Origin: Aurantiochytrium sp. KH105
Taxonomy: Eukaryota; Sar; Bigyra; Thraustochytrida; Thraustochytriidae
DNA length: 64,000 nt
Direction: 5' to 3'
NCBI GenBank assembly: GCA_003116975.1
Contig: BGKB01000202.1
Location: 36,329 to 100,328 of the forward strand
Shown: one piece after another, positions 1 through 64,000 of the stretch
How positions within the stretch are numbered: position 1 is the first letter of the stretch
How the letters are laid out: each line of letters begins with the position of its first letter
The notes under the pieces: generated by a model
Told to the model about the DNA's origin: nothing
Databases searched by the model: none
What the model saw: the letters and a program-made list of their open reading frames with translations, nothing else
Translations under genes and position numbers: made by a program

Positions 1-29
1 CGACCGCATGTCAAAATAACAAAACACGC

Positions 30-1301
30 CTAGACTCCCTCGGGACGCGGCGCCTGGCACTTGTAGCAGCGATCACGCGATCCAAAGACCATTGCACCAC
101 AGGAACAGTTCCAGTCTCCAGGGCGCGAGGGCGGTTGCGGACGCATCGGCGCGCCATAGCCGGGGCCAGGGGGCATTCCCATGCCCATTCCCATGCCCAT
201 GGGGCCTGGCTGCATCGGTGCTCCGTAGGGGCCGGGCGCCATGGGCTGCTGGGGCTGCTGCATGGGCATACCGCCATACATCATCGGGTGGCCACCGGGC
301 GGCCCACCACCGCCTGCGGGGCGAGGCATCTTGCAACGCTGGCAGGAGTCACGCGAAGCAAAGTTATGGTTTCTGCACGCCGGGTTCTCGCACATCCAGT
401 CTCCAGGGCGAAAACTCTGGGCACCGCCGGGAGGACCACCAGGCATGGGCATTCCGTACGGAGCGCCAGGCATCGTCTGCTGCGGGCGCGGGCTCCGGCA
501 CTTGAAGCATGCCATCCGGCTCGCAAAGTTCATGCCGCCGCACTCAATGCAGTTCCAGTCACCGGGACGGGCAGGCGGGCCGCCACCCGGAGCGCCCGGC
601 GGGGCGCCGTATCCGCCACCGCCGGCACCCCCGTAGGGCATGCTTCCGGGACGAGGAACGCGGCAGCGAAAGCAAAACGCGCGCGACGCGAAGTTGTGGT
701 GACCATTGGGGCAGTCCCAGTCACCATCACGACGTTCGCGGCCCATGCCCGGCGGAATACCACCAGGGCGTGGCGTGCGGCACTTGAAACACGTACCGCG
801 CGAGGCAAAGCACATCGAGTGGCAATTCGGGCAATCCCAGTCTCCCTCGCGACGGGTTTGCTGATCCGCGCCACCTCGGCCGTGGTCCGAATCATTGCGG
901 TCCGAACGCGAACGCGGGGACCGCGAGCGGGAACGAGACCGGGGCGAGCGAGACCGGGACCGCGAGCGGTACCGTCTGTCGCGACGGTAGCCATTTTCGT
1001 CATCGTGATCATCATCGTCGCGGTTCTCGGGCGAGCGGCGCTCTTCCGAGGTTTGCGCCGCAGGGTTCTCTGCGAGAACGTTCGAGGCCGCCGCACTCTC
1101 GTCGCCTTTGTTCGATGCACTCTCGGGTTCTACGTTTGCGGGCGCTGCAGTCTCTGGCGCGGCATCGCCGCCGCTCTTGGCCGCATCACCGGCAGCGTCT
1201 TGAGGCGCGGTCGCCTCCTGGGGGGCGGCCGCAACTTCGGGCGCAGCCTCGGTTTGCTGCTCGGGCGCGGGGGGCGCCGCTATCTCCTGCTCCCCACTCA
1301 T
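30..1301 (-). CDS. RanBP2-type zinc-finger protein with five fingers and an RS-rich segment
   Basis: Predicted RNA-binding protein of 423 residues. It opens with an Ala/Pro/Glu-rich region. An Arg-Ser repeat segment follows at about residues 112-134, as in splicing-related proteins. Five RanBP2-type fingers lie at roughly 153-176, 193-215, 247-270, 301-325 and 395-417, each starting G-D-W and ending near C-x2-C followed by P-R-P. Gly/Pro/Met-rich linkers separate them. Fingers 3 and 4 match the usual W-x-C-x2-4-C-x3-N-x6-C-x2-C pattern; 1, 2 and 5 deviate. RanBP2 fingers of the ZRANB2/FUS kind bind single-stranded RNA, so a role in pre-mRNA or mRNP metabolism is likely (inference). I chose the ATG at 1301; the frame extends only seven codons further up without another ATG. 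The gene is divergent from the next one. Confidence 0.85.
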   Translation of the reverse strand: MSGEQEIAAPPAPEQQTEAAPEVAAAPQEATAPQDAAGDAAKSGGDAAPETAAPANVEPESASNKGDESAAASNVLAENPAAQTSEERRSPENRDDDDHDDENGYRRDRRYRSRSRSRSPRSRSRSRSPRSRSDRNDSDHGRGGADQQTRREGDWDCPNCHSMCFASRGTCFKCRTPRPGGIPPGMGRERRDGDWDCPNGHHNFASRAFCFRCRVPRPGSMPYGGAGGGGYGAPPGAPGGGPPARPGDWNCIECGGMNFASRMACFKCRSPRPQQTMPGAPYGMPMPGGPPGGAQSFRPGDWMCENPACRNHNFASRDSCQRCKMPRPAGGGGPPGGHPMMYGGMPMQQPQQPMAPGPYGAPMQPGPMGMGMGMGMPPGPGYGAPMRPQPPSRPGDWNCSCGAMVFGSRDRCYKCQAPRPEGV

Positions 1302-2250
1302 TTCCCTCAAAAATCCAAGCAAGAATACCTGCGCTAAAACATCACAATCACATGCACCAGCGACAACGGTGGCGGCGACGACAAGTCAACGACGACGACA
1401 ACACCAACAACGCCAACCGCGTCCGGTCCAGACAAGAAATGACATCACACGTCCAAAAGCACCACATTAGCCATCCCTGCTCACCCATCACATCACCACG
1501 TATCACCGCGGCTCGCACGCAAAGAACCAGACAAAGGCGAGTGAAAGTAGAAGAGCGAAAGAAAGAAGTAGGAGAAGACAAGGAAGAAGTTGACGATGAA
1601 CGTAACCTGCCACTTTCCACGTGCATCAGCATCGTCTTGCAGTCGAGCTCAAGCTCAACGACCTCGCGATCCCATGCCTCCTCCGCCTCGCTCCTTCTTC
1701 TTCTTCTTCTTCTTCTCCTTGTTCGCCCTGCTACTTCACTCGCCTCCGTGGCCGGACTTCGTCATCATCCCGCCGCCATCGCCGAGGCCCCGCTCGGCCC
1801 CGGCGGGTCTACGCGCCGCCCCGCGCCTTCGCACTCACCCTTCCACGCAGCTTCTCGCTCGCTCCGCTGCTCGCTCAGCCTCTCGCTCCGCGCGCACGTC
1901 CTCGCCGCCCGTCGCCGTCGCCTTCGGTTGCCGCTCTGCTCTGCTCTGCTCTGCTCCGCGTCAGGCGCCGCATCCCTGCGCTCTTTACTAGCAGGAGAAG
2001 CAGCGGCGGCCGCCTCCTTTTGAGGACCGTAGAGGGCGCAAAGCGGCCGCACCAGTCGCTCCGTCGGTGGCCCATGCGGGTCTTGCGCCAGCGCCGAGGA
2101 CGCGCCATTCGTGTAGTACTCCGCCTTGGCGCTGCAGACGGCGACACGGAGCTCGGGCGGCGGGGAAGGGCCGGCGTTTTGCAGAGGAGAGGCGCCGTGT
2201 CGCTGGGCCTTGGTGCCTCTGGAGCCTTGCGGGCGCTTCTGGCGAGAAAG
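1302..2250. other. Divergent intergenic region with a CTCTG pentamer repeat
   Basis: This 949-bp space separates two divergently transcribed genes and probably holds both promoters. It is rich in TTC/CTT and CGC runs and has a short (GCTCT)n tract at 1933-1956. I recognise no TATA box or other defined element. Long frames through it are low-complexity and lack any recognisable domain. Confidence 0.6.
1933..1956. repeat. (GCTCT)n pentanucleotide microsatellite
   Basis: Nearly five uninterrupted pentamers about 300 bp upstream of the start codon at 2251. The same motif recurs at 19941, 33261 and 36590. Confidence 0.9.
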
Positions 2251-3036
2251 ATGGCCAAGAACAAGGACTCCAAAAAGCCCAAGAGGGTTCGTGCCGAGGA
2301 CAAGGACGAGCAAGGTCGCTCGAAACGCGGGAAGAGCGCTCGGCGCGAACAAGAGGATGAAGACGAAGATGATGGAAAGGGTCTGCACGCCACGTACGCA
2401 GCAGAAGCTGACGAAAAGGAGCATGATGACGGGAGCGAAAGCGAGGACGAGGATGAGGATGGAGATAGCGACCAGGATGCAGACAGCGACAGCGACATTG
2501 AGGGCATGTTCAACTCAAGATTGAGGTTCCGTCTCCAGAAAATGGCGGCCGACGACGCCGACCCTGATGTCGTCGAGGAAGAGGACAGTGCAGAAGAGGG
2601 CGAAAGCGGGGACGAAGAAATGGAGCTCAAGGGCCCTTTGAGCGACCTGGTTCCTATCAAGGGCGACCCCGAGGGCAAGTATGGATTCCGCTGCCAGCAC
2701 TGCGTGGGCAAGCTCCTCATCTCCGAGACTGACGTCACGCAACATTTGGCCTCCAAAGCCCACAAGAAGAAGGTCTTCAAGAACCGAATCAACAATTTGA
2801 CCAAGAGCCAGCTAGAGGATATGCTTGCGAAGCGTCGGGAAAAGAGTCTTCGAAAGCAGGCTGCTCGCGCCGAGCGCAACAAGGACAAGCGTGCCGCGCG
2901 AAAGGCAGAGTTGCAAAAGAAACGGGAGGCCAAAATGACCGAGGAGCAGATCGAAGCGCGCAAAGCCCGGTTCCAGCGGAAAAAGGCCCGTCGTATGGAA
3001 AAGAAAAAGATGCAGGAAGAAGCTTCCTCTGCGTGA
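2251..3036 (+). CDS. Acidic/basic protein with one U1/matrin-type C2H2 zinc finger
   Basis: A 261-residue protein starting M-A-K-N-K at the first ATG after a long non-ATG frame. The N-terminus is lysine-rich and nuclear-signal-like, then comes a long Glu/Asp/Ser acidic region (about residues 30-120). A single finger around residues 150-175 has two Cys spaced by two residues and two His spaced by five, as in U1/matrin-type RNA-binding fingers. The last 80 residues are a charged Arg/Lys/Glu helix, probably coiled coil. This composition is typical of nucleolar or ribosome-biogenesis factors, but I do not recognise the family. It is convergent with TSR2, with 252 bp between the stop codons. Confidence 0.75.
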   Translation: MAKNKDSKKPKRVRAEDKDEQGRSKRGKSARREQEDEDEDDGKGLHATYAAEADEKEHDDGSESEDEDEDGDSDQDADSDSDIEGMFNSRLRFRLQKMAADDADPDVVEEEDSAEEGESGDEEMELKGPLSDLVPIKGDPEGKYGFRCQHCVGKLLISETDVTQHLASKAHKKKVFKNRINNLTKSQLEDMLAKRREKSLRKQAARAERNKDKRAARKAELQKKREAKMTEEQIEARKARFQRKKARRMEKKKMQEEASSA

Positions 3037-3288
3037 TTACCCAGCTTGCTCTGTGAACAAGGCGTGTCGTCGCGCGCGGGGCGGCGCGACTTTCTGTTTA
3101 TCCATGATTTTTGTACATGTGGGAAAAGCTTGTAAAGCAAGCAAGGCGCACAAATGCAAGAGCCTACTTCTATTAGAAACAAAGAAAGAATCCAACAAAC
3201 AAACTCGAAAAACCTTCTCTCTAATCTCTTTCCTTTCTACTCAATACCATTATTTCTTTGACCGCTGACGTTTTGGGGAAAAAAAAAA

Positions 3289-4187
3289 TCAATCCTCTTG
3301 CATGGAAGTGTCTTCATTGCTTGTTGCTTGCACCGTGTACGTGTTGCGTACGCGATTGGAGCGACGCTTCGTAGGAATTGTCGTCCATCCGTCGTCTTCT
3401 TCTTGTTGTTGCTGTGCTCCGGTTCCAGCCTCATTGTCTGCTTCGGCCTGCATCTTGTCTTCTGAAGCTCCAGCTGCTGGCGCAGAGGCATCCGAAGATG
3501 AGGCAGAGGCTGCAGCGCTCTGGTCGTTCGTCTGCGACGAATCCGCGCCTGCGTCTGCTGATGATGCCACGACTTGCTGATCCATAGTAATGGGGACAGA
3601 GATGAGAGCGAGCGGCTGCTTTTCGTTCGCAGCGGCTTCGAAGCCGGCGTCACCGAGAACGTGGCGCAAACCGGTCGTGGTGCCTGTCCTGGACTCCTCA
3701 AAAATACGCACCACAACCTGAGAAAGGGGCGCGCACATGGGCGCATCTATTTCTGCGTTGAAACGATCCTCCATGGTGTCCACAAGAAAGTCTGCGAGCT
3801 CCTGAGGATCGACGCCGCCAGATTGAGCGCGAAGCGCAAAGTTGGCAAGGGCGTCGTCCACGACCTTGGTACGCTCAAAGTACGGGTCGCCGTCGCTCCA
3901 GCCGCCATCGACGGCCATTTTCATGACCTGTGTCGCGTGCGCCACGATCGACAAGCGTCGTCAGTTTCATTCATCCCCACTCTTGTTGCTGGGCGCGCTC
4001 GCGAGGTGGCGGCGTGCTCGCAGCCAACCCCTTCGCGCGCTCCTGCCCGCATTTGCCATCCTCATTGACTTACATCCCACTCGACCAGGAGCTTGTACAC
4101 GGCCGCCTCGAAGCAGAACCAGAGCGGCGAGGCAGGCGCGGTCCAGTCGCGCTCCTGCGCCACCCTGACGCGGACGGGACGATCCAT
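3289..4187 (-). CDS. TSR2: TSR2-like pre-rRNA-processing protein / eS26 chaperone (one intron)
   Basis: Two exons read on the minus strand: 4187-4074 (38 codons from ATG) and 3927-3289, giving 250 residues. The intron 4073-3928 begins GTAAG and ends ACACAG, in phase 0. The joined N-terminus contains W-F-C-F-E-A-A-V, then the Trp-Asp and G-G-W stretch typical of TSR2, followed by a helical region with an E-x-L-A-D-F-L element. A Ser/Ala-rich linker leads to D-D-G-W-T-T-I near the C-terminus, like the acidic-Trp motif of the family. In yeast and humans TSR2 binds ribosomal protein eS26 and delivers it to 40S precursors. The first exon is needed to rebuild the domain, which supports the splice model. 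Confidence 0.85.
3928..4073 (-). other. Intron of the TSR2 gene
   Basis: A 146-bp phase-0 intron with a GTAAG donor at 4073 and a CAG acceptor ending at 3928. Without it, the second exon would start with residues that do not resemble the family. Confidence 0.8.
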
Positions 4188-4494
4188 GGTCGCGAGCGGT
4201 CGCGAGCGTCAAAGTCGTGAGTTCTTTGGCTCTGCCTCTCGCCCACTGCTCACAGACTCGTCACCTCTCAGCAAGGTGTATGTATAGACTATTTTTGGGC
4301 GTCACTGTCAGTCATCTGGCAGCGTGCATGTGAAAGAACGTGTTGCGGCACGCACGCATGGCATAGGCTTACGCACGCAAGCAGACAGACGCATGGTTCG
4401 AGAGGTCGGCCTAAGCCCTAGTTCTTGTCTCCAAAAGAAGAGGGAAAATCGTTATGGTGTGTGGAAAGTGAAGAAAAAGAGAGTCGCAGGCTGG
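4188..4494. other. Short intergenic region between TSR2 start and LOV-GCHII stop
   Basis: About 300 bp holding the TSR2 promoter and the 3' untranslated part of the LOV-GTP cyclohydrolase gene; both neighbours are on the minus strand. I see no further gene. Confidence 0.5.
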
Positions 4495-6036
4495 TCATCG
4501 CTGCTGCTTGGAAAAGTTGCTCGAAAGCGAGTTGATGTCTACAAAATGGCCCATGCGACGCGCCTTCGCCTGCACGTAGTTCATGGAATAGTCCGAGTTC
4601 GGAACGACGATGCACTCGAGGCGCTCCGTAATGGTAATGCCAAGCGCCTCCAGGCACTCAATCTTGCGTGGGTTGTTGGTGAGAAGGCGAACGCTGTCAA
4701 TTTTCAAGTCACGAAGAATGTCACGGACCGAGTCGTACTCGCGAGCATCGTCGGGCAAGCCAAGATGGCGGTTGGCGTCCACAGTATCAAGCCCCGTTTC
4801 CTGCATGGCGTAAGCGGCAATCTTGTTGGCCAAACCGATGCCACGGCCCTCTTGCGGAAGGTAGAGGACGATTCCCCCGGCCGGTGCAGGCGTGGCCTTG
4901 TTCACATCCTCCGGGTGCGGTTCTTGCTTGAGCCCATGATCAGGGACGGCGGACTCGCCCTTGATAAAGTTGAGCGCAAAGTCGAGCTGCTGTTTGCAGT
5001 CACACTTGAGGCTGCCAAAGATTTCGCTCGTCAGACACTGATCGTGAACACGCACAACGACATTACTCTGACCCTCGACATTGCCATGAATGATGGCAAG
5101 AGGCTCGGCGCCCGTCTCCGGGTTGCGGTATGCGCGCACGCGGTAGCGACCATTGTGCGTGGGCAGAGTTGTCTCGGCGACAAATTGATACCGGGTCTCC
5201 TCCGCGGGCTTTTCAGCTGCATCCGAATCAAGAAACCGCGTGGCGTAGTTCTGGTGTCGATAGAGAGACTTGCCATCGGTCTGCTCGCTGTCTCCGCCGC
5301 GCTGGGTGGGCTCGCCTTCGATGTCCGCCTCGCCTTCGTTGGCGTCATTCGGGGCCTTGTCTTTGAGGGCGTCAACCGTGACCAGACCCTTGGCACTGCC
5401 GTATCCAATATACACGTTGTCCAGAAGCGCAGGTCCGCGTGGGATGGACGAGTACACGGAAATGAGCGCCAAGGCATCGTCCAGGCACAACCGCGGGTAG
5501 CTCTGCATGTGCGGCGGGATGGGGATGCCGATGACCTCACCGTGGTACACGGAGAGCGCCTTTTTGTTGTTGTCGAACTCCGGTTTGATCGTGAGAATGT
5601 TCCAGAACGGCTGGCCGTCTTTTCTGTAGTTGAGGATGACCACGCTCGTCTGACTCGTGTCCTTCATGGCGGACCGAAGCTCCTCGACGTCGTTCGGGTC
5701 GGTCTGTTCTCCCTGCAGAAAGTTGCACTTGCGCCCGACCATCTCCTTCTCCTCGTACCCCGTGAACGTGAGGAAGGCGGGCGTCACGCTGAGCACAATT
5801 CCGCTCTCGTCCGTGAGAATCTCGTTCGACGGCAGCGAGGCGAAGTTGCTCGCGCTGCGCGCGCGTCTGCGGATGCTGCCCTTGATCACCGTTGTACTTC
5901 TAAAGTCCATCGGCATGTTCTCAGGCGGCTGCCCGCTCTCCGCGGCAGATTCCGACGCTGCGGCGGCCCTCGTCGCCGCCATCTCCCCGGGTACCCCCAA
6001 GCCAGGCGTCGTCTCTGGGTCCACGCTCTCGCCCAT
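4495..6036 (-). CDS. LOV-domain / GTP cyclohydrolase II fusion protein
   Basis: A 513-residue fusion. Residues 71-170 are a LOV-type PAS domain with the G-R-x-C-x-F-L-Q photoactive motif (Cys104), N-Y-R-K-D-G (Asn136) and F-W-N (Asn146). After a linker of about 110 residues, residues 283-505 form a complete GTP cyclohydrolase II. It has the zinc ligands Cys334, Cys345 and Cys347 in the G-S-L-K-C-D-C context, Q-E-G-R-G-I-G-L, D-A-N-R-H-L-G and L-T-N-N-P-R-K. GTP cyclohydrolase II converts GTP to 2,5-diamino-6-ribosylamino-4(3H)-pyrimidinone 5'-phosphate, the first step of riboflavin synthesis. No DHBP synthase domain is attached, unlike plant RIBA. I took the first ATG (6036); the frame stays open to 6294 without another ATG, and that extension is low-complexity. 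No intron interrupts the two domains. It is divergent from the VKOR gene. Confidence 0.92.
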   Translation of the reverse strand: MGESVDPETTPGLGVPGEMAATRAAAASESAAESGQPPENMPMDFRSTTVIKGSIRRRARSASNFASLPSNEILTDESGIVLSVTPAFLTFTGYEEKEMVGRKCNFLQGEQTDPNDVEELRSAMKDTSQTSVVILNYRKDGQPFWNILTIKPEFDNNKKALSVYHGEVIGIPIPPHMQSYPRLCLDDALALISVYSSIPRGPALLDNVYIGYGSAKGLVTVDALKDKAPNDANEGEADIEGEPTQRGGDSEQTDGKSLYRHQNYATRFLDSDAAEKPAEETRYQFVAETTLPTHNGRYRVRAYRNPETGAEPLAIIHGNVEGQSNVVVRVHDQCLTSEIFGSLKCDCKQQLDFALNFIKGESAVPDHGLKQEPHPEDVNKATPAPAGGIVLYLPQEGRGIGLANKIAAYAMQETGLDTVDANRHLGLPDDAREYDSVRDILRDLKIDSVRLLTNNPRKIECLEALGITITERLECIVVPNSDYSMNYVQAKARRMGHFVDINSLSSNFSKQQR

Positions 6037-6720
6037 ATTCCCCTTCGCGTTCTCGATCCCGCAAGCCCGCACGCTACGCGCGCCCGGCCTTCCCGCCACG
6101 CCCGAACGCACGCACGCGCGCACGACCGCCCGCACGTCCGGCCCGTCAGCCCCGATGGCCCCTGCGCCGCCCTCGCCCTGCTCCGCGCGCGCGACGCCGC
6201 CCTCGATGCCGCTCTGCTCGCCCTCGGCCTCGGCGTCGCCAATGCCGACCTCCCGCACCGCCGGGTTTGACTGCACGCTTTCCGCGGCGCACACCCTGGG
6301 ACGCGCACGCTCTGTCCCCGTGCGCGGAATGCCGCTTTTCCCGCGCCGGGGACCCCCCCTTTCTGAAGCCCGTCGTCCGTCTGGTGACCTTGGCTTGGCC
6401 TGGCCTGGCCTGGCTTGGCCTGGCCTGGCCTGGCTTGGCGCCCGTGGCTCACGCCGCCCCTCGCCCGCCGGAGACGCTCGGGGTCCGCGACGCGAGTCCA
6501 GGGGAGGACTGGGTCCAGTTCGCGCAGCCGCACGATACTGACGCGTGCAAAAGTGTAATAGTGACTGAAGTGAAAGATGTGACGGAAAGGGAGGAGGAGA
6601 CGAAGCTGGAGCTGGGGCTGAGCATTACCGCCGCGGACTGCGCAGAGCAAAAGTGAACGAACCGCGGCGACGTCACGGGCCCGGCGGCGAGGCGGCGACG
6701 GGGAGGAGGGACGCGGGGAG
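6037..6720. promoter_or_regulatory. Divergent promoter region between LOV-GCHII and VKOR genes
   Basis: A 684-bp space between start codons on opposite strands, so it must carry both promoters or part of the 5' untranslated regions. It contains a higher-order TTGGCC repeat at 6391-6440. No light-response element can be named from sequence alone. Confidence 0.5.
6391..6440. repeat. Higher-order TGGCC/TTGGC repeat (20-bp units)
   Basis: Ten pentamers of TGGCC or TTGGC form two identical 20-bp units (6391-6410 and 6411-6430) plus a partial third. It lies in the divergent promoter space. Confidence 0.9.
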
Positions 6721-7251
6721 ATGGCGCGCGTGAGGAGGACGCCGACCTGGCGCGTGCGCGCGGTGCAGGCGGACGCGCTCCTCGGCGTCGTCGTGAGCGC
6801 GTACGCGCTGTACGTGGAGACGCAGCTGCGCGAGTCGCCGCTGTACGAACCGGCGTGCAACTCGTTCGGAGGCTCGTGCGCCACGGTGCTTACCTCGTCG
6901 CACGCCCATATTCTGTCGCATTGGGGCATCGTGCCGCGCGGCCACGTGCTCGACCTCAGTCTCGCAACGGCGGGCATTTTGCTCTATTCGACATACCTGC
7001 TGGCGATCTCCATCCCCTTTAGCTTTCCGCTCCGCGAGCATCTCTTTCTCGCCGCAGCCGTCTCAGGCGCCTGCTTCTCCGTGTACCTTTTGTACGTCAT
7101 CAAGTACATTTTGCACGACTTTTGCATTGTCTGCACGAGCTTTCACGTTTGTAACTTTTTCATGTTGGTCTTGGCGATCTTGGAGTTTCGCCAACCCAGC
7201 GTCCCGTGGCCCAGGAAGGCACCGGTGGGCTCCGTCAAGAAGCAAGACTGA
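6721..7251 (+). CDS. Vitamin K epoxide reductase (VKOR) family membrane thiol oxidoreductase
   Basis: A 176-residue membrane protein, close to the length of human VKORC1. The redox centre C-I-V-C is at Cys135-Cys138 near the start of the last helix, and the paired loop cysteines are Cys46 and Cys53 between the first and second membrane spans. Four hydrophobic segments are visible (about 18-34, 78-98, 107-130 and 139-156). VKOR enzymes pass electrons from quinones or vitamin K epoxide to partner thiol proteins and support disulfide formation, here probably in the ER. The start is the ATG at 6721; nothing better lies upstream. The C-terminus (K-K-Q-D) is a weak dilysine-like tail. It is convergent with the nucleoside hydrolase gene. 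Confidence 0.9.
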   Translation: MARVRRTPTWRVRAVQADALLGVVVSAYALYVETQLRESPLYEPACNSFGGSCATVLTSSHAHILSHWGIVPRGHVLDLSLATAGILLYSTYLLAISIPFSFPLREHLFLAAAVSGACFSVYLLYVIKYILHDFCIVCTSFHVCNFFMLVLAILEFRQPSVPWPRKAPVGSVKKQD

Positions 7252-7592
7252 AGCGAGCATCGCTTTGTGTGTCCTCACACTATTCTATGCAACATAGTTT
7301 GTCTGTCTGTATCATTCATATTCCACGACTCGTTTGAAGACTTTGATTCACGAAAACCTACGTCAAAAAGCCCCCCCCCCCCCCCCTCTCACCAGGATTT
7401 TCTCTTCCCATGTTGATCTGAGAGCTCTCTTTGCCATAGTAATACTTCACGAGCAAACGGCAAAACACCAAAATAAAGGAACCATCTGTTTCACGCGCTA
7501 TCCCTTGCAGAAATTGTTATATATTTTACCAGCAAGTACGTCGAACGATGACAAAGACGCCAAAACGTGAAGACAGATCCAATCTATTTTTT
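7252..7592. other. Convergent 3' intergenic region with a poly-C tract
   Basis: About 340 bp between two converging stop codons, AT-richer than the surrounding DNA, with an uninterrupted C run at about 7371-7386. It likely contains both polyadenylation regions. Confidence 0.5.
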
Positions 7593-8786
7593 TCACTCCT
7601 TCTTAGGCATCTCCGAAAAGACGGCGTCCTGAAAAACGCGCTTGAGACGAGGAATGTCCGCGCTCATGACCACATCTACATTTGCAGCACCTTGAGGGAG
7701 ATCCGGAGGGTCCACGAACTGACGCAGGTCAACGACCGTCATTCCGCGCGTGTGTTGCCCTGTGAGCTCCACGCGCACATTATGAGCCTTGGTTATAAAA
7801 GCGTCCGGGTCGATCACGCCGGCCACCGTGCCCGCGTCGCCCAGCACAGCCGTATCTTTCTCCCATTGTCGCATCTCCCGAAACATGAGACGCGCAGCAA
7901 CTTCAGGGCCAGAATGCTTGCACTCATTCGCGCTGGCAGGATTTACAATGCCCAGCGCAGCGAGCTCGCTTGCAGAAAACTCGACATTCATGAAAAGATC
8001 CCAGGGATACATGGTGATGGGAATGCCGCTACCGAGCACGATCGAAGCTGCCTCCGGATCGTATGCAGCATTGGCCTCAGACCACGCCATGTAGTTACCA
8101 CCGCTGCTCACGGCCCCACCCATCCAAAAAATTCGTTTGATGCCCTTTTTGCAGGCTTCCTCATCGATGCGAAGTGCCATGGCAATATTCGTGAGCGGGG
8201 CCAAAGCGATGAGTGTCACTGGGTCTTCTGCACGAGCCCGCTCGCGGAAGATATCAACGAGCATGGGCACGGCGTGTTTCTCGTGCAGGGCGCGGTCTGT
8301 GGTTCGAGGCACGGGAGGATCAAGATCACCAAGGCAATCGACACCGTGGATGAAGGGCGCGGCGTGCAAATCTTCAATAAGCGGCCTTGCGCAACCTTTG
8401 GCGACAGGCAAATCTTCCGGTGCGCCTGCAGCGTCCAAGACACGCAGGGTAGCGTCGGTGACGGTGTCGACATCCCCGTTTCCCGCGACGCAGCTCACCG
8501 CAATGACATTGAGCGCTGGAGATCTCACGGCAAGAATCAATGCCAGTGCGTCATCAACGCCAGTGTCCACGTCCATGACCACATCTTGCGGCATCTTGTG
8601 CTTGCTGCTGTGCAAGCCCGCTCCCAAGCTCACGTGTGCAAGTGGTTCACCTAAGCCTACGCGTGCAAGTGGTCCTCTCAAGCTCACGCGTGTAAGTGGT
8701 CCACCCGTCGGGCGACGGCAGTGCCACCTAATTGCGTGTTGCCTCAACACGAGTCGTTGCCAGCCGCTTCTCAAGCCAACGTGCAT
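7593..8786 (-). CDS. Inosine-uridine-preferring nucleoside hydrolase with basic N-terminal extension
   Basis: A 397-residue protein from the ATG at 8786. The D-V-D-T-G-V-D-D motif (Asp72, Asp74, Asp78, Asp79) is the calcium and ribose-binding signature of the nucleoside hydrolase family. It is followed by A-P-L-T-N-I-A, M-G-G-A and an S-E-A-N-x3-D-P-E-A-A segment. These enzymes hydrolyse the N-glycosidic bond of purine and pyrimidine nucleosides for salvage. The catalytic domain begins near Met65 (codon at 8594), an alternative start. The 64 residues before it are rich in Arg and His with almost no acids, like a mitochondrial presequence, and contain three 9-residue repeats. The His often found before the C-terminal active-site Asp is Ile here (G-V-I-D-P). 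Confidence 0.9.
   Translation of the reverse strand: MHVGLRSGWQRLVLRQHAIRWHCRRPTGGPLTRVSLRGPLARVGLGEPLAHVSLGAGLHSSKHKMPQDVVMDVDTGVDDALALILAVRSPALNVIAVSCVAGNGDVDTVTDATLRVLDAAGAPEDLPVAKGCARPLIEDLHAAPFIHGVDCLGDLDPPVPRTTDRALHEKHAVPMLVDIFRERARAEDPVTLIALAPLTNIAMALRIDEEACKKGIKRIFWMGGAVSSGGNYMAWSEANAAYDPEAASIVLGSGIPITMYPWDLFMNVEFSASELAALGIVNPASANECKHSGPEVAARLMFREMRQWEKDTAVLGDAGTVAGVIDPDAFITKAHNVRVELTGQHTRGMTVVDLRQFVDPPDLPQGAANVDVVMSADIPRLKRVFQDAVFSEMPKKE
8623..8703 (-). repeat. Coding 27-bp minisatellite, three copies
   Basis: Units at 8623-8649, 8650-8676 and 8677-8703 are about 80-90% identical and in frame. They encode G/E-P-L-[TA]-[RH]-V-[SG]-L-x repeats in the N-terminal extension of the nucleoside hydrolase. 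Confidence 0.9.
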
Positions 8787-9008
8787 GCATGCAGACAAGC
8801 AGACAGGCAGGCAGACAAAAAAGCAGGCGTTGTTTCCCGTGCGCTATGCTTCGATGCACGCGCGCTGCAGCCCTTTGCTCCACTGCCGTTCGAGCTTTCC
8901 ACCCCAAAGTCTAGCGGCTAAACAATCAACGCAAACCCCGACAAACCCTTTTTATTCTTCTGGATAAGACAGGCAGAAGCAGACGCGGCGCCACCTCAGC
9001 TCGCCACC

Positions 9009-10427
9009 ATGGACGCGGACCTTATGCTCGACCCGAAGATCAGGAACTGGGTGCTGATCCCGATCCTCATCATCATGCTCCTCGTGCAGATGTCGAGGTC
9101 TTGGGTACGTTTCTCACGCGCGCGCTCACGCAAGCCACCTGGACGGGAAAGATGGTCGCAGCGCTCGCTCGCTGCCAGCACGGCAGCACAGGCTTCTTTC
9201 TTGCTCCGCGGGCGTGTCTGCCACGCTGTCCCGTTCGCGGTTCTGCGCGCGCTCTTCCTCGCCCTCGCGTCTTCATACCCGCCCGCCTGCCCCGCCCGCC
9301 CGCCCGCCCGCCCGGCCGCGCCACTTGCGAACACGCGCGCGCCGCGTGCATACAAGCACGCACAAAATGAACAAGCAGAGCAGGATAGATCAAAAGGTGC
9401 AGAAAGGAGAGCAAAGGCGACCACGACAAGAAAGACGGCGACGATGACGATGGCGATGGCAAGAAGAGCTTGCGTTGCGCTGCGTTGGGCGGATGAGAAA
9501 AGCAAGATGCTGGGATATTGATGATGACAGATTGACTGACTGACTGATTGACTGACTGACATGATGACATTGCGATGCGCAGGCCCAGGTCCTGCTCAAG
9601 GGGTCGACGCCGCCTGAGCCAGGACAGTTCAAACAGATGCAGCTGCTTCAGCGCGCGACACGTCTGAGAGCCAACAACCGCCTTTTGAGCAGCCGCGGCT
9701 TTCACATGCGCCGTCACTTTCTCGTGGAACTCAAAGGTATTGGGCTCCGGCAAAAGTTCGAGGGCAGCGCCCCGAACCCAATGCAGAATCCGGACGGCAT
9801 GATGAACATGATGAAGGGAAATATGACCATGATGGTCCCTAACATTGTAAGTTATTACGAGAGGGAAGGGGAGGGGAGAGGAGAGCAATGGGGGGCGCGG
9901 CCAGACTTGGTGACGGCTCAGGGCTAACCTTTCTTTATCTGCCGTAATCGTGTCCATGTCAACTTTGCCGGTTTCGTCATCGTCATGGACAATTGCTTTA
10001 CATTGTGCACGCTACCTTGCTTTGAATTTTGCAGGCCATGATGACTTTCATTTCGTTCTTTTTCCAAGGCTTTGTCATGGTCAAGGTGCCCTTTATGCTC
10101 ACAGAGGGTTTCAAGCAAATGCTCCAGCGTGACATTTCTCTGCAGACGCTGGACACGAGCTACGTGAGCTCGCTCTCATGGTACTTTCTCGCGCTCTTTG
10201 GTCTGCGCGGCTTCTTTTCGCTCGTCCTTGGCGACCAGGCGGTGACCGACGATGCCAAAATTATGCAGCAGCAGATGGGAATGGGCGGCGGCAATCCGAT
10301 GCAGTTCGACGCCAACAAGAGCTACAAGCAAATGCGCGAGGGCGTCAAGCACATTCAACACCAATTCTTTCTCGGCGAGCTCGAGGAAGAGTTCATGATG
10401 CTTCCCGCCAAAAAGAAGACCGCATAG
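9009..10427 (+). CDS. EMC3: ER membrane protein complex subunit 3 (three exons)
   Basis: Exons 9009-9104, 9583-9846 and 10035-10427 join in phase 0 to give 250 residues. Introns start GTACGT and GTAAGT and end GCAG. The protein begins with a short lumenal N-terminus and a hydrophobic span (residues 13-28), then the charged cytoplasmic segment, a Met-rich loop (N-M-M-K-G-N-M-T), and two further membrane spans with V-K-V-P-F and S-S-L-S-W-Y-F-L. This matches EMC3/TMEM111, a member of the Oxa1 superfamily. EMC3 is the core insertase subunit of the ER membrane complex, placing tail-anchored and multipass proteins. Its length agrees with human EMC3 (261). It is divergent from the nucleoside hydrolase, with 222 bp between start codons. 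Confidence 0.93.
9105..9582 (+). other. EMC3 intron 1
   Basis: A 478-bp phase-0 intron, the longest one recognised in this window. It has GC-rich CCCG runs in the middle and a (TGAC)n tract near 9531-9560 shortly before the acceptor. Confidence 0.85.
9847..10034 (+). other. EMC3 intron 2
   Basis: A 188-bp intron, GTAAGT to TTTTGCAG, with a pyrimidine-rich acceptor. Confidence 0.88.
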
Positions 10428-12600
10428 GCTAGATAGATTGAGAGAGATGCAAACGAGCTAGCTAGCTAGCCTGCTGGCTAGCCCGCTAGCTCGACTGTCA
10501 GTGAATGTGTGGTTTTCTCTTTGCGGACCTGGACTTGGTTGGCGGGTTCATTATTACCCGCGTATGCTACTTGGCCCGGTCACCTTCCTCCTCGCAAAAC
10601 GTCACTCGCGGGCATCATCATTTTAGTGTAAGATTGGAATGGTGCCTTTTTGCCGGGAACCAACGACGTTGCCAATCGGCGAGCCAGCCAGCTGCAGCTA
10701 AGCATCCGTGCAGTTCACACTACCGTGGAGTCATTGTGGTAGTGTTGGCGGCATCAAACAAGCACATATGTCTGTCACTGAAAGGCCAGGGTGCATCTGG
10801 CGCTGCGAGACTAGCAGGGCCTCTAGACCTAAATAAAGTAAAAGCTTCTTTCGAACTAGAGACTTTTTTAACTGGGGTGCATGTTTAGCCAAGCCTAGCT
10901 TTGGTCGTCGTATGCACCTTTTGAAAACCCTCCGTTTCCTACAACCCCTCCATCGGGCAGCAACATGTGCAGGTGGTTGCTGGAGTTGCTCGGGGATCGG
11001 ATGCGCAACCTGTCAATGCTACTTCCTTGTTCTTCCTTGTTAGTTGTTGCAACCCGCTGCCGGTCCTGTCAGTCATACCAGCTGCAGCTGCTGTTGCTGC
11101 AGCGGCGACCAATTTCTCCGGCGGCCCCCATCGACGTTGGCCGCATCCGCTCGCAGTCGTTGCCGTCCATCAACCAACGATCCAGCCAACTTCCGGAATC
11201 AGACCAGACCCTCTTACTCAAGTTCCTCAAGCCCACGAAGATTCGCACGGAGACGGAGTGTTCTTGGCAGGGCCAACTGCCAGCCATTCCAGGCTTGCCG
11301 TGATGTGAACTTCATGGTCCGCGCTCGAACCGCCGACAACGACCATGGCGAAGCTGTCGTCGCGATCGTCTGCGTGCGTGGATTGGCATGGTCGATGATA
11401 GGTGGCCGAGAAGTCGCGATCGCCAGCTCCGACAAGACTCAACCGGCGTCATGCCCGGTGCCGAAGGAAGTCGCAGAGACGAGACGTCCCGCACCTGTCT
11501 TGTTTCGTCCTGTCCATGATGTTGATGCGGACAGTGACTGGCTGACTCGGAGGGCCAATATGTCAAAGCCCTCCAGCCATCAAAGCTCACGCGCCATTGT
11601 CCAAGTTTTTGGCCCTACCACCGACCGAGTTGCGCAAGCCAGGCCGTGCGCAGTCGCAGTCGCAGCCGCTTGCTCGCTTGTTCGTTGTGTCCACAGAACA
11701 GAAGAGATTGTTAGGCGAGGCCGCAAGTTGTGCAACCAAGTCGGTTAACCAAGGAACCTCGTCTCTCGGTCCGAGGAGCAGCCCTAACTTATACCAACCA
11801 ACTAAACTCACCTGGCACCGTGACCAGATTAACATTTATGTTAGGAGTCCGCGAACCGTGGTAGGCCTAAGCGCGCACAGCAGACATGGGGGTTTCGCTT
11901 TGCATAGTGTGGCGTGGCGTGGCGTGGCGTCCGAGTAGCGTTGCGTCGCCTGGCTTAAACTGCCGGCTGGCGGCGGCGCGAAGCCTACCTTCAGAAGCTT
12001 CTCCATGCTGTGCATCTGGATACGATCTCGGCAAGCTCAGGCTGAACAATCAAACACGTCGAAACGACATCGCAGCTGCAGGCCGCTGCCGCGCGCCCTG
12101 GCTGGATTTGATGGGGTCAATCTGCCGACGTCATCCAACTTCCTCTCTCGCCGCGTTCGCCATCGCGATCCTGTCAGAGAAGAAGGAGGCTCTGTCGGTT
12201 GGCGCTTCGCTTCAATGGACCGCACGTGTGACATCGAAACTGGAGTTCTCGGCACGCGGGAGGCTCGCGGTCGCGTACGCCGGGGTCTGCCTCAGGTCAA
12301 TTTCTGTTTCTGCAGGTTTCTGCTGCAGGTTTCTGCAACGACACGCTCGAGAAGAGGATGTCGCGCGCCGCTGCCTGTCCATGCGCACGCTGCTACACCA
12401 CCCGTCCATCTATTTAACATCCGCTTCACTGCGCTGCACTGCACTGCGAATTCGTTCGTGGCTCACACGTTCGTCCCCGGCCACCGGCTTGTCGCACTTG
12501 ATCGCGTTGTTGCTTTTGCTTGCTCCCTTTCTGTGTCCCCGCTCGTTCGCTCGTACGCTCGCGCCAACGCCGACTATGAGACAGAGAACGGACGAAGGCA

Positions 12601-12629
12601 AGGCGAGGCGAGGCGAGGCGAGGCGAGGC
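12601..12629. repeat. (GGCGA)n microsatellite
   Basis: Nearly six perfect pentamers. The complementary CTCGC form recurs at 37257 and 41031. Confidence 0.9.
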
Positions 12630-12974
12630 ATCGCTCGCTCAACGAACGAAGCGCGTCTTCTTGGCTGTTGCTACAGAGATGCTCGATCTCACTGACGGAA
12701 ATCCGATGGATGCGAGCACGGATACAGTGCACACACACGGCTCCGGCGCGTCTTATCTTCCCACGCACCATGAACATGACATCGATGGAGCCTCAGCTCG
12801 ACGTGAGCGAGAATCTGTCTGTCCACGGTGCCATGGAAGGATGGATGCTGGCGGCGCCACCACCAGCTGCAGCTGCAGCTCCAGCAGCAGCAGGACAAGC
12901 AGCAGCACGAGCGATTTCTTTCTCCGTGGTCGTGCCACAGCGTCGTCAGCGGCGCGACAACGGTGCGGCAGCAT

Positions 12975-13007
12975 CATGCATGCATGCATGCATGCATGCA
13001 TGCATGC
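12975..13007. repeat. (ATGC)n self-complementary microsatellite
   Basis: About eight copies of the palindromic tetramer. Single strands could fold back on themselves. Confidence 0.9.
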
Positions 13008-13984
13008 GTGCCGAGCGTGCGTGCGTACGATGCTCGCGTCAAAAAGCTTGGCCTAGCTGCTGGCTGCTGTATGTAAGTTCAAGCAAGACCTTCAACTTGC
13101 TGCTGGTTCATCGCGAGCTCGAGCGAACGAGCATCATGGCGTCCATCCGTTCGTCCACTCATTCCTTCCCGGCACCATCAACCAACCCGAGCTCGTAGCG
13201 CAGGCAGCTCAGCTGGCCAGCCAGCGAGCGAGCGAGCGAGCGATGCGCGCGGGCTCGTAGCTTGCGGATGCCGGCGAGGCAGCCCCACGAGGCCTCGTTC
13301 TCGGCAGAATCCCGGCAAAGACAAGGGAAGGAAGCGCAGCGTCCCGCGGAGGCGAGTGACCCCCAGGTCGTGCCGCGCCTCTTCGAGCCAGATGGGTCGA
13401 GACGAAACGAGGCGAGGCGAGGCGGGGCGAGCGGCGCGGACCTGGTGAGAAAGATCGCGCTCGCGCCCGCGTCGCTGCGGCCCTCTGCGCCCGCGCCGTC
13501 GCCGGTCCCCGCGCGGCGCCTGGCGCGTCTCCTCCCGCCGCGACCCATCCGCCTCGAAGCAATCTCCCACGGCGGCCACAAACCGCGGCGCCCGGCGCCA
13601 ACATCCGCACCGACAGGAAGGCCGCGGCCGCCTCCTGCGTCCCCGCGCCGCGGGCGCGCGCGACCGGCGCCGCGTCGCGCCGCGCAGCATCCGCGGCCGC
13701 CGCGGGTCTGCTCGGGCGCGCGAGTCGCGGGCGCGCCGTGCTTGCGCGGTTCCGCCGTCTAGTATTTTCCCTTCGCGGGGAGAGGGAGGAGGGAGGAGGG
13801 CTGTCTACAGTTAGGCAGGCAGCAGGGCGGCCTTGCGGCGCATAGCGCACTTGCGCGCGCGCATAGCGCACTTGCGGAGGACGGATAGCCCACTTGCGCG
13901 CGGCCCGTGCCTTGCGGGGGCGGCGGGGCGCGGCGGCGGTCAGACCCCTTTCTCACGGCGCCTGCGCGGCCCGAGCGCGCGGGG

Positions 13985-13987
<3 letters not shown>

Positions 13988-14018
<31 letters not shown>
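13988..14018. repeat. (CCAG)n microsatellite
   Basis: Seven to eight uninterrupted tetramers about 490 bp upstream of the next start codon. Confidence 0.9.
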
Positions 14019-14344
14019 CTCGGGGCCGGGGCGGGAGGCGGCGCCGGCGGAGGGCCGGCCAGCTGCGCGGGCTGGCTGCGAAGAGCTGCCCGTAAGTGCG
14101 AGTTTGCTGCAGAGCTAGGAAGCAAGCTTGCTTGCGTGCTACTTTGCCTGCCTGGACAGGCGACTTGGTTGCAAGAGAGAGACCCTCGGGCTGGAACGGA
14201 GGCTGTCTTCCTTCGTCGACGAACCAATAAGCGACAAACGAACAAACGCGCAAAGACACAAACACGCGAACGATCAAAGAAACCCTTCGAACGAAGAACT
14301 TGTTCAATCTCGCAAACGCAACGCCTCAACTGTAGAGTTTCCGC

Positions 14345-14424
14345 ATTGACATTGACATTCACATTGGCATTCAAATCGACATCGACATTGGCATCCAAAT
14401 CGACATTGGCATTGGCATTCGCAG
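14345..14424. repeat. Imperfect GACATT/GGCATT hexamer array
   Basis: More than ten hexamers related to GACATT, GGCATT and AAATCG in the 5' flank immediately before the start codon at 14509. Confidence 0.75.
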
Positions 14425-14508
14425 ACCTCTTCGGTTTTCCCATCTCTCGTGGAGAAGAAAAAACGCTAAACAGAGTTTCCGCTCAAACAAAGGAAAACTG
14501 ACCCGATT

Positions 14509-17500
14509 ATGGACAGCGCGGGCCCGTCTCGGCAGCGAGACGAACACCCTTCGCAACGAGAGCCACCGCCGCAGCCGCAGCCTCCGCCTCCTCCGGCACC
14601 GCCTTCGCTGGTACGCACCATGAACCATAACGTGGGAGGAGGAACCAAACGCAAGGGTTCCTCCGGCGTTGGACTCGCAACCCTGAGCTCTGTAGCCAGT
14701 ATTGCCGAAGACGACAGCAACGGTCCAGTCCAGGGCAATGCCGCTGCGGGGAGCAGTGGCGGCATGATTGGAGGCAACAGCAATAATGCCAGTCCTAGCG
14801 ATGTCGATGCCTCTGAGAATAGCGACTCGTCCCGCAAGAGACAACGTCGCCTGGCCCAGACGGAGAGCAAAGGCATGTCGCTGAACCAGCATATTAAGTT
14901 CTTTGATCTTATCGCCCGGAATCTCAGCATGAACCGTCGCGCAGAACGCGACTGGGGCAACCTGTATGTCGAAGGAGGCTGCAAGTACGCATCATGGTGG
15001 TACGAGGCCTTTCCCAGCGTCAGTCTCTACAAGCAAAAGGGAAAGCTGCTCTTTTGTGAGCGTCGAGGCCGCGTCCAGCTTGGATTCTGGAAACAGCTCG
15101 TCAAACGCAAGGAACAGCTCCGCCCCTCCGAAAACCTGATCGATATGGTCGCAGGCGAGCTCGAAAAAAGGGCAAACGCCTTCCCTATACCCATGGTCGA
15201 TCCCAACGCCCGCGCCGAGCTTGGTGTCAACCCATGGTCCTTTCGCGCCGAAGCCATGGTGCTCTGCGACAAGATTGCGCGAGGAGAAAAGGGACCAGGA
15301 TCGATCCTCGACTGGCCTGAAACGGGGCGTCGAGCCGTCTTGGCCAAGGTCCTCGATCTCCACCGCGCATATGGGGATGGTTTTGAGGGTGTTTCGAGGC
15401 ACTTTAATCATCTCATTGTCCAGGCCGAGGTTGAGCTTGCCGTGCTCAGCGCCTGTGACTGCCATCACTGCAAGGCATGGGACGTTGGACCCGCACGGGG
15501 CCGCGGCCCGGAGCTTCGCTTGCTTTGGAGCCGCCGTCGCGCGGCGCTTGTTCGCTCCGTTCTCGAGCTTCACGGGGAGTATCCCGATGACGAGCTCAAG
15601 GTCGCACAGCTTGCGCGGGCTAAACACGTTGAGCTCGAGTGCTGGCGGGACGATGCCGTTATCGCCCTCCTTAAGGCCTCGCACAACCACACAACTTGTA
15701 ATGTTTGTCTTGCCTCGAACGCGACGGGTTTTGCCTCGCATTTTTCTCCGGTCGCAGGCGCAGGGGGGCATTTGCCTCCCCACCCCTCTGCTGCCAATGT
15801 CGCTGCCGTGCATGGCCCCGAGCACACCTCTCGCGCTGTGATGCGAGACATGCGCCCCGAAATGGTCCGAAACCAAGAACGGCGACCTCACCCCGGGTCA
15901 CATGCAGATCACCCCGGTACTTCAGGTACGCAATCCGTTCTTGGTCACCCAGATGCACAAACAAACAGAAACCGCACGCACTCGCAGCACCATCATGCCA
16001 CACATCAAAATGATCATGTGCCAAGAGACCACCGCCGAGGAGGAGGGGAAGAAGGAGACCACAGGAGCGAGGAAGGCAATCGGCCGCAGCAGCGAAATCC
16101 CGCGCACGAGCTCAACAGCGTGGAGGCGCAGGGACAACGCTCGCAACACCATGAATCGAGGAGTCATTTGCATTCGATGCAACATCATCACGAACACGAA
16201 CACGAACACTTTCACCAGCAGCACGGTCCTTCGGAGGACCTATCTCGCCATGCGCCGACCATCGAGCACGTCTCAATGCATCATCCTCGTGATGATTCTT
16301 CTGCACACCGGCACGCCCAGCAGCAAAACCATCACATCGCTCCCGAACAACAACACGCGCACATGCAGCAAATGCATCCGGATCACCACCACCACCGGCA
16401 GGGCCCGGCGGCGCATCACCAGTACCGACATCATCTCCCAGAGCAGCACTCGCAATCGCACGACATCCACACACACCGCCAGCCCACAAGCCCGTCTTCG
16501 CATCCCCATCGTGATATTAGCCAGGACCCGCAAACAAACATGCAGTCGCTGCACGAGTCTGCCCGCGCCCCCAGCTCGCAAACACGTAGTCCTTCGTATG
16601 TCATTCTAGTCACCGACAGCGCTGAACACCGCTTTCGCGTTGTCATTTCGAGCGAGCAGCCCATGAGCAACAGCGCGCCTGGCCCGAGACTGTATCCTGG
16701 CGCCCGCGTGACAATTTCATACAACGACAAATTCGTCGAGCATCATTGGACAGGTGGTCCTATCGACGCTCTATTCAACGCAAGCACCGTCTATCCGCTT
16801 TGGGAGCGCGTGACCATTCAGATCGACAACGAGCCTCGCGAACACCTCGATTTCGAGAGCCTGAAAACGCCGGCCCTGGCGCCGTCATTTGACCATGCAT
16901 CCTTTGTTGGGATCTTTGGGTACCCACAGAGTCCCCTGAAGGAGCTGCGCGCCGTCTTATACTCCATACACGACGCCCGGCGTGCGCTCGACGCCCAGCG
17001 GGCGCAAGGCCGTGCGCTGTTGACGCGGAGTGGCCCGTTGCACCTGGGCCAAGGCACGAGCGTACACCTGCGCTGGACTTCAATCATTGAGAATCTCCCG
17101 CCATCTAGGCGAGAAGAGGTCCTCGTCGCAGAGCGCGCCGAGACTTCATTTGCCTTTACGGGATCTGTCCCGCCTGTGCATGGATCGAATCGGATCTCGC
17201 TGCGTGTATTTGGTCGAAGCTTCAACCTGCAGGACCTCGAGCTCCTGATCGACCGCCACACTGGCGCCCCTTATGGATCTATCGCTCGTCGCGCAACGCT
17301 TTTGCCGCCGGGATCCCCGCACGTTGTCATCGGTTTTCTTCCCGAACATGAAGTTTGGGCCAAAACTGTGCAGTATGAGCTGCAGCATGTCTTTGGCTAC
17401 AACGTTCTCATCCGTGACGTGAGCCATCCGCCCCACGTGGACGTTCCCCCGGAGGTGCGCTGCGCCACCATCTTTATTTGCTTGGCACCGACTCCTGGAT

Positions 17501-17787
17501 CCTCTTTGCACCTCTTTGGCTTCAACGAGTCGGAGGCAAACTATATTAATGGCGCTTGCGAAATGGGACGCGCCATCGCTCTTTTGCTCCATGGCAACTT
17601 GGACCTTGGCCAAGAGCTTTCACATCCTGCCTTTCACTTTCCCGCGCTGCGCAAGATGCCCGCCTTTTCGTGTCAATCGGATGCCATTCCTGCCGCTGTG
17701 GCAGAGGTGCACGCCTTTATCCAGCAAGCCATGCTCGACGCCTACGAGACTACGTCGCCCAACGAGCTTACCTTTCGCCACACATAA
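14509..17787 (+). CDS. Large orphan protein with His-rich linker and possible TIR-like C-terminus
   Basis: A 1,092-residue single-exon protein from the ATG at 14509. The N-terminal 120 residues are disordered and Pro/Gly/Ser/Asn-rich with a basic patch. Residues about 125-410 look folded, with clustered cysteines (C-D-C-H-H-C near 316 and C-N-V-C near 398) that could bind metal. Residues about 480-665 are extremely His/Gln/Ser-rich. A second folded part starts near 700. Its last section (about 935-1030) alternates hydrophobic strands and helices and contains E-x-N-Y-I-N-x3-E-M-G. This layout resembles TIR or related Rossmann-like signalling domains, but the match is weak. I do not recognise the full-length family. 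Confidence 0.75.
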   Translation: MDSAGPSRQRDEHPSQREPPPQPQPPPPPAPPSLVRTMNHNVGGGTKRKGSSGVGLATLSSVASIAEDDSNGPVQGNAAAGSSGGMIGGNSNNASPSDVDASENSDSSRKRQRRLAQTESKGMSLNQHIKFFDLIARNLSMNRRAERDWGNLYVEGGCKYASWWYEAFPSVSLYKQKGKLLFCERRGRVQLGFWKQLVKRKEQLRPSENLIDMVAGELEKRANAFPIPMVDPNARAELGVNPWSFRAEAMVLCDKIARGEKGPGSILDWPETGRRAVLAKVLDLHRAYGDGFEGVSRHFNHLIVQAEVELAVLSACDCHHCKAWDVGPARGRGPELRLLWSRRRAALVRSVLELHGEYPDDELKVAQLARAKHVELECWRDDAVIALLKASHNHTTCNVCLASNATGFASHFSPVAGAGGHLPPHPSAANVAAVHGPEHTSRAVMRDMRPEMVRNQERRPHPGSHADHPGTSGTQSVLGHPDAQTNRNRTHSQHHHATHQNDHVPRDHRRGGGEEGDHRSEEGNRPQQRNPAHELNSVEAQGQRSQHHESRSHLHSMQHHHEHEHEHFHQQHGPSEDLSRHAPTIEHVSMHHPRDDSSAHRHAQQQNHHIAPEQQHAHMQQMHPDHHHHRQGPAAHHQYRHHLPEQHSQSHDIHTHRQPTSPSSHPHRDISQDPQTNMQSLHESARAPSSQTRSPSYVILVTDSAEHRFRVVISSEQPMSNSAPGPRLYPGARVTISYNDKFVEHHWTGGPIDALFNASTVYPLWERVTIQIDNEPREHLDFESLKTPALAPSFDHASFVGIFGYPQSPLKELRAVLYSIHDARRALDAQRAQGRALLTRSGPLHLGQGTSVHLRWTSIIENLPPSRREEVLVAERAETSFAFTGSVPPVHGSNRISLRVFGRSFNLQDLELLIDRHTGAPYGSIARRATLLPPGSPHVVIGFLPEHEVWAKTVQYELQHVFGYNVLIRDVSHPPHVDVPPEVRCATIFICLAPTPGSSLHLFGFNESEANYINGACEMGRAIALLLHGNLDLGQELSHPAFHFPALRKMPAFSCQSDAIPAAVAEVHAFIQQAMLDAYETTSPNELTFRHT

Positions 17788-17802
17788 GCGCCAGAAATCC
17801 TA

Positions 17803-17852
17803 CCTGAAAATTGCTTTGATCCCTTGCCCTGAAAATTGCTTTGATCCCTTGC
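17803..17852. repeat. Perfect 25-bp tandem duplication
   Basis: Copies at 17803-17827 and 17828-17852 are identical, 15 bp after the stop codon of the His-rich protein. Confidence 0.92.
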
Positions 17853-17945
17853 GTTTCGACTTTTTCCCAGGCGAAAGTTTGCGCGTGCACTGGTTCTCGT
17901 GCCTGTCGCCGTCGACGTCGATCTAGAATCCTCTTTCGAGGCCTA

Positions 17946-17995
17946 CTTGCTCGCTCGCTCGCTCGCTCGCTTGCGTGCTTGCTTGCTTGCTTGCT
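17946..17995. repeat. (CTCG)n/(CTTG)n compound microsatellite
   Basis: Five to six CTCG tetramers pass directly into CTTG tetramers, in the space between two genes on the plus strand. Confidence 0.9.
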
Positions 17996-18458
17996 ATCGT
18001 CCCCATCTTCATCCGTCACATCACGATACTAGTCAAGGTGTGAGCTGGCTGCTGGCAAAAACCAATTCATTCCCCTCGCGCTCCGCAAGAAGCGAGAGTC
18101 GGCGCGCCCGTGCGCACGTGCGGAGGAGCACGCGTGCGACGGAGGAGGCAGCTACGGTCGTGCGAGCGAGCGAGCAGCCCTTCACGGAAGCCCGCGAGCG
18201 CTGGCACGTCCTGGGCCAGACGCGCAGCCATCCATCCATCTAGCTAGCTGCCGGGAGTGGCGTGGGTGGCCGCGCCTCGCCTCGCGTCGCGGAGACGTCC
18301 TGCCCTGAGCGCGCGCGCGCGCGAGCGAGCACGAGCGGGAGAGAGGACGAGGGCCCGGGTACGCGACGTGGGCAAGAGTTAGCGAGCCAGCTGGCGAGGC
18401 GAAGCGAGCTCGCGAAGCGAAGCGAGGTGTCAATCAGATCAAGCAGGCAGCGAGCGCC

Positions 18459-18812
18459 ATGTCGGCCGATGAGAAGCTCTCGGTGCCAATTCGGCTCCTG
18501 CTCGAGGGCATCGGGCACCCGGTGACGGTGGAGATGAAGAATGGCGAGTCGTACAGGGGTCAGCTCGTAGAAGCAGAAACGACCATGAACTTGCAGCTCT
18601 CCGGCGCCACACACACGGCGCGCAATGGCCAGCGCAGGAAACTTGAGCACGCTTATCTGCGGGGTACAAGCGTCAAGTTCATTGTCTTGCCGGACTTTCT
18701 TCGAGAAGCCACCATCTTTAAGTCAGTAGGCACCATGAAGGCCAAACACGACCGTGACCAAGCCATCAAGGAGAAACGCAAGCAACAATCCAGACCCAAG
18801 AATCGCAGTTAG
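18459..18812 (+). CDS. SNRPD3: Small nuclear ribonucleoprotein SmD3
   Basis: A 117-residue single-exon Sm protein. The Sm1 motif (residues about 18-50, with V-E-M-K-N-G-E-x-Y-R-G and M-N-L-Q-L) and the Sm2 motif (Y-L-R-G-T-S-V-K-F-I-V-L-P-D, about 65-78) are intact. Together with the short V-P-I-R-L-L-L-E-G-x-G-H start, they point to SmD3 rather than SmD1 or an Lsm protein. SmD3 pairs with SmB in the heptameric ring around spliceosomal snRNAs. The C-terminal tail is Lys/Arg/Gln-rich and has no RG dipeptides, unlike the arginine-methylated tail of human SmD3. Confidence 0.93.
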   Translation: MSADEKLSVPIRLLLEGIGHPVTVEMKNGESYRGQLVEAETTMNLQLSGATHTARNGQRRKLEHAYLRGTSVKFIVLPDFLREATIFKSVGTMKAKHDRDQAIKEKRKQQSRPKNRS

Positions 18813-20264
18813 CCGCGCAGATCAGCTGCGTGCGTTGTACAATTTCATCTTTCCGCATGGGCGACTTTTGTTTTCCTTTCCTTCTTTTTCTTTTCGCATT
18901 CTTCTCCCAATACCTTTTATCTCTCATTTCTTCGCCTACGGCAATGGACATTTGCGAACGTCGTTGCTTAGAGCTGTGACACACTCGCAATTCGTCTTCA
19001 CCACTCGTCATTTCGTAGGAAAAGAAACGATATATTCCTCTCACGACTACACCGACAATGATTCTTTGCATTTGACTGGCCAAACATCCATCCTCTGATT
19101 GATCTTTGAAGAAGATGAAGAAGACAACGGAAGACAAGGTTGATTGTTTCCCCGGTACCGGGTAAACCTTCATTCCACCTTATTTTTCTCCACCTTTCTC
19201 ATCTATTACCCTATCTCCTTAAGGTGCCCCTCCTCACCGGAGAAACCCCTTCCGGTCGGACAAGCTCGCCATTCCAAAACCGAGGCTTTCCTCTCCTCTT
19301 CGTCGCTTCTCCTCTCGTCTCGCCCCGTTTCTCCTCGGACGCAAAGAAAGCCAAGACGCGCCTGGCGACGCGCCTTCTCAAGACTTCGCTCTGCGCTTAC
19401 CTCTTTCTGCCTGCCAGGCTCAAGGCATCGCGAAGCTCCCTGAGTACTACTAAACTACACACGAATACGTGACGTAATGCAAAGCAAGCACGAGAGGCGC
19501 TAGCTAGCGAGCTAGCTCCCTGCAAAGCACGCCCGTGGCAGAAAGCGGCTCGCTGCCGGCCAAGCAGGCCTCCACGCGCCAAAAGCGAGCTCCAGTCTCG
19601 CCCAAGCTCAGCTGCGCAGCCGAGCGACCGCGGGGCCCTGCGTCAAGCGCCGCAGCGCGAGATCCAGAAAGAGGCGCCAAGCGCGGTCTGGTGGTGTGAC
19701 GTACTCCCGCACTGCCATACTGCAGCACGATAATCAAGCAACCTTGGCCGGAGAAAGCGGCGGAGAAGCGAGAGCGCGAGGCAGGCAGAAATCAATCGCA
19801 ACATCCCAAACCCGCAACTCGAGAGAGCAAAGGTACGTGCGTCGGGCGCGGCGCGGCGCGGAGGGCGGCGCGGCGAGGCGGGCGCGCGCGAGGGCGCCGG
19901 CGCGTGCAGGGCGGCGCGTGCAAGGCGGCGCGCGCGCGCGAGCAGAGCAGAGCAGAGCAGAGCAGAGCAGCGCGGCGCGGCGCGGCGCGAGCAGGGACGC
20001 GCGAGGATCGATGATGAGATGAGGCAAGGACCGGAGCGAGAAAGGGCGGCAAGGCGCCGCGGATAGACCGCCTCGAGGCGCGAGACGGACAGGCGCCGGA
20101 GGAGACGGAAGGGGAAGGCAGGCAGAGGGAGACGAGCCCCGCGGACGGCGGCGCCGAGCCTGGCTCGATGAGCGACTGACGACGTGGGAACTCGGACGCA
20201 CGCACGCACGCACGCAGACAAAGAAAAGTACAGCCGCAGTTCTCAGCACTCCACTTTAGTCAAG
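18813..20264. other. Intergenic region upstream of cytochrome b5, with a CAGAG repeat
   Basis: About 1.45 kb. The first part is AT- and pyrimidine-rich (SmD3 3' region). The second is very GC-rich and includes an (AGCAG)n run at 19941-19970 followed by CGCGG repeats. No gene is recognised on either strand. Confidence 0.55.
19941..19970. repeat. (AGCAG)n pentanucleotide microsatellite
   Basis: Six perfect pentamers followed by CGCGG pentamers, about 300 bp before the cytochrome b5 start codon. Same motif family as CTCTG on the other strand. Confidence 0.92.
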
Positions 20265-20665
20265 ATGGGCAACGTTTCCAAGGACGAGCTGGCCAAGCAC
20301 AACAAGGCCGACGACTGCTGGATCGCCATCAGCGACCACGTCTACGATGTAAGTGCATCCACAAGTAGAACCTCCTCGAGCGAGCGCAAGCAAGCGAGGC
20401 AACCCAGCACGCTTGCGAGTGAAAGCGCAAACATGGCGTAGGACCCACCCACCCACCCACCCTACGAACTATGACGGACTGACATCGCATCGCATCGCAT
20501 CGCATCGCATCGCAGGTGACCAACTTCCTCAACGACCACCCCGGTGGCAAGAAGGCCATCCTCATGTACGCCGGCAAGGACGCCACCGCCGAGTTTGAGA
20601 TGCTCCACAAGCCTGAGGTCCTCACCAAGTACGCCAAGGATCTCAAGGTTGGCCCTCTCGCGTAA
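20265..20665 (+). CDS. Stand-alone cytochrome b5 domain protein (two exons)
   Basis: Exons 20265-20348 and 20516-20665 join in phase 0 to encode 77 residues, essentially just the haem domain. The H-P-G-G motif (His35 region) gives the first axial histidine and F-E-M-L-H-K-P supplies the second (about residue 59). The N-terminal D-D-C-W-I-A-I and V-Y-D-V-T-N-F elements are typical. There is no membrane anchor, signal peptide or fused desaturase or reductase domain, so this should be a soluble electron carrier, perhaps for a desaturase or another oxidase (inference). The residues around the haem resemble cytochrome b5 domains that occur fused to larger enzymes. It is convergent with the giant USP gene, 221 bp apart. 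Confidence 0.93.
20349..20515 (+). other. Cytochrome b5 intron containing CCCA and CATCG repeats
   Basis: A 167-bp intron, GTAAGT to CGCAG. A (CATCG)n array at 20483-20514 runs directly into the acceptor, replacing a normal pyrimidine tract. A (CCCA)n tract sits upstream of it. Confidence 0.9.
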
Positions 20666-20886
20666 GCGCGCCCCATGTTAAATCACGTGAGCGCAGCAGC
20701 TAGCTCTAGCTTGCTAGTCAGCTCGCTGGAAAGCTGACCACCTCAGGTGGCTCTCTCGAGCCGCCTCGTCAGCCAACAGCAGTGTCATGTCGAGCCTCCC
20801 CAAATAATAATAAGAATGGCTCTCTTTCAATTTTATACTCGTTACATATGAAGAAGCACCTCCGCGACGTTACACACTCACTCGCG

Positions 20887-23800
20887 TCAATGCGAAGAGC
20901 GTTTGCCGGCTGGCGGAGACAATGATGCAATCTCGGCCATGTGTGCGCGCGTGCAGATCCGCACCTCTGGTGAACGTGCTGCACACTCGAGCAAAAGTTT
21001 GCTTCCGTGAAACACCACTAGCTCCCAGCGCACGAGCTGCTTGGTCTGGGCCGTAACCAGCTGCTGTACAAGCTTCTCGACCACGTACGAGGCACGAATG
21101 CGCATTGCAAACGGTCTCCATTCCGCACATGGAAGTAAAAGCTGCTTGAGAAGGCGAAAGAGAACCAATACCTGCGGATGCACCGTCAGGGTGGGTCCTC
21201 GTTGAAGAATGGATGTCACCAAAAATGAAGCGAGACCCATCGCCATTCGTTCTGATGACCGACTCAGGTCCTCCATCATTTGCACGGCGCAGGCCTCATC
21301 GAGCAAAATCAGACGTCGCCACAAACCTGCGTTCACGGCGAGGTTCACAAGGCCGTCCTTGTCGTCAGAGAGAGCTTCGTCCTTATCGCCCAGAGCGCCG
21401 TTACCAGCACCAGCACTGGCAACGCCAGTACTTGCGCCACCAGTTTCATCAGGACTAGCGCCAGCACTAACGCCGGCGTCGTTGCCCTCTAAGCCCCCAT
21501 CCGCGGTACTTTCACCGTCTTGTTGCACTGTTACATCGCCGTTCACGTGCGATGGTATCGTTGAAACGCTAGAGACATTGGCGCTGGCAGGGGTGACCGC
21601 TGTCTCGACAGGATCAGTAGCACCATCATAAGCAACCTTGACGCCAGCATCTTGAGCACCTTGAAGCTTTTGCTCGGTGTTGATACTCACGTCAACATTG
21701 TCATCGACGACTTTCTCAACTACCTCCTCTTCCTCGTCCTCCTCTTCATCGTCCGTGGTATCGTGGTGCGAATCGTCGACGACAATCAGGTCGTCCAGAA
21801 TGCTATAGTGCCGCCGCGAGCGCTTGCGTTGTAAACGACGCTGGGCCGCACTTGCGACGAGAACACGCAAAAGACTCGCCGCCGCCTTTGTTCCCGGTGT
21901 CGGGACTGAACCTTCGTACGATGTATAAGCTTTTGTAACGGGCCGTAGCAAACCAAAGTCAAGCAGCATGCCACTCTCCACAGCCCCAAGAGACGCAAAA
22001 GCCTCCATAATTACAAAGTACTGCACACACGCGTCCGGAGTGGTCATTTGCTTGGAGAGCCAAAAGTGAAATGCGCGGACAAATCGCGAAACTGCCTCTG
22101 CATTCGCAAGCGCCTGGCCCTCCATCGAGGCAACCACCAGGCGCGCCACGGTCTGCCGAACTGTTGGTTTTGGGCACAATAGAAATACTTGTTCCACGCG
22201 GTCCTTGTCTTCCAGGTACGAGAGGAGCCACCGCTGCGCGCTGTCGCTCCTGCTGATAAGTTCCACCAAGCGCACCTCCCATTCCGGGAAAAGGCCTTCC
22301 ACCAACGTTCCCCAGCCATGTGCGGGAACATCGAGAAGGAACTGGATGCTCAGCCGGGCAATCGCCGCTCGGGATTCTTCCGTGCCAGCGTCGAGCCCAA
22401 TGCGCATTAAATTCCAGGCGAACTTGTACGTGCTCGCATCAAAGACATAGTTGTGACGAATAAACGTAAGGTTGTCCTTGAGCAAGGCGTCCACCACGTG
22501 CGATGGCAACTTGAGCATGGACACACGCTGACTTCCGTCTCTTGGCTGGCGCAAGTCGCGCGCTCGACTTGCATAGGCGAGGACTCTTGTATCCAAACGA
22601 GCCGAACTGCGTCGCCTTCGTCTGTGCATAAAGTGCTGCAGCATCTCGATACCGCGCTCGTCTACACCTCGGTCCTGCGCGACTTGCTCCCAGGACCGTC
22701 CATGCCGCTGCGTACGCATACCTTCGCGTCGACTCGACCGCGCCAACGGCGATAGAGAAAGTCGGAACGCACTTGAATCCGCAGCGCCGTACGCGGGGTC
22801 AAACTTGTTTTCCAAGTCGCCACTCCCGTGACGGTTTTTGCTTCCCCGCGCACTACCCGCTCCGCACTCGCTCCCACTGTCCGAGCCGGCCGCTGCGTCA
22901 AGCACAGCAAGAATATCCTGAGGACTTGAGATATTGAAGCGTCCCAGAAGCCCTGCTTGCTCCATCGTGATCAACGGAGGTGCTGGCAGGTCCTCATCAT
23001 CGTCCTCCTCTTCCTCCTCCTCTTCGTCATCCTCCTCGGCTGTTTCGGCACCTTCTTCGTCAACCTCAAGACCAGCTGTCTCTGCTTTCATTGCCTCGGT
23101 CTGTTCATCAGCTGAGACATGATTCTCGGAGACAGATGGCGCGTCCTCCTGCTCCTCCTCATCGTTTGCATCATCACTTTCGACAAGGAGTGCCGCGTGT
23201 TCACCAGATTCGTCGACCGAAGCAAGACCTGCAAGGTGATCCAAATTTGTGTCAAAGCCCCGTCCCGAATCAAGACCTAGCGAATCGTCAGTGTTTTCAA
23301 CGCTACTCTTGCCATCGTCGCTGACGTCGCGGACGTCGTTGACGTCGTTGGCGGCGTTATCATCCACTTCAACACCTGGGGCATACTCCTCGACCACGTC
23401 GCTATTTTCGCTGTCGCCCTCGTCATCATCGTCGTCGTCGTCTTCGTCGCTCGATATGGCCGAATCTTGCTTGGTATCCTCGAGATCCTCGAGATCGCTC
23501 CACAGCCCCGGCGAGTTGCCGAGCTTTGTCTCTGGGGAAGCGTCGCTCGCCCAGTTCCCTTGCGATTGCTGGGTCATCTTGCGGTCATAGACTAGCATGT
23601 AAGCACTGCGTGACTTGATCACCTCTGCAACTGATCTATCACTACGCATGATACGCTCCTTGCCGCCAAAGCAGTCGCCTGGAATGCAGTCAATTGGGTA
23701 TGGCCACACAAACTTATCATTGAACTCGATCCATTGACCTCCAACCTTGGGAAATCGAGGTCGGCGTTCGCGAACAAACGAATAGTAGTGTCCCGAATCC

Positions 23801-26800
23801 ATCGTGCCGGTATGCGCAATGACGCCGACCAGCTCATATTGATAAAACCCTGAGCCCATACGATCTTGAGAATCCTCTGCACCGGCGTTGAGTCTTGAAG
23901 ACGAGCCTGCCTCTTCTGGCCCACCTTCGAGAGATTCTGTGCTTGAGACAGGTACAGACCCGCCCGAGATGGACTCCCGCGATACCGAGTCCTCATCATG
24001 GATATCGTCCTTGCTCCCACCCGGCGTACGCACGCTGCTGTTCTGTGAAATGTAGTCGTACGTAAAGGGTTCAAGGTCGAGCGAGAGTGGAAACTCAAAG
24101 CGGTCATTCAGCTTGCGCCGCGTAAGTGTCTGCAAGTCGAATTCAAAGCGCTTCAAGTTGATAATGAGATGGTCCGGAAGCTCCTTGATACACGTTCGCT
24201 TGATGGCGTCGACGCGTTCGCCAGATTCAAGCTTGTACTGGTTGTCGCCAGTCAAAAGCTCGCTTTGCACCATGGCTTCGAGCGCTTCAGACAATGTCGA
24301 ACAACCCTTGATGTCGAGCGGCAACGAGTGGAACGGGTCCGGTCGCTCCGAGACATATGGGTTGTTTGGATCCTTGCTGATGATTTGGTTCACAAGCAAA
24401 CCTCGAAAGTGAGACTGGACGATTTCACGTGCGTGCTCTGACTCGGACTCGACATGATCGAAAAGCTCCGCGGCGAATTCATTCACGTCACGCTGCTCGG
24501 AGAGGTCGATTGACGCCCCATTTGCCTCAGCAAGAGCTTTGCAAAACGGAAAAGGATCATAGTAGTGCTTTGTGCTCACACGCAAAGATCCAAAGGTAAC
24601 CTGCAATTGGTGCAAGAATGTCCCACTGCGCACAGATCGGATCGACAAAATTGCCTCGCTAAAACTCGGAATATGAAAGAGCTGCTGGATGAATGAGTTC
24701 ATGTAGCACGTGGCGCCAAGATTCTGAAGTCCAGTAAATTGCTGCGGATGCTTGACGAGCGCCAAGGGGTTATAGTGCCACTCCTTGGCGAAGCGTGCGC
24801 GAAATCCAACCTTGGCGGAACCACCAATGCCATCCTCCTCGAGGAGCTCGCACAGAAGCGCCAGATTAGCCGGACAGTCTTCAAGAAGCTCGACGAGCAA
24901 CGCAAAAGCTGCATCGCGGCTCGCTTCGCTCTTGCACAGCGCACTGCGGTCATGAAGGATGAGCGACTGACCACTGAATGATCGACGTAGCATACCGCGC
25001 GCGCGGCGACCGTGCGAGTAGGATCCGCCACTGTATCGGCGGTCGCTCGACGTCGGTGTCGGCACGGAGCCGTGCGGGGTCCCAGGAGACTGTTGTTGAG
25101 CGCTTTGCTTCTGTCGCGCTTCTGAGCGAATCATCTCCAAGCGTGCGCGATCTCCCTCAAAAGTGTAGCTATTTGCAAAGAGCAGGTCGTGATACAAGTA
25201 CTTGAGCAGATTGTGTTCTGCTGCGAGTGTCTTTAGCGACGGATCTTTGGCCACCACCGTTCGCAAGAGACGAAGTAGGCCGATCATGAGCTGATCTTCT
25301 CGATCTGTATGGAAGCTCTCAAGGCTTTCGTGCATGAGAAGTGCGTCCAAGCTGCGCAGAAAGATTTCGCGCGTCAACGAGGATACTGCCTCAGCTTGGT
25401 GGTCATGCCATAAAATCTCTTCGTCGGGCTTGCCCGATGCTACACTTGCCTTTGGCGTGAAATTCGGTGCATTGATCAGATTCTCATCGACCATGTCAAT
25501 CAGACCAAGCATGAGCATGTGAAACTCGCGACACGAAGACGAAAGATTCCGGTGGGCGCGGCGCACAAGCATGCCGTCACGTTGCTCGGATCGCAGAGGC
25601 GCATGCATTGCCTTGTCGATGGGCAAAAGGAGGATAAGGTAGTCGCGCGAAAAAGCTTTGCGCTCAACAAAGAGAGAGTCGTCATGCACGCCCTCGCACG
25701 AATTTACCAGCGAGCATAGCGTCAGGAGTGCGCCGCACGCACGTGCGCGGGTGACCTGGTCTTCGCAGTAAATGACGAGCTGCTCTGTCAGCTCGCGAAT
25801 GTGCTCGAATCGAATGAAAGACCGCATGGTCTCCACGTCACCGACGGTGATGCAACTCATCACAAGATACATGGCCCTGTCGACGACTTCGCGCATCATA
25901 TCCACAGAAATAAAGGCATCGGCAGTACACAAGAGCATTGCTTCCAGCGAGGACTCAACGATGCGCGGGAAATCCTCCGGGCGGCACGCGTGGACATCTG
26001 CCAGCGGGGGTGGCGCAAAAAGTGATCCTTTGGAGACAGGGGGGCGCAGTGTCTTGGTCGGCACCGCGTGCTTTGCCTGTACTGCCTCGTTGTTTTGGTC
26101 ATGTTCATCAGCGCGAATCTCGTCGGCTTTGGAACTCTGCTTATTCTGGTGGTCCTCTGCGGGCGTCAGAGCATCTGTGCCAGTGATTTTAGAGTTGCTG
26201 TTGCTGCTGCTGCTGCTACTGCTGCTGCTGCTGGCTTTGCTGCTGATGATGATGCTGTTTGCCGCGTGCTGCTCGCTCGCTTCCAGCGGCGGCACATCTT
26301 CTATTGGCAAATCGATCGAATCTGCAGGGACAGAGCGGTTTGGCGCGGGGGTCGCTGTGTTGCGTCTTGCTCGACGCACGGCTCTTCGACTCTTAATGTT
26401 GATCATTGTCGCAAGACGCCAAAAGGCATTCTCATCACCTGGCGCCGGACTACTGGACCCCGCAACATCTTGCGACGGCGAAGGGTGCGGCAGCAGATCC
26501 TGCTGTCCGCCAATCGCAGATTGGATCGCGCCGTCTTCCCCTTGAAGAGGGCTGTTCACGGGCGAGCTCGGTCGCAAGGGCGAGCCCAAGCCCTGCTGAG
26601 AGCCGGAAAGTGGAGACATCGCAGTGTATGGCGATGCTGGCGAGTTCAGAGACGACGCGAAACTTGATCGAGATCCCGAAACTTGGAGGAAAAAAGCGAG
26701 GCGCCGTCGAAATCCTTTATCCGCGTAGAGAAGTGCGGCAATGATTTGGACAAGCACAGAAATGCACTCGATGCGCCGAGGTCCAGAGAGCGAGCGATGA

Positions 26801-29800
26801 TTGAGCAAAATTCGCAAGAGATGCTCTGTTCCTGCGCCTGACACAAAGCGCTTGAGCCAGGCGGACTGCTCCCCCAACGGTTGAAGGGTGCGAGAATCGA
26901 CGCGCAGGTCAAACTTGGGCATGTCAAATGCACGTTCGGCTTCCATCTTGCGTCTTACGATCCGAAGTGCATACAAGAGTCGATGTGTGGAGTGAAGAGG
27001 CAAAAGACGGTTCCAGTCCTGGTCGAGAGACTCGATCGCCTTGACCATGGCTTCATCCTTTTGAAGAAGCAGCAGACAATCCCAGACGTTCTGCATAGCG
27101 CCTGGATCTGATGATACAACGGACTCCTCGCTCTCTCGAGCTGGATCCAATACCTGGAACATGTCTCCGCAGATGGAGTTGATGAAATCTCCTGAAAAAG
27201 CGAGCGACGACACTCGAGCGTCGGGATCGGAAACACCATCTGTGCCAGCAGACGATGCAGCTGACATTGTCTTTGCGTCTGTACCCTCTGCGACAAGACC
27301 TGCAAGCGGAGACGCATATCCAGTCTCAAGTGCCTTTTGAACGAGAGGTGTTGCAAGTGCCACGAGTTGGTCCTGGCGTCGCTCGTCTCCGCCAACGGGC
27401 TGAAGGCGTTCCTTTTTGGCTCCATTTGGTCCAACAGCTCCGGGCACCGTTGCGCGCTCAAGTTTGACGTCCAAGACTTTGACGGAGTCCCAGTCACGAA
27501 TGCCGAGATCTTTGAGGGTACGTTGGAGATCTGAATCTGCAAAAGGCTTGGGCGGCCCTTGCAGCTCGAGCTTTTCCGCCTGTAGCGAGTTTCCTCCCGC
27601 GGCGCGATAACCGTGAGACGAGCCAGGTCCCGGAGGGTGATGATTTGCAAGGCCGCCCTTGCCGCTCTCTTCAGCGGATACTTCCTTCGTTGCCGTCATT
27701 GTCTCCACAGTAATGGGTCGGGTGGTCTTGGCTTCGCCCGTTTCCGCCGCCTGTTGCTGCTGCTGGTGCAAGTCCGAACCAATATCGCCAAATTTCTCCT
27801 CGTCATCCGTAAACCAGTCGTCAAAGCCTGTTGCCGGGTCAGGGGCGCGGCACGGATTATTGACGAGCCGCAGCGATAAACTTGCTGCCGGGACCTTGAT
27901 CTTTTCCGCAATCATCCCTTGAAGGTCACCGAGAGTAGCCTCTTCACCAAGACGCAATGAAAAGGAAGTCCCAGGTCCAATGGGGATGTACTCGCGGCGC
28001 GTGAGCGAGCCCGGAAAACCAACCGCGGGCGGAATCACGACGATGCTAAGCTCAGACAGGGAAGCATGCTCGCTGTATTGGCTGAGGAAGAGCTTGAGGG
28101 TCGCCGAGGCTCGTCTCGCCTGCCGGAGCATCTTAAGCGAGTCCATGCCAGCTTTGTTGATTTTATGCGCCTCAGTGATTTTGCGCACGCACAATTCCAC
28201 AAATTCCATTTGCATTTTCCCTTTGCGACCTTTGAGGCGCGGAGCCACGTGCGTGTGCAAGTACACCAAGTGGGCGACGGCCGCAAGGCCAACCTCGTGG
28301 CGACGCGCTTCGAGAGCTACGCGCCACAGAAAGTCGCCACCTTCCAAGGAGGACCCGTGGCGTTCGATGAGGCGAAAGAGAAATGCAGAATTTGGAGCAT
28401 TCAGCATTGCGCGCGACAGAGCGCGAGCCTCTTGGTCGCGGCGTGTCCTCCGCGCCAAAAAGGTGCCATTGTGCTCGGGTCGCGCCCGACGCAGATTCCG
28501 TGCCCTGTAATTGATGGCCATAAAGAAGCTTTGATAGACTCGAAAGGCAGTTGGCGTGAGCGACTCCGTCCCGAGAAGCTGCATATGTTCGCGGAACAAG
28601 TGTGCCGCAACGTCTTCGGAAAAGACCGAATTCTTGGACACGAGATCTCCCGGCTGCCCTTTACCATTGCCCGAGGACTTGTTGTTGTTGCCACTGGTGG
28701 TGGTGCTGTTGTTGGCGCTGCTGTTCTTGCTTCCGTTTGCTTCGAGCGAGGCCGCATTGGTTGCAGTACCCGCCTGCGCGGGTGTTGAGGCAGCCTGCGT
28801 GTCCCCCGCAGGCTTGGCGGCGGGCGTTTGTGCTCCTCCAGCGGTGGAGCCAACTTCTGTCAGATCTTCTTGCAACTGGGACACACGACGGATCCCGCTT
28901 GCTTGCGATCGTGCAAACCAGAGAAGAGCGATATCCTGCGAACGCTCCGTCGGCGCTGCGGCAACCATGGCCATCCATAGCTCTTTTGCTGGAGTCTTTT
29001 TCAGATGCAGGTATGAATTTGTCAACACAAAGAGGAGAAAATCGAAGCGTTCCGCGAGCTGGTCCAAGTGTGTGTAAACGCTTCCCGGAAGACAGAATCC
29101 ATCAACGTCTTCAGGACTGAGACGAGTGCCTGCGATTCCGGATGCGACCAGGCGGATGCGGCTCTGATAGTGAGTGAGACCCGCGCACACAAGTCGGACG
29201 AGTTTGTGCTGTTTGTCGAGACGTTCAATCATGAGTTCTGTTGGCGTACGACGATTCTCTGATATCGAAAACCAAGAAGCTTTGGCCTGCGGCGAGACCG
29301 TGATGATCCGTCGAAGAACTTCGAGCGCTTGTGGAACAGACTTGTCCATTCGAAGGAGCTCGATGCAATCCTGCAAAATTCGGCCTCGTTGCGAGGCACA
29401 GCGAGACGAGCCAGACAAGAGCTTGATCAAGAGACTGATGGCCTCGCGCCGTTGGGCAAGGGACCTCGAATTTCTCGAAAATGAAGACTGCCGCGAAATG
29501 GAAAGTGCCTGGTTTTCCTTTCCGTGCTTGGTGGACAGCTCTTCGCCCCGACGAGGTGGCGGTGAAGCCCTTAGGCCAATGGCATCAAAGTCCATTTTTG
29601 TAGAATTCTTATCTGCCTCCTCCTCTTCCTCTTCCTCTTCTTCTTCTTCGTTTTCGTCCTCCTCATCTCCCTCCTCCTCCGCCGCCACGTCCTCCTGGTC
29701 CTCCTCCTCTGCTGCGACGTCCCCATTTTCGTCTTTGACCATCTTTTCACGTTCAAGGGAAGCTATTCCTGGCCCGTTATGTTCATCATTGGCGTCGCGC

Positions 29801-32800
29801 TCGTTCGATATGGTGGAGGGCTCATCACCAGACCTTTGGTTCTTCCGGAGCTCCCAGAGCTTGCTTTCTTCGCTGGAACCCTTGTTCACACCATCCGCAA
29901 AGGAATCGTCTTCATCGCCGGTCACTTTGTCGCCGGATCCGAGCGTTTTGATCTGCTTGCTACTGTTGCTATTTTCCGCTGCAAAAGAGGAAGTCGCCGC
30001 ATGAAGCGTTGCATCGTCAGCTCGTCTCGATTTTGCTTCCACGTCGTGACGGTGCTGGCGTGACGGTGTAGTGCTCATTTCGCTGCTGTCACTGCTGCTC
30101 GACAAATCCTTGCTATCCTCGCGCTCGATCGTGTCGTCGTCAGATGTCTGCGAGTCATCAAGGATGAAGCGCCAGAGAAGTCGCAAGCCGTACCAGTAGT
30201 CGTCGGGCGCGTACTCGAGCATGTGTGCTTCCTCGCGTCCAAAGGCATCCCCAAAGCGCGCTGACGTAGTTCCAAGAGGCGCGCTTCTCGGTCCGCTTCC
30301 GCTGGCTCCTACTGCAGCGCTTTCCACGGCAGCGATGGAGAGCGAGCCGGACGAAGGCACGCGTGGGGCTGGCGAGTTTGATCTGCGGCTTGAGGGCCCA
30401 TTATCGGGCGAGCTCATTCTCGCTGTACTGGGTGACCGCGAGAGTTTGCCATGCGATTGAGTGGCTCCGTCCGCTTCGAGTGCAACAACGGTGACCTCGG
30501 AAATGAAGCGCAAGATCTCTCCTCCCTCGTCGTATTCATGAAAGGGGATGGCTGCCACGCAGTCCTTGAAAAAGCGCATTCTCTCTTCATGTGAAAGCCG
30601 AGGGATGAGAGACACGAGCAAATTGTGAATGACGCGCATTGTTGCGTGGTCTCTCCCGAGGCTGGCAGACCACACACGCTGCAAGAGTCGATCGTCCAAA
30701 ATACGTTCGCGACTCATGTACAGGATGACAGCCGTGCTGCGACTGAGCATCTCAAAGTGCAGATTCTTATTGGCGTAGAGCTCCGAGACGACGTTTGCGC
30801 GTTTGAGCCAGTTCTTGAACCAATCCTTTCCGATTAAAGTGAACGCGCATAAAGCTGCTTGACTTGTACTTCCGCTTGCGCGTTGAAGCCCCGCGGAAGC
30901 CCCGCTGAAAGCAGCTTGTCGTTGCTGTCCGTCTTGCTGTCCTTTGCCTCCCTGAGGCGTAGAGGATCCTTTGGACGTTGCTGACGCCGAGCCGGAGGAC
31001 GACTGGCGCGTAAAAGTAGCTGACTGCGAGTTCGCGCGCACGCCCTCAAGAATGTTGTGCAGACCAAAGAGGCGCGCCTCGATTGAGCTAAGCCGCAAGA
31101 AATCAACCATGGTTTCCATGATCAGACGCTCCTGAGTGCACTGTGCGCTCCGCGTCTTGGCAACCTCGCTTTCCGAGCTGGATGACGCAAGAACCCGAGC
31201 GGCAGCATTTGCGATGTGAATTAGATCAGAGGGATGTTGCTGGACGTTTTTCAGTTCCGCGTCCGACATGATGCTGAGGCGTTGGCGAACGGCATTGTAC
31301 AGAGCTTGGGCCAAGTGGACCCATGCGCTCATCTCTTGCCGGGAAAAGAGTGAATGAATGGCGAGCAGAGCACGAAGAAAGGCCATGACAAATGGCAGTT
31401 CCAGCGGGCGTTGCTCCTCACGAATGCGCGCGCAAATGGCTTCAAATCCACCGCAAGCAGCAAAAGTATTCACATTGGCCACGAGGTACTCTGAGAGCTC
31501 GAAGGAGGCGGTAGGCTCCGGTAAGCGCAGCAGAGGGTTTTGTCGAGGAGCTTCAGTTGTGACGCCTTCTTCCTCATCGAACGCGAGATCGTCATCATCA
31601 TTGTCGACTTCGTCCGTGCCGTCCTCAGGAGATGATTTGGAAAATTGTCCATGCTGATGTTTCAATCCGCTGGTATCCGGCTCGAAACGGAACGGCTTTT
31701 CCAAAAGATTGACGCGCAGACAGCCCTGGCCGTCGGTGCCCTGCATTTCGCCTTGGCGAAGACGATGACGCTCTTCGTCGTCAAGACCAGGGTCACCACC
31801 GTCTGGACCATCTTCTTTGACGACAGATTGTTGTGATGCAACTGCCGGAGGAGTTGCAACATCGAGCATGAACTCAAACCCCTCGCGCTGTAAGACGCGG
31901 CCAACGAGAACCTTACGTGGGTCGATCTCGACGTGAACGATGTCACCCACGAGAGGAAATGCTCGGCCGGCTCCTGGATTTTTCAGTGTCTTCACTTCAT
32001 CGTAATTGCTCCATCGAACACGAAATCGTGGCGCAGGCGCATCTGACCCAGGTTGACTCGTATCAGAGTTTCCCCGCGCAACTTGGTCCTCGACAAGGTA
32101 CGTGTCCGATTTTAGATCGTAGGAGAGCAGAGTGACGATGCGGGATCCCCCGTTGGCGATACCAGCTGCTGCTTCCCGGAGTGGTTTTGCTTCGTTGGAG
32201 GCATGTGAAATAAGTTCGACAGTCTGACCGATGCGAGCCTGCATTTTCTGCATAATATCTCGAGATTGTGCTGGCCAGTAGTAAAGCTTGCGCTTGTCGC
32301 TACTGACGACGTACTTTGGCTGCCCGCGGTAGCTGTAAAAGCTTCTGCGGCCGGACACGGAGTGCACGGCGGCAGCGACGTTGGCGACGGTTCGCACACT
32401 TTTGGGGGATGCCGCCGCGTTGGCGGCTGCAGACGCGCTCTGTGGAATTGTGCGCGGTTGATGCACCGGCCCATCGAGAAGCATGAGGACAATTCGACAG
32501 AGTGCAAAGTAGTCGAGAGGCATGGCGGCTTTGCCGAGCCTGAGCACGGACTGAAAGAATACATTTGTTTGGTCTGCGTGTGCGGGTGCAATGGAGCACG
32601 TGAAGAAGAGCGCGTGCACGACCTCGAGAAGATCTCCGTCCAGGAGTTGGTTTTCAGCGTCGGATAATACGTTTCGGTTGACACTAGCATTTGCCTCGAT
32701 GGTTTTGCGTATGCGATCGGTGACTCGTTGCAAGCGTTCCAGCGCGGTTGCCCACTCTGCATCATTCGACTCTGCAGTCTCTTTGAGAACTTTGAGGTCT

Positions 32801-32973
32801 TTTCCTAGCGCGACCATGTCACTTTCACTGTTAGCAGGCTCTGGGTAGTTCTTCGCGCGGTTCCCTTCACGGTCGTCGTCGTTGGGTTTGGGGTCTGGGT
32901 TCGCCGTCATCATTTGCGCCATCGTTTGCGCCCCGCTCGACGCGCCTTGCACATCTGACGTCGCGGACTCCAT
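20887..32973 (-). CDS. Giant ubiquitin-specific protease (USP9X/USP24/USP34-like)
   Basis: A single exon of 4,028 codons beginning at the ATG at 32973. The USP catalytic domain spans about residues 2747-3130. The Cys box is N-L-G-A-T-C-Y-M-N with Cys2756, and the His box is H-T-G-T-M-D-S-G-H-Y-Y-S-F with His3062. The long N-terminal part is helical-repeat-like with a possible ubiquitin-like region near 1655-1710. It is broken by low-complexity stretches: a Glu-rich tract near 1085-1120, a Ser tract near 2250, and Asp/Glu-rich blocks after the catalytic domain. Size and order resemble the largest animal USPs, which remove ubiquitin from many substrates. It is longer than human USP34 (about 3,550). 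It is convergent with cytochrome b5. Confidence 0.93.
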   Translation of the reverse strand: MESATSDVQGASSGAQTMAQMMTANPDPKPNDDDREGNRAKNYPEPANSESDMVALGKDLKVLKETAESNDAEWATALERLQRVTDRIRKTIEANASVNRNVLSDAENQLLDGDLLEVVHALFFTCSIAPAHADQTNVFFQSVLRLGKAAMPLDYFALCRIVLMLLDGPVHQPRTIPQSASAAANAAASPKSVRTVANVAAAVHSVSGRRSFYSYRGQPKYVVSSDKRKLYYWPAQSRDIMQKMQARIGQTVELISHASNEAKPLREAAAGIANGGSRIVTLLSYDLKSDTYLVEDQVARGNSDTSQPGSDAPAPRFRVRWSNYDEVKTLKNPGAGRAFPLVGDIVHVEIDPRKVLVGRVLQREGFEFMLDVATPPAVASQQSVVKEDGPDGGDPGLDDEERHRLRQGEMQGTDGQGCLRVNLLEKPFRFEPDTSGLKHQHGQFSKSSPEDGTDEVDNDDDDLAFDEEEGVTTEAPRQNPLLRLPEPTASFELSEYLVANVNTFAACGGFEAICARIREEQRPLELPFVMAFLRALLAIHSLFSRQEMSAWVHLAQALYNAVRQRLSIMSDAELKNVQQHPSDLIHIANAAARVLASSSSESEVAKTRSAQCTQERLIMETMVDFLRLSSIEARLFGLHNILEGVRANSQSATFTRQSSSGSASATSKGSSTPQGGKGQQDGQQRQAAFSGASAGLQRASGSTSQAALCAFTLIGKDWFKNWLKRANVVSELYANKNLHFEMLSRSTAVILYMSRERILDDRLLQRVWSASLGRDHATMRVIHNLLVSLIPRLSHEERMRFFKDCVAAIPFHEYDEGGEILRFISEVTVVALEADGATQSHGKLSRSPSTARMSSPDNGPSSRRSNSPAPRVPSSGSLSIAAVESAAVGASGSGPRSAPLGTTSARFGDAFGREEAHMLEYAPDDYWYGLRLLWRFILDDSQTSDDDTIEREDSKDLSSSSDSSEMSTTPSRQHRHDVEAKSRRADDATLHAATSSFAAENSNSSKQIKTLGSGDKVTGDEDDSFADGVNKGSSEESKLWELRKNQRSGDEPSTISNERDANDEHNGPGIASLEREKMVKDENGDVAAEEEDQEDVAAEEEGDEEDENEEEEEEEEEEEADKNSTKMDFDAIGLRASPPPRRGEELSTKHGKENQALSISRQSSFSRNSRSLAQRREAISLLIKLLSGSSRCASQRGRILQDCIELLRMDKSVPQALEVLRRIITVSPQAKASWFSISENRRTPTELMIERLDKQHKLVRLVCAGLTHYQSRIRLVASGIAGTRLSPEDVDGFCLPGSVYTHLDQLAERFDFLLFVLTNSYLHLKKTPAKELWMAMVAAAPTERSQDIALLWFARSQASGIRRVSQLQEDLTEVGSTAGGAQTPAAKPAGDTQAASTPAQAGTATNAASLEANGSKNSSANNSTTTSGNNNKSSGNGKGQPGDLVSKNSVFSEDVAAHLFREHMQLLGTESLTPTAFRVYQSFFMAINYRARNLRRARPEHNGTFLARRTRRDQEARALSRAMLNAPNSAFLFRLIERHGSSLEGGDFLWRVALEARRHEVGLAAVAHLVYLHTHVAPRLKGRKGKMQMEFVELCVRKITEAHKINKAGMDSLKMLRQARRASATLKLFLSQYSEHASLSELSIVVIPPAVGFPGSLTRREYIPIGPGTSFSLRLGEEATLGDLQGMIAEKIKVPAASLSLRLVNNPCRAPDPATGFDDWFTDDEEKFGDIGSDLHQQQQQAAETGEAKTTRPITVETMTATKEVSAEESGKGGLANHHPPGPGSSHGYRAAGGNSLQAEKLELQGPPKPFADSDLQRTLKDLGIRDWDSVKVLDVKLERATVPGAVGPNGAKKERLQPVGGDERRQDQLVALATPLVQKALETGYASPLAGLVAEGTDAKTMSAASSAGTDGVSDPDARVSSLAFSGDFINSICGDMFQVLDPARESEESVVSSDPGAMQNVWDCLLLLQKDEAMVKAIESLDQDWNRLLPLHSTHRLLYALRIVRRKMEAERAFDMPKFDLRVDSRTLQPLGEQSAWLKRFVSGAGTEHLLRILLNHRSLSGPRRIECISVLVQIIAALLYADKGFRRRLAFFLQVSGSRSSFASSLNSPASPYTAMSPLSGSQQGLGSPLRPSSPVNSPLQGEDGAIQSAIGGQQDLLPHPSPSQDVAGSSSPAPGDENAFWRLATMINIKSRRAVRRARRNTATPAPNRSVPADSIDLPIEDVPPLEASEQHAANSIIISSKASSSSSSSSSSNSNSKITGTDALTPAEDHQNKQSSKADEIRADEHDQNNEAVQAKHAVPTKTLRPPVSKGSLFAPPPLADVHACRPEDFPRIVESSLEAMLLCTADAFISVDMMREVVDRAMYLVMSCITVGDVETMRSFIRFEHIRELTEQLVIYCEDQVTRARACGALLTLCSLVNSCEGVHDDSLFVERKAFSRDYLILLLPIDKAMHAPLRSEQRDGMLVRRAHRNLSSSCREFHMLMLGLIDMVDENLINAPNFTPKASVASGKPDEEILWHDHQAEAVSSLTREIFLRSLDALLMHESLESFHTDREDQLMIGLLRLLRTVVAKDPSLKTLAAEHNLLKYLYHDLLFANSYTFEGDRARLEMIRSEARQKQSAQQQSPGTPHGSVPTPTSSDRRYSGGSYSHGRRARGMLRRSFSGQSLILHDRSALCKSEASRDAAFALLVELLEDCPANLALLCELLEEDGIGGSAKVGFRARFAKEWHYNPLALVKHPQQFTGLQNLGATCYMNSFIQQLFHIPSFSEAILSIRSVRSGTFLHQLQVTFGSLRVSTKHYYDPFPFCKALAEANGASIDLSEQRDVNEFAAELFDHVESESEHAREIVQSHFRGLLVNQIISKDPNNPYVSERPDPFHSLPLDIKGCSTLSEALEAMVQSELLTGDNQYKLESGERVDAIKRTCIKELPDHLIINLKRFEFDLQTLTRRKLNDRFEFPLSLDLEPFTYDYISQNSSVRTPGGSKDDIHDEDSVSRESISGGSVPVSSTESLEGGPEEAGSSSRLNAGAEDSQDRMGSGFYQYELVGVIAHTGTMDSGHYYSFVRERRPRFPKVGGQWIEFNDKFVWPYPIDCIPGDCFGGKERIMRSDRSVAEVIKSRSAYMLVYDRKMTQQSQGNWASDASPETKLGNSPGLWSDLEDLEDTKQDSAISSDEDDDDDDDEGDSENSDVVEEYAPGVEVDDNAANDVNDVRDVSDDGKSSVENTDDSLGLDSGRGFDTNLDHLAGLASVDESGEHAALLVESDDANDEEEQEDAPSVSENHVSADEQTEAMKAETAGLEVDEEGAETAEEDDEEEEEEEDDDEDLPAPPLITMEQAGLLGRFNISSPQDILAVLDAAAGSDSGSECGAGSARGSKNRHGSGDLENKFDPAYGAADSSAFRLSLSPLARSSRREGMRTQRHGRSWEQVAQDRGVDERGIEMLQHFMHRRRRRSSARLDTRVLAYASRARDLRQPRDGSQRVSMLKLPSHVVDALLKDNLTFIRHNYVFDASTYKFAWNLMRIGLDAGTEESRAAIARLSIQFLLDVPAHGWGTLVEGLFPEWEVRLVELISRSDSAQRWLLSYLEDKDRVEQVFLLCPKPTVRQTVARLVVASMEGQALANAEAVSRFVRAFHFWLSKQMTTPDACVQYFVIMEAFASLGAVESGMLLDFGLLRPVTKAYTSYEGSVPTPGTKAAASLLRVLVASAAQRRLQRKRSRRHYSILDDLIVVDDSHHDTTDDEEEDEEEEVVEKVVDDNVDVSINTEQKLQGAQDAGVKVAYDGATDPVETAVTPASANVSSVSTIPSHVNGDVTVQQDGESTADGGLEGNDAGVSAGASPDETGGASTGVASAGAGNGALGDKDEALSDDKDGLVNLAVNAGLWRRLILLDEACAVQMMEDLSRSSERMAMGLASFLVTSILQRGPTLTVHPQVLVLFRLLKQLLLPCAEWRPFAMRIRASYVVEKLVQQLVTAQTKQLVRWELVVFHGSKLLLECAARSPEVRICTRAHMAEIASLSPPAGKRSSH

Positions 32974-33260
32974 CGCGGCCGTGGCTGCTCACCGCTCAGA
33001 GCGCCAGCCCTCTTCCTGCGTCTGTCCTGCCTGCTCGCGTGGCTGCCTGCCTGCCTGCCCGGCCGGGTTACCCAAGTTGGGCTCGCACGCAAGCAGGTCT
33101 CCGCGATGAAACGCGATATACAGATCGATGAGCCGAGATCTCGCGACGTCCTCGCGGCCGTGCGGGGCCGGCGCCGGGCTCTCGCCGCCTCGGCCGCCCT
33201 CCCCCTCGCTCGCTCGCTCGCTCGCTCGCGCCCCGCGTCGCGCGGGCTGGGCGCGGGTCG

Positions 33261-33300
33261 GCTTTGCTCTGCTCTGCTCTGCCCTGCTTTGCTCTGCTCT
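33261..33300. repeat. Imperfect (CTCTG)n microsatellite
   Basis: About eight pentamers with a few substitutions, roughly 290-330 bp upstream of the USP start codon. Confidence 0.88.
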
Positions 33301-33849
33301 CGTGCTCTCCGCTCTCCGATCTCGCAGCGCGGGCGCGCCGCGTCTCGCCTCGCGCCCGCCCGCCCGCCCGCCCTCGCTCGCTCGCGCGCTCGCGCGGCGC
33401 GGTCTGCCGGCGCGCGTCTGCGGTCTGCTCTGCTCTCGCCTTGCCCCGCTCTGCCGCGGCGTGCCGCTCGCGCGGGAGACGGCGCGTGCGACAGGCGGAC
33501 GAGGCAGGAAGGATATCGCTCCGGGTCGAAGAGCGCTGCGGCACCGGGAAGAGAAGAGGCCAGGAGGGGGGAAGAGACGAGAAGAGAGCTCGCGCGCGAG
33601 GACGGCGCGCGCGACGAGGGGTCCTGCGCGAAGATGGGGGGGGTGGTTTTACGCGATTTGCTGGCTGTTTGGGGTTTGCAGAGCGGGAGCGGCTGGCCGA
33701 GAGCTTGGGGGTGGTGTAGTACTACGTCATGGGAGGAATGAATCTAGGGGACGTGCAGAGAATTTCGATTTCTATGAACACGAGGGTCGCAGTTCAAGGA
33801 TGTGGAAGGCTGTTCTGGGATGCATACGTAGCACGCGGAGGCGTACAAG

Positions 33850-33900
33850 GCCGGCCTCGTGTGATATGATGGTGATATGATGCCGGCCTCGTGTGATATG
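33850..33900. repeat. 19-bp direct repeat pair
   Basis: GCCGGCCTCGTGTGATATG occurs at 33850-33868 and 33882-33900, separated by GATATGATG-like filler. Confidence 0.9.
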
Positions 33901-34040
33901 GTGATGGAATTTTGGGCCATCCTCCCTCTCCGCTTTTCTCCACCAAAAGGTGGCCTTTCTTTGCACGAGCCGTGAATGCAAGATCGATGACATGGATGCC
34001 ATCTGGAGAGAACATATTTTGCTGCAAGTTTGTTTGTCTC

Positions 34041-34106
34041 GTGGTCTCGCCCCTCTTTTGGTCTCACCTCTTGTGTGGTCTCACCTCTCTTTTTGGTCTC
34101 GCCTCC
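34041..34106. repeat. Degenerate TGGTCTC-containing tandem repeat
   Basis: Four copies of a TGGTCTC[AG]CC...TCTTTT unit, 15-20 bp each, about 100 bp upstream of the start codon at 34212. Confidence 0.75.
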
Positions 34107-34211
34107 AGAGGCCTTGTACTTTACAAAAAAGGCAGGAAGATTTCCGTTGAGTTTTACCCGGCCAGCCAGCGGCGACTTTTCAAGACTCTTTCTGCAATAC
34201 AGAGTCACATC

Positions 34212-34463
34212 ATGTGGGACGAAGCACCGCTCGAGGATGACCGTCAACTTGCACACGAGGAGGACGACGTGCAAGGCGCGGAAGACGACCAAGCAGAGGA
34301 GATTGATGATGTACCCCTGGTGATGGAAGAGACGAGTCGCCAGCTACAGCGACGAGCGTGGCTTCCCGAGAGGCGACCGACAGAGCCTTTGAGCCCAGAG
34401 GCGTTTCTGCGTCTCTATGAGGCTGAGCGACTTCGGCGTGCGCTTGACTCGTTGCTCTCGTGA
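34212..34463 (+). CDS. Small acidic orphan protein
   Basis: An 83-residue frame from the ATG at 34212. The first half is Asp/Glu-rich, the second half Arg-rich and helical with leucines at regular spacing. The frame continues upstream without another ATG through sequence that looks non-coding. A CAG acceptor-like site lies just before this ATG, so an upstream exon is possible. I do not recognise a family. Its convergent position, 179 bp before the next stop codon, is compatible with a real gene. Confidence 0.5.
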   Translation: MWDEAPLEDDRQLAHEEDDVQGAEDDQAEEIDDVPLVMEETSRQLQRRAWLPERRPTEPLSPEAFLRLYEAERLRRALDSLLS

Positions 34464-34642
34464 GCAGTCGTGAAATAGTAGTCTGTGAAATGAACTGAAA
34501 TGATATGATATAATTTGTTTTTGTCTGGTCTACAAAGAATGGCACCGCGCGCTGGCAAAAGGCCGAAACATTGATCTACAGTGAGCGCAGGCATGCCTCG
34601 CGTTGCATGCAATGTAAGTGTGCCGTTGCAGTCTAGCTATTT

Positions 34643-35800
34643 TCACTGCGTGTCCGTTGTCTTGGGACTGCGACGAAAGGGGCGCAGATACCACTTGTCG
34701 TTCGTGGCGGATGGCGGCGATGCAGGTGCCACAAAACTCGAGCTTTTGGCAGTATCTACCTCTTCAATGTTGGAATCCTGGTCAATCTCTACTTCTTCTG
34801 TCATGAACTGGTCTTCGAAGTCTCCATCGTCATCATCATCATTGACATTGTCGTTGTCGCCATCATCATCTTCATCATCGTCGTCGTCATCAATGAAGTC
34901 GTTAACATCTGTGTTCTCGTCGTCGTCCTCTTCAAAAACTGTCTCGACGTCAACAACATCAGCACCAGCCCAAGCCTCGTCATCCACAGCGTGATGGTCA
35001 TCATTTTGCGCGTCATCTTCGTCATTATTGTGAGTGGAGATGTTTGGAAGGGATGCGCCGTGGCGATGATTTCTCCAGCGAGGCCTGGTGTCCTCATGCG
35101 GGCTCGAACTTGGACTTGGGACATCGGCTTGGCTGACGACGGTCCATGTCGCAAAGCCCGGGAGTCGGCTGTAGAAACGGTGAAAAGGGGACGGTGTTCT
35201 GCGGCTGAGTAATTCCTCGCCATCGTCGCTTATGTCACAGGGGTCGACAAGGTTGTGGTTTGGGTCATTCTGTTGCAGGGTGTCTGGAACAGGTGGCACG
35301 AGGGATGAGGGCTTTGCAGTTCCGATGGGAGCGCCGTCGTGGCTTTCGGCGGGGAGCGCGGACGATGGGGGCGGAGCAGGCATGGCAGCATCGGGACTGG
35401 ACGCGCGGCAATCGGGTGGCATTTCAGGTCGAGAAAAGATTTCGAGCAATTTTGCACGTATAAATTTGCGCCAGCGTTCCAATATCTCTTGACCATGCAC
35501 AAGGAGTTCGCTGCTTAGCGGAAACTTGTATCGTTTCCGCACGCGTAGATACCCAAGCATGCCAGCAGCAATGATGACAAAAGACACTGTGCCACTATCC
35601 ATTGCAGGCAGGGCTGAGGCGCTAAGGATGGCTTCAAAGGCATAGCGGCCCTCAATATCTTTAATGAGTGGAATGGCGAGCCAATCTCGCTTGGCGCCGC
35701 GCTGCTGTTCGCTGGGCCCATTCGTCGACGATACGGGTCCGCAGACCACGCTCGCGGCCATGACTCCGCCGCCTCCCATGGGCACGTGCACCTGGCACAT
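34643..35800 (-). CDS. Orphan single-pass membrane protein with a long acidic tail
   Basis: A 385-residue protein from the ATG at 35800. One hydrophobic segment (about residues 71-88) is followed by a basic L-R-V-R-K-R-Y-K patch, suggesting a type with a cytoplasmic C-terminus. An amphipathic helix region (about 95-120) and a Pro/Ser-rich linker follow. Residues about 255-350 are dominated by Asp, Glu and Asn, including runs of six or more Asp. The C-terminus is short and basic. I recognise no family. The acidic part could bind calcium or basic proteins, which is only inference. Confidence 0.65.
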   Translation of the reverse strand: MCQVHVPMGGGGVMAASVVCGPVSSTNGPSEQQRGAKRDWLAIPLIKDIEGRYAFEAILSASALPAMDSGTVSFVIIAAGMLGYLRVRKRYKFPLSSELLVHGQEILERWRKFIRAKLLEIFSRPEMPPDCRASSPDAAMPAPPPSSALPAESHDGAPIGTAKPSSLVPPVPDTLQQNDPNHNLVDPCDISDDGEELLSRRTPSPFHRFYSRLPGFATWTVVSQADVPSPSSSPHEDTRPRWRNHRHGASLPNISTHNNDEDDAQNDDHHAVDDEAWAGADVVDVETVFEEDDDENTDVNDFIDDDDDDEDDDGDNDNVNDDDDDGDFEDQFMTEEVEIDQDSNIEEVDTAKSSSFVAPASPPSATNDKWYLRPFRRSPKTTDTQ

Positions 35801-36365
35801 GGTCTCTTGTCCTCGCGCGCGCGCGCAGGATCTTCGTTGCCCGCCGGACTGGGATCTATCTCTGTTGCCCTTTGCCTCTTTCAGGCTCTCTCCCTCGCCT
35901 CTGTCTCTCTCTGTCTCTCCTCTCTCTCTGCGTCCCTCCTCTCGCGTTCAACTCGGTTCTGCTCGCTTGCTCGCTGTTGCTAGCTGTTTGTTTTCCAAAA
36001 CGTCACGATCGCCGCGCGAGCGTGGAATGGAACCCTTTTACGTATTCGCCGCCTCACTCTTCGGGTTCGCGTGTCGGTTTGCTTGCCTGCTTTGCTTGCA
36101 GTCCTTGCTTGCAATCCTTTGCTGACCTCGTCGAGATGCGCAACGGTGGGGCCACGAAAATGTCGTGTGGAAAGCGAACAGCAGAATGAGGAAGAGGTCG
36201 CCGCTGCAGTGCGTCTGGCGACGACGTCCACGTCTGGGCCGCTGCGGCTCGAGTTCGCCAACAACAAGGCGAGGGCTCGAGTGAGTCTGTTCGGTCGGTC
36301 GCGGCGTGTGCGCAAGTAGGTTGTGTGTAGCTAAGCCGGAGCGGTAGTAGCCAGCTAACGAGCGA

Positions 36366-36391
36366 GCTGCTGCTGCTGCTGCTGCTGCTGC
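36366..36391. repeat. (CTG)n trinucleotide microsatellite
   Basis: Eight to nine perfect triplets outside any recognised gene. Confidence 0.92.
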
Positions 36392-36589
36392 GTGCGTTGC
36401 GTTGCCTTGCCTTGCGCCGCGGTCTCGCACGAAGTCTGCCTCGGGCTAGCTGTAGCTAGCTAGCTAGCAAGCTCGCGACAGCCGCGCTGGTCTCCTCGCT
36501 GGTATACGTCTTGGCTTTCCTTTCCCTCTTTTCCTACCTATCTCGCTCGCGCGAGCCGAGCGGGTTGACGGGCGGGAGCGAGCGCGCGG

Positions 36590-36624
36590 CTCTGCTCTGC
36601 TCTGCTCTGCTCTGCTCTGCTCTA
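36590..36624. repeat. (CTCTG)n pentanucleotide microsatellite
   Basis: Seven near-perfect pentamers in the region upstream of the orphan membrane-protein gene (35800). Confidence 0.92.
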
Positions 36625-36860
36625 CCTGCTGCGCGCAGGAGCGAGCGCGAGCGAGGCAGGTCTCCCTCCGAGGGTGGTGGAGCGAGAGTTGGTCGCCTCG
36701 CTTCGTCTCGGTTCGAGCCCTGCCGATCTGATCTCTGGTCGAGTTCTCGCGCCCTCCCGCGCGGCCTCGGAGACCTGCAGGCGGGGCCGACGGGGCGCGG
36801 GGAAGGCGCGCTGCGCTGCCCGCTCGCGAGCACGGGCGCGGCGGCCGGCAGGTCGTGGGC

Positions 36861-36891
36861 GTCGAGGTCGAGGTCGAGGTCGAGGTCGAGG
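36861..36891. repeat. (GAGGTC)n hexanucleotide microsatellite
   Basis: Five perfect hexamers. Confidence 0.9.
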
Positions 36892-36923
36892 ACGTTGCTT
36901 GCCGGTTTTGAATCCCAATTCGC

Positions 36924-36950
36924 GGAATGGATTGGAATGGAATGGAATGG
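36924..36950. repeat. (GGAAT)n short array
   Basis: Five pentamers with one ATT variant. This is the motif class of animal satellite III, but here it is far too short to be a satellite. Confidence 0.85.
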
Positions 36951-37256
36951 CGAACGTGACGATGCTAACGATAACGACGAAGGCCACCGCGGAGAAGGAG
37001 ACCACGTAGAAGCCAAGCTCGCGCGCGCCGGGCGGAGGCTGCGCGCCTCGACACTCGGGCTGCGCCGGGCGCCTGTCGCGTTCTCGGTCGGTATACGCGG
37101 CGAGGTCGCGGCCTCGGCGCGCGCTCGTGAGGCCGAGGGGACGAACCGGAACCGCCGCTGCGCAGGAGAGAGAGCGAGCGTACGTACTACGTAGAGCCCG
37201 CTGCTGATCTGCGCCAGGTCTTGCTTGCCGCGAGGCCGCGTCCGCTCGCCTGCCGC

Positions 37257-37294
37257 CGCCTCGCCTCGCCTCGCCTCGCCTCGCCTCGCCTCGC
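37257..37294. repeat. (TCGCC)n pentanucleotide microsatellite
   Basis: Seven perfect pentamers, the complementary form of the run at 12601. Confidence 0.92.
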
Positions 37295-38177
37295 TCTCCT
37301 CGCGCGCGCCAGGCGGGTCGTTCGCGCGCGCGCACGTGCTGCTTTGGCGATCTGCTGCTTGGACTCGTCTCACATTACATTAACCAGGCGCGCTTTCTTC
37401 TCCTCCTCCTGAACCTCTGCGACGCTGGCCCCGACCGCGCCGCGCCGCTCAGCGTCGCGCCTGCCGCGGCCCCGCGCCCGCGCGGCGGCGAGGCTGCCCT
37501 TCGCGCGGCGGCGGCGCGGCCTGCGCGGCGCGGGCGGCGGCAGCTCGAGATATTTCCTCGGCGCGAAGGGACAGAGACCGCGCGTCCCGCGCGTCCCCCT
37601 TGGCTGCTTGCAGTTGTGATGACCAGGGCACGGGACCCGACTCGGAACGGTCGAGACGGCGACGGTCATGGAGGAGGAGGAGGAGAACGAGGAGGAGATT
37701 GAAGCGAGTTCTTGGGCCCAGGCCTTGGTCTAGGGGTACGTAAGAGTACTTTTCTGCCGACGTGTGCGCAGAGATTTTTCTTTGCAGGAGGAATTGCGAC
37801 TGGGATGGGCAGGGAGGGTGACACAAGGACGGACGATGGCCGTGTTCGTTTGCCACGCCAGTGGTCGATCGACGGCTTCTTTGTGCGAGAGCAAACTGCG
37901 ACAGCGAGCGAGAGGAAGCGAGCAAACGAGGGCAAAAGTTCAAGGGTGTTGATAACGAGTTAGGCTGGTTCAGTTGGGTCAGTCAGGGTTGGCTCATGGC
38001 TTTTTAATTAAGCCTTTACGGCTTCAAGCTTCTTGGGCGTTGGGCTTGGAGCTTGGGGCTTGGGCGTCGAGCTCGGGCTCGGGCGTGTAGCAGTACATGA
38101 TGGGCCGCCGCTCCCAGCAAGAGCCCATCCTTGCAAGGCGCTTCGCTCTCGCCCGCGCCACACAAAATGTCATCCAT

Positions 38178-39905
38178 TCAGAAGAACGTGGTGGCACTTG
38201 CCGACGGAGTGGCGGAAATGTTAAGGTTGCGTGACTTGCGTACCAAATCAGCCGTCTTGGGCGAGAGGGTGCGGTCGCTCGGGCTGTCGGGCTTTGCCGG
38301 AGGCTGGCCCGCAGAGGCCGCAAACTTGTTATAGGCACGGACAGCCTCGGTCTCCGAGTCGAAGAAGCCAACGCAAGAGTGCATGCCGTTGACGTTGACG
38401 TCGCAACGGTAGCGACCCGAGTTTTTGCAATACGATACCCCCGGGCAGCTCGTTGACGAACGTGAGTGATCCTTGGTATCTGATGTTGCTGCTGCTGCTG
38501 CTGCTGCTGCTGACCCTGCTGCACTGGTGTCTGCGCCCGTGGCCGTGGGGCGCTGCTTCTTGCGAGGCGAGCCATAGTCGTCAGCGCTCTCCTGGTTTGC
38601 GTCGGGGATCTGGAGCTCGAGATTTGGCCGGCGTTTGGTCGGCGAGGTGTTTGACTTCTTCAGGCGACCCATCGACGAAGCATCGCCGCTTGCACCGGCG
38701 TGGAGCTTGCTGAAAACATTCTTGACGCCTTCATAGCTGTTGTTGTTATTGTTGTTGGTGTGCCTTGGGGAGTTCATTGGCGAAGAAAAGGGCGAGATGA
38801 GGGGGGAGAAGGAGCTCGAAGGGAAGACCGGCGCAAAGGTGTCCATGCCGCCCGTGACTTCGGTGCCATAGCTGTTTCCAAGCATGCCAAGATCTTCATG
38901 AGACAGAGACGGGCCAAAGTCGTATGGGTGCCTTGGGACAATCTTGGTTGTCGACTTGGAGGACGTCTTGAAGCTCGGAGAATGCCCGTTTTGCTGGCGC
39001 ATCTGCAAGTGCTGCTGCAGCTGCTGCGGGTGCATGAGGAACTGCTGCTGACTCGATTGTGACGGCTGGAGGCCCTGCTGCTGCTGCTGCAGGTGTGGCG
39101 AGGATTGCTGGCCCTGCGGCTGACGCGAGCGGTTGCCATGAGGGACGGCCTTGCTAACAGTGTGTCGCGCCGGGGGCTTACTCGGGATCTGGTGCGCAGG
39201 AGGCACGATGCCATCGGGAAAGTTGAGGCGACCCGTGTTGCCGCGCCATTTCTTGCTTGCCTCATCGTACTTCTTCGCAGCCGCGACCTCGGTGTCAAAG
39301 TAGCCGAGAAACTTTTGCACCTTGTTTACAGTAATGACGCTCTTCCACTTTTGAGACTTGTAGTTGAAGGAGACGCCGCGGAACTCGGAGCTCTTGCGAC
39401 GACCGGCTTTGCTGATGCTGCCCGATCCAGAGGTGGTGCTGCTTCGTCGGCTGCTCGAGGTCTGCTGACGCGGTGCCATGAAACCGGTGTTGCTCGTGGG
39501 CAGGGAGAAGTGGCTGCCAGTCGTCTTGGGCACAGGCGGGACGCCACCGTCAAGAAGGGAGCTGCTCATGGGCACAATCTGCTTGCGGGAGCTGATCTTG
39601 AGCTTGGTGTCGGTGGTCGGGCTTGCCGCGTTAGTGGACGCAGAAGAAGGCGACGCGCCGAGGCTGGCCGGAATGGGCGGGCCCGAGCTTCCTTGTGCGG
39701 CGCCGCGAAGGCTCGCGAGCTGATCGTCAGCGTTGCCGCTGTATGAGCCGGCGAGCGCGGGTACGGGCGGCTTTGGCACGTCTCCAAAGGGGCTGAGCTC
39801 GTCGAGAAAGGCGAGGTCCTTGGTGGTGACATCGATCATGAGACCGTCGTGGTCACCGAGCGCGAAGCACGCGTCAAAAAACTCGTCATGCGTACCCAGA
39901 TCCAT
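38178..39905 (-). CDS. Two-AP2-domain DNA-binding protein
   Basis: A 575-residue single-exon protein from the ATG at 39905. Residues about 174-229 form a good AP2/ERF-type domain: F-R-G-V-S-F, W-K-S-V-I, F-L-G-Y-F-D-T-E-x-A-A-A, and R-L-N-F-P. A second, more divergent one lies at about 487-532: P-G-V-S-Y, Y-R-C-D-V-x-V-N-G, V-G-F-F-D-S-E-x-E-A-V-R-A-Y. Between them is a Gln/Ser/Pro/Asn-rich region with Q runs, typical of activation domains. AP2 domains bind GC-rich DNA through a three-stranded sheet and occur in plants, apicomplexans and stramenopiles. The product is probably a nuclear transcription factor; its target is unknown. The C-terminus could differ if the gene has an unseen 3' intron. 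Confidence 0.88.
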   Translation of the reverse strand: MDLGTHDEFFDACFALGDHDGLMIDVTTKDLAFLDELSPFGDVPKPPVPALAGSYSGNADDQLASLRGAAQGSSGPPIPASLGASPSSASTNAASPTTDTKLKISSRKQIVPMSSSLLDGGVPPVPKTTGSHFSLPTSNTGFMAPRQQTSSSRRSSTTSGSGSISKAGRRKSSEFRGVSFNYKSQKWKSVITVNKVQKFLGYFDTEVAAAKKYDEASKKWRGNTGRLNFPDGIVPPAHQIPSKPPARHTVSKAVPHGNRSRQPQGQQSSPHLQQQQQGLQPSQSSQQQFLMHPQQLQQHLQMRQQNGHSPSFKTSSKSTTKIVPRHPYDFGPSLSHEDLGMLGNSYGTEVTGGMDTFAPVFPSSSFSPLISPFSSPMNSPRHTNNNNNNSYEGVKNVFSKLHAGASGDASSMGRLKKSNTSPTKRRPNLELQIPDANQESADDYGSPRKKQRPTATGADTSAAGSAAAAAAAATSDTKDHSRSSTSCPGVSYCKNSGRYRCDVNVNGMHSCVGFFDSETEAVRAYNKFAASAGQPPAKPDSPSDRTLSPKTADLVRKSRNLNISATPSASATTFF

Positions 39906-42900
39906 GGTTCTTTACGAATTTAGAGGTGGTTCTGCGCGCGCGCGCGTGCGTGCGTGCGCGTCTCTTGATATCTGCTGCTGTGCTGAGGCAGACTACTTGT
40001 CTCAGCCTATCTTCGAGAAGAAGGTACGCCCGCGCGTGCAGCGAGCCTTGCTCGATGTATGTCTGAACAGCCGCACGGTTCTCGCCTCACCTGACTTTCG
40101 TTTATTTGTGCGGTGGCACGGGGTCGCGGCCGGCTCCGGTGATCGGATTAGATGCGCGAGGCGCGGTTTCCTCTCCCTCTTTCACGGAGAGCCTTGCTGC
40201 GAAGCGTTTCTTCTCCCCTGCTGCGAGCCGAAGGAAGCGGCGTCTGTCTGTCTGCGCGTGGGTGCGCGTGCTTGCGTGCGTGCGTGCGTGCGTGCGAGTC
40301 TGCTGTTTGCCGATCTCCGTCAGGCGCTCTTGGCGTTGCTTGGCTCTGCGATGCCTCGTTTGCAGACTGCCTGTCTCTCTCTCTCTCTCCCTCCCTCCCT
40401 CGCAGTTTTTCCTAACCACTCTCACTGTCTGGCTGTCTTTCAAAGAAAGAATGAAAAGGAATGAAAAGGAAGGAAGCGAAGACTGAAAAAGACTGACCAC
40501 CAAGCAGGCCGTATCACTCGCTCGCGCGCGTCGGTCGCTTGCTTGAGCTGTGCAATTCGAGGCGAGAGCAAGCGAAAAAGGAAAACACCACCCTTGTGCA
40601 GCCAAGCCAGCCGAGCTGCGCCGCGCCTGATTGAGGATTGCCGCCCAGCCTGGCTGCTGCCGCGCCGCCGGGCCGGCTGCCGCCCTGCTCCGCGGCGGCC
40701 CGCGCTACCAAGACCGAAGCCCGCGCGCGACCCGCCGCGCCGCGGGGTCCGCGCTGCGGGGCTCCCGAGGGTGTGCGCCGCTAGGGCGATCCTAGGCGCC
40801 GCCTATGCGGCCCTCTCCCGCGGCACCGCCGGCGCGGACCCGGGAGCGCTGCGGCCTCGCCTCGAACTGCGGCCGCGTCGAAGCCGCGCGCGCGCGCGGG
40901 GCCGTCGGCGACGGGGGCCGGGGCGGCTCTGCGTGCTGCGCTGGGCTTTTCGCGCTGGGATCTGCCTCGACTCGCGCCGCGCGGCCGGCAAGCTGCAGCG
41001 AGCAAGGGCAGACGAACTGGCGAGAGTCGCCTCCCCTCGCCTCGCCTCGCCTCGCCTCGCAGTAGTATATATCTATCGATCGATCGCAGAGCGGCGTACC
41101 GGATTTGCGGCAAGCGCCGTGGCTGGGGGCGCTGCGGGACCGCTGTGGAGAGAAAATCGGAGGAGGCAGCACGCAGAAACGAGGAAAAGAGACCTTAAAT
41201 GCCCCCGGCTCGGCCTCAGCGCCGCGGAGGTCTGTCGAATTGCACTTCTGGGAGAACGACGCGGAACGAGAGGGCGGGGGGGCTAGAGCGCGCAGGATAG
41301 CCGCAGAAGCCGCGCGGCCCAGCTCCGACAAGCCGGAGAAGACGGAACCGGGAGTGGCGGCTGCGGCGCTTTGCAAGCAAGCCACATCTGCAGCGGAGCG
41401 GTGTGGCGCGCGCGCGAGAGAGAGAGATCCTGCGGATAAGCGATCGACGGCGAACGAACGAACGACGCGGAGCGCCAAGACGACGCGCCGAAGGGAGCGC
41501 AGGCTAGTAGAGAGTGGTATGTAGGTAAGCGCGATGAACGAACGCCGTCCGCATGTATGAATAAGAGAGAGAGAGAGAGAGAGTTTTAGAGAGGGGTATA
41601 CAATACAGAGTGAGGGAGAAGGCTGGTGGAGCACGGACGAGATTGGCGAGTGACCGACTACTACTCACCAGGCAGGCTATGGCTGTAGTTGATTGATGAA
41701 AGCTTCCTGCCATGCTCTTCTTCACTGTAAGGGAAGCATGGCGTCCCTCTCCAGGCTCTTGAGCTAGAAGACTGGTCGATCTTCAGCTACAGCTATAGCT
41801 AGAGCTTACTGGTTAGTAGCTAGGTACTAATGCTAGTTACAAGTCACGTGACTACATAGGCATGACGACAGGCCAAGGATGATTTGCTAACTAGCAAGCT
41901 GAGTGCCGAGACGCCAGGGTGCCTTGGTGCCTGGCTGACGCGAAAAAAAAGCAAGACGAAGCCTTCGCTATCGAGGCGGAGATGCATGCAAGATCTACAT
42001 GCCGAGCAAAGCCTCTCGGCTCGGCACAAAGCGATCCGCTTCGCGAAATTTAATCCCGCGGGCTGCCCTGAGCGGCCGTATTCATTTTCCTGACAATCAA
42101 GCATAAAATGGGAGAAAAGATGATTATGATTGCGGACGGCGCGTCCGTCGTTGTTAGCTTCCTTACTTGCTTGCTTGAAGGTAGATGTGTCGCTGTTGCT
42201 GGCCATGGGACGCCTTCCTCCTTGCACTACGCCTAGGTAGTAGTAGCAGTCCTAGTCCTAGTAGGAGTGAGTCAAGGCCACGGATCGTGATGAGCCAACA
42301 GCGGAGATGGCGGCAGCGGTTGGAGCCCGGTATAAATCCTGACGTCGGCCATGTTACTCTGACACCTGGCTTCGTGCTGGCAAGAAGGAGCTGCACCAGC
42401 CAGGTCCCTGGCGTCGATCAACCAATTTTTTGACCCGTTCAAGGAGCAAGTTTTCTTTTCCCTCCTTTTCCATCTAATGGAGTGATTGTACGCGGAGCCT
42501 GGAAATTGACGCCATCATCCACGCACAGAGAACGCCATACACGTTGCCGTCGCATGTTCGCAGCAAAGCAACCAAAGTAGTTCCAGCAGCCAGGTTTAAT
42601 TTAAAGACTTTGACGACTGAAAAAATGGCAAGCCCGCCAACCAACCCGCCACCTGCCTCGAGCTGCCTGAAAACCTCGCGAACCGACAACAACAGAGGCC
42701 GAGGGAGGATCGTCGGCCGGCCGACCATCGGCCACCGTCGACGAACCATGTCCACGGCGCAGGGTCCCGGAGGCGACCGACGTCTCCGTGACCACGACGA
42801 ATCAAGTCCCGAGGCCGCGTGGAGAGGCCGATTTCTGCAGCCAGGCAGGACCAGCGGTGGCGGCAGCCAGCAGCAGCAGCAGCAGCGGCTGCCGCTGCCA

Positions 42901-43395
42901 CTGTCGCCTTCCCTGGCTTCGGGGACTTTGTCCCAGCAGTGGCGGCACCAGCATCAGCATCAGCATCGGCACTGGCGCTGATTCCGGGACGGGCGGCGGC
43001 GTCGGTCGAGGCGCAAAGCGGCGCAGGCGAGGCGAGGCGGGGCGCGCGGAGGGAGACGAGGCCCGGCCGCGGTCGCCGCGCGCGCAGCAGACCGGCAACG
43101 ACGCGCGAGAAGAGGCCCGCGCCCGCAGCCTCGAAGCCCGCGCCGCGGTCGGTCGACCGACCGGGCGGGCGAGCAGCGAGACAGAGCGATAGAACGCGGT
43201 GATCGCCGGCAAGGAAATCCTGAACCCGGACACATCTCGCAGGGAGCGGCGCGAAGGCGCGAAGGCGCGCGCACGTTGGCAGGCACGCGGCAGGCCCGCG
43301 GGCACGCGAGCGAGCGAGCGAGACGGCAAAGCGCCAAAGAGGAAGGAAGGAAGCAAGGAAGGAAGGAAGGAAAGAGAAAGAAAGCCCGCTCGCTC
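39906..43395. other. 3.5-kb gene-poor region
   Basis: It starts with GC-rich GTGC and CTC repeats, contains (CTCGC)n at 41031-41060 and a (GA)n run near 41568-41583. A GC-poorer section (about 41500-42480) full of CTAGC/TAGCT palindromic motifs follows, then a CAG/CAT-rich section (42860-42980). No frame shows a domain. Confidence 0.5.
41031..41060. repeat. (CTCGC)n pentanucleotide microsatellite
   Basis: Five to six pentamers, about 1.1 kb upstream of the AP2 gene start. Confidence 0.88.
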
Positions 43396-44004
43396 ATGCA
43401 GACCGAGTCTCCTCGACGGCCGGCCCCGCGGCGCGGCACGTCGCGGCGCGAGAGGCCGCTGCTGAAGAAACTCAGGTCCAGAGGCCACGGCACGCTCAAC
43501 GAGTCCGACGTCGCCGACGCTCGCAACGTGGACACTACGGAGATCGACCTGCAAACCGAGGACTTCCGCGAGGAATTTGGAAATTGCGGCCAGCTGCCCG
43601 CGCGGTACGAGGTCGTGCGCTACACCAAGGTCGCATTGGCTCCACGAGCAAAGCACCAGGTGTCCTTCAGTGTCTCGCAGGGCGCTTACGTGTTGCAGGT
43701 TCATTTGCTCTCGCAGCTGGCAAAGAGACTCCTTATGCGAAGAAGCTGTCTCGTCAAGGTCTGGTTGCAGGACGTCAAGGGCCGCTACTCGTTGCAGACG
43801 GCGCGCGGCAGACTCACCAATGGATCGAACGTGTTTTCCTATAGCTTTGACGTCCCGGTGGATCGCAAGTCCGAGGTCATTGTGCATGTTCTCTCGCCCT
43901 GCCGCGTCAACACGCTGCAGATTGGAACTTTATTGCAAAAGCTCTCTGACAACGAGCACAGTTTTTCGAGCGAAGCGTCGACATTGACGATGGCAAGCAC
44001 CTAG
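43396..44004 (+). CDS. Orphan basic protein with a beta-rich core
   Basis: A 202-residue protein from the ATG at 43396. It has an Arg/Pro-rich N-terminus (about 30 residues). From about residue 60, alternating hydrophobic segments suggest beta strands (V-S-F-S-V, Y-V-L-Q-V-H, V-K-V-W-L, S-Y-S-F-D-V-P-V, V-I-V-H-V-L). The C-terminus is Ser-rich. I recognise no family; the composition looks like a genuine folded protein rather than a shadow frame. It is convergent with ISCA1, with 392 bp between stops. Confidence 0.65.
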   Translation: MQTESPRRPAPRRGTSRRERPLLKKLRSRGHGTLNESDVADARNVDTTEIDLQTEDFREEFGNCGQLPARYEVVRYTKVALAPRAKHQVSFSVSQGAYVLQVHLLSQLAKRLLMRRSCLVKVWLQDVKGRYSLQTARGRLTNGSNVFSYSFDVPVDRKSEVIVHVLSPCRVNTLQIGTLLQKLSDNEHSFSSEASTLTMAST

Positions 44005-44396
44005 GCGTCCAGGCGTCGGGCGCTTTTCTGGGAGCCTCGCGATACTTGTGAGTGTGTGTTATAGTAGATTGGATTTATTATGTTATTATTGTGTAATGGT
44101 CTCTATTTTTCGCGCACGCGCGCTCGCACATTGCGCGTATCCATCACCTTCGGATCACAAAGTAGGTAGGCCTAGGCTATGTTATACCAAAAAAGAGATG
44201 ACAATGATAAATTGTGAATGGAGGGTTGTAAAAAATAGCTCACTGTTCCCTTCCTCAAGAGGAATGGCTAATTGAATATGGGACAGACAGACGTGACGTA
44301 CCAAAGGAAAGAGAGCTTGCTTGTTGTTGGCTGGATGCGTACGAATTTATCATTCTTGTTCTTGTACTCGTTCATCTAAGACGTGCCCGATGGCAA
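44005..44396. other. Convergent 3' intergenic region
   Basis: About 390 bp, AT-richer than its surroundings, between two converging stop codons. It probably contains both polyadenylation regions. No gene is seen. Confidence 0.5.
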
Positions 44397-44891
44397 TCAG
44401 ACATTGAAGCTCTCTCCACATCCACAGTTGCCCTTGGAGTTCGGGTTCTCGAAGCGAAACTCCGCGGCGAGCTCGTCCTCGACATAGTCCATCTCACATC
44501 CGACAAGGTAGATGAGCGACTTAGGGTCGATACCCACGGTGACGCCGTCCTTGGAGACGGTGTCCTCGAAAGTGAACTTGTCGGCATAGTCTAGCGTGTA
44601 CGACAGGCCATTGCAGCCCTTGCGCTTGACGCCTAGCCGGACGCCGGCGGCCTCGGGCCTCCGCGCCAAGAGTTTCTTAATGCGCGCGACCGCCGCGTCT
44701 GTGAGCGTGATCGCGTCGGGCAACTTGCGCATGCGCGAGCGCTTCTTGGGCGCCTCTGCTGCCGCAGCTGCCGTCGCCAGCGTCCGCGCGCCCAGGTCGC
44801 CGCTGCCGCTGCCGCTCGCCGCCGCTGCCGCCGCCGCTCTCAGCGCCGCGGGCGCTCTCCACGCGCCGGTCGCTCGTGCTGCAGCAAGCAT
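44397..44891 (-). CDS. ISCA1: Mitochondrial iron-sulfur cluster assembly protein of the ISCA/IscA family
   Basis: 164 residues from the ATG at 44891. The first ~45 residues are Ala/Arg-rich without acids until the end, typical of a mitochondrial presequence. The A-type domain covers about 58-164. It has K-G-C-N-G-L-S-Y (Cys93) and the C-terminal C-G-C pair (Cys156, Cys158), the three cysteines used to hold iron or a cluster. The sequence P-x-A-I-x-L-T-D-A-A, with the G-C-N-G-L-S-Y block, points to ISCA1 rather than ISCA2. ISCA proteins help make 4Fe-4S clusters in mitochondria. The frame continues upstream through arginine-rich GC repeats without convincing coding features. Confidence 0.9.
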   Translation of the reverse strand: MLAAARATGAWRAPAALRAAAAAAASGSGSGDLGARTLATAAAAAEAPKKRSRMRKLPDAITLTDAAVARIKKLLARRPEAAGVRLGVKRKGCNGLSYTLDYADKFTFEDTVSKDGVTVGIDPKSLIYLVGCEMDYVEDELAAEFRFENPNSKGNCGCGESFNV

Positions 44892-45911
44892 CTTCGCCGC
44901 TCCTCCTCGCGCTTCCGCCCGCCTTGCCGTGCTCGCGCGCCCTCGCGCGCTGCAGCCGCCGCCGCCGCTCGCTCGGAGCTTTGCTCTCGAAAAAGGCGCC
45001 GCGCCGCGAAAGGCGCCTCGCCTTCTCGCGCCTCCTGCTCGCCGCGCCGCCTCGCGTCTCGCGCGGGGCCTCTCGCGAGGGGCCTCGCGCGCGTCTCTCC
45101 CGCGTCTGCCGCGTCGGGCCTCGCGCGCGTCTCGCGTCGCGACTCTCGCGCGGTCTCTCGCGTCTCGCGTTCGGGGTCTGCGAAGTCGCCATCGCAAGCG
45201 CGCACGGCATCGAACAGCACGCCCGCGACGCCGGCGTGAGGGAGAGCGCCCGCCCGATCTGCGCCTGACGCTCGCCAGCGCCCGCCCGCTCGCTCTGCGC
45301 GGCAGACGCGGCAGGCGCCGGCCGGGGCCAGGCCCAGCGCGCGGCCGGGCGCGGCCGCGGCCGCGGCCGGGCGCGGGCTCGGCGCCGGCGCAGACCGGGC
45401 CGCGGCCGCCGCAGAACAAGCGCGCAAGCGGCAAGCAAGCAGCGGCGGCGCCGTTCTCACGCACTCGCTCACTCACTCACTCACTCACGGCGTCGCTGTT
45501 CTTTCGCCGTTCTTTCCGGGTCTAGTGCAGACTACTGCCGGCCGCTGTGACTCGGACTGCTCAGATGACTGACCGTGACTGACCACAGACGCGGTGTTCT
45601 CTTTCGCGGTCAAGAGCAACTGGAAAACAAAGATGGTTTCGGCGTTCTCTTCCGTTCCCAAGCACGGCGCGGGCGGCGCGTCGGAGCGGAGTCTGGTGCG
45701 GGAGGACGCTGCATATGTCTGGGGAGAAATATTGGTTAGTGGAGAGATTGTATCGTACAGGAATAGGGTGGAGAAGAGGAGGCGCGACGAAGGGAAAGGT
45801 AGGACGCGCTGGCGGCGGCAGCGGCGCAAGAGGAGAGGTTTTCGTTTTGTGGGCAAGGCGGGCCACCTGGGCCGCTTCGAAAGCCAGGGGAAAAACAGAA
45901 AAAGCTGTAAT
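44892..45911. other. GC-rich upstream region of ISCA1
   Basis: About 1 kb of CGCG-rich sequence. It holds frames open in several phases on both strands, as expected from base composition. It contains a (TCAC)n run near 45465-45487. It also includes the 3' end region of the Calx-beta/RCC1 gene. Confidence 0.5.
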
Positions 45912-48881
45912 CTAGGCGAGAGTGGTCTCCGGCAAGAGGTCGAGGGCGTTGTCTGCGTGCGTCTCATTCCGCGTTTCCCCATCGCCGCCGGTCACCGTCG
46001 TGCTCTGTGGCTCCTTCTTCTTCTTCTTCTTCTTCTTCTTCTTCTTCTTCTTCTTCTTTTTCTTGTTCATTTTCTTTTCGTTGTCGAGCGTGTTTGCATT
46101 CTTTAAAGTCACAGTCGTCGTCTTCTTCTTCGTCTTGCGAGATGGACGGTGCTCCTCGTCGTCCTCGCAAAACCCATACATGGCTGCAGGCCCAGGCGCC
46201 TTGCGCTGCTGGTGCTCCTTGCTGCTGCTGCTACTGCCATTACTACTGCAAGGGACGACCTGCCCGCCTCGGCCTGTGCCTGCGCAGGGAGTTCGAGTGG
46301 TCTGCGCTGGCAGCGCGGGTCCTCGACACGGAGGATCCTGAGCAATCGAGGATGCCGCACGACCTTTCCGAGTGAGAATGCGAGGTGTAAAGTGTGTCAC
46401 CATCGCATACGGGAGCCGCGACGCCTCGGCAAGTTTCTCAGCAGCGGCTTGCTCCGCCTGAGCCAAACGAAGTTTGTGCTCGCGTCTACGTTGGCTTTCA
46501 GCTTTTTGTCTCCGCTGCGCTCGAAGTCTTTCGCCAGGGTTTTGGGCAAGGTGCCGAGCCTGCTTTTCACGGTCGTTGCTGCGTTTGACCGCCCAAAAGC
46601 TCCGAAGACGGGCCTCATGCTGCTTTTGCAAACGCGCGCGCACGGGACTGGGGTTTTCTAGACCCTTGTGCATCACCACGACCGTGTGCGCGTGACCCGC
46701 ATGCACCTGCTTCACCTCGCCGGTGACCGTGCCGTGAAGTGTGGGCACTGTTTGGTGCAGCACATGGGCGCCAAGCCCAAGCTGTCCATTGTCGTTGCTA
46801 CCCCACACGTACAAACTGCCTTCCCAGGTGATGGCGGCGGTGTGGAACATGCCACATGCCAGCGAAGCTACCCCGAGGCCAGAGAGAAAGCCCACATGCG
46901 TCAGCAAGGAACGATGAATGCGGTCGCCAACCCCGAGCTGGCCGCACTCGTTCTCACCGCAAATGTACACCTCATTGGTGTCCGCCAAAGCAGCCAGGTG
47001 GGAGTGACCGCTCGCAATATCGACAAAAGTCGGCGATTGCACGCCACGTCGCGCCGTCGTGACGAGGTCGAAATAGTTGAGGTGCTCGTCATCCTCGGCT
47101 CTGCGTCGGCCCATGCAGCCGTGGATGCCCCACCCCGCCGTGTACAGGCGGCCTTCGCCGCACAAGACTGCCGTGTGTCGCGACCCGCATGAAATTTGAA
47201 ATGGGTCTTCTGCATCGAGGTCTCGCAACTCCATGGGATGCCGCACTTGGCCAGAGACCCCGCAGCCGAGCGCGCCGCTCGAAGAATCACCCCAGCCAAA
47301 AATTCGGCACTTGACGACGCCACGATCTGTATTGGACGAACCAGTGCTCGCGAGGACCACCGTATGACTGTCTCCGCAGGCGACGCGCTCTACAAAGAGA
47401 TGCGACAGCGACTCGACCACCCGAGGCACCGCGCATGCTGCGCTTGACTCGAGCGGTCGAGTCTGGCGCGCTCGCGAGCATCCCATTTGGCCCCTTTTCC
47501 CGCTCCTGTGAATGGCCTGTGGTCGGGCTTGGGGCCGCGTCGGGTTCTGCGAAGCTGCGGCCCACTTTGACGGCGGTGGAGCCACTGCAGACGTTGGTGA
47601 ACCCCGTGCACCTGCTCCTCGTCCTTGCGCGCGACTGCTATTCCCGGCGCACGAGCTCTCGCGAATATGTCGGCACTCTGCGCAGCCCGCGTCGAGGCCG
47701 TCACAAAGACCAAGCTGGCCTTCTTGATTCGAGCCGCACATGAGCAATCGGCCGTCGTCGGTGACAAGTGCAGTGTGTGCCGCACCACACGCGACCTGCG
47801 TGATTTTGGACCGCAAGATGCCGTCACGATCGATCGATCTCCATGGAGTCAGCTCAACACGCTGCAAGAAATCGCCATGGCCAAGCTGACCTTGCCCTCC
47901 GGCCCCAGCGGTGAAGACGCGGCCATCTGCGAGGACCACAGCCATATGCGAGCGTCCGCAGCCCACACTGCGAACGCTCATCTCCGGAATGCGGCCAGAC
48001 TCTGAAGTAGTCGACAAGGGACCTCGCTCGCGGAGACTGGAAGTGTGCGAGTGACGCGAGGAGCGAAGGGCTAGATTGACGGCTGCGCTGCTGTTGCTCA
48101 TGCGCCGCTCGACATCACTTGAACGGAGATTTTGCGCGACGGGATGGTGACTGCGGACTCCATCGACTTCGCCAAACGAGAATACAAAGCCACCATCATT
48201 ATCGACAATGTCAACCGGTAGGTGGGAGGGCTCAACGAGGCAGCGGCCGTTGACGCTCGAGAATCGGAGATCGCCACTTAGCGCACAGTGCTCGAGACTT
48301 GCAGTCTCGCGCATGGCCTCAATGCTGTCGTCGTCGACGGCCATGACACGGACTTTTTGCGGGGTGGCCCAATGGCCCTGCATTCCTGGTTCTGTGGCGT
48401 CGAATGAGAACCGAACGACCTTGGGAGACGCGCGCACCTGTCCGGACGCGTCTTCAATTTGGACCATGACATCTGCCTCTGGCGGGTGCGAGAGTCTCAC
48501 GGTGTAAAAGTCGCATGCGCCGCCCTCGACGGCGCGAAGGCTCGTCTTGGACAGGATGACTTTGCGAGGTTCTTCTGCTTTGGAGCGCACTTCGTTCTCC
48601 TCCTGGAGACGCTGCGCCTCTTTGAGCTGCACGAGTTCTAGTCTCGACGCGCGCAATACATCATGTTTCTCTTTGCTGAATAGGTGGGCCTCAAAGGCTG
48701 CTGCTTCGACGTCGCGCGCGCTCAAGGGCACGTCATCGCCCTCTTCATCTCCCCCTGAGTCGTCTTCCTCTGCCTCTTCTCTACAAGCGGGCAGCGAGCT
48801 TTCATGTTGCAGCGTCTCTCTTGCTGCCACGGTCTGCGCGTTGTCGCCGTCTTCGGAGGGGCAGGACGCAGCGGAGACCAT
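45912..48881 (-). CDS. Calx-beta plus RCC1-repeat protein with a poly-lysine tail segment
   Basis: A 989-residue single-exon protein from the ATG at 48881. It begins with an acidic region. A Calx-beta-like domain follows (about 107-230: V-I-L-S-K-T-S-L, V-E-G-G, and a V-D-I-V-D-N-D-G end). Seven RCC1-type blades span about 309-737, recognised by repeated C-G-x-x-H-T and G-Q-L-G-x-G motifs; an insertion of about 90 residues splits blade 2 from blade 3. A charged helix (about 745-830) and a disordered tail with 17 consecutive lysines (about 940-956) complete it. RCC1 propellers often act in GTPase exchange, ubiquitin ligation or scaffolding; no catalytic partner domain is visible. The joining of Calx-beta and RCC1 modules is unusual to me. 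Confidence 0.88.
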   Translation of the reverse strand: MVSAASCPSEDGDNAQTVAARETLQHESSLPACREEAEEDDSGGDEEGDDVPLSARDVEAAAFEAHLFSKEKHDVLRASRLELVQLKEAQRLQEENEVRSKAEEPRKVILSKTSLRAVEGGACDFYTVRLSHPPEADVMVQIEDASGQVRASPKVVRFSFDATEPGMQGHWATPQKVRVMAVDDDSIEAMRETASLEHCALSGDLRFSSVNGRCLVEPSHLPVDIVDNDGGFVFSFGEVDGVRSHHPVAQNLRSSDVERRMSNSSAAVNLALRSSRHSHTSSLRERGPLSTTSESGRIPEMSVRSVGCGRSHMAVVLADGRVFTAGAGGQGQLGHGDFLQRVELTPWRSIDRDGILRSKITQVACGAAHTALVTDDGRLLMCGSNQEGQLGLCDGLDAGCAECRHIRESSCAGNSSRAQGRGAGARGSPTSAVAPPPSKWAAASQNPTRPQARPQAIHRSGKRGQMGCSRARQTRPLESSAACAVPRVVESLSHLFVERVACGDSHTVVLASTGSSNTDRGVVKCRIFGWGDSSSGALGCGVSGQVRHPMELRDLDAEDPFQISCGSRHTAVLCGEGRLYTAGWGIHGCMGRRRAEDDEHLNYFDLVTTARRGVQSPTFVDIASGHSHLAALADTNEVYICGENECGQLGVGDRIHRSLLTHVGFLSGLGVASLACGMFHTAAITWEGSLYVWGSNDNGQLGLGAHVLHQTVPTLHGTVTGEVKQVHAGHAHTVVVMHKGLENPSPVRARLQKQHEARLRSFWAVKRSNDREKQARHLAQNPGERLRAQRRQKAESQRRREHKLRLAQAEQAAAEKLAEASRLPYAMVTHFTPRILTRKGRAASSIAQDPPCRGPALPAQTTRTPCAGTGRGGQVVPCSSNGSSSSSKEHQQRKAPGPAAMYGFCEDDEEHRPSRKTKKKTTTVTLKNANTLDNEKKMNKKKKKKKKKKKKKKKKKEPQSTTVTGGDGETRNETHADNALDLLPETTLA
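46014..46065 (-). repeat. Coding (CTT/AAG)n microsatellite
   Basis: About 17 triplets encoding the lysine run of the Calx-beta/RCC1 protein. Confidence 0.93.
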
Positions 48882-49796
48882 GGCGTCGCTCGGAGCGTCC
48901 GTGTATTGGCTGCTGCCCGGACCGCGACTTTACGTGCGCGCTCCCTCGCGCATCGACCGTCCTCGTCGTGAGTTGTCACCCGCCCGCTCGCCCGCCAATA
49001 AGCAAAGAAAAGCTTACGCCAAAGTTAAAGCCTTTCGCTGTCTCGCAGCTTAGCGGGCATGCGATGCCGTGACATGGAAAATGCCACAGATCCGTTGGGG
49101 AACGCGGGGTCTCCGGCTCAGCCGGTTCATCGCGACGATCGGCGCGTATGCGACGTGCCGCTTTACGGTCCGGGGACTGCCCGCGTGCCTGCCTCGACAG
49201 CGAGTCGCAGCTGCAGCTGGCAGTGGTGGCTGGCGGGCTGGCGGGCTTGCGGTGGCGGTCGCCGTGGACACGTCAGCCACCGGCCGGCCAGCATCCAGCC
49301 GTGGCCATGGCTCTGGATCGCTGCAGCGTAGGTATACCGCGGAGGAGGAAAGAAATATCGCTGTGCGCATCATCGTCGAGGCCGCTGGCCGCCGAGGAGC
49401 GCGTACACCAGCCTCTGGAACTACAAGCGAGGCGGGTGGCGCAGGCAGACTCGTAGGACGGGCCGGGCGCAAAACGTCACCACGCGCCGCCCCTAGGCGC
49501 CGGTCACCGGAAACCTAGGACCGGCGCAGCGAGGATGGGCCGAGCTGTTTCCGCGTCCTCCGAGCCCGCATCCGCATCCGCATCCTCGACCCGCTCCCGA
49601 CTGCGACAGCGACGGCGACGGCGACACGACAGCGACGCGACGCGACGCGACGCGACAGCGAGTCGAAAGTTGTCGGCACGGAGCGCGAGGAGGGCTCGGG
49701 GGCAGCGCCTTGCCCTCGCTGCGTTTCTCCCTGTTTGCGACGCGGGCTTTTGCACGAACGTCACTTCAGCATCTTGTGCGGGTCCCTGGCCAGGCG

Positions 49797-49835
<39 letters not shown>

Positions 49836-50792
49836 AGGCTTGCAGCACTGCAGGCTGCACGCCGTCGCGGGCGACGAGAGCCTCTCCGTCGCGGCGGTGC
49901 CGAGTCTCGCCGCCGCCGCCGCCGCGGAGCCCGAGGACAGGCCAGAAAAGAAGACCTCTGGGCCTCTCCCGCACCGCTCGAGGAGCCAAGCTCGCTCGCT
50001 CCCTCCGAGCGGCCAGCGGCGCGAACCCGGCCCGCGAGGCCCGTGCGGAGGCGGCCCTGCGCTGCGAGCGGCGGCCGCGGCGCTCGAAGCGGCGAGGCTG
50101 AGTGCGCCCGAGGAAGCGCCGGAGGGGCGGGGCGTGCCGGGGGTTGGACTCCGCGTGCGAGAAGCAGCACAGAAGAAGGGGCGGGAAAGAGAAGAAGGAA
50201 GGAAAAAAAGCGGGAAAAAAGCACCGCACAAGGGGAGAAAGAGCGGAGAGGCGGGGCCTCTTGCAGAAAGAAGCAGGGCGGCAGGAGCGGGCGAGCAGTA
50301 CCGCAACGAGGTCGACCAGCCAGAAGGGCCGGAGAGGGAGAGCGCGGGCGGGCGAGGCGAGAGCGCGCGAGAGAACCGCGCGAGAGAACCGCGCGAGCGT
50401 CGCGGCAGACGCGGAGCGCGCCTGCGCGGCAGACGCGGAGCGCGCGCGCGGCAGACGCGGAGAGAGCGCGCGGCGGAGAGCGCTGCGCGGCGGAGCGGGG
50501 CGCGCGGCGGCGGCCGCCTCGCGCGAATTGAGATTCCGCGACGGCGAGCGATCGACGCGGCACCTCGGGGCGGCCAGGCCACGCACGCAGGCAATAAGGC
50601 ACGCAATAAGGCACGCAGGCAGGGAGGGAGGGAGGGCGGGAGGCGCGCACGCAGGCACGGCAGCGCCGAGGAGCAGAGCCAGAACGCGCGCTGCGCGGAC
50701 GAGCACAGCGCGACGAAGGGGGGCGGAAGGAAGGCGCTCTCGAGCGAGTCCAGCCAGCGAGCCAGCCAGCGAGCCAGCGAGCCGCGGGCAGC
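48882..50792. other. 1.9-kb divergent region with CTTG repeats
   Basis: It lies between the start codons of the RCC1 and ankyrin genes. It contains (CTTG)n at 49796-49836, CGCGA runs, (GGGA)n near 50615-50635 and (CCAG)n-like sequence near 50755-50785. Long frames are arginine/alanine-rich and in all phases; none is convincing. Confidence 0.55.
49796..49836. repeat. (CTTG)n tetranucleotide microsatellite
   Basis: Nine to ten perfect tetramers. Confidence 0.93.
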
Positions 50793-52292
50793 ATGATGAA
50801 CGCGGAGGAGGCGCAGATGGCCGCGCGCGAGGACAGGGAGGCGGCGGCCGCCGCGGCGATGACGAGCATGACGTCCGGAGCATGGAAGACCAGGAGCCTG
50901 GCGATGGACATGAAGCCGGCGAACACAGGTCTGGACAAGGACCGCGCAGCGCAGAAACTCATGCAGAACCTCCGCGAGCTCGTCTCGAGCGAGACGTACG
51001 ACGCGATCGAGAAGAGCGTCAAGGAACAGTGCGGAGATAACACGGATAGATTTGTCATGTGCGTCATGGCGCAAATGAAAAAGGTGGATCCCTGCCTCGG
51101 GCGCCGATGTGTCATGCGGGTCAAAGACGCCTCGCAGGGCACCCGCATCGCCACGGGAAGCTGCATTTGCGCCGACTCCCAGGCCAGCGTCCCGGGCGCG
51201 ATACGCCGCTCGGGACAGAAACGCGGTGTCGACGCAATGAGCGGCAACAACGACGCAATAAGCGGCCACGTTGCCCCCGAGTTCAAGTCTGCCAAGTGCA
51301 AGATCTCCGACGTCCTCGGCCCGGTGGCCTCCACCCCTAGCCTGGTGCGTCTGGCAAACGAAAACGACGTCAAGCGACTCGAAGCCCTCTTGTGTGGTGG
51401 GGTAGATGTCAACAAGCGCGATCAGCGGGGTCTCACCGCGCTCATGGTCGCTGCAAGCAAGGGCCACGTTCAAGCGATCAGGGCTCTGCGTTCTTATGGC
51501 GCCGTGCTCGAGGCCAAGGACTCGATCGCGGGTCGGACTGCGCTCATGTGGGCCGTTGCCAGCAACCGATTCGAGGCCGCCCGAGAGCTCATCGAAGCAG
51601 GCGCCGATATCGAGTCCATCGCCAGCGATGGATCGAACCCGCTCTTCATCTCGGCTCGTGGCGGCTTTGTATCAATTGCGCGACTTCTCGTTCAGCGAGG
51701 TGCAAAACTCGATGTACACGACAGCTGTGGGTTCACTCCGCTCATGTTCGCCGCCTCGTTTGGTAATACCGAGATCGTCACTCTTCTCGCGCAGAAACAG
51801 GTCGCCATGGACAACAAGGATCGCCGCGGATGCACGCCGCTCATTCTTGCAGCGCGTTCGGGCCGCAGCGACACTGCACTTGCCCTCGCGGAGATCGGTT
51901 GCGACGTCGCATGTACCTGCGAACACGGCAACAACGTATTGCATCACGCGGCGCGCAATGGTCACGCCACAACGCTTCGCGCATTGCTTTCTTCCGCTGC
52001 GGCCGGCAAAGCCTGCGCGGGCCTTGTGCATGCAAAGTGTCAGCTCGGCTATACCCCACTGTTGGCGGCTGCGGAGGCAGGCCGTCTCGAATGTGTTACT
52101 GTTCTGCTCGAGCATGGGGCACGGATCAACGAGAGAAACAACCACGGACTTGACGCTATGCAGCTCGCGCGCCTCGAAGGGCATGATGGCGTCGCGCGTT
52201 TGCTGCGGGAAGGTCTTCGTACTAAAGTCGCTCCCAAGGTCGCAGCCAAGGCCGCTCGCACCACCAAGACCGTCGATGTGGTCGAGCCCTGA
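50793..52292 (+). CDS. Ankyrin-repeat protein
   Basis: A 499-residue single-exon protein beginning M-M-N-A-E-E. The first 170 residues include a helical, charged segment and a cysteine-containing stretch (about 85-130: C-V-M, D-P-C-L, R-R-C-V-M, G-S-C-I-C) that may be a small separate domain. From about 175 to 480 there are eight or nine ankyrin repeats, with the usual G-x-T-A-L-M-x-A-A-x-x-G-x, L-L-x-x-G-A motifs. The C-terminus is Lys/Ala-rich. Ankyrin arrays bind other proteins; nothing here indicates the partner. Confidence 0.88.
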   Translation: MMNAEEAQMAAREDREAAAAAAMTSMTSGAWKTRSLAMDMKPANTGLDKDRAAQKLMQNLRELVSSETYDAIEKSVKEQCGDNTDRFVMCVMAQMKKVDPCLGRRCVMRVKDASQGTRIATGSCICADSQASVPGAIRRSGQKRGVDAMSGNNDAISGHVAPEFKSAKCKISDVLGPVASTPSLVRLANENDVKRLEALLCGGVDVNKRDQRGLTALMVAASKGHVQAIRALRSYGAVLEAKDSIAGRTALMWAVASNRFEAARELIEAGADIESIASDGSNPLFISARGGFVSIARLLVQRGAKLDVHDSCGFTPLMFAASFGNTEIVTLLAQKQVAMDNKDRRGCTPLILAARSGRSDTALALAEIGCDVACTCEHGNNVLHHAARNGHATTLRALLSSAAAGKACAGLVHAKCQLGYTPLLAAAEAGRLECVTVLLEHGARINERNNHGLDAMQLARLEGHDGVARLLREGLRTKVAPKVAAKAARTTKTVDVVEP

Positions 52293-52910
52293 CTATAAAC
52301 TTTGCTTGCGCTGCAGTTGTAGGCCTACCTCTTGTTTTTCGTCCCTATTCTTTTTTTTATAATAAGAAGTGCCCTGCCGTTGGCCTTTGTTTGTTTTACA
52401 TAAATTTATCATTTGTCGCCTACTACCTACCTATGTTTTTTGTCTTCGGTATGAGTGGAATGCTAACGTTCATACTCTTTGGGTATCAGGCTCGGTGATT
52501 CGGGGTGTTCCCGTGGAACCGAACGAAAGATTTTTGCCTCCTTCACTGGACCACCCACCCCCAATAGCGAGATCGCATTGTTTCGTCAAATACTCTGAAG
52601 CGATGGTGGATTTTCATTACATTTCTCTTGTCACATTTGATCGAACTCGGTTCATCTCGTGGCATTGATTGATAAGCGTGTTCTGGTCGCGTCCTCTCGG
52701 CTAACTTATTCTCTTGTCGCGATGCCAATCCCTTCCTTCAAGATGACCTCCCCTTCCCCCCCCCCCCCCAAAAAAAAAATATATAAGGGACCACCACGGC
52801 CTTGGTGCTGCTGGTCCATAACCCATGCTTCATTGGCTCCCCTTACTCCAAGGCTGATTCACATCAATCATTTCCCCGTCGTTTTGCACCGCATGTGGCT
52901 GTGGCACTTT

Positions 52911-53388
52911 TTATTCAAAGAGATCCACGATCGATCCCGAAAATGCGGCCGCGTCAACCATCCCACGACGCTTTCCTCGCCCACTTAGGGCCAAGACCTT
53001 GTCGTCGCCCTTCTCAGCGCTCCTTCTCCCCAGCCCTCTATCCGCCACCGGCGCCCACCACGCGCTCCTCCACGACTCCGCCGTCCCGGTCGGCGCAGAC
53101 CGACCGGGACTCGGACTCAGACTCGAACTCGAACTCGAACTCGGCCTCGGCCTCGGTCTCGGCGCCGGACTCGCGCGCCTGCAACGCAAGTGCGACGCAA
53201 CGTGCGCGGGTCCGGCTGGGCTCGACGCGCTGACGATGCCGCCGTCGTCGTCCGCGGCCAAGTGCAGCTGTAGCACATGCGACACCTCGCACAAGTCCGG
53301 GTCCTGCGTCGTGGTCTCGCCGCGCACGCGAACGAGGTCGCAGACGTGAACGAGGATTGCCTCGGCCAGCAAGCGCGGCTTTCCAGGC
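52911..53388 (-). CDS. Possible minus-strand coding segment, unidentified
   Basis: A frame ending at 52911 whose middle part (about 53225-53388) has a balanced, protein-like composition, including A-I-L-V-H-V-C-D-L-V-R-V-R-G-E and L-Q-L-H-L-A-A-D-D-D. A Ser/Pro-rich repeat follows, then a plausible C-terminus. No convincing ATG or upstream exon is found, and a competing frame overlaps. It could be the end of a spliced gene divergent from the karyopherin. I recognise no family. Confidence 0.25.
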
Positions 53389-53822
53389 GCACTTGGCGGC
53401 GCGCCGAGCCCGACTTGCGGCGGCGCGCGCACAGTCGCGCAAACCGCGCGCAAGTGCAGAAAGCGGGCGGCGGGGAAGAAAGATAAAGCAAGCAGGGAAA
53501 GCAGGGAAAGGCTCTCAACAAACCCTTCTCGTCTCCGCGGGTCGCCGAGACTCGCGCGCCTCGCGAGCGGCGGACGCACGCGCGCGCAGAGGGCGCAGGC
53601 AGGCGCGAGGAGCGCGGCCGCGCGAGCCCCCGCGGCCCGGCCGCCCCCCGCCGCGCGGGCAGGGCAGCAGGCGGGAAAGCGAAGCGGCCCGGTCGGGTTC
53701 ATCGAGATTCAAACGCGGCAAGCAGCAGCAAGCAGCTGCAGCAGCAGAGCAGCAGCAAGAGCGCGAGCCCGGCCCGAGCGAGCGGGCGCGCGCAGGAGGC
53801 GCGCAGGCGCGCAGGCGGGCGC

Positions 53823-53823
53823 N
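53823..53823. other. Ambiguous base (n), only one in the window
   Basis: A single unresolved base in a GC-rich tract at the apparent 5' end of the karyopherin frame. It may mark a sequencing or assembly problem rather than a polymorphism. Confidence 0.95.
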
Positions 53824-53825
53824 CC

Positions 53826-56800
53826 CGGCAGGGATCCGAGGAGAAGAACACGAACCGCAAGACCTCCCCCGACGTCCTCAAGATCGGCGGCCAGAGCCAT
53901 GGCAAGCACGCCGACGACCAGGACAAGGTCGCCTTTTTCGCCTCGCAGCTCCTGCTCTCCAAGGTGCGCTCGCAGTGGTCCAAGGTCAACCCCCAGCAGC
54001 GCGAACGGGTCTACCAGCTCATGTCCAACCTCATCGAAGGTGGCATGCATGGCGATACCAGCCCGCTCATTCAGTCCCGATTCCGCCTCATCCTCGCAGC
54101 CGTCTGTGTGCGCAGCGTGCTGCAGCGTCCCAGCCTGCTCAAAACCGCCGTTGAAAAGTTCATGAAACCACCAATCCGCGACGGCTTCGAGTTTTTGCGC
54201 CTCATCGTCGAGGAGCTCGAGCTCTGCTGGTTCTTCCTCAACGACGAGGAGAAACAGGCGACCCATGCCACCATTATTGACCTTCGCACGCTTACCCTCG
54301 ACCTCCTCGATCGCGCCATGGTGCTCTACGGGGAAAATAACCTTGCGGAGGACGTTGCCAAGAGCGCCATCCAGTGCCTGAACTCCTGGACGGCTAGCGT
54401 CATCATCTCAGAGATCCCTTCCGAGAACAAGACGCGCAAAGAAAACCAAATTGTTAATCTTGGCATTGGCCTGCGCCAAATCCTTATGCGCCGCGCCTCT
54501 GGACATGCCATTGCCGAGTGGATTGCTCACCTCATCAACCGTTGCGAGCCGGGAAGCGCGCTTTTCCAGCACAGCATCACCATTCTAGTCGACACTCTCT
54601 CGGATCAGTCGTACACGTCGATCCTCTCGCTGCGCGAAGATGAACTGGAGAACTACCGCTGGGGCGTCGATCTCTTGGCTGGCGCTCTTCTTACTGCCTT
54701 CGACACCGTTGTACAGTGGCGCAGCACGCAGCCTCCCGCCGATAGCGACGATCTCGAGGCCGGCTATGAAGACCTGGCCGTCGACCCCATGCGGCTCAAG
54801 TGGCGCGGCGTGTGCATGGGCGCCGCTGCGCTCTGCGCTCAGCACCTTCGCTGCCTGCTCTTCTTTTGCGAGGCCTCGCGGGTTCGCGTCGTGCATATTT
54901 TGCTATATGGCGTGGAGAACCCGGTCGACTTGCCCACTCTCGAGGCTTGCCTCGACTTTTGGGACGTCGCAGGAGACGGTTTTCACGGGTGCTACAGCTT
55001 CATTGCAGAGTGGCGCCGACGTCATCCCGGTGGGACGCTGGTCCGCAAGTTGCCCGCGATTCTTACGCGCGACGGAAGTCTTGAGCTCTTTTCCATGTTG
55101 GTCACAGGGTTTGTCAGTTGCACAGCAGCCAGTCTTCGAGCCCAGGATGGATCGGCCGCTGGCCTCCGCCTGCGCCACCGTATCTTTGATACGCTGATCA
55201 ACCTCTGCATGTGCTGGCCCGAACTCGAGCAACGTCAGCTTCCAGATGCACCAGGTGCAGCCCAGTCCACTGGCTTTGGTGGTGGCCTCGGTGCGCAAAA
55301 CAACAGCAGTAACAGCAGCAACAGCAGCGGCGGCAGTGGAGCGAGTTCCACGGGCGGCACCACTGTCAACGGAGTGCAGGACTATAGACAACTTGGTCAG
55401 ACAAATACAGACAACAAGAATAGCAGCAGCAGCAACAACAACAACAACAGTAACAACAACATCAACAGCAACGGCAACGGCAACGGTGGACTGAGCGGTA
55501 ATGGCCTCTGGATGAGCGAAGGCAACGGAAACAAAAATGGGAACAGGGCCATGCCATCGGACCAGGCCCCTCTCGGCAACGGCGACGGCCTGCGGGCTCG
55601 CAATGCGGGCGATAGCTTTGTACGCCACGTGCTACTTCTGTTGCACGCCAAACTTCGCTCCGAGGGCATGGACAATTCGTTGCGCCTTCAGGCCATTGTC
55701 AAGTGTCTCATTGCAGTGTCAGAGGCCGAGGATTCTCTAGAATACGACGACGATGATGACGCCGATGATGACTCGAGCGATAACGAAAACCTAGAGGGCG
55801 ACGAGCTCTTGGACGAAGAGGATGGAACGCAAAACTATGCCGAAGGGTCCGACTCACTTGGCGGCGGCTCGCCAAATACTTTTCGTAGCCAAAACAACGA
55901 TCGATCCGCGCAGTACATGGGCAAAGATTGGCAAGGCTCCGGCCCCGATGCTGCTTTCCGCCACCAGGGTGACCTCACGGGCAGCTTGTCGCGCCCGCAG
56001 AGTACATCGTTGTCGGGCCAGGCATCCCCGGGGACTCGACAAAAACCAGCGCGCACGGTAAGCTCCGAAAGCTGCGGATCAACGGGGCGGATGAGCCCCG
56101 TCGACGAGGACCTTGGGGAGTCCGTAAATGGATCGACCAGAACCATGGACTCGCGTGGCAGGACCTTTTCGCTGTCTACAAACCATACGGCGCAGCGGAG
56201 GGCGGCCGCTGCCTCGCTCGCCTCGCTCTGGATTGACCTTCTCACTGACCTCATGGACTGGAGCTGGACCACGTCAGACTGGAGCGTACGCAAGGCCGTC
56301 TGTGAGCTGCTCGGAGAGGTGACACGCATCGCGCGCACGCGCGCTTCAAGCCCGATCAACGGCCACGGCCCGGGCTCCGCGCTCTGCCAGGCGATTGGAT
56401 ACCTTCTCACCTCTGTCGCGGTCGTGAATGGCAACACGTGTCTCGAGGCCTCGCAAGCTTTGCTCAACCTCGGTCGCAAAGCCGCCGTCAAACCCTGGGT
56501 TCTCAAAGAGCTGCAATCGTGCCAGTTTGTCGTTTCGCCCGTCAATGCAAACGGCCAGTTCCGTCACGACAAACAAGTCAAGGTACTCACGGGCGTCGAG
56601 GGTCTTGTTCTCCACTTTGATGAGGCGGAGGAGGTTCGCAACGCCTTTGTGCTTTCACCGCTCACATGCGCCATCGTTCGCGAAAGCATCACGAACTTGG
56701 CGTTTCGTTATGTGCATCTTTTGCGCCACACGCAAGAAACCGAGGCGCGCGTCCAGATGCTGCGAGGCTGCCTTGAGCGTCAGCTCGGGCCGAGCGCACA

Positions 56801-58178
56801 GATACTGCGATCAGCGCGCGCCGCGCCAGACGACGCAGACCTCGACGAATTGAGCCGCGCCGTGTCGGCCGCTCTGCTCACTTTTAAACACGTGCTTCGC
56901 GCTCTTGATACGGCCGACACGGGCCGACGCGGACGGCAGCTCGCCGTCAGCGCGACGATGCCCCTCTTCCAGGTCATCTGGCCAGACATTGCGGCGGTTT
57001 GTTCTCGCCTCATCCGCGTCGCCAGGCCTCAGGAGCAGACCGATCGCGTCGCGGACCCCCTCAACGCGACAGTAAATCTGGAGTTCCGCCAGCCCGGTAC
57101 GGGGGTTCCATACGGCCGCCAGAGCGCTATTCGTCTCATTACCATCTTTACAGGTCTCTACGACCAGCTCGCGTCGTGTTTCGGAGCCAGCGCAGCGCCT
57201 TTTGTGCCCGATATGATTGACCACATGGTCTCGAGCTTCGCCGTGTCCTCGGAACCCTCGTGCCTCAAGGCACTGGCGGCCCTGCCCCTCATGACGGGCA
57301 AGATTTGGAATGAGGCTGATCACAACGCCGACGCCGCTGCTCTCACGCGCGCCGTCTCTTTCATGGTGCGCGAGCTCACTCAGCTGCTCGTCCGTGCGGC
57401 GCCTTCGTCGCCGGGCCCGCAGGTAGGCGCGGGCAAGGCCTCACCGCATCTGCTCGAACCCCCTGTTCGTGTCGTTCTTTCGGACGATTTGGCTGACGGC
57501 GAGGTTGCGCGCTACTTTTTCACAATCTGTGATTTGGTCGTGCGCTCTCGCTCTGAAATCATGCTCCGCACGACGGTTCCCCTCGCTGCACATAATCCGC
57601 CCCAGCACCAACAGCGCCCACACCAAACGACTGCGACCGTACTCGAGGTATGCATTGTCGCCGCTGTTGACGTGCTGGATCAGGGCATGCAAGGGATGGG
57701 CTTTAACGTTCGACAGGGCCAGGCGGTGTGCAACTTTATCACGCAAGCCGTGAAAACCGCGAGCGCTTCGAGTGGCGAGGCCTCTGCCCTGGTGGCCGCA
57801 TATAAACCCTTTTTGCTAGCGGCTGCGCTGCACTTTCTCGCGGGCCAGGCCGATCAACGATACATGGTGCGCACGAACCTCGTGGTCGACCTCTTGCGCG
57901 CCGTGTTGCAGACCAAGGCGAATGGCTTTGATGCTGGCAGCACCCTCACAAACATCCTTACTTCTTCAGCTCACAGCAAGCTCCCAGCGCCCACCAAGCA
58001 GGCCGTCTATGACCGCCTCGAAAAGTTGCCACTTGATCCAGCCGCTTGCAAGGCAGCTGTTTCTGACGTCGCGCTCTTGCTCTCAGGTCACATGCAGCCC
58101 TCTGCGGCTGGACCGTGGCCTCCAGAGACAAGAGCAGAGACTGCTCATGGCGAGAATCAATTCGTCAACGTCGCCTAA
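53826..58178 (+). CDS. Importin-beta family karyopherin, transportin-3/importin-13-like (5' end unresolved)
   Basis: At least 1,450 codons from just after the ambiguous base. The visible N-terminus (D-K-V-A-F-F-A-S-Q-L-L-L-S-K-V-R-S-Q-W) matches HEAT repeat 2 of the Mtr10/TNPO3/IPO13 group. Later segments such as C-L-N-S-W and L-D-F-W fit the same group. These receptors carry SR-type splicing factors and other cargo through nuclear pores under Ran control. An insertion of about 270 residues (nt about 55240-56050) is Ser/Asn/Gly-rich, then acidic, and interrupts the helical array. The first helix pair is missing: no in-frame ATG exists between a stop at 53484 and residue M in Q-L-M-S. The start therefore lies in an unseen upstream exon or is hidden by the assembly problem at 53823. 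Confidence 0.85.
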   Translation, partial: RQGSEEKNTNRKTSPDVLKIGGQSHGKHADDQDKVAFFASQLLLSKVRSQWSKVNPQQRERVYQLMSNLIEGGMHGDTSPLIQSRFRLILAAVCVRSVLQRPSLLKTAVEKFMKPPIRDGFEFLRLIVEELELCWFFLNDEEKQATHATIIDLRTLTLDLLDRAMVLYGENNLAEDVAKSAIQCLNSWTASVIISEIPSENKTRKENQIVNLGIGLRQILMRRASGHAIAEWIAHLINRCEPGSALFQHSITILVDTLSDQSYTSILSLREDELENYRWGVDLLAGALLTAFDTVVQWRSTQPPADSDDLEAGYEDLAVDPMRLKWRGVCMGAAALCAQHLRCLLFFCEASRVRVVHILLYGVENPVDLPTLEACLDFWDVAGDGFHGCYSFIAEWRRRHPGGTLVRKLPAILTRDGSLELFSMLVTGFVSCTAASLRAQDGSAAGLRLRHRIFDTLINLCMCWPELEQRQLPDAPGAAQSTGFGGGLGAQNNSSNSSNSSGGSGASSTGGTTVNGVQDYRQLGQTNTDNKNSSSSNNNNNSNNNINSNGNGNGGLSGNGLWMSEGNGNKNGNRAMPSDQAPLGNGDGLRARNAGDSFVRHVLLLLHAKLRSEGMDNSLRLQAIVKCLIAVSEAEDSLEYDDDDDADDDSSDNENLEGDELLDEEDGTQNYAEGSDSLGGGSPNTFRSQNNDRSAQYMGKDWQGSGPDAAFRHQGDLTGSLSRPQSTSLSGQASPGTRQKPARTVSSESCGSTGRMSPVDEDLGESVNGSTRTMDSRGRTFSLSTNHTAQRRAAAASLASLWIDLLTDLMDWSWTTSDWSVRKAVCELLGEVTRIARTRASSPINGHGPGSALCQAIGYLLTSVAVVNGNTCLEASQALLNLGRKAAVKPWVLKELQSCQFVVSPVNANGQFRHDKQVKVLTGVEGLVLHFDEAEEVRNAFVLSPLTCAIVRESITNLAFRYVHLLRHTQETEARVQMLRGCLERQLGPSAQILRSARAAPDDADLDELSRAVSAALLTFKHVLRALDTADTGRRGRQLAVSATMPLFQVIWPDIAAVCSRLIRVARPQEQTDRVADPLNATVNLEFRQPGTGVPYGRQSAIRLITIFTGLYDQLASCFGASAAPFVPDMIDHMVSSFAVSSEPSCLKALAALPLMTGKIWNEADHNADAAALTRAVSFMVRELTQLLVRAAPSSPGPQVGAGKASPHLLEPPVRVVLSDDLADGEVARYFFTICDLVVRSRSEIMLRTTVPLAAHNPPQHQQRPHQTTATVLEVCIVAAVDVLDQGMQGMGFNVRQGQAVCNFITQAVKTASASSGEASALVAAYKPFLLAAALHFLAGQADQRYMVRTNLVVDLLRAVLQTKANGFDAGSTLTNILTSSAHSKLPAPTKQAVYDRLEKLPLDPAACKAAVSDVALLLSGHMQPSAAGPWPPETRAETAHGENQFVNVA

Positions 58179-58531
58179 GACTTTGCATGTCTCTTCAGAA
58201 CCTCGCTGTGCCTTGAATGAGCGAGGCTGCGCAAGGTCTTAACGAACCTACCTGGTCGGTGATGCATTCCTCCTCGAACAATAAAGAAAGTAAAAAAGAA
58301 AAGAAAATGAAAATGAGAGAAGCTCTTTCGGTTGACTGCTTGGTACTCTGTCGCTTCGGGTTTTGGTCCATCTACATGAGCTGGCTCGTGAGTCTTGCGG
58401 ACGTAAATGTAGGTCACAAGACGATAGCGAGATTTTTTCCTCAGCCTTTGGCCTCTTTGCCTCTACAACAAGGCCAACATAGCCCAACAAACAAATACAG
58501 AATAAAAGATCTCTTGATCAACCAGCGCAAC
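58179..58531. other. Intergenic region between karyopherin and COA4
   Basis: About 350 bp between two genes on the plus strand. It is A-rich, with an AATAAAG at about 58279 and AATAAAAG shortly before the COA4 start. No additional gene is seen. Confidence 0.5.
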
Positions 58532-59034
58532 ATGGACACCGACGAACAGGTTGAGCGCGCAGGCTGCGCGCAGCAGTACGAGGATCTGCAGCTCTGCATG
58601 GCGGACAACGATCGCGACTGGGCCAAGGTAAGTAGGGAGCGCTCGTTTGCAAGCGTCAAGGTCAAGGGGTCAATGACCATGGCTCATCGTGCTCTCGGTA
58701 AGCCAAACCAGGCCTACTTGCCTGTCTAGCTGTCATCGTTGTCCGCGTCTAGATGGCTATTTTTTTGCGAGAAAGACTCACCCACCCGCCCACCCACCCA
58801 CCAGCATTAGATTGGCATTCCCTTGCATTGCGTTGCATTGCATTGCACTATTGTCGCAAAAGGCTGAGGTTGTGTTTTCGATGGCCAACTCAAGCAAGAG
58901 AGACTGACGAAAATGAAAATGCCTGGTGCTTTACACAACAACAGTGTCAAGAAAAGGTCAAGGCTTGGAAACACTGCTTCAATGGAGCGAAGAATTCTGA
59001 GAACTCGGGACCTACAAAGCCTGCTTCAAAGTAA
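58532..59034 (+). CDS. COA4: COA4-like twin CX9C mitochondrial protein (two exons)
   Basis: Exons 58532-58627 and 58945-59034 join in phase 0 to encode 61 residues. The first exon carries C-A-Q-Q-Y-E-D-L-Q-L-C and the second C-Q-E-K-V-K-A-W-K-H-C, a twin CX9C (CHCH) pair. The R-A-G-C start, the D-W-x-K-C bridge and the F-N after the last Cys resemble human COA4 (CHCHD8) and yeast Coa4/Cmc3. These are intermembrane-space proteins oxidised by Mia40 and needed for cytochrome c oxidase assembly. The donor is GTAAGT; the acceptor is a purine-containing CAACAG. Confidence 0.88.
58628..58944 (+). other. COA4 intron
   Basis: A 317-bp intron containing (CCCA)n near 58779-58802 and TTGCATTGCATTG repeats near 58822-58847. 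The acceptor lacks a clear pyrimidine tract. Confidence 0.85.
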
Positions 59035-59820
59035 ACGAGGCCTCGTGAGTAGCAATAGGTAACGAATGCAAATCAACTCTCTGCGGTTGGAATGGAAACG
59101 TGCACGCCTAGCATAGCACACCAAAGACCACTCCTTTGCCGAGGTCACTGTTCTACGGATCCACTTTGACTTCCGACGGTTGCGCCTTCTCCCGTCGCCG
59201 AGGAACCGCGAGAGAGTGTAGAAGAAACGTGAGAGCGATGAAGGGGGGGGGGGGAGGAATACGTACTCTGAATACGATAGTAGCCCGAAAGTCATATTGT
59301 TTCATGCTTCCTCGTTGTCGTATAACGCTCGATCGATTGCAGCCGCAAAACGCGCGCGAGCGTCCGCTCCTTCGTTCGAGTCTGAGCACCATAATGACAG
59401 CTTGCAAGTACGAAAAATGCGTTGTGCAAATTGGGGTTCCGCAACAGTTGACTCCAGTTTTGGCGTTGTGATCGATCGATCGATTGACAATCGAAAGGGC
59501 AAGGTTTTGGCCAGACACGAATCAACCCCCGCGCGTGGCAGTCCCGGGCGCGGACAGAGCCAGGGGCAGACGTCTAGGTGGGGGCGCGAGCGCAGTTAGG
59601 GCGAAGGCTCGGTCTCTGTCTGTCGGGACGGGATCGAGTCGGCGGCCAAGGTGTTTGACGCTTTCTTTCGCCTCGCCATTCTCGGAACGGCAAAAGCCCT
59701 TTGGGGAGGGAGGGAACTCGAGCGGACGATTTCGTTGGGAATTACACCAACTTCGAAGAAGAAGAAGAAGAAGAAGAAGAAGGAATTGGACTGTTCGTCT
59801 ATTTCGCGAGAAATTTCACC
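59035..59820. other. Intergenic region with G-run and AAG repeat before SCAPER
   Basis: About 790 bp. It has an uninterrupted G run at about 59240-59252, GATCGATCGATC palindromes near 59470, and an (AAG)n run at about 59755-59783 in the probable 5' untranslated region of the next gene. No gene is recognised. Confidence 0.55.
59755..59783 (+). repeat. (AAG)n microsatellite upstream of SCAPER
   Basis: About nine triplets, 40 bp before the start codon at 59821. Same motif as the coding run at 46014. Confidence 0.92.
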
Positions 59821-62800
59821 ATGGCCACAACTCCTTCGTTCTTCTTGCTGACCCCTCTTGAAGATGAGGAAGATCACCTTTCCGAAAATGAAGAGAGGGA
59901 CGACCCTGAAGACCTGGCCGTAGGCACTACGAAACAGACAAAGGCCCAAGTCCCCATAGGATCCGCTAGCACCGATGCTGGCGGCGCTTGGACCCAGGTT
60001 CGAAGCCGTAAGCCTCAGAAGAAAAAGCCCTCGCGAAGCACCAAGCCCACGGAACGACGAAGAAGCTCTTCGAGCAGCGTAGGCAGCTTCCCTGGAAATT
60101 CGTCCACAGCCTCGTCAGAATCATCGAACGAGAGCAGAGGAAACCGTCGCAAATCTAATGACCTTGCGCTGCAGTCGCGCTGGAAACCACAGAGCCAGCA
60201 TCAGTCCCATCAGCAAACTTCGCATGGTCCGCGTCTGAGCGCCCATCGTGACTCCAGATTAGGCCGCGCGTGGACGCAAGACAACGTCCAGCGCGCCCCT
60301 AACCAGCTTCGCAAACCAGGTGCCGTCTCTTGGCATGTGCCGCATCATGGCCATCCCTCTCAGCGTCGCGAACCCTCTGAGGAAACCAAGCTTGCGCGCA
60401 ATGAAGATACGAGACCTGATTCCGCGAAGAGCGCCCACGAACACCGAAAGAAGCCTGCGGTCAAGACACACGATCCCAATCGTCCCAGCCATTCTATTGG
60501 CTGCAATGGCAAGAGCAACAACAACAACAACAACAATCACAACAATAACGAAAAAGACGACATGGAGGTCGGTACTTTGAATTCATCGAAACAGGCTGGA
60601 GGAGATACTGCTTGTGGCGATGATGGTATCCGGCCGGCAAATACTCGCTCTTCTTTCATTGCCTCTTCCTGCTCTTCTTCGTCTCGTCCTTCGGTCGTTC
60701 AGAAGCCAAACGACCTCAGCGATGCGAGACACCCTGAAGTGCATGGCAGCAACCAAAACGCTTGTTCTGATGCAGAACAGCAGGAAGGCCAAAATGGCGT
60801 ACCTGAGACCGACATCGATACCACTTGTGGGCTTGATGCAGCGACAGGCGTCGAGATAGACAAGGGCCCAAAGGCCGATGAGAATATTGACGCTTGCTCG
60901 ATCAGAGACGACAAAAGCAACGCAGGCGCTGCAGCAGCGAATGAAGCGGCCAACGAGGGTTCTGACACGGAAGCACCATATGACAGTGAGCACGAACGAT
61001 CTCTGGATGCGATCAATCGCGAGAAACTTCGCGCAAAGATATGGAACATCCTTTTTCGCAATGTGACGCGAACCATCGACGAGTTGTACTACATGTGCGA
61101 GTTCGACAGCTCCGACGAACAATGTGGCAAGGCAGAGGATCTTTTGTCCACGTGTCTCACCGACTTTGGCGAATTGCGCGCTCGCATTCAGGCCCAGACT
61201 GCCAGTGCACGCCAGGGACCTGGCAAGGCCTCTTTTACAGGAAGACCCGGGTCCGCAAAAGCTCTGGCATGGGAAGTGCGCAAGAGTCAGGCGGTACCAT
61301 CACCAGTGACGTTACTTTTTGGTTCGCATCTGCAGGAGGAAGAAGGTGGGCTTGAGAGCGCTGGTCTGGAGACAAGAGTTGCCTTGGATGCAGCGGCCGA
61401 GGAAGAAATGTCTTTGCTGCACCAACGTTCGCTGCAAAGCCTCAACGCCTCATCAACTAGTGGCACAATTGATTTCAATAGCAGTAATACGGAACCTTCG
61501 CTTTCCAGCGACGACCGCGTCGGCCAGACAGCGCAAGAACTTCCAAAGTCGGTCTCTACGTCCTCGGCATGGGTGCGCAAGCCACGCATCGTCACCGAGT
61601 CTCCACGAAGAGCGGCACAGCCATATGGAACTGCCTCGTTCCGTGCTGGTGGGCAAGGTCTCCAAACAAGAGGTAGTGTCGTGCTGCGAAGACCCACGCC
61701 CGTGCGAGCAGGACCGCTTTCTTCATCATCTTCAAAAAAGCGCGTCTCTCTTCGCGTTGCCACCGCCCCGATCTCAGCACAAGAGACCTCATTCACTCAA
61801 TCATCTCCACGAGAAGAAGATTTGGGAATTGTATCCGCGTCGGCGCGCGATGAAAGTCGTCAAGGGGGTGAATCGGTCGCCGAGGACCCAGAGGAATCTG
61901 CTTTTGGAGTCCACAGGGCAGCCAAGAGTGCAGGGCCAGCGCCATCGCCTCGGCCCTCAGTTTTCACCTTTGATGATGTCGAAGACGCCGAGAGTGGTCT
62001 TCGATGGGGAGACGAAGAAGTCGGGCTAACGCAAGATGCGGTGAACTCCATGGACATTGTCTCGCCCAACAGGAAGCGCTCCTGTGATGTATGCAGGCGT
62101 CGCGTGGTGCCGGCTGTGGGGGATCAGGAGACGTGTTCGGCATGCCTTAGCAAGGCAGGAATGCTACGCACGCTGCACCAAAAGCTCTCCAGCCCAGAGC
62201 GCCGCAAGCCAAGTCCGTCCGAGACGAAGAGAAGGCAAACCCAGAAGCAGACCACGGCGCGTTTGAACAGGGAGAAAATCGACTTGCAGCGGCAAGCCAA
62301 GCTGCGACTTCAGACCTCGCGACAGGAGCAGATTGCAAAGACTAAAGAAGAAGTCATGCTCGCGCAAAATCGTGCCATCCACGAGCGACTCGAACGAGCA
62401 GCCGTTGCGCGAGAGGCCAAGCTCAAGAGCGTTGCGAAAAAGGCCGAAAACGAGGCTCGCAAGGTTAACGAGGTCCAGTTCATCAACGAGATGACTGAGC
62501 AGGATCGCACAGCGCAGCTGCACAAAAAGCTCGAGGACGGGGAGAAGCGGCGTCTTGTATTCATCGGGTCAATTCGCGAAAAGGCAGAGAAGCAGAACGA
62601 GCGCGTCGAGGCTCGTCGTCTTCGCGAAGAAGATCGCGAGCGCCAGCTGCGCGAGGCCATGCAGAAGCGACACGAAGAAGCCGAACGACGCAAAGCCGAG
62701 GCGCTCGAGGAACAGCGCAGAAAACTCGACGAAATGGTCATTGAAGCCTCCGCAAAGGTGAGCGAGCGGCGCACAGAGATGGAGAAGGAACGCGAGGCCA

Positions 62801-64000
62801 AGCTCGCGTTGCAACGGGAGCGCGCAGAGCGCGCAGAGCAGGAGCGACGTCGTTTCCTCCTGGCCAAACGAACATCGAGTCGGGCCTCGACGTCGTCACC
62901 GCTCGTCCCACAGGAAAGCGACTCTCAGACACACATGAACGCCGGAGGAAGTGGCCATGCTGGGTCGGGGTTGACAGAAGCGGCCGTATCTAGCGCTGGC
63001 AACACCTTGGCGTCGTCGTCCTCATCCACAGCGGCAGCGAGCGAAACGGTAGGCTCAAGTCTTCTCGGGCACTCGCACAACGCAGGAAGCTTGCACGTTG
63101 CGAATCCGCCTACTTCGATGCTTGGAGGGGGGATTGGATCCAACGCCGGAAGCCCACGCGCATCAGGTTCGTGGTCAGCAGAGGAGGAAGCAGCAGAGAA
63201 GGCACGCTTTGCTGAGGAGGTAACACGGTCCGCAGAGGAGATGCAAATTCGAGAAAAGCAAATGAAAAAGCGGGCGCGCAAGGTCAAGGCGCGCATTGCC
63301 TCTCTGAGCGACCCGCAGGAGACGCTGAGTGCCTCCAGTCAAGGCAAGTCCCGGCGTTTGCAGGGACTCCTGGATAGCTTGCGCGCAGGTTCTGAGCAAA
63401 AGGTGGAAGCCCTTGACACGCTTGCTCGTCTTGTACGGGATAGCGTAAAAGGCGTGATTTGCGAAGCGAGTCTTGCGGCTATGATTGGTGTTTGCGTGGG
63501 TGAGTTGGGAAAGGGCCCGGTGCAGTCCGCTGGTGTGCTTTCGAGCGCACTTGCCGCTCTACATGCAATGTGCGTGTCCACATCTGCTGTGTTGGAGTCA
63601 CTTTTGGACTCTGGGCGCGTGACTGCTGTCATTGATGTGTGCGTGCAGCTCTTGCGGACGCCTGTATCTCGGGACAACGTGCAGGCGCTCATCTTTGGGC
63701 TACATATTGTCTCTTCCGTCTTGAGCTGCGCTCGTGGGCGCGCCAAATCGCGTCATTTGGGCGCAGAGCTGGTCCGACTTTGCATTTACTCCTCGCTGGC
63801 GCTTCGCTCCGGCGAGCGTTGCGCACAAATCAAGTGCGGGAAGCGCTGGGAGAGCACCGGATGCCCTGATGTGCGCGAAGCTGTCGATTTTGTTGTGAGC
63901 AGTTTAGGGCTCTTTGAGAGTATGGCAGGTGTTGTTCTCGCAGAACACGCAAAGGATTCCCCCGTGGACACCACGACGAGTGCCGTCGTGGACACGCTTC
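59821..64000 (+). CDS. SCAPER: SCAPER homologue (3' end beyond the window)
   Basis: An open frame from the ATG at 59821 to the window end, 1,393 codons so far. The N-terminus is disordered with Ser/Gln/His/Asn runs. Residues about 395-490 match the SCAPER N-terminal domain: I-N-R-E-K-L-R-A-K-I-W-N-I-L, D-E-L-Y-Y-M-C-E, and later L-A-W-E-V-R-K. A C-x2-C...C-x2-C zinc-finger-like element lies near 754-775. A long charged coiled coil occupies about 797-1015. The C-terminal part (from about 1,160) is helical and repeat-like. In animals SCAPER associates with cyclin A at the ER and influences cell cycle and cilia. This protein is already as long as the human one (about 1,400) and is incomplete. 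Confidence 0.88.
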   Translation, partial: MATTPSFFLLTPLEDEEDHLSENEERDDPEDLAVGTTKQTKAQVPIGSASTDAGGAWTQVRSRKPQKKKPSRSTKPTERRRSSSSSVGSFPGNSSTASSESSNESRGNRRKSNDLALQSRWKPQSQHQSHQQTSHGPRLSAHRDSRLGRAWTQDNVQRAPNQLRKPGAVSWHVPHHGHPSQRREPSEETKLARNEDTRPDSAKSAHEHRKKPAVKTHDPNRPSHSIGCNGKSNNNNNNNHNNNEKDDMEVGTLNSSKQAGGDTACGDDGIRPANTRSSFIASSCSSSSRPSVVQKPNDLSDARHPEVHGSNQNACSDAEQQEGQNGVPETDIDTTCGLDAATGVEIDKGPKADENIDACSIRDDKSNAGAAAANEAANEGSDTEAPYDSEHERSLDAINREKLRAKIWNILFRNVTRTIDELYYMCEFDSSDEQCGKAEDLLSTCLTDFGELRARIQAQTASARQGPGKASFTGRPGSAKALAWEVRKSQAVPSPVTLLFGSHLQEEEGGLESAGLETRVALDAAAEEEMSLLHQRSLQSLNASSTSGTIDFNSSNTEPSLSSDDRVGQTAQELPKSVSTSSAWVRKPRIVTESPRRAAQPYGTASFRAGGQGLQTRGSVVLRRPTPVRAGPLSSSSSKKRVSLRVATAPISAQETSFTQSSPREEDLGIVSASARDESRQGGESVAEDPEESAFGVHRAAKSAGPAPSPRPSVFTFDDVEDAESGLRWGDEEVGLTQDAVNSMDIVSPNRKRSCDVCRRRVVPAVGDQETCSACLSKAGMLRTLHQKLSSPERRKPSPSETKRRQTQKQTTARLNREKIDLQRQAKLRLQTSRQEQIAKTKEEVMLAQNRAIHERLERAAVAREAKLKSVAKKAENEARKVNEVQFINEMTEQDRTAQLHKKLEDGEKRRLVFIGSIREKAEKQNERVEARRLREEDRERQLREAMQKRHEEAERRKAEALEEQRRKLDEMVIEASAKVSERRTEMEKEREAKLALQRERAERAEQERRRFLLAKRTSSRASTSSPLVPQESDSQTHMNAGGSGHAGSGLTEAAVSSAGNTLASSSSSTAAASETVGSSLLGHSHNAGSLHVANPPTSMLGGGIGSNAGSPRASGSWSAEEEAAEKARFAEEVTRSAEEMQIREKQMKKRARKVKARIASLSDPQETLSASSQGKSRRLQGLLDSLRAGSEQKVEALDTLARLVRDSVKGVICEASLAAMIGVCVGELGKGPVQSAGVLSSALAALHAMCVSTSAVLESLLDSGRVTAVIDVCVQLLRTPVSRDNVQALIFGLHIVSSVLSCARGRAKSRHLGAELVRLCIYSSLALRSGERCAQIKCGKRWESTGCPDVREAVDFVVSSLGLFESMAGVVLAEHAKDSPVDTTTSAVVDTL

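Follow-up and report, generated by a model that had tools for sequence, protein, structure and literature searches.

A GTP cyclohydrolase II with an N-terminal LOV domain in Aurantiochytrium sp. KH105: a possible light-and-flavin gate on vitamin B2 synthesis

The window, by which we mean the whole stretch of 64,000 nucleotides of Aurantiochytrium sp. KH105 that was analyzed, contains on its minus strand a single open frame of 513 codons that runs from an ATG to a TGA (6036 to 4495, stop codon included). This single-exon gene joins a LOV domain to a GTP cyclohydrolase II (GCHII) in one 513-residue product, as judged from the open frame, its Pfam domains and an allele divergence that is biased towards silent changes. 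The first 70 residues (5827..6036) are rich in Ala, Glu and Pro and vary between alleles (P7R, V15A, A21P). They are followed by the LOV domain at approximately residues 71-172 (5521..5826), by a helix predicted at the J-alpha position (residues 181-197; 5446..5496), by a coding tether that is predicted to be disordered (residues 207-278; 5203..5418) and by the GCHII domain with its zinc cysteines (residues 278-505; 4522..5205). The latter carries an insert whose core is at residues 364-382 (4891..4947) and whose full length is about 20-25 residues. All of these features lie on the minus strand.

Upstream of the fusion, and divergent from it, is a VKOR-family gene on the plus strand (6721-7251). 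The region 6300-6700 may be a promoter common to both genes, and a 10/20-base tandem repeat that lies between them (6391-6439) differs in length between alleles. Downstream is a TSR2-like (WGG) pre-rRNA-processing gene on the minus strand (3289-3954), matched at E 1e-5 and 26.1 bits, which is just below the cut-off of 26.8; by eye it has a possible first exon near 4187-4070. Three further minus-strand frames in the window are a very long intron-free frame that extends over 4028 codons and encodes a USP9X-type ARM region as well as a ubiquitin C-terminal hydrolase domain (20887-32973), a 575-aa frame that is possibly an AP2-type DNA-binding protein given a weak AP2 match of 32.2 bits against a cut-off of 33.3 (38178-39905), and a 989-aa frame with RCC1-like repeats (45912-48881).

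The gene was compared with a second allele on another contig (C207), which has the same 513 codons, no indel and 27 substitutions. Over the whole frame there are 20 silent and seven replacement changes (pS 0.056, pN 0.006, Fisher p 2e-8). Counted as single-base silent and replacement differences, these divide into 3 and 3 in the N-terminus, 1 and 0 in the LOV domain, 8 and 4 in the linker, and 8 and 0 in the GCHII domain; counted by codon there are six replacement codons, three in the N-terminus and three in the linker. The LOV and GCHII domains together thus show nine silent differences and no amino acid difference. For the LOV domain alone, the one silent and zero replacement changes in 102 codons (p 0.21) are too few to prove constraint. 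The linker alone (residues 173-277) exhibits silent-biased divergence (Fisher p 0.002), indicating that coding sequence runs across the domain junction. Upstream of the ATG several indels separate the alleles, and some of these (e.g. one of 7 bases) are frame-breaking, so that 6036 is well supported as the start; an in-frame extension to a GTG at 6294 was rejected because of such indels in that interval. The earlier note had described the two domains as fused within one exon and had thought a splicing artefact unlikely, and both statements hold, with the frame intact in both alleles and the linker behaving as coding sequence. That two genes, or an assembly error, have been merged into one frame is highly improbable, given that the same frame recurs on the second contig with 27 substitutions and zero indels and that the linker diverges between alleles as coding sequence does. 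On the evidence of these sequences, the LOV-GCHII fusion is confirmed as one real gene.

The second half of the product has both the GTP_cyclohydro2 domain and the three zinc cysteines of a GCHII (C334, C345 and C347). Pfam places GTP_cyclohydro2 (PF00925) at residues 286-473 with an E of 1e-53 and 181.8 bits, relative to a cut-off of 23.3. Among NCBIfam models, NF001591 (RibA) scores 205.7 bits, over its cut-off of 148, and TIGR00505 scores 200.4, slightly below its cut-off of 205.85. The best PDB match of this half is the E. coli GCHII. The QEGRGIGL and DxR-type motifs are intact and presumably have the roles that we attribute to them in GCHII. A complete GCHII, as previously proposed, is thus upheld by the domain, the cysteines and the RibA family match. 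Pfam detects in the fusion neither GTP_CH_N, which marks the UTP cyclohydrolase/URC1 type and is present in a paralogue described below, nor the DHBP synthase domain (PF00926) of bifunctional RibBA proteins. The insert is missing from the aligned prokaryotic and viral GCHII rows and is predicted to be disordered. From its sequence, the fusion most likely serves the cell as its GTP cyclohydrolase II, which catalyzes the first committed step in making riboflavin.

The first half of the product is nearer in sequence to LOV domains than to generic PAS domains. Specifically, Pfam assigns PAS_9 to residues 74-162 (E 6e-14), NCBIfam matches a blue-light-activated histidine kinase (E 6e-25) and YtvA (E 5e-24), both far under their whole-protein cut-offs, and the best PDB matches of the PAS part are phototropin, aureochrome and bacterial LOV proteins (best E 4e-19 in one search and 1e-20 in another). 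A generic PAS domain was rejected as an alternative, as these PDB and NCBIfam matches are LOV proteins. The photoactive Cys of the GxNCRFLQ-type motif is present as C104 in GRKCNFLQG, where the flanking N and R are K and N, and all four residues named in the earlier note (C104, C334, C345 and C347) were correctly called. The pocket was compared by eye with 16 LOVs, taken from eight plasmid records and eight viral contigs, with two nearly identical. Apart from C104, the fusion retains Q108, the Gln of FLQ (Gln in 15 of the 16), R121, the Arg of the following helix (Arg in 14), and N136 of NY and N146 of FWN (Asn in all 16 at each position). These four we take to be flavin-contact residues, assigning their pocket roles from the phototropin literature. 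The residues on either side of the photoactive Cys differ: the fusion has Lys before it, where every compared LOV has Asn, and Asn105 after it, where 15/16 have Arg. Judged by these residues, the LOV domain of the fusion would bind FMN and undergo a photocycle.

A further difference is that the active-site Gln, present in 16/16 compared LOVs, is absent from the fusion in every register of the last strand (160-168), and residues 150-177 contain no Gln. About 350 putative natural LOVs also lack this residue, so its absence is compatible with LOV membership. The LOV profile alignment ends at residue 161, before the candidate positions in the last strand. A gapless alignment to bacterial LOVs places Glu167 at the Gln site; if the length of the loop before the strand differs, our own reading of the alignment places His165, Tyr164 or Val168 there instead.

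What these residues could mean for signalling may be gauged from a study of Gln-less LOV receptors (PMC9098866). LOV receptors are reported there to usually keep light signalling after loss of the Gln, and most Gln replacements in YF1 were functional. Glu at the site worked in one test protein, YF1, whereas light signalling was abolished by His in YF1 and NmPAL and by Tyr in YF1, and Pro also failed in NmPAL. The roughly 350 putative natural Gln-less LOVs mostly have Leu or Ile at the site and some have His, with large aromatic, proline and charged residues largely absent; one natural Gln-less LOV-diguanylate cyclase was light-responsive. By analogy, Val at the site of the fusion would fit a working switch, Glu could work although it would be rare among natural receptors of this kind, and a switch would be doubtful with His or Tyr. 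Light control of the fusion is thus plausible from its sequence but not assured, because the Gln is missing, two of the four candidate residues abolish signalling in tested proteins and Glu is largely absent at this site in nature. The absent Gln, together with the replaced Arg after the photoactive Cys, weakens the light reading as far as sequence can tell, and the register and identity of the residue at the Gln site, a point that the earlier note had missed, are its central uncertainty.

The two halves were modelled separately with AlphaFold2. The model of residues 173-513, built from 20 alignment rows of GCHIIs, has pLDDT values by block of 78-95 except in the insert and over the final 20 residues, and its GCHII block has the GCHII fold, with a TM of 0.93 by target length against E. 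coli GCHII (2bz0), a comparison in which the alignment rows were themselves GCHIIs. In this model the tether (207-278; pLDDT <50) and the insert (364-382) are disordered, and a helix is predicted at 185-196 with a block pLDDT of 58. Allele changes also fall within residues 173-277, which cover most of the tether. The model of residues 55-230, built from 10 alignment rows of LOVs, places strands at 71-75, 80-84, 130-137, 143-150, 152-154 and 160-168 in a LOV topology, with a core block pLDDT of approximately 58-85 and a tail below 50. A helix at 181-197 occupies the J-alpha position, where block pLDDT falls from 67 to 40. The 50 nearest PDB chains listed all have LOV domains, with a TM of 0.90 by target length to Chloroflexus LOV variants, although this agreement is partly expected as the alignment rows were LOVs. 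The disordered tether of about 70 residues argues against a rigid coupling of helix to enzyme and for control by docking or through the dimer.

We searched the genome (76 Mb in 367 contigs) for other enzymes and photoreceptors of these types. Five flavin-pathway families (GCHII proper, DHBP synthase, lumazine synthase, RibD_C and flavokinase) each occur at two places, one per contig. The genome therefore appears to contain two haplotypes, with one copy of each tested flavin-pathway gene per haplotype; DHBP synthase is a separate gene, on contigs C300 and C42. PF00925 has four matches, namely the two fusion alleles and the two alleles of a second gene (L003:1357-3102, minus strand, with allele L004). 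This second gene has GTP_CH_N plus GTP_cyclohydro2 and no LOV domain, and its closest match is the UTP cyclohydrolase 7eev (E 4e-157). Given the GTP_CH_N domain and this match it is probably not a GCHII, and by sequence it is probably an enzyme of the pyrimidine-catabolism type. It was thus rejected as a backup GCHII, being of the UTP-cyclohydrolase type, and the fusion is the sole GCHII found in the genome sequence.

The LOV half also appears to stand alone. A whole-genome search with it returned the fusion and one other PAS gene at an E of 1.74, and of the 21 PAS_9 matches in the genome 20 were given as loci, among which only the two fusion alleles fitted the pattern used for the LOV cysteine motif. 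No other LOV was found in these exon-wise, six-frame searches, which could miss a LOV cut by an intron. Other blue-light flavoproteins are probably present, given eight photolyase/cryptochrome-family matches, seven of which are over the cut-off (contigs C3, C19, C26, C21, C68, C227 and C60); the match on C227 is split across two frames. The genome also has a PfaA-type polyunsaturated fatty acid synthase match, at best 930 bits in a frame of approximately 1,250 codons and under the cut-off of 1010. Such matches occurred in 11 of 14 control genomes as well, none over the cut-off; the match is in keeping with a labyrinthulomycete but, as a weak test, no proof of one.

Among the prokaryotic and viral loci searched, no such fusion was seen. 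A LOV profile run in six frames over 30 prokaryotic and viral GCHII loci detected no LOV (best E 1.3; in two of these loci, L067 and L068, no more than 63 bases precede the match), while its positive controls, L055 and the fusion itself, scored 2e-60 and 3e-29. A whole-protein search of prokaryote genomes gave 16 loci, of which 15 held a GCHII and one a short PAS piece, and the same search of viral contigs gave no relative; it was based on six short peptide patterns from the fusion and is thus not exhaustive. When the viral contigs were searched with the GCHII alignment, 15 loci were obtained. Nine phage records matched one part only, five the GCHII part and four the LOV part, and LOV matches were found in 275 plasmid records and at 11 viral loci. 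In seven of the loci (L005-L009, L011 and L012, from an Alcanivoracaceae bacterium, Undibacterium and several Pseudoalteromonas), the GCHII that matched best is part of an open frame of 421-460 codons with an extra C-terminal half.

The earlier note knew of no characterized protein of this architecture, and likewise we found no description of a LOV or PAS domain on a GCHII in our searches of open-access PMC papers; the fusion may stand unremarked in some existing listing. Glantz and colleagues reportedly made a large survey of LOV domains in 2016. The word "cyclohydrolase" does not occur in the main text of PMC9098866, and PMC13028884, retrieved under riboflavin biosynthesis, blue light and GCHII, has no word that starts with LOV. 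The trapping of FMN by a LOV protein is treated in PMC7017516.

Most known LOV domains are attached to kinases, cyclases, phosphodiesterases or DNA-binding proteins. The fusion shares with bacterial LOV histidine kinases, YtvA, phototropin and aureochrome the LOV core, the photoactive Cys and most flavin-contact residues. It differs from these in having a biosynthetic metabolic enzyme as effector, in lacking the active-site Gln and in having Asn for Arg after the Cys. With natural LOV-deltaQ receptors, as described in PMC9098866, it has in common the Cys signature and the absence of the active-site Gln. On the enzyme side, the fold, the zinc cysteines and the QEGRGIGL and DxR-type motifs are those of E. 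coli RibA (2bz0), to which the fusion adds the LOV domain, the disordered tether and the insert. Relative to bifunctional RibBA it is without DHBP synthase, which is encoded separately.

The nearest functional precedent, by analogy, is the plant PAS/LOV PROTEIN (PLP), which inhibits GDP-L-galactose phosphorylase and is released by blue light; for the PLP enzyme assays the source (PMC10602610) cites Bournonville and colleagues. The common plan is a LOV protein acting on a key enzyme of a vitamin pathway. The PLP system differs in consisting of separate proteins, in serving ascorbate and not riboflavin, and in using a chromophore that does not come from the pathway under control. In Pseudomonas, too, light is described as acting on a GTP cyclohydrolase by way of a LOV protein: SB-LOV and LitR control folE, which codes for GTP cyclohydrolase I (PMC9758184). 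In contrast to the fusion, that control is transcriptional, involves two proteins and concerns a GCH I for pterins and not a GCH II. Finally, in regard to the group itself, phototaxis has been described for the zoospores of thraustochytrids, and the group is known to have channelrhodopsins (PMC12221091 and PMC8818676).

Tentatively, and at a little under an even chance, we read the fusion as a GCHII with an N-terminal flavin-binding LOV regulatory domain that acts as a light-and-flavin gate on vitamin B2 synthesis. FMN, the LOV chromophore, is made from the product of the riboflavin pathway, and the earlier note's statement that the chromophore derives from the product of the GCHII pathway agrees with this established biochemistry. 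In the proposed mechanism, FMN from downstream of GCHII would load the LOV domain, and blue light would then form an adduct of the flavin with Cys104. A change at the last beta strand would shift helix 181-197, and this shift would alter the docking of the tethered LOV on the GCHII dimer, or its pairing with the dimer, so as to change the enzyme rate. As the enzyme stands at the head of the pathway that yields its chromophore, a light response would occur only when flavin is sufficient. The data presented here cover the architecture and the sole-GCHII status; FMN binding, the photocycle, the way in which the LOV domain would dock, and in which direction and how far the rate would change, we infer.

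Several lines of evidence speak for light acting on the enzyme. At the level of sequence and model these are the LOV-like matches, Cys104, the kept flavin-contact residues, a predicted LOV topology with its helix, and the GCHII fold of the second half, to which are added the status of the fusion as sole GCHII and sole LOV found and the zero replacement changes in both domains. By analogy, they include signalling by Gln-less LOVs, the PLP system and thraustochytrid phototaxis. Against light control stand the lack of a Gln in any register, Asn105, the long tether and a LOV constraint that the alleles alone leave unproven. In its most specific form, in which one protein, the only GCHII found, gates flavin synthesis by light and flavin through LOV signalling that dispenses with the glutamine, we regard this reading as possible but doubtful, at roughly one chance in three. 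The main rival, which we consider unlikely by a somewhat greater measure, is a gauge of flavin that is blind to light. In this case a LOV domain loaded with FMN or riboflavin would hold GCHII less active and an empty one would relieve it, giving end-product feedback in which formation of the light adduct is incidental or uncoupled. The loss of both the signalling Gln and the usual Arg after the Cys favors such a gauge, and loss of the Arg possibly loosens selectivity for FMN; the failure of light signalling in tested proteins with His or Tyr at the Gln site (PMC9098866) and a ligand made from the pathway product favor it too. However, a pure ligand sensor would have no need of the photoactive Cys and the GxxCxFLQG motif, which are intact, and the tolerance of YF1 for most Gln replacements in that same source also argues against it.

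Two further explanations appear improbable, and to a similar degree. The LOV domain may sense light with an output in localization, oligomer state, partner binding or stability and not in catalytic rate. The long disordered tether of the model would suit such an output, and LOV proteins that act by partner binding or dimerization are known (PLP and aureochrome), but no partner or localization signal was seen, a statement made without a dedicated tool. Alternatively, the LOV domain could be a leftover from an earlier fusion event that has no regulatory role and persists because the protein needs it to fold or assemble. The Gln-less last strand and Asn105 would be at home in a leftover, and the allelic differences in the LOV domain are too few to judge constraint. 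Nevertheless, Cys104 and the rest of the core signature are preserved, and the 102 LOV codons have 0 replacement changes where the N-terminus and the linker have three replacement codons each.

The fusion is a new instance of the known plan that places a sensor on an enzyme. If the light-and-flavin gate is true, this would be a rare direct control of primary metabolism by light, exerted at the committed step of flavin synthesis, and would form a very short loop from a photoreceptor to its own chromophore supply. The protein would also combine a naturally Gln-less LOV with an enzyme activity that is simple to read out, and it would test, in a natural setting, whether LOV domains can act as flavin gauges. 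Should the cell have no GCHII besides the fusion, whatever the LOV domain does to it would be felt across the whole flavin pool. Thus, light, vitamin supply or both may set the riboflavin output of this organism.
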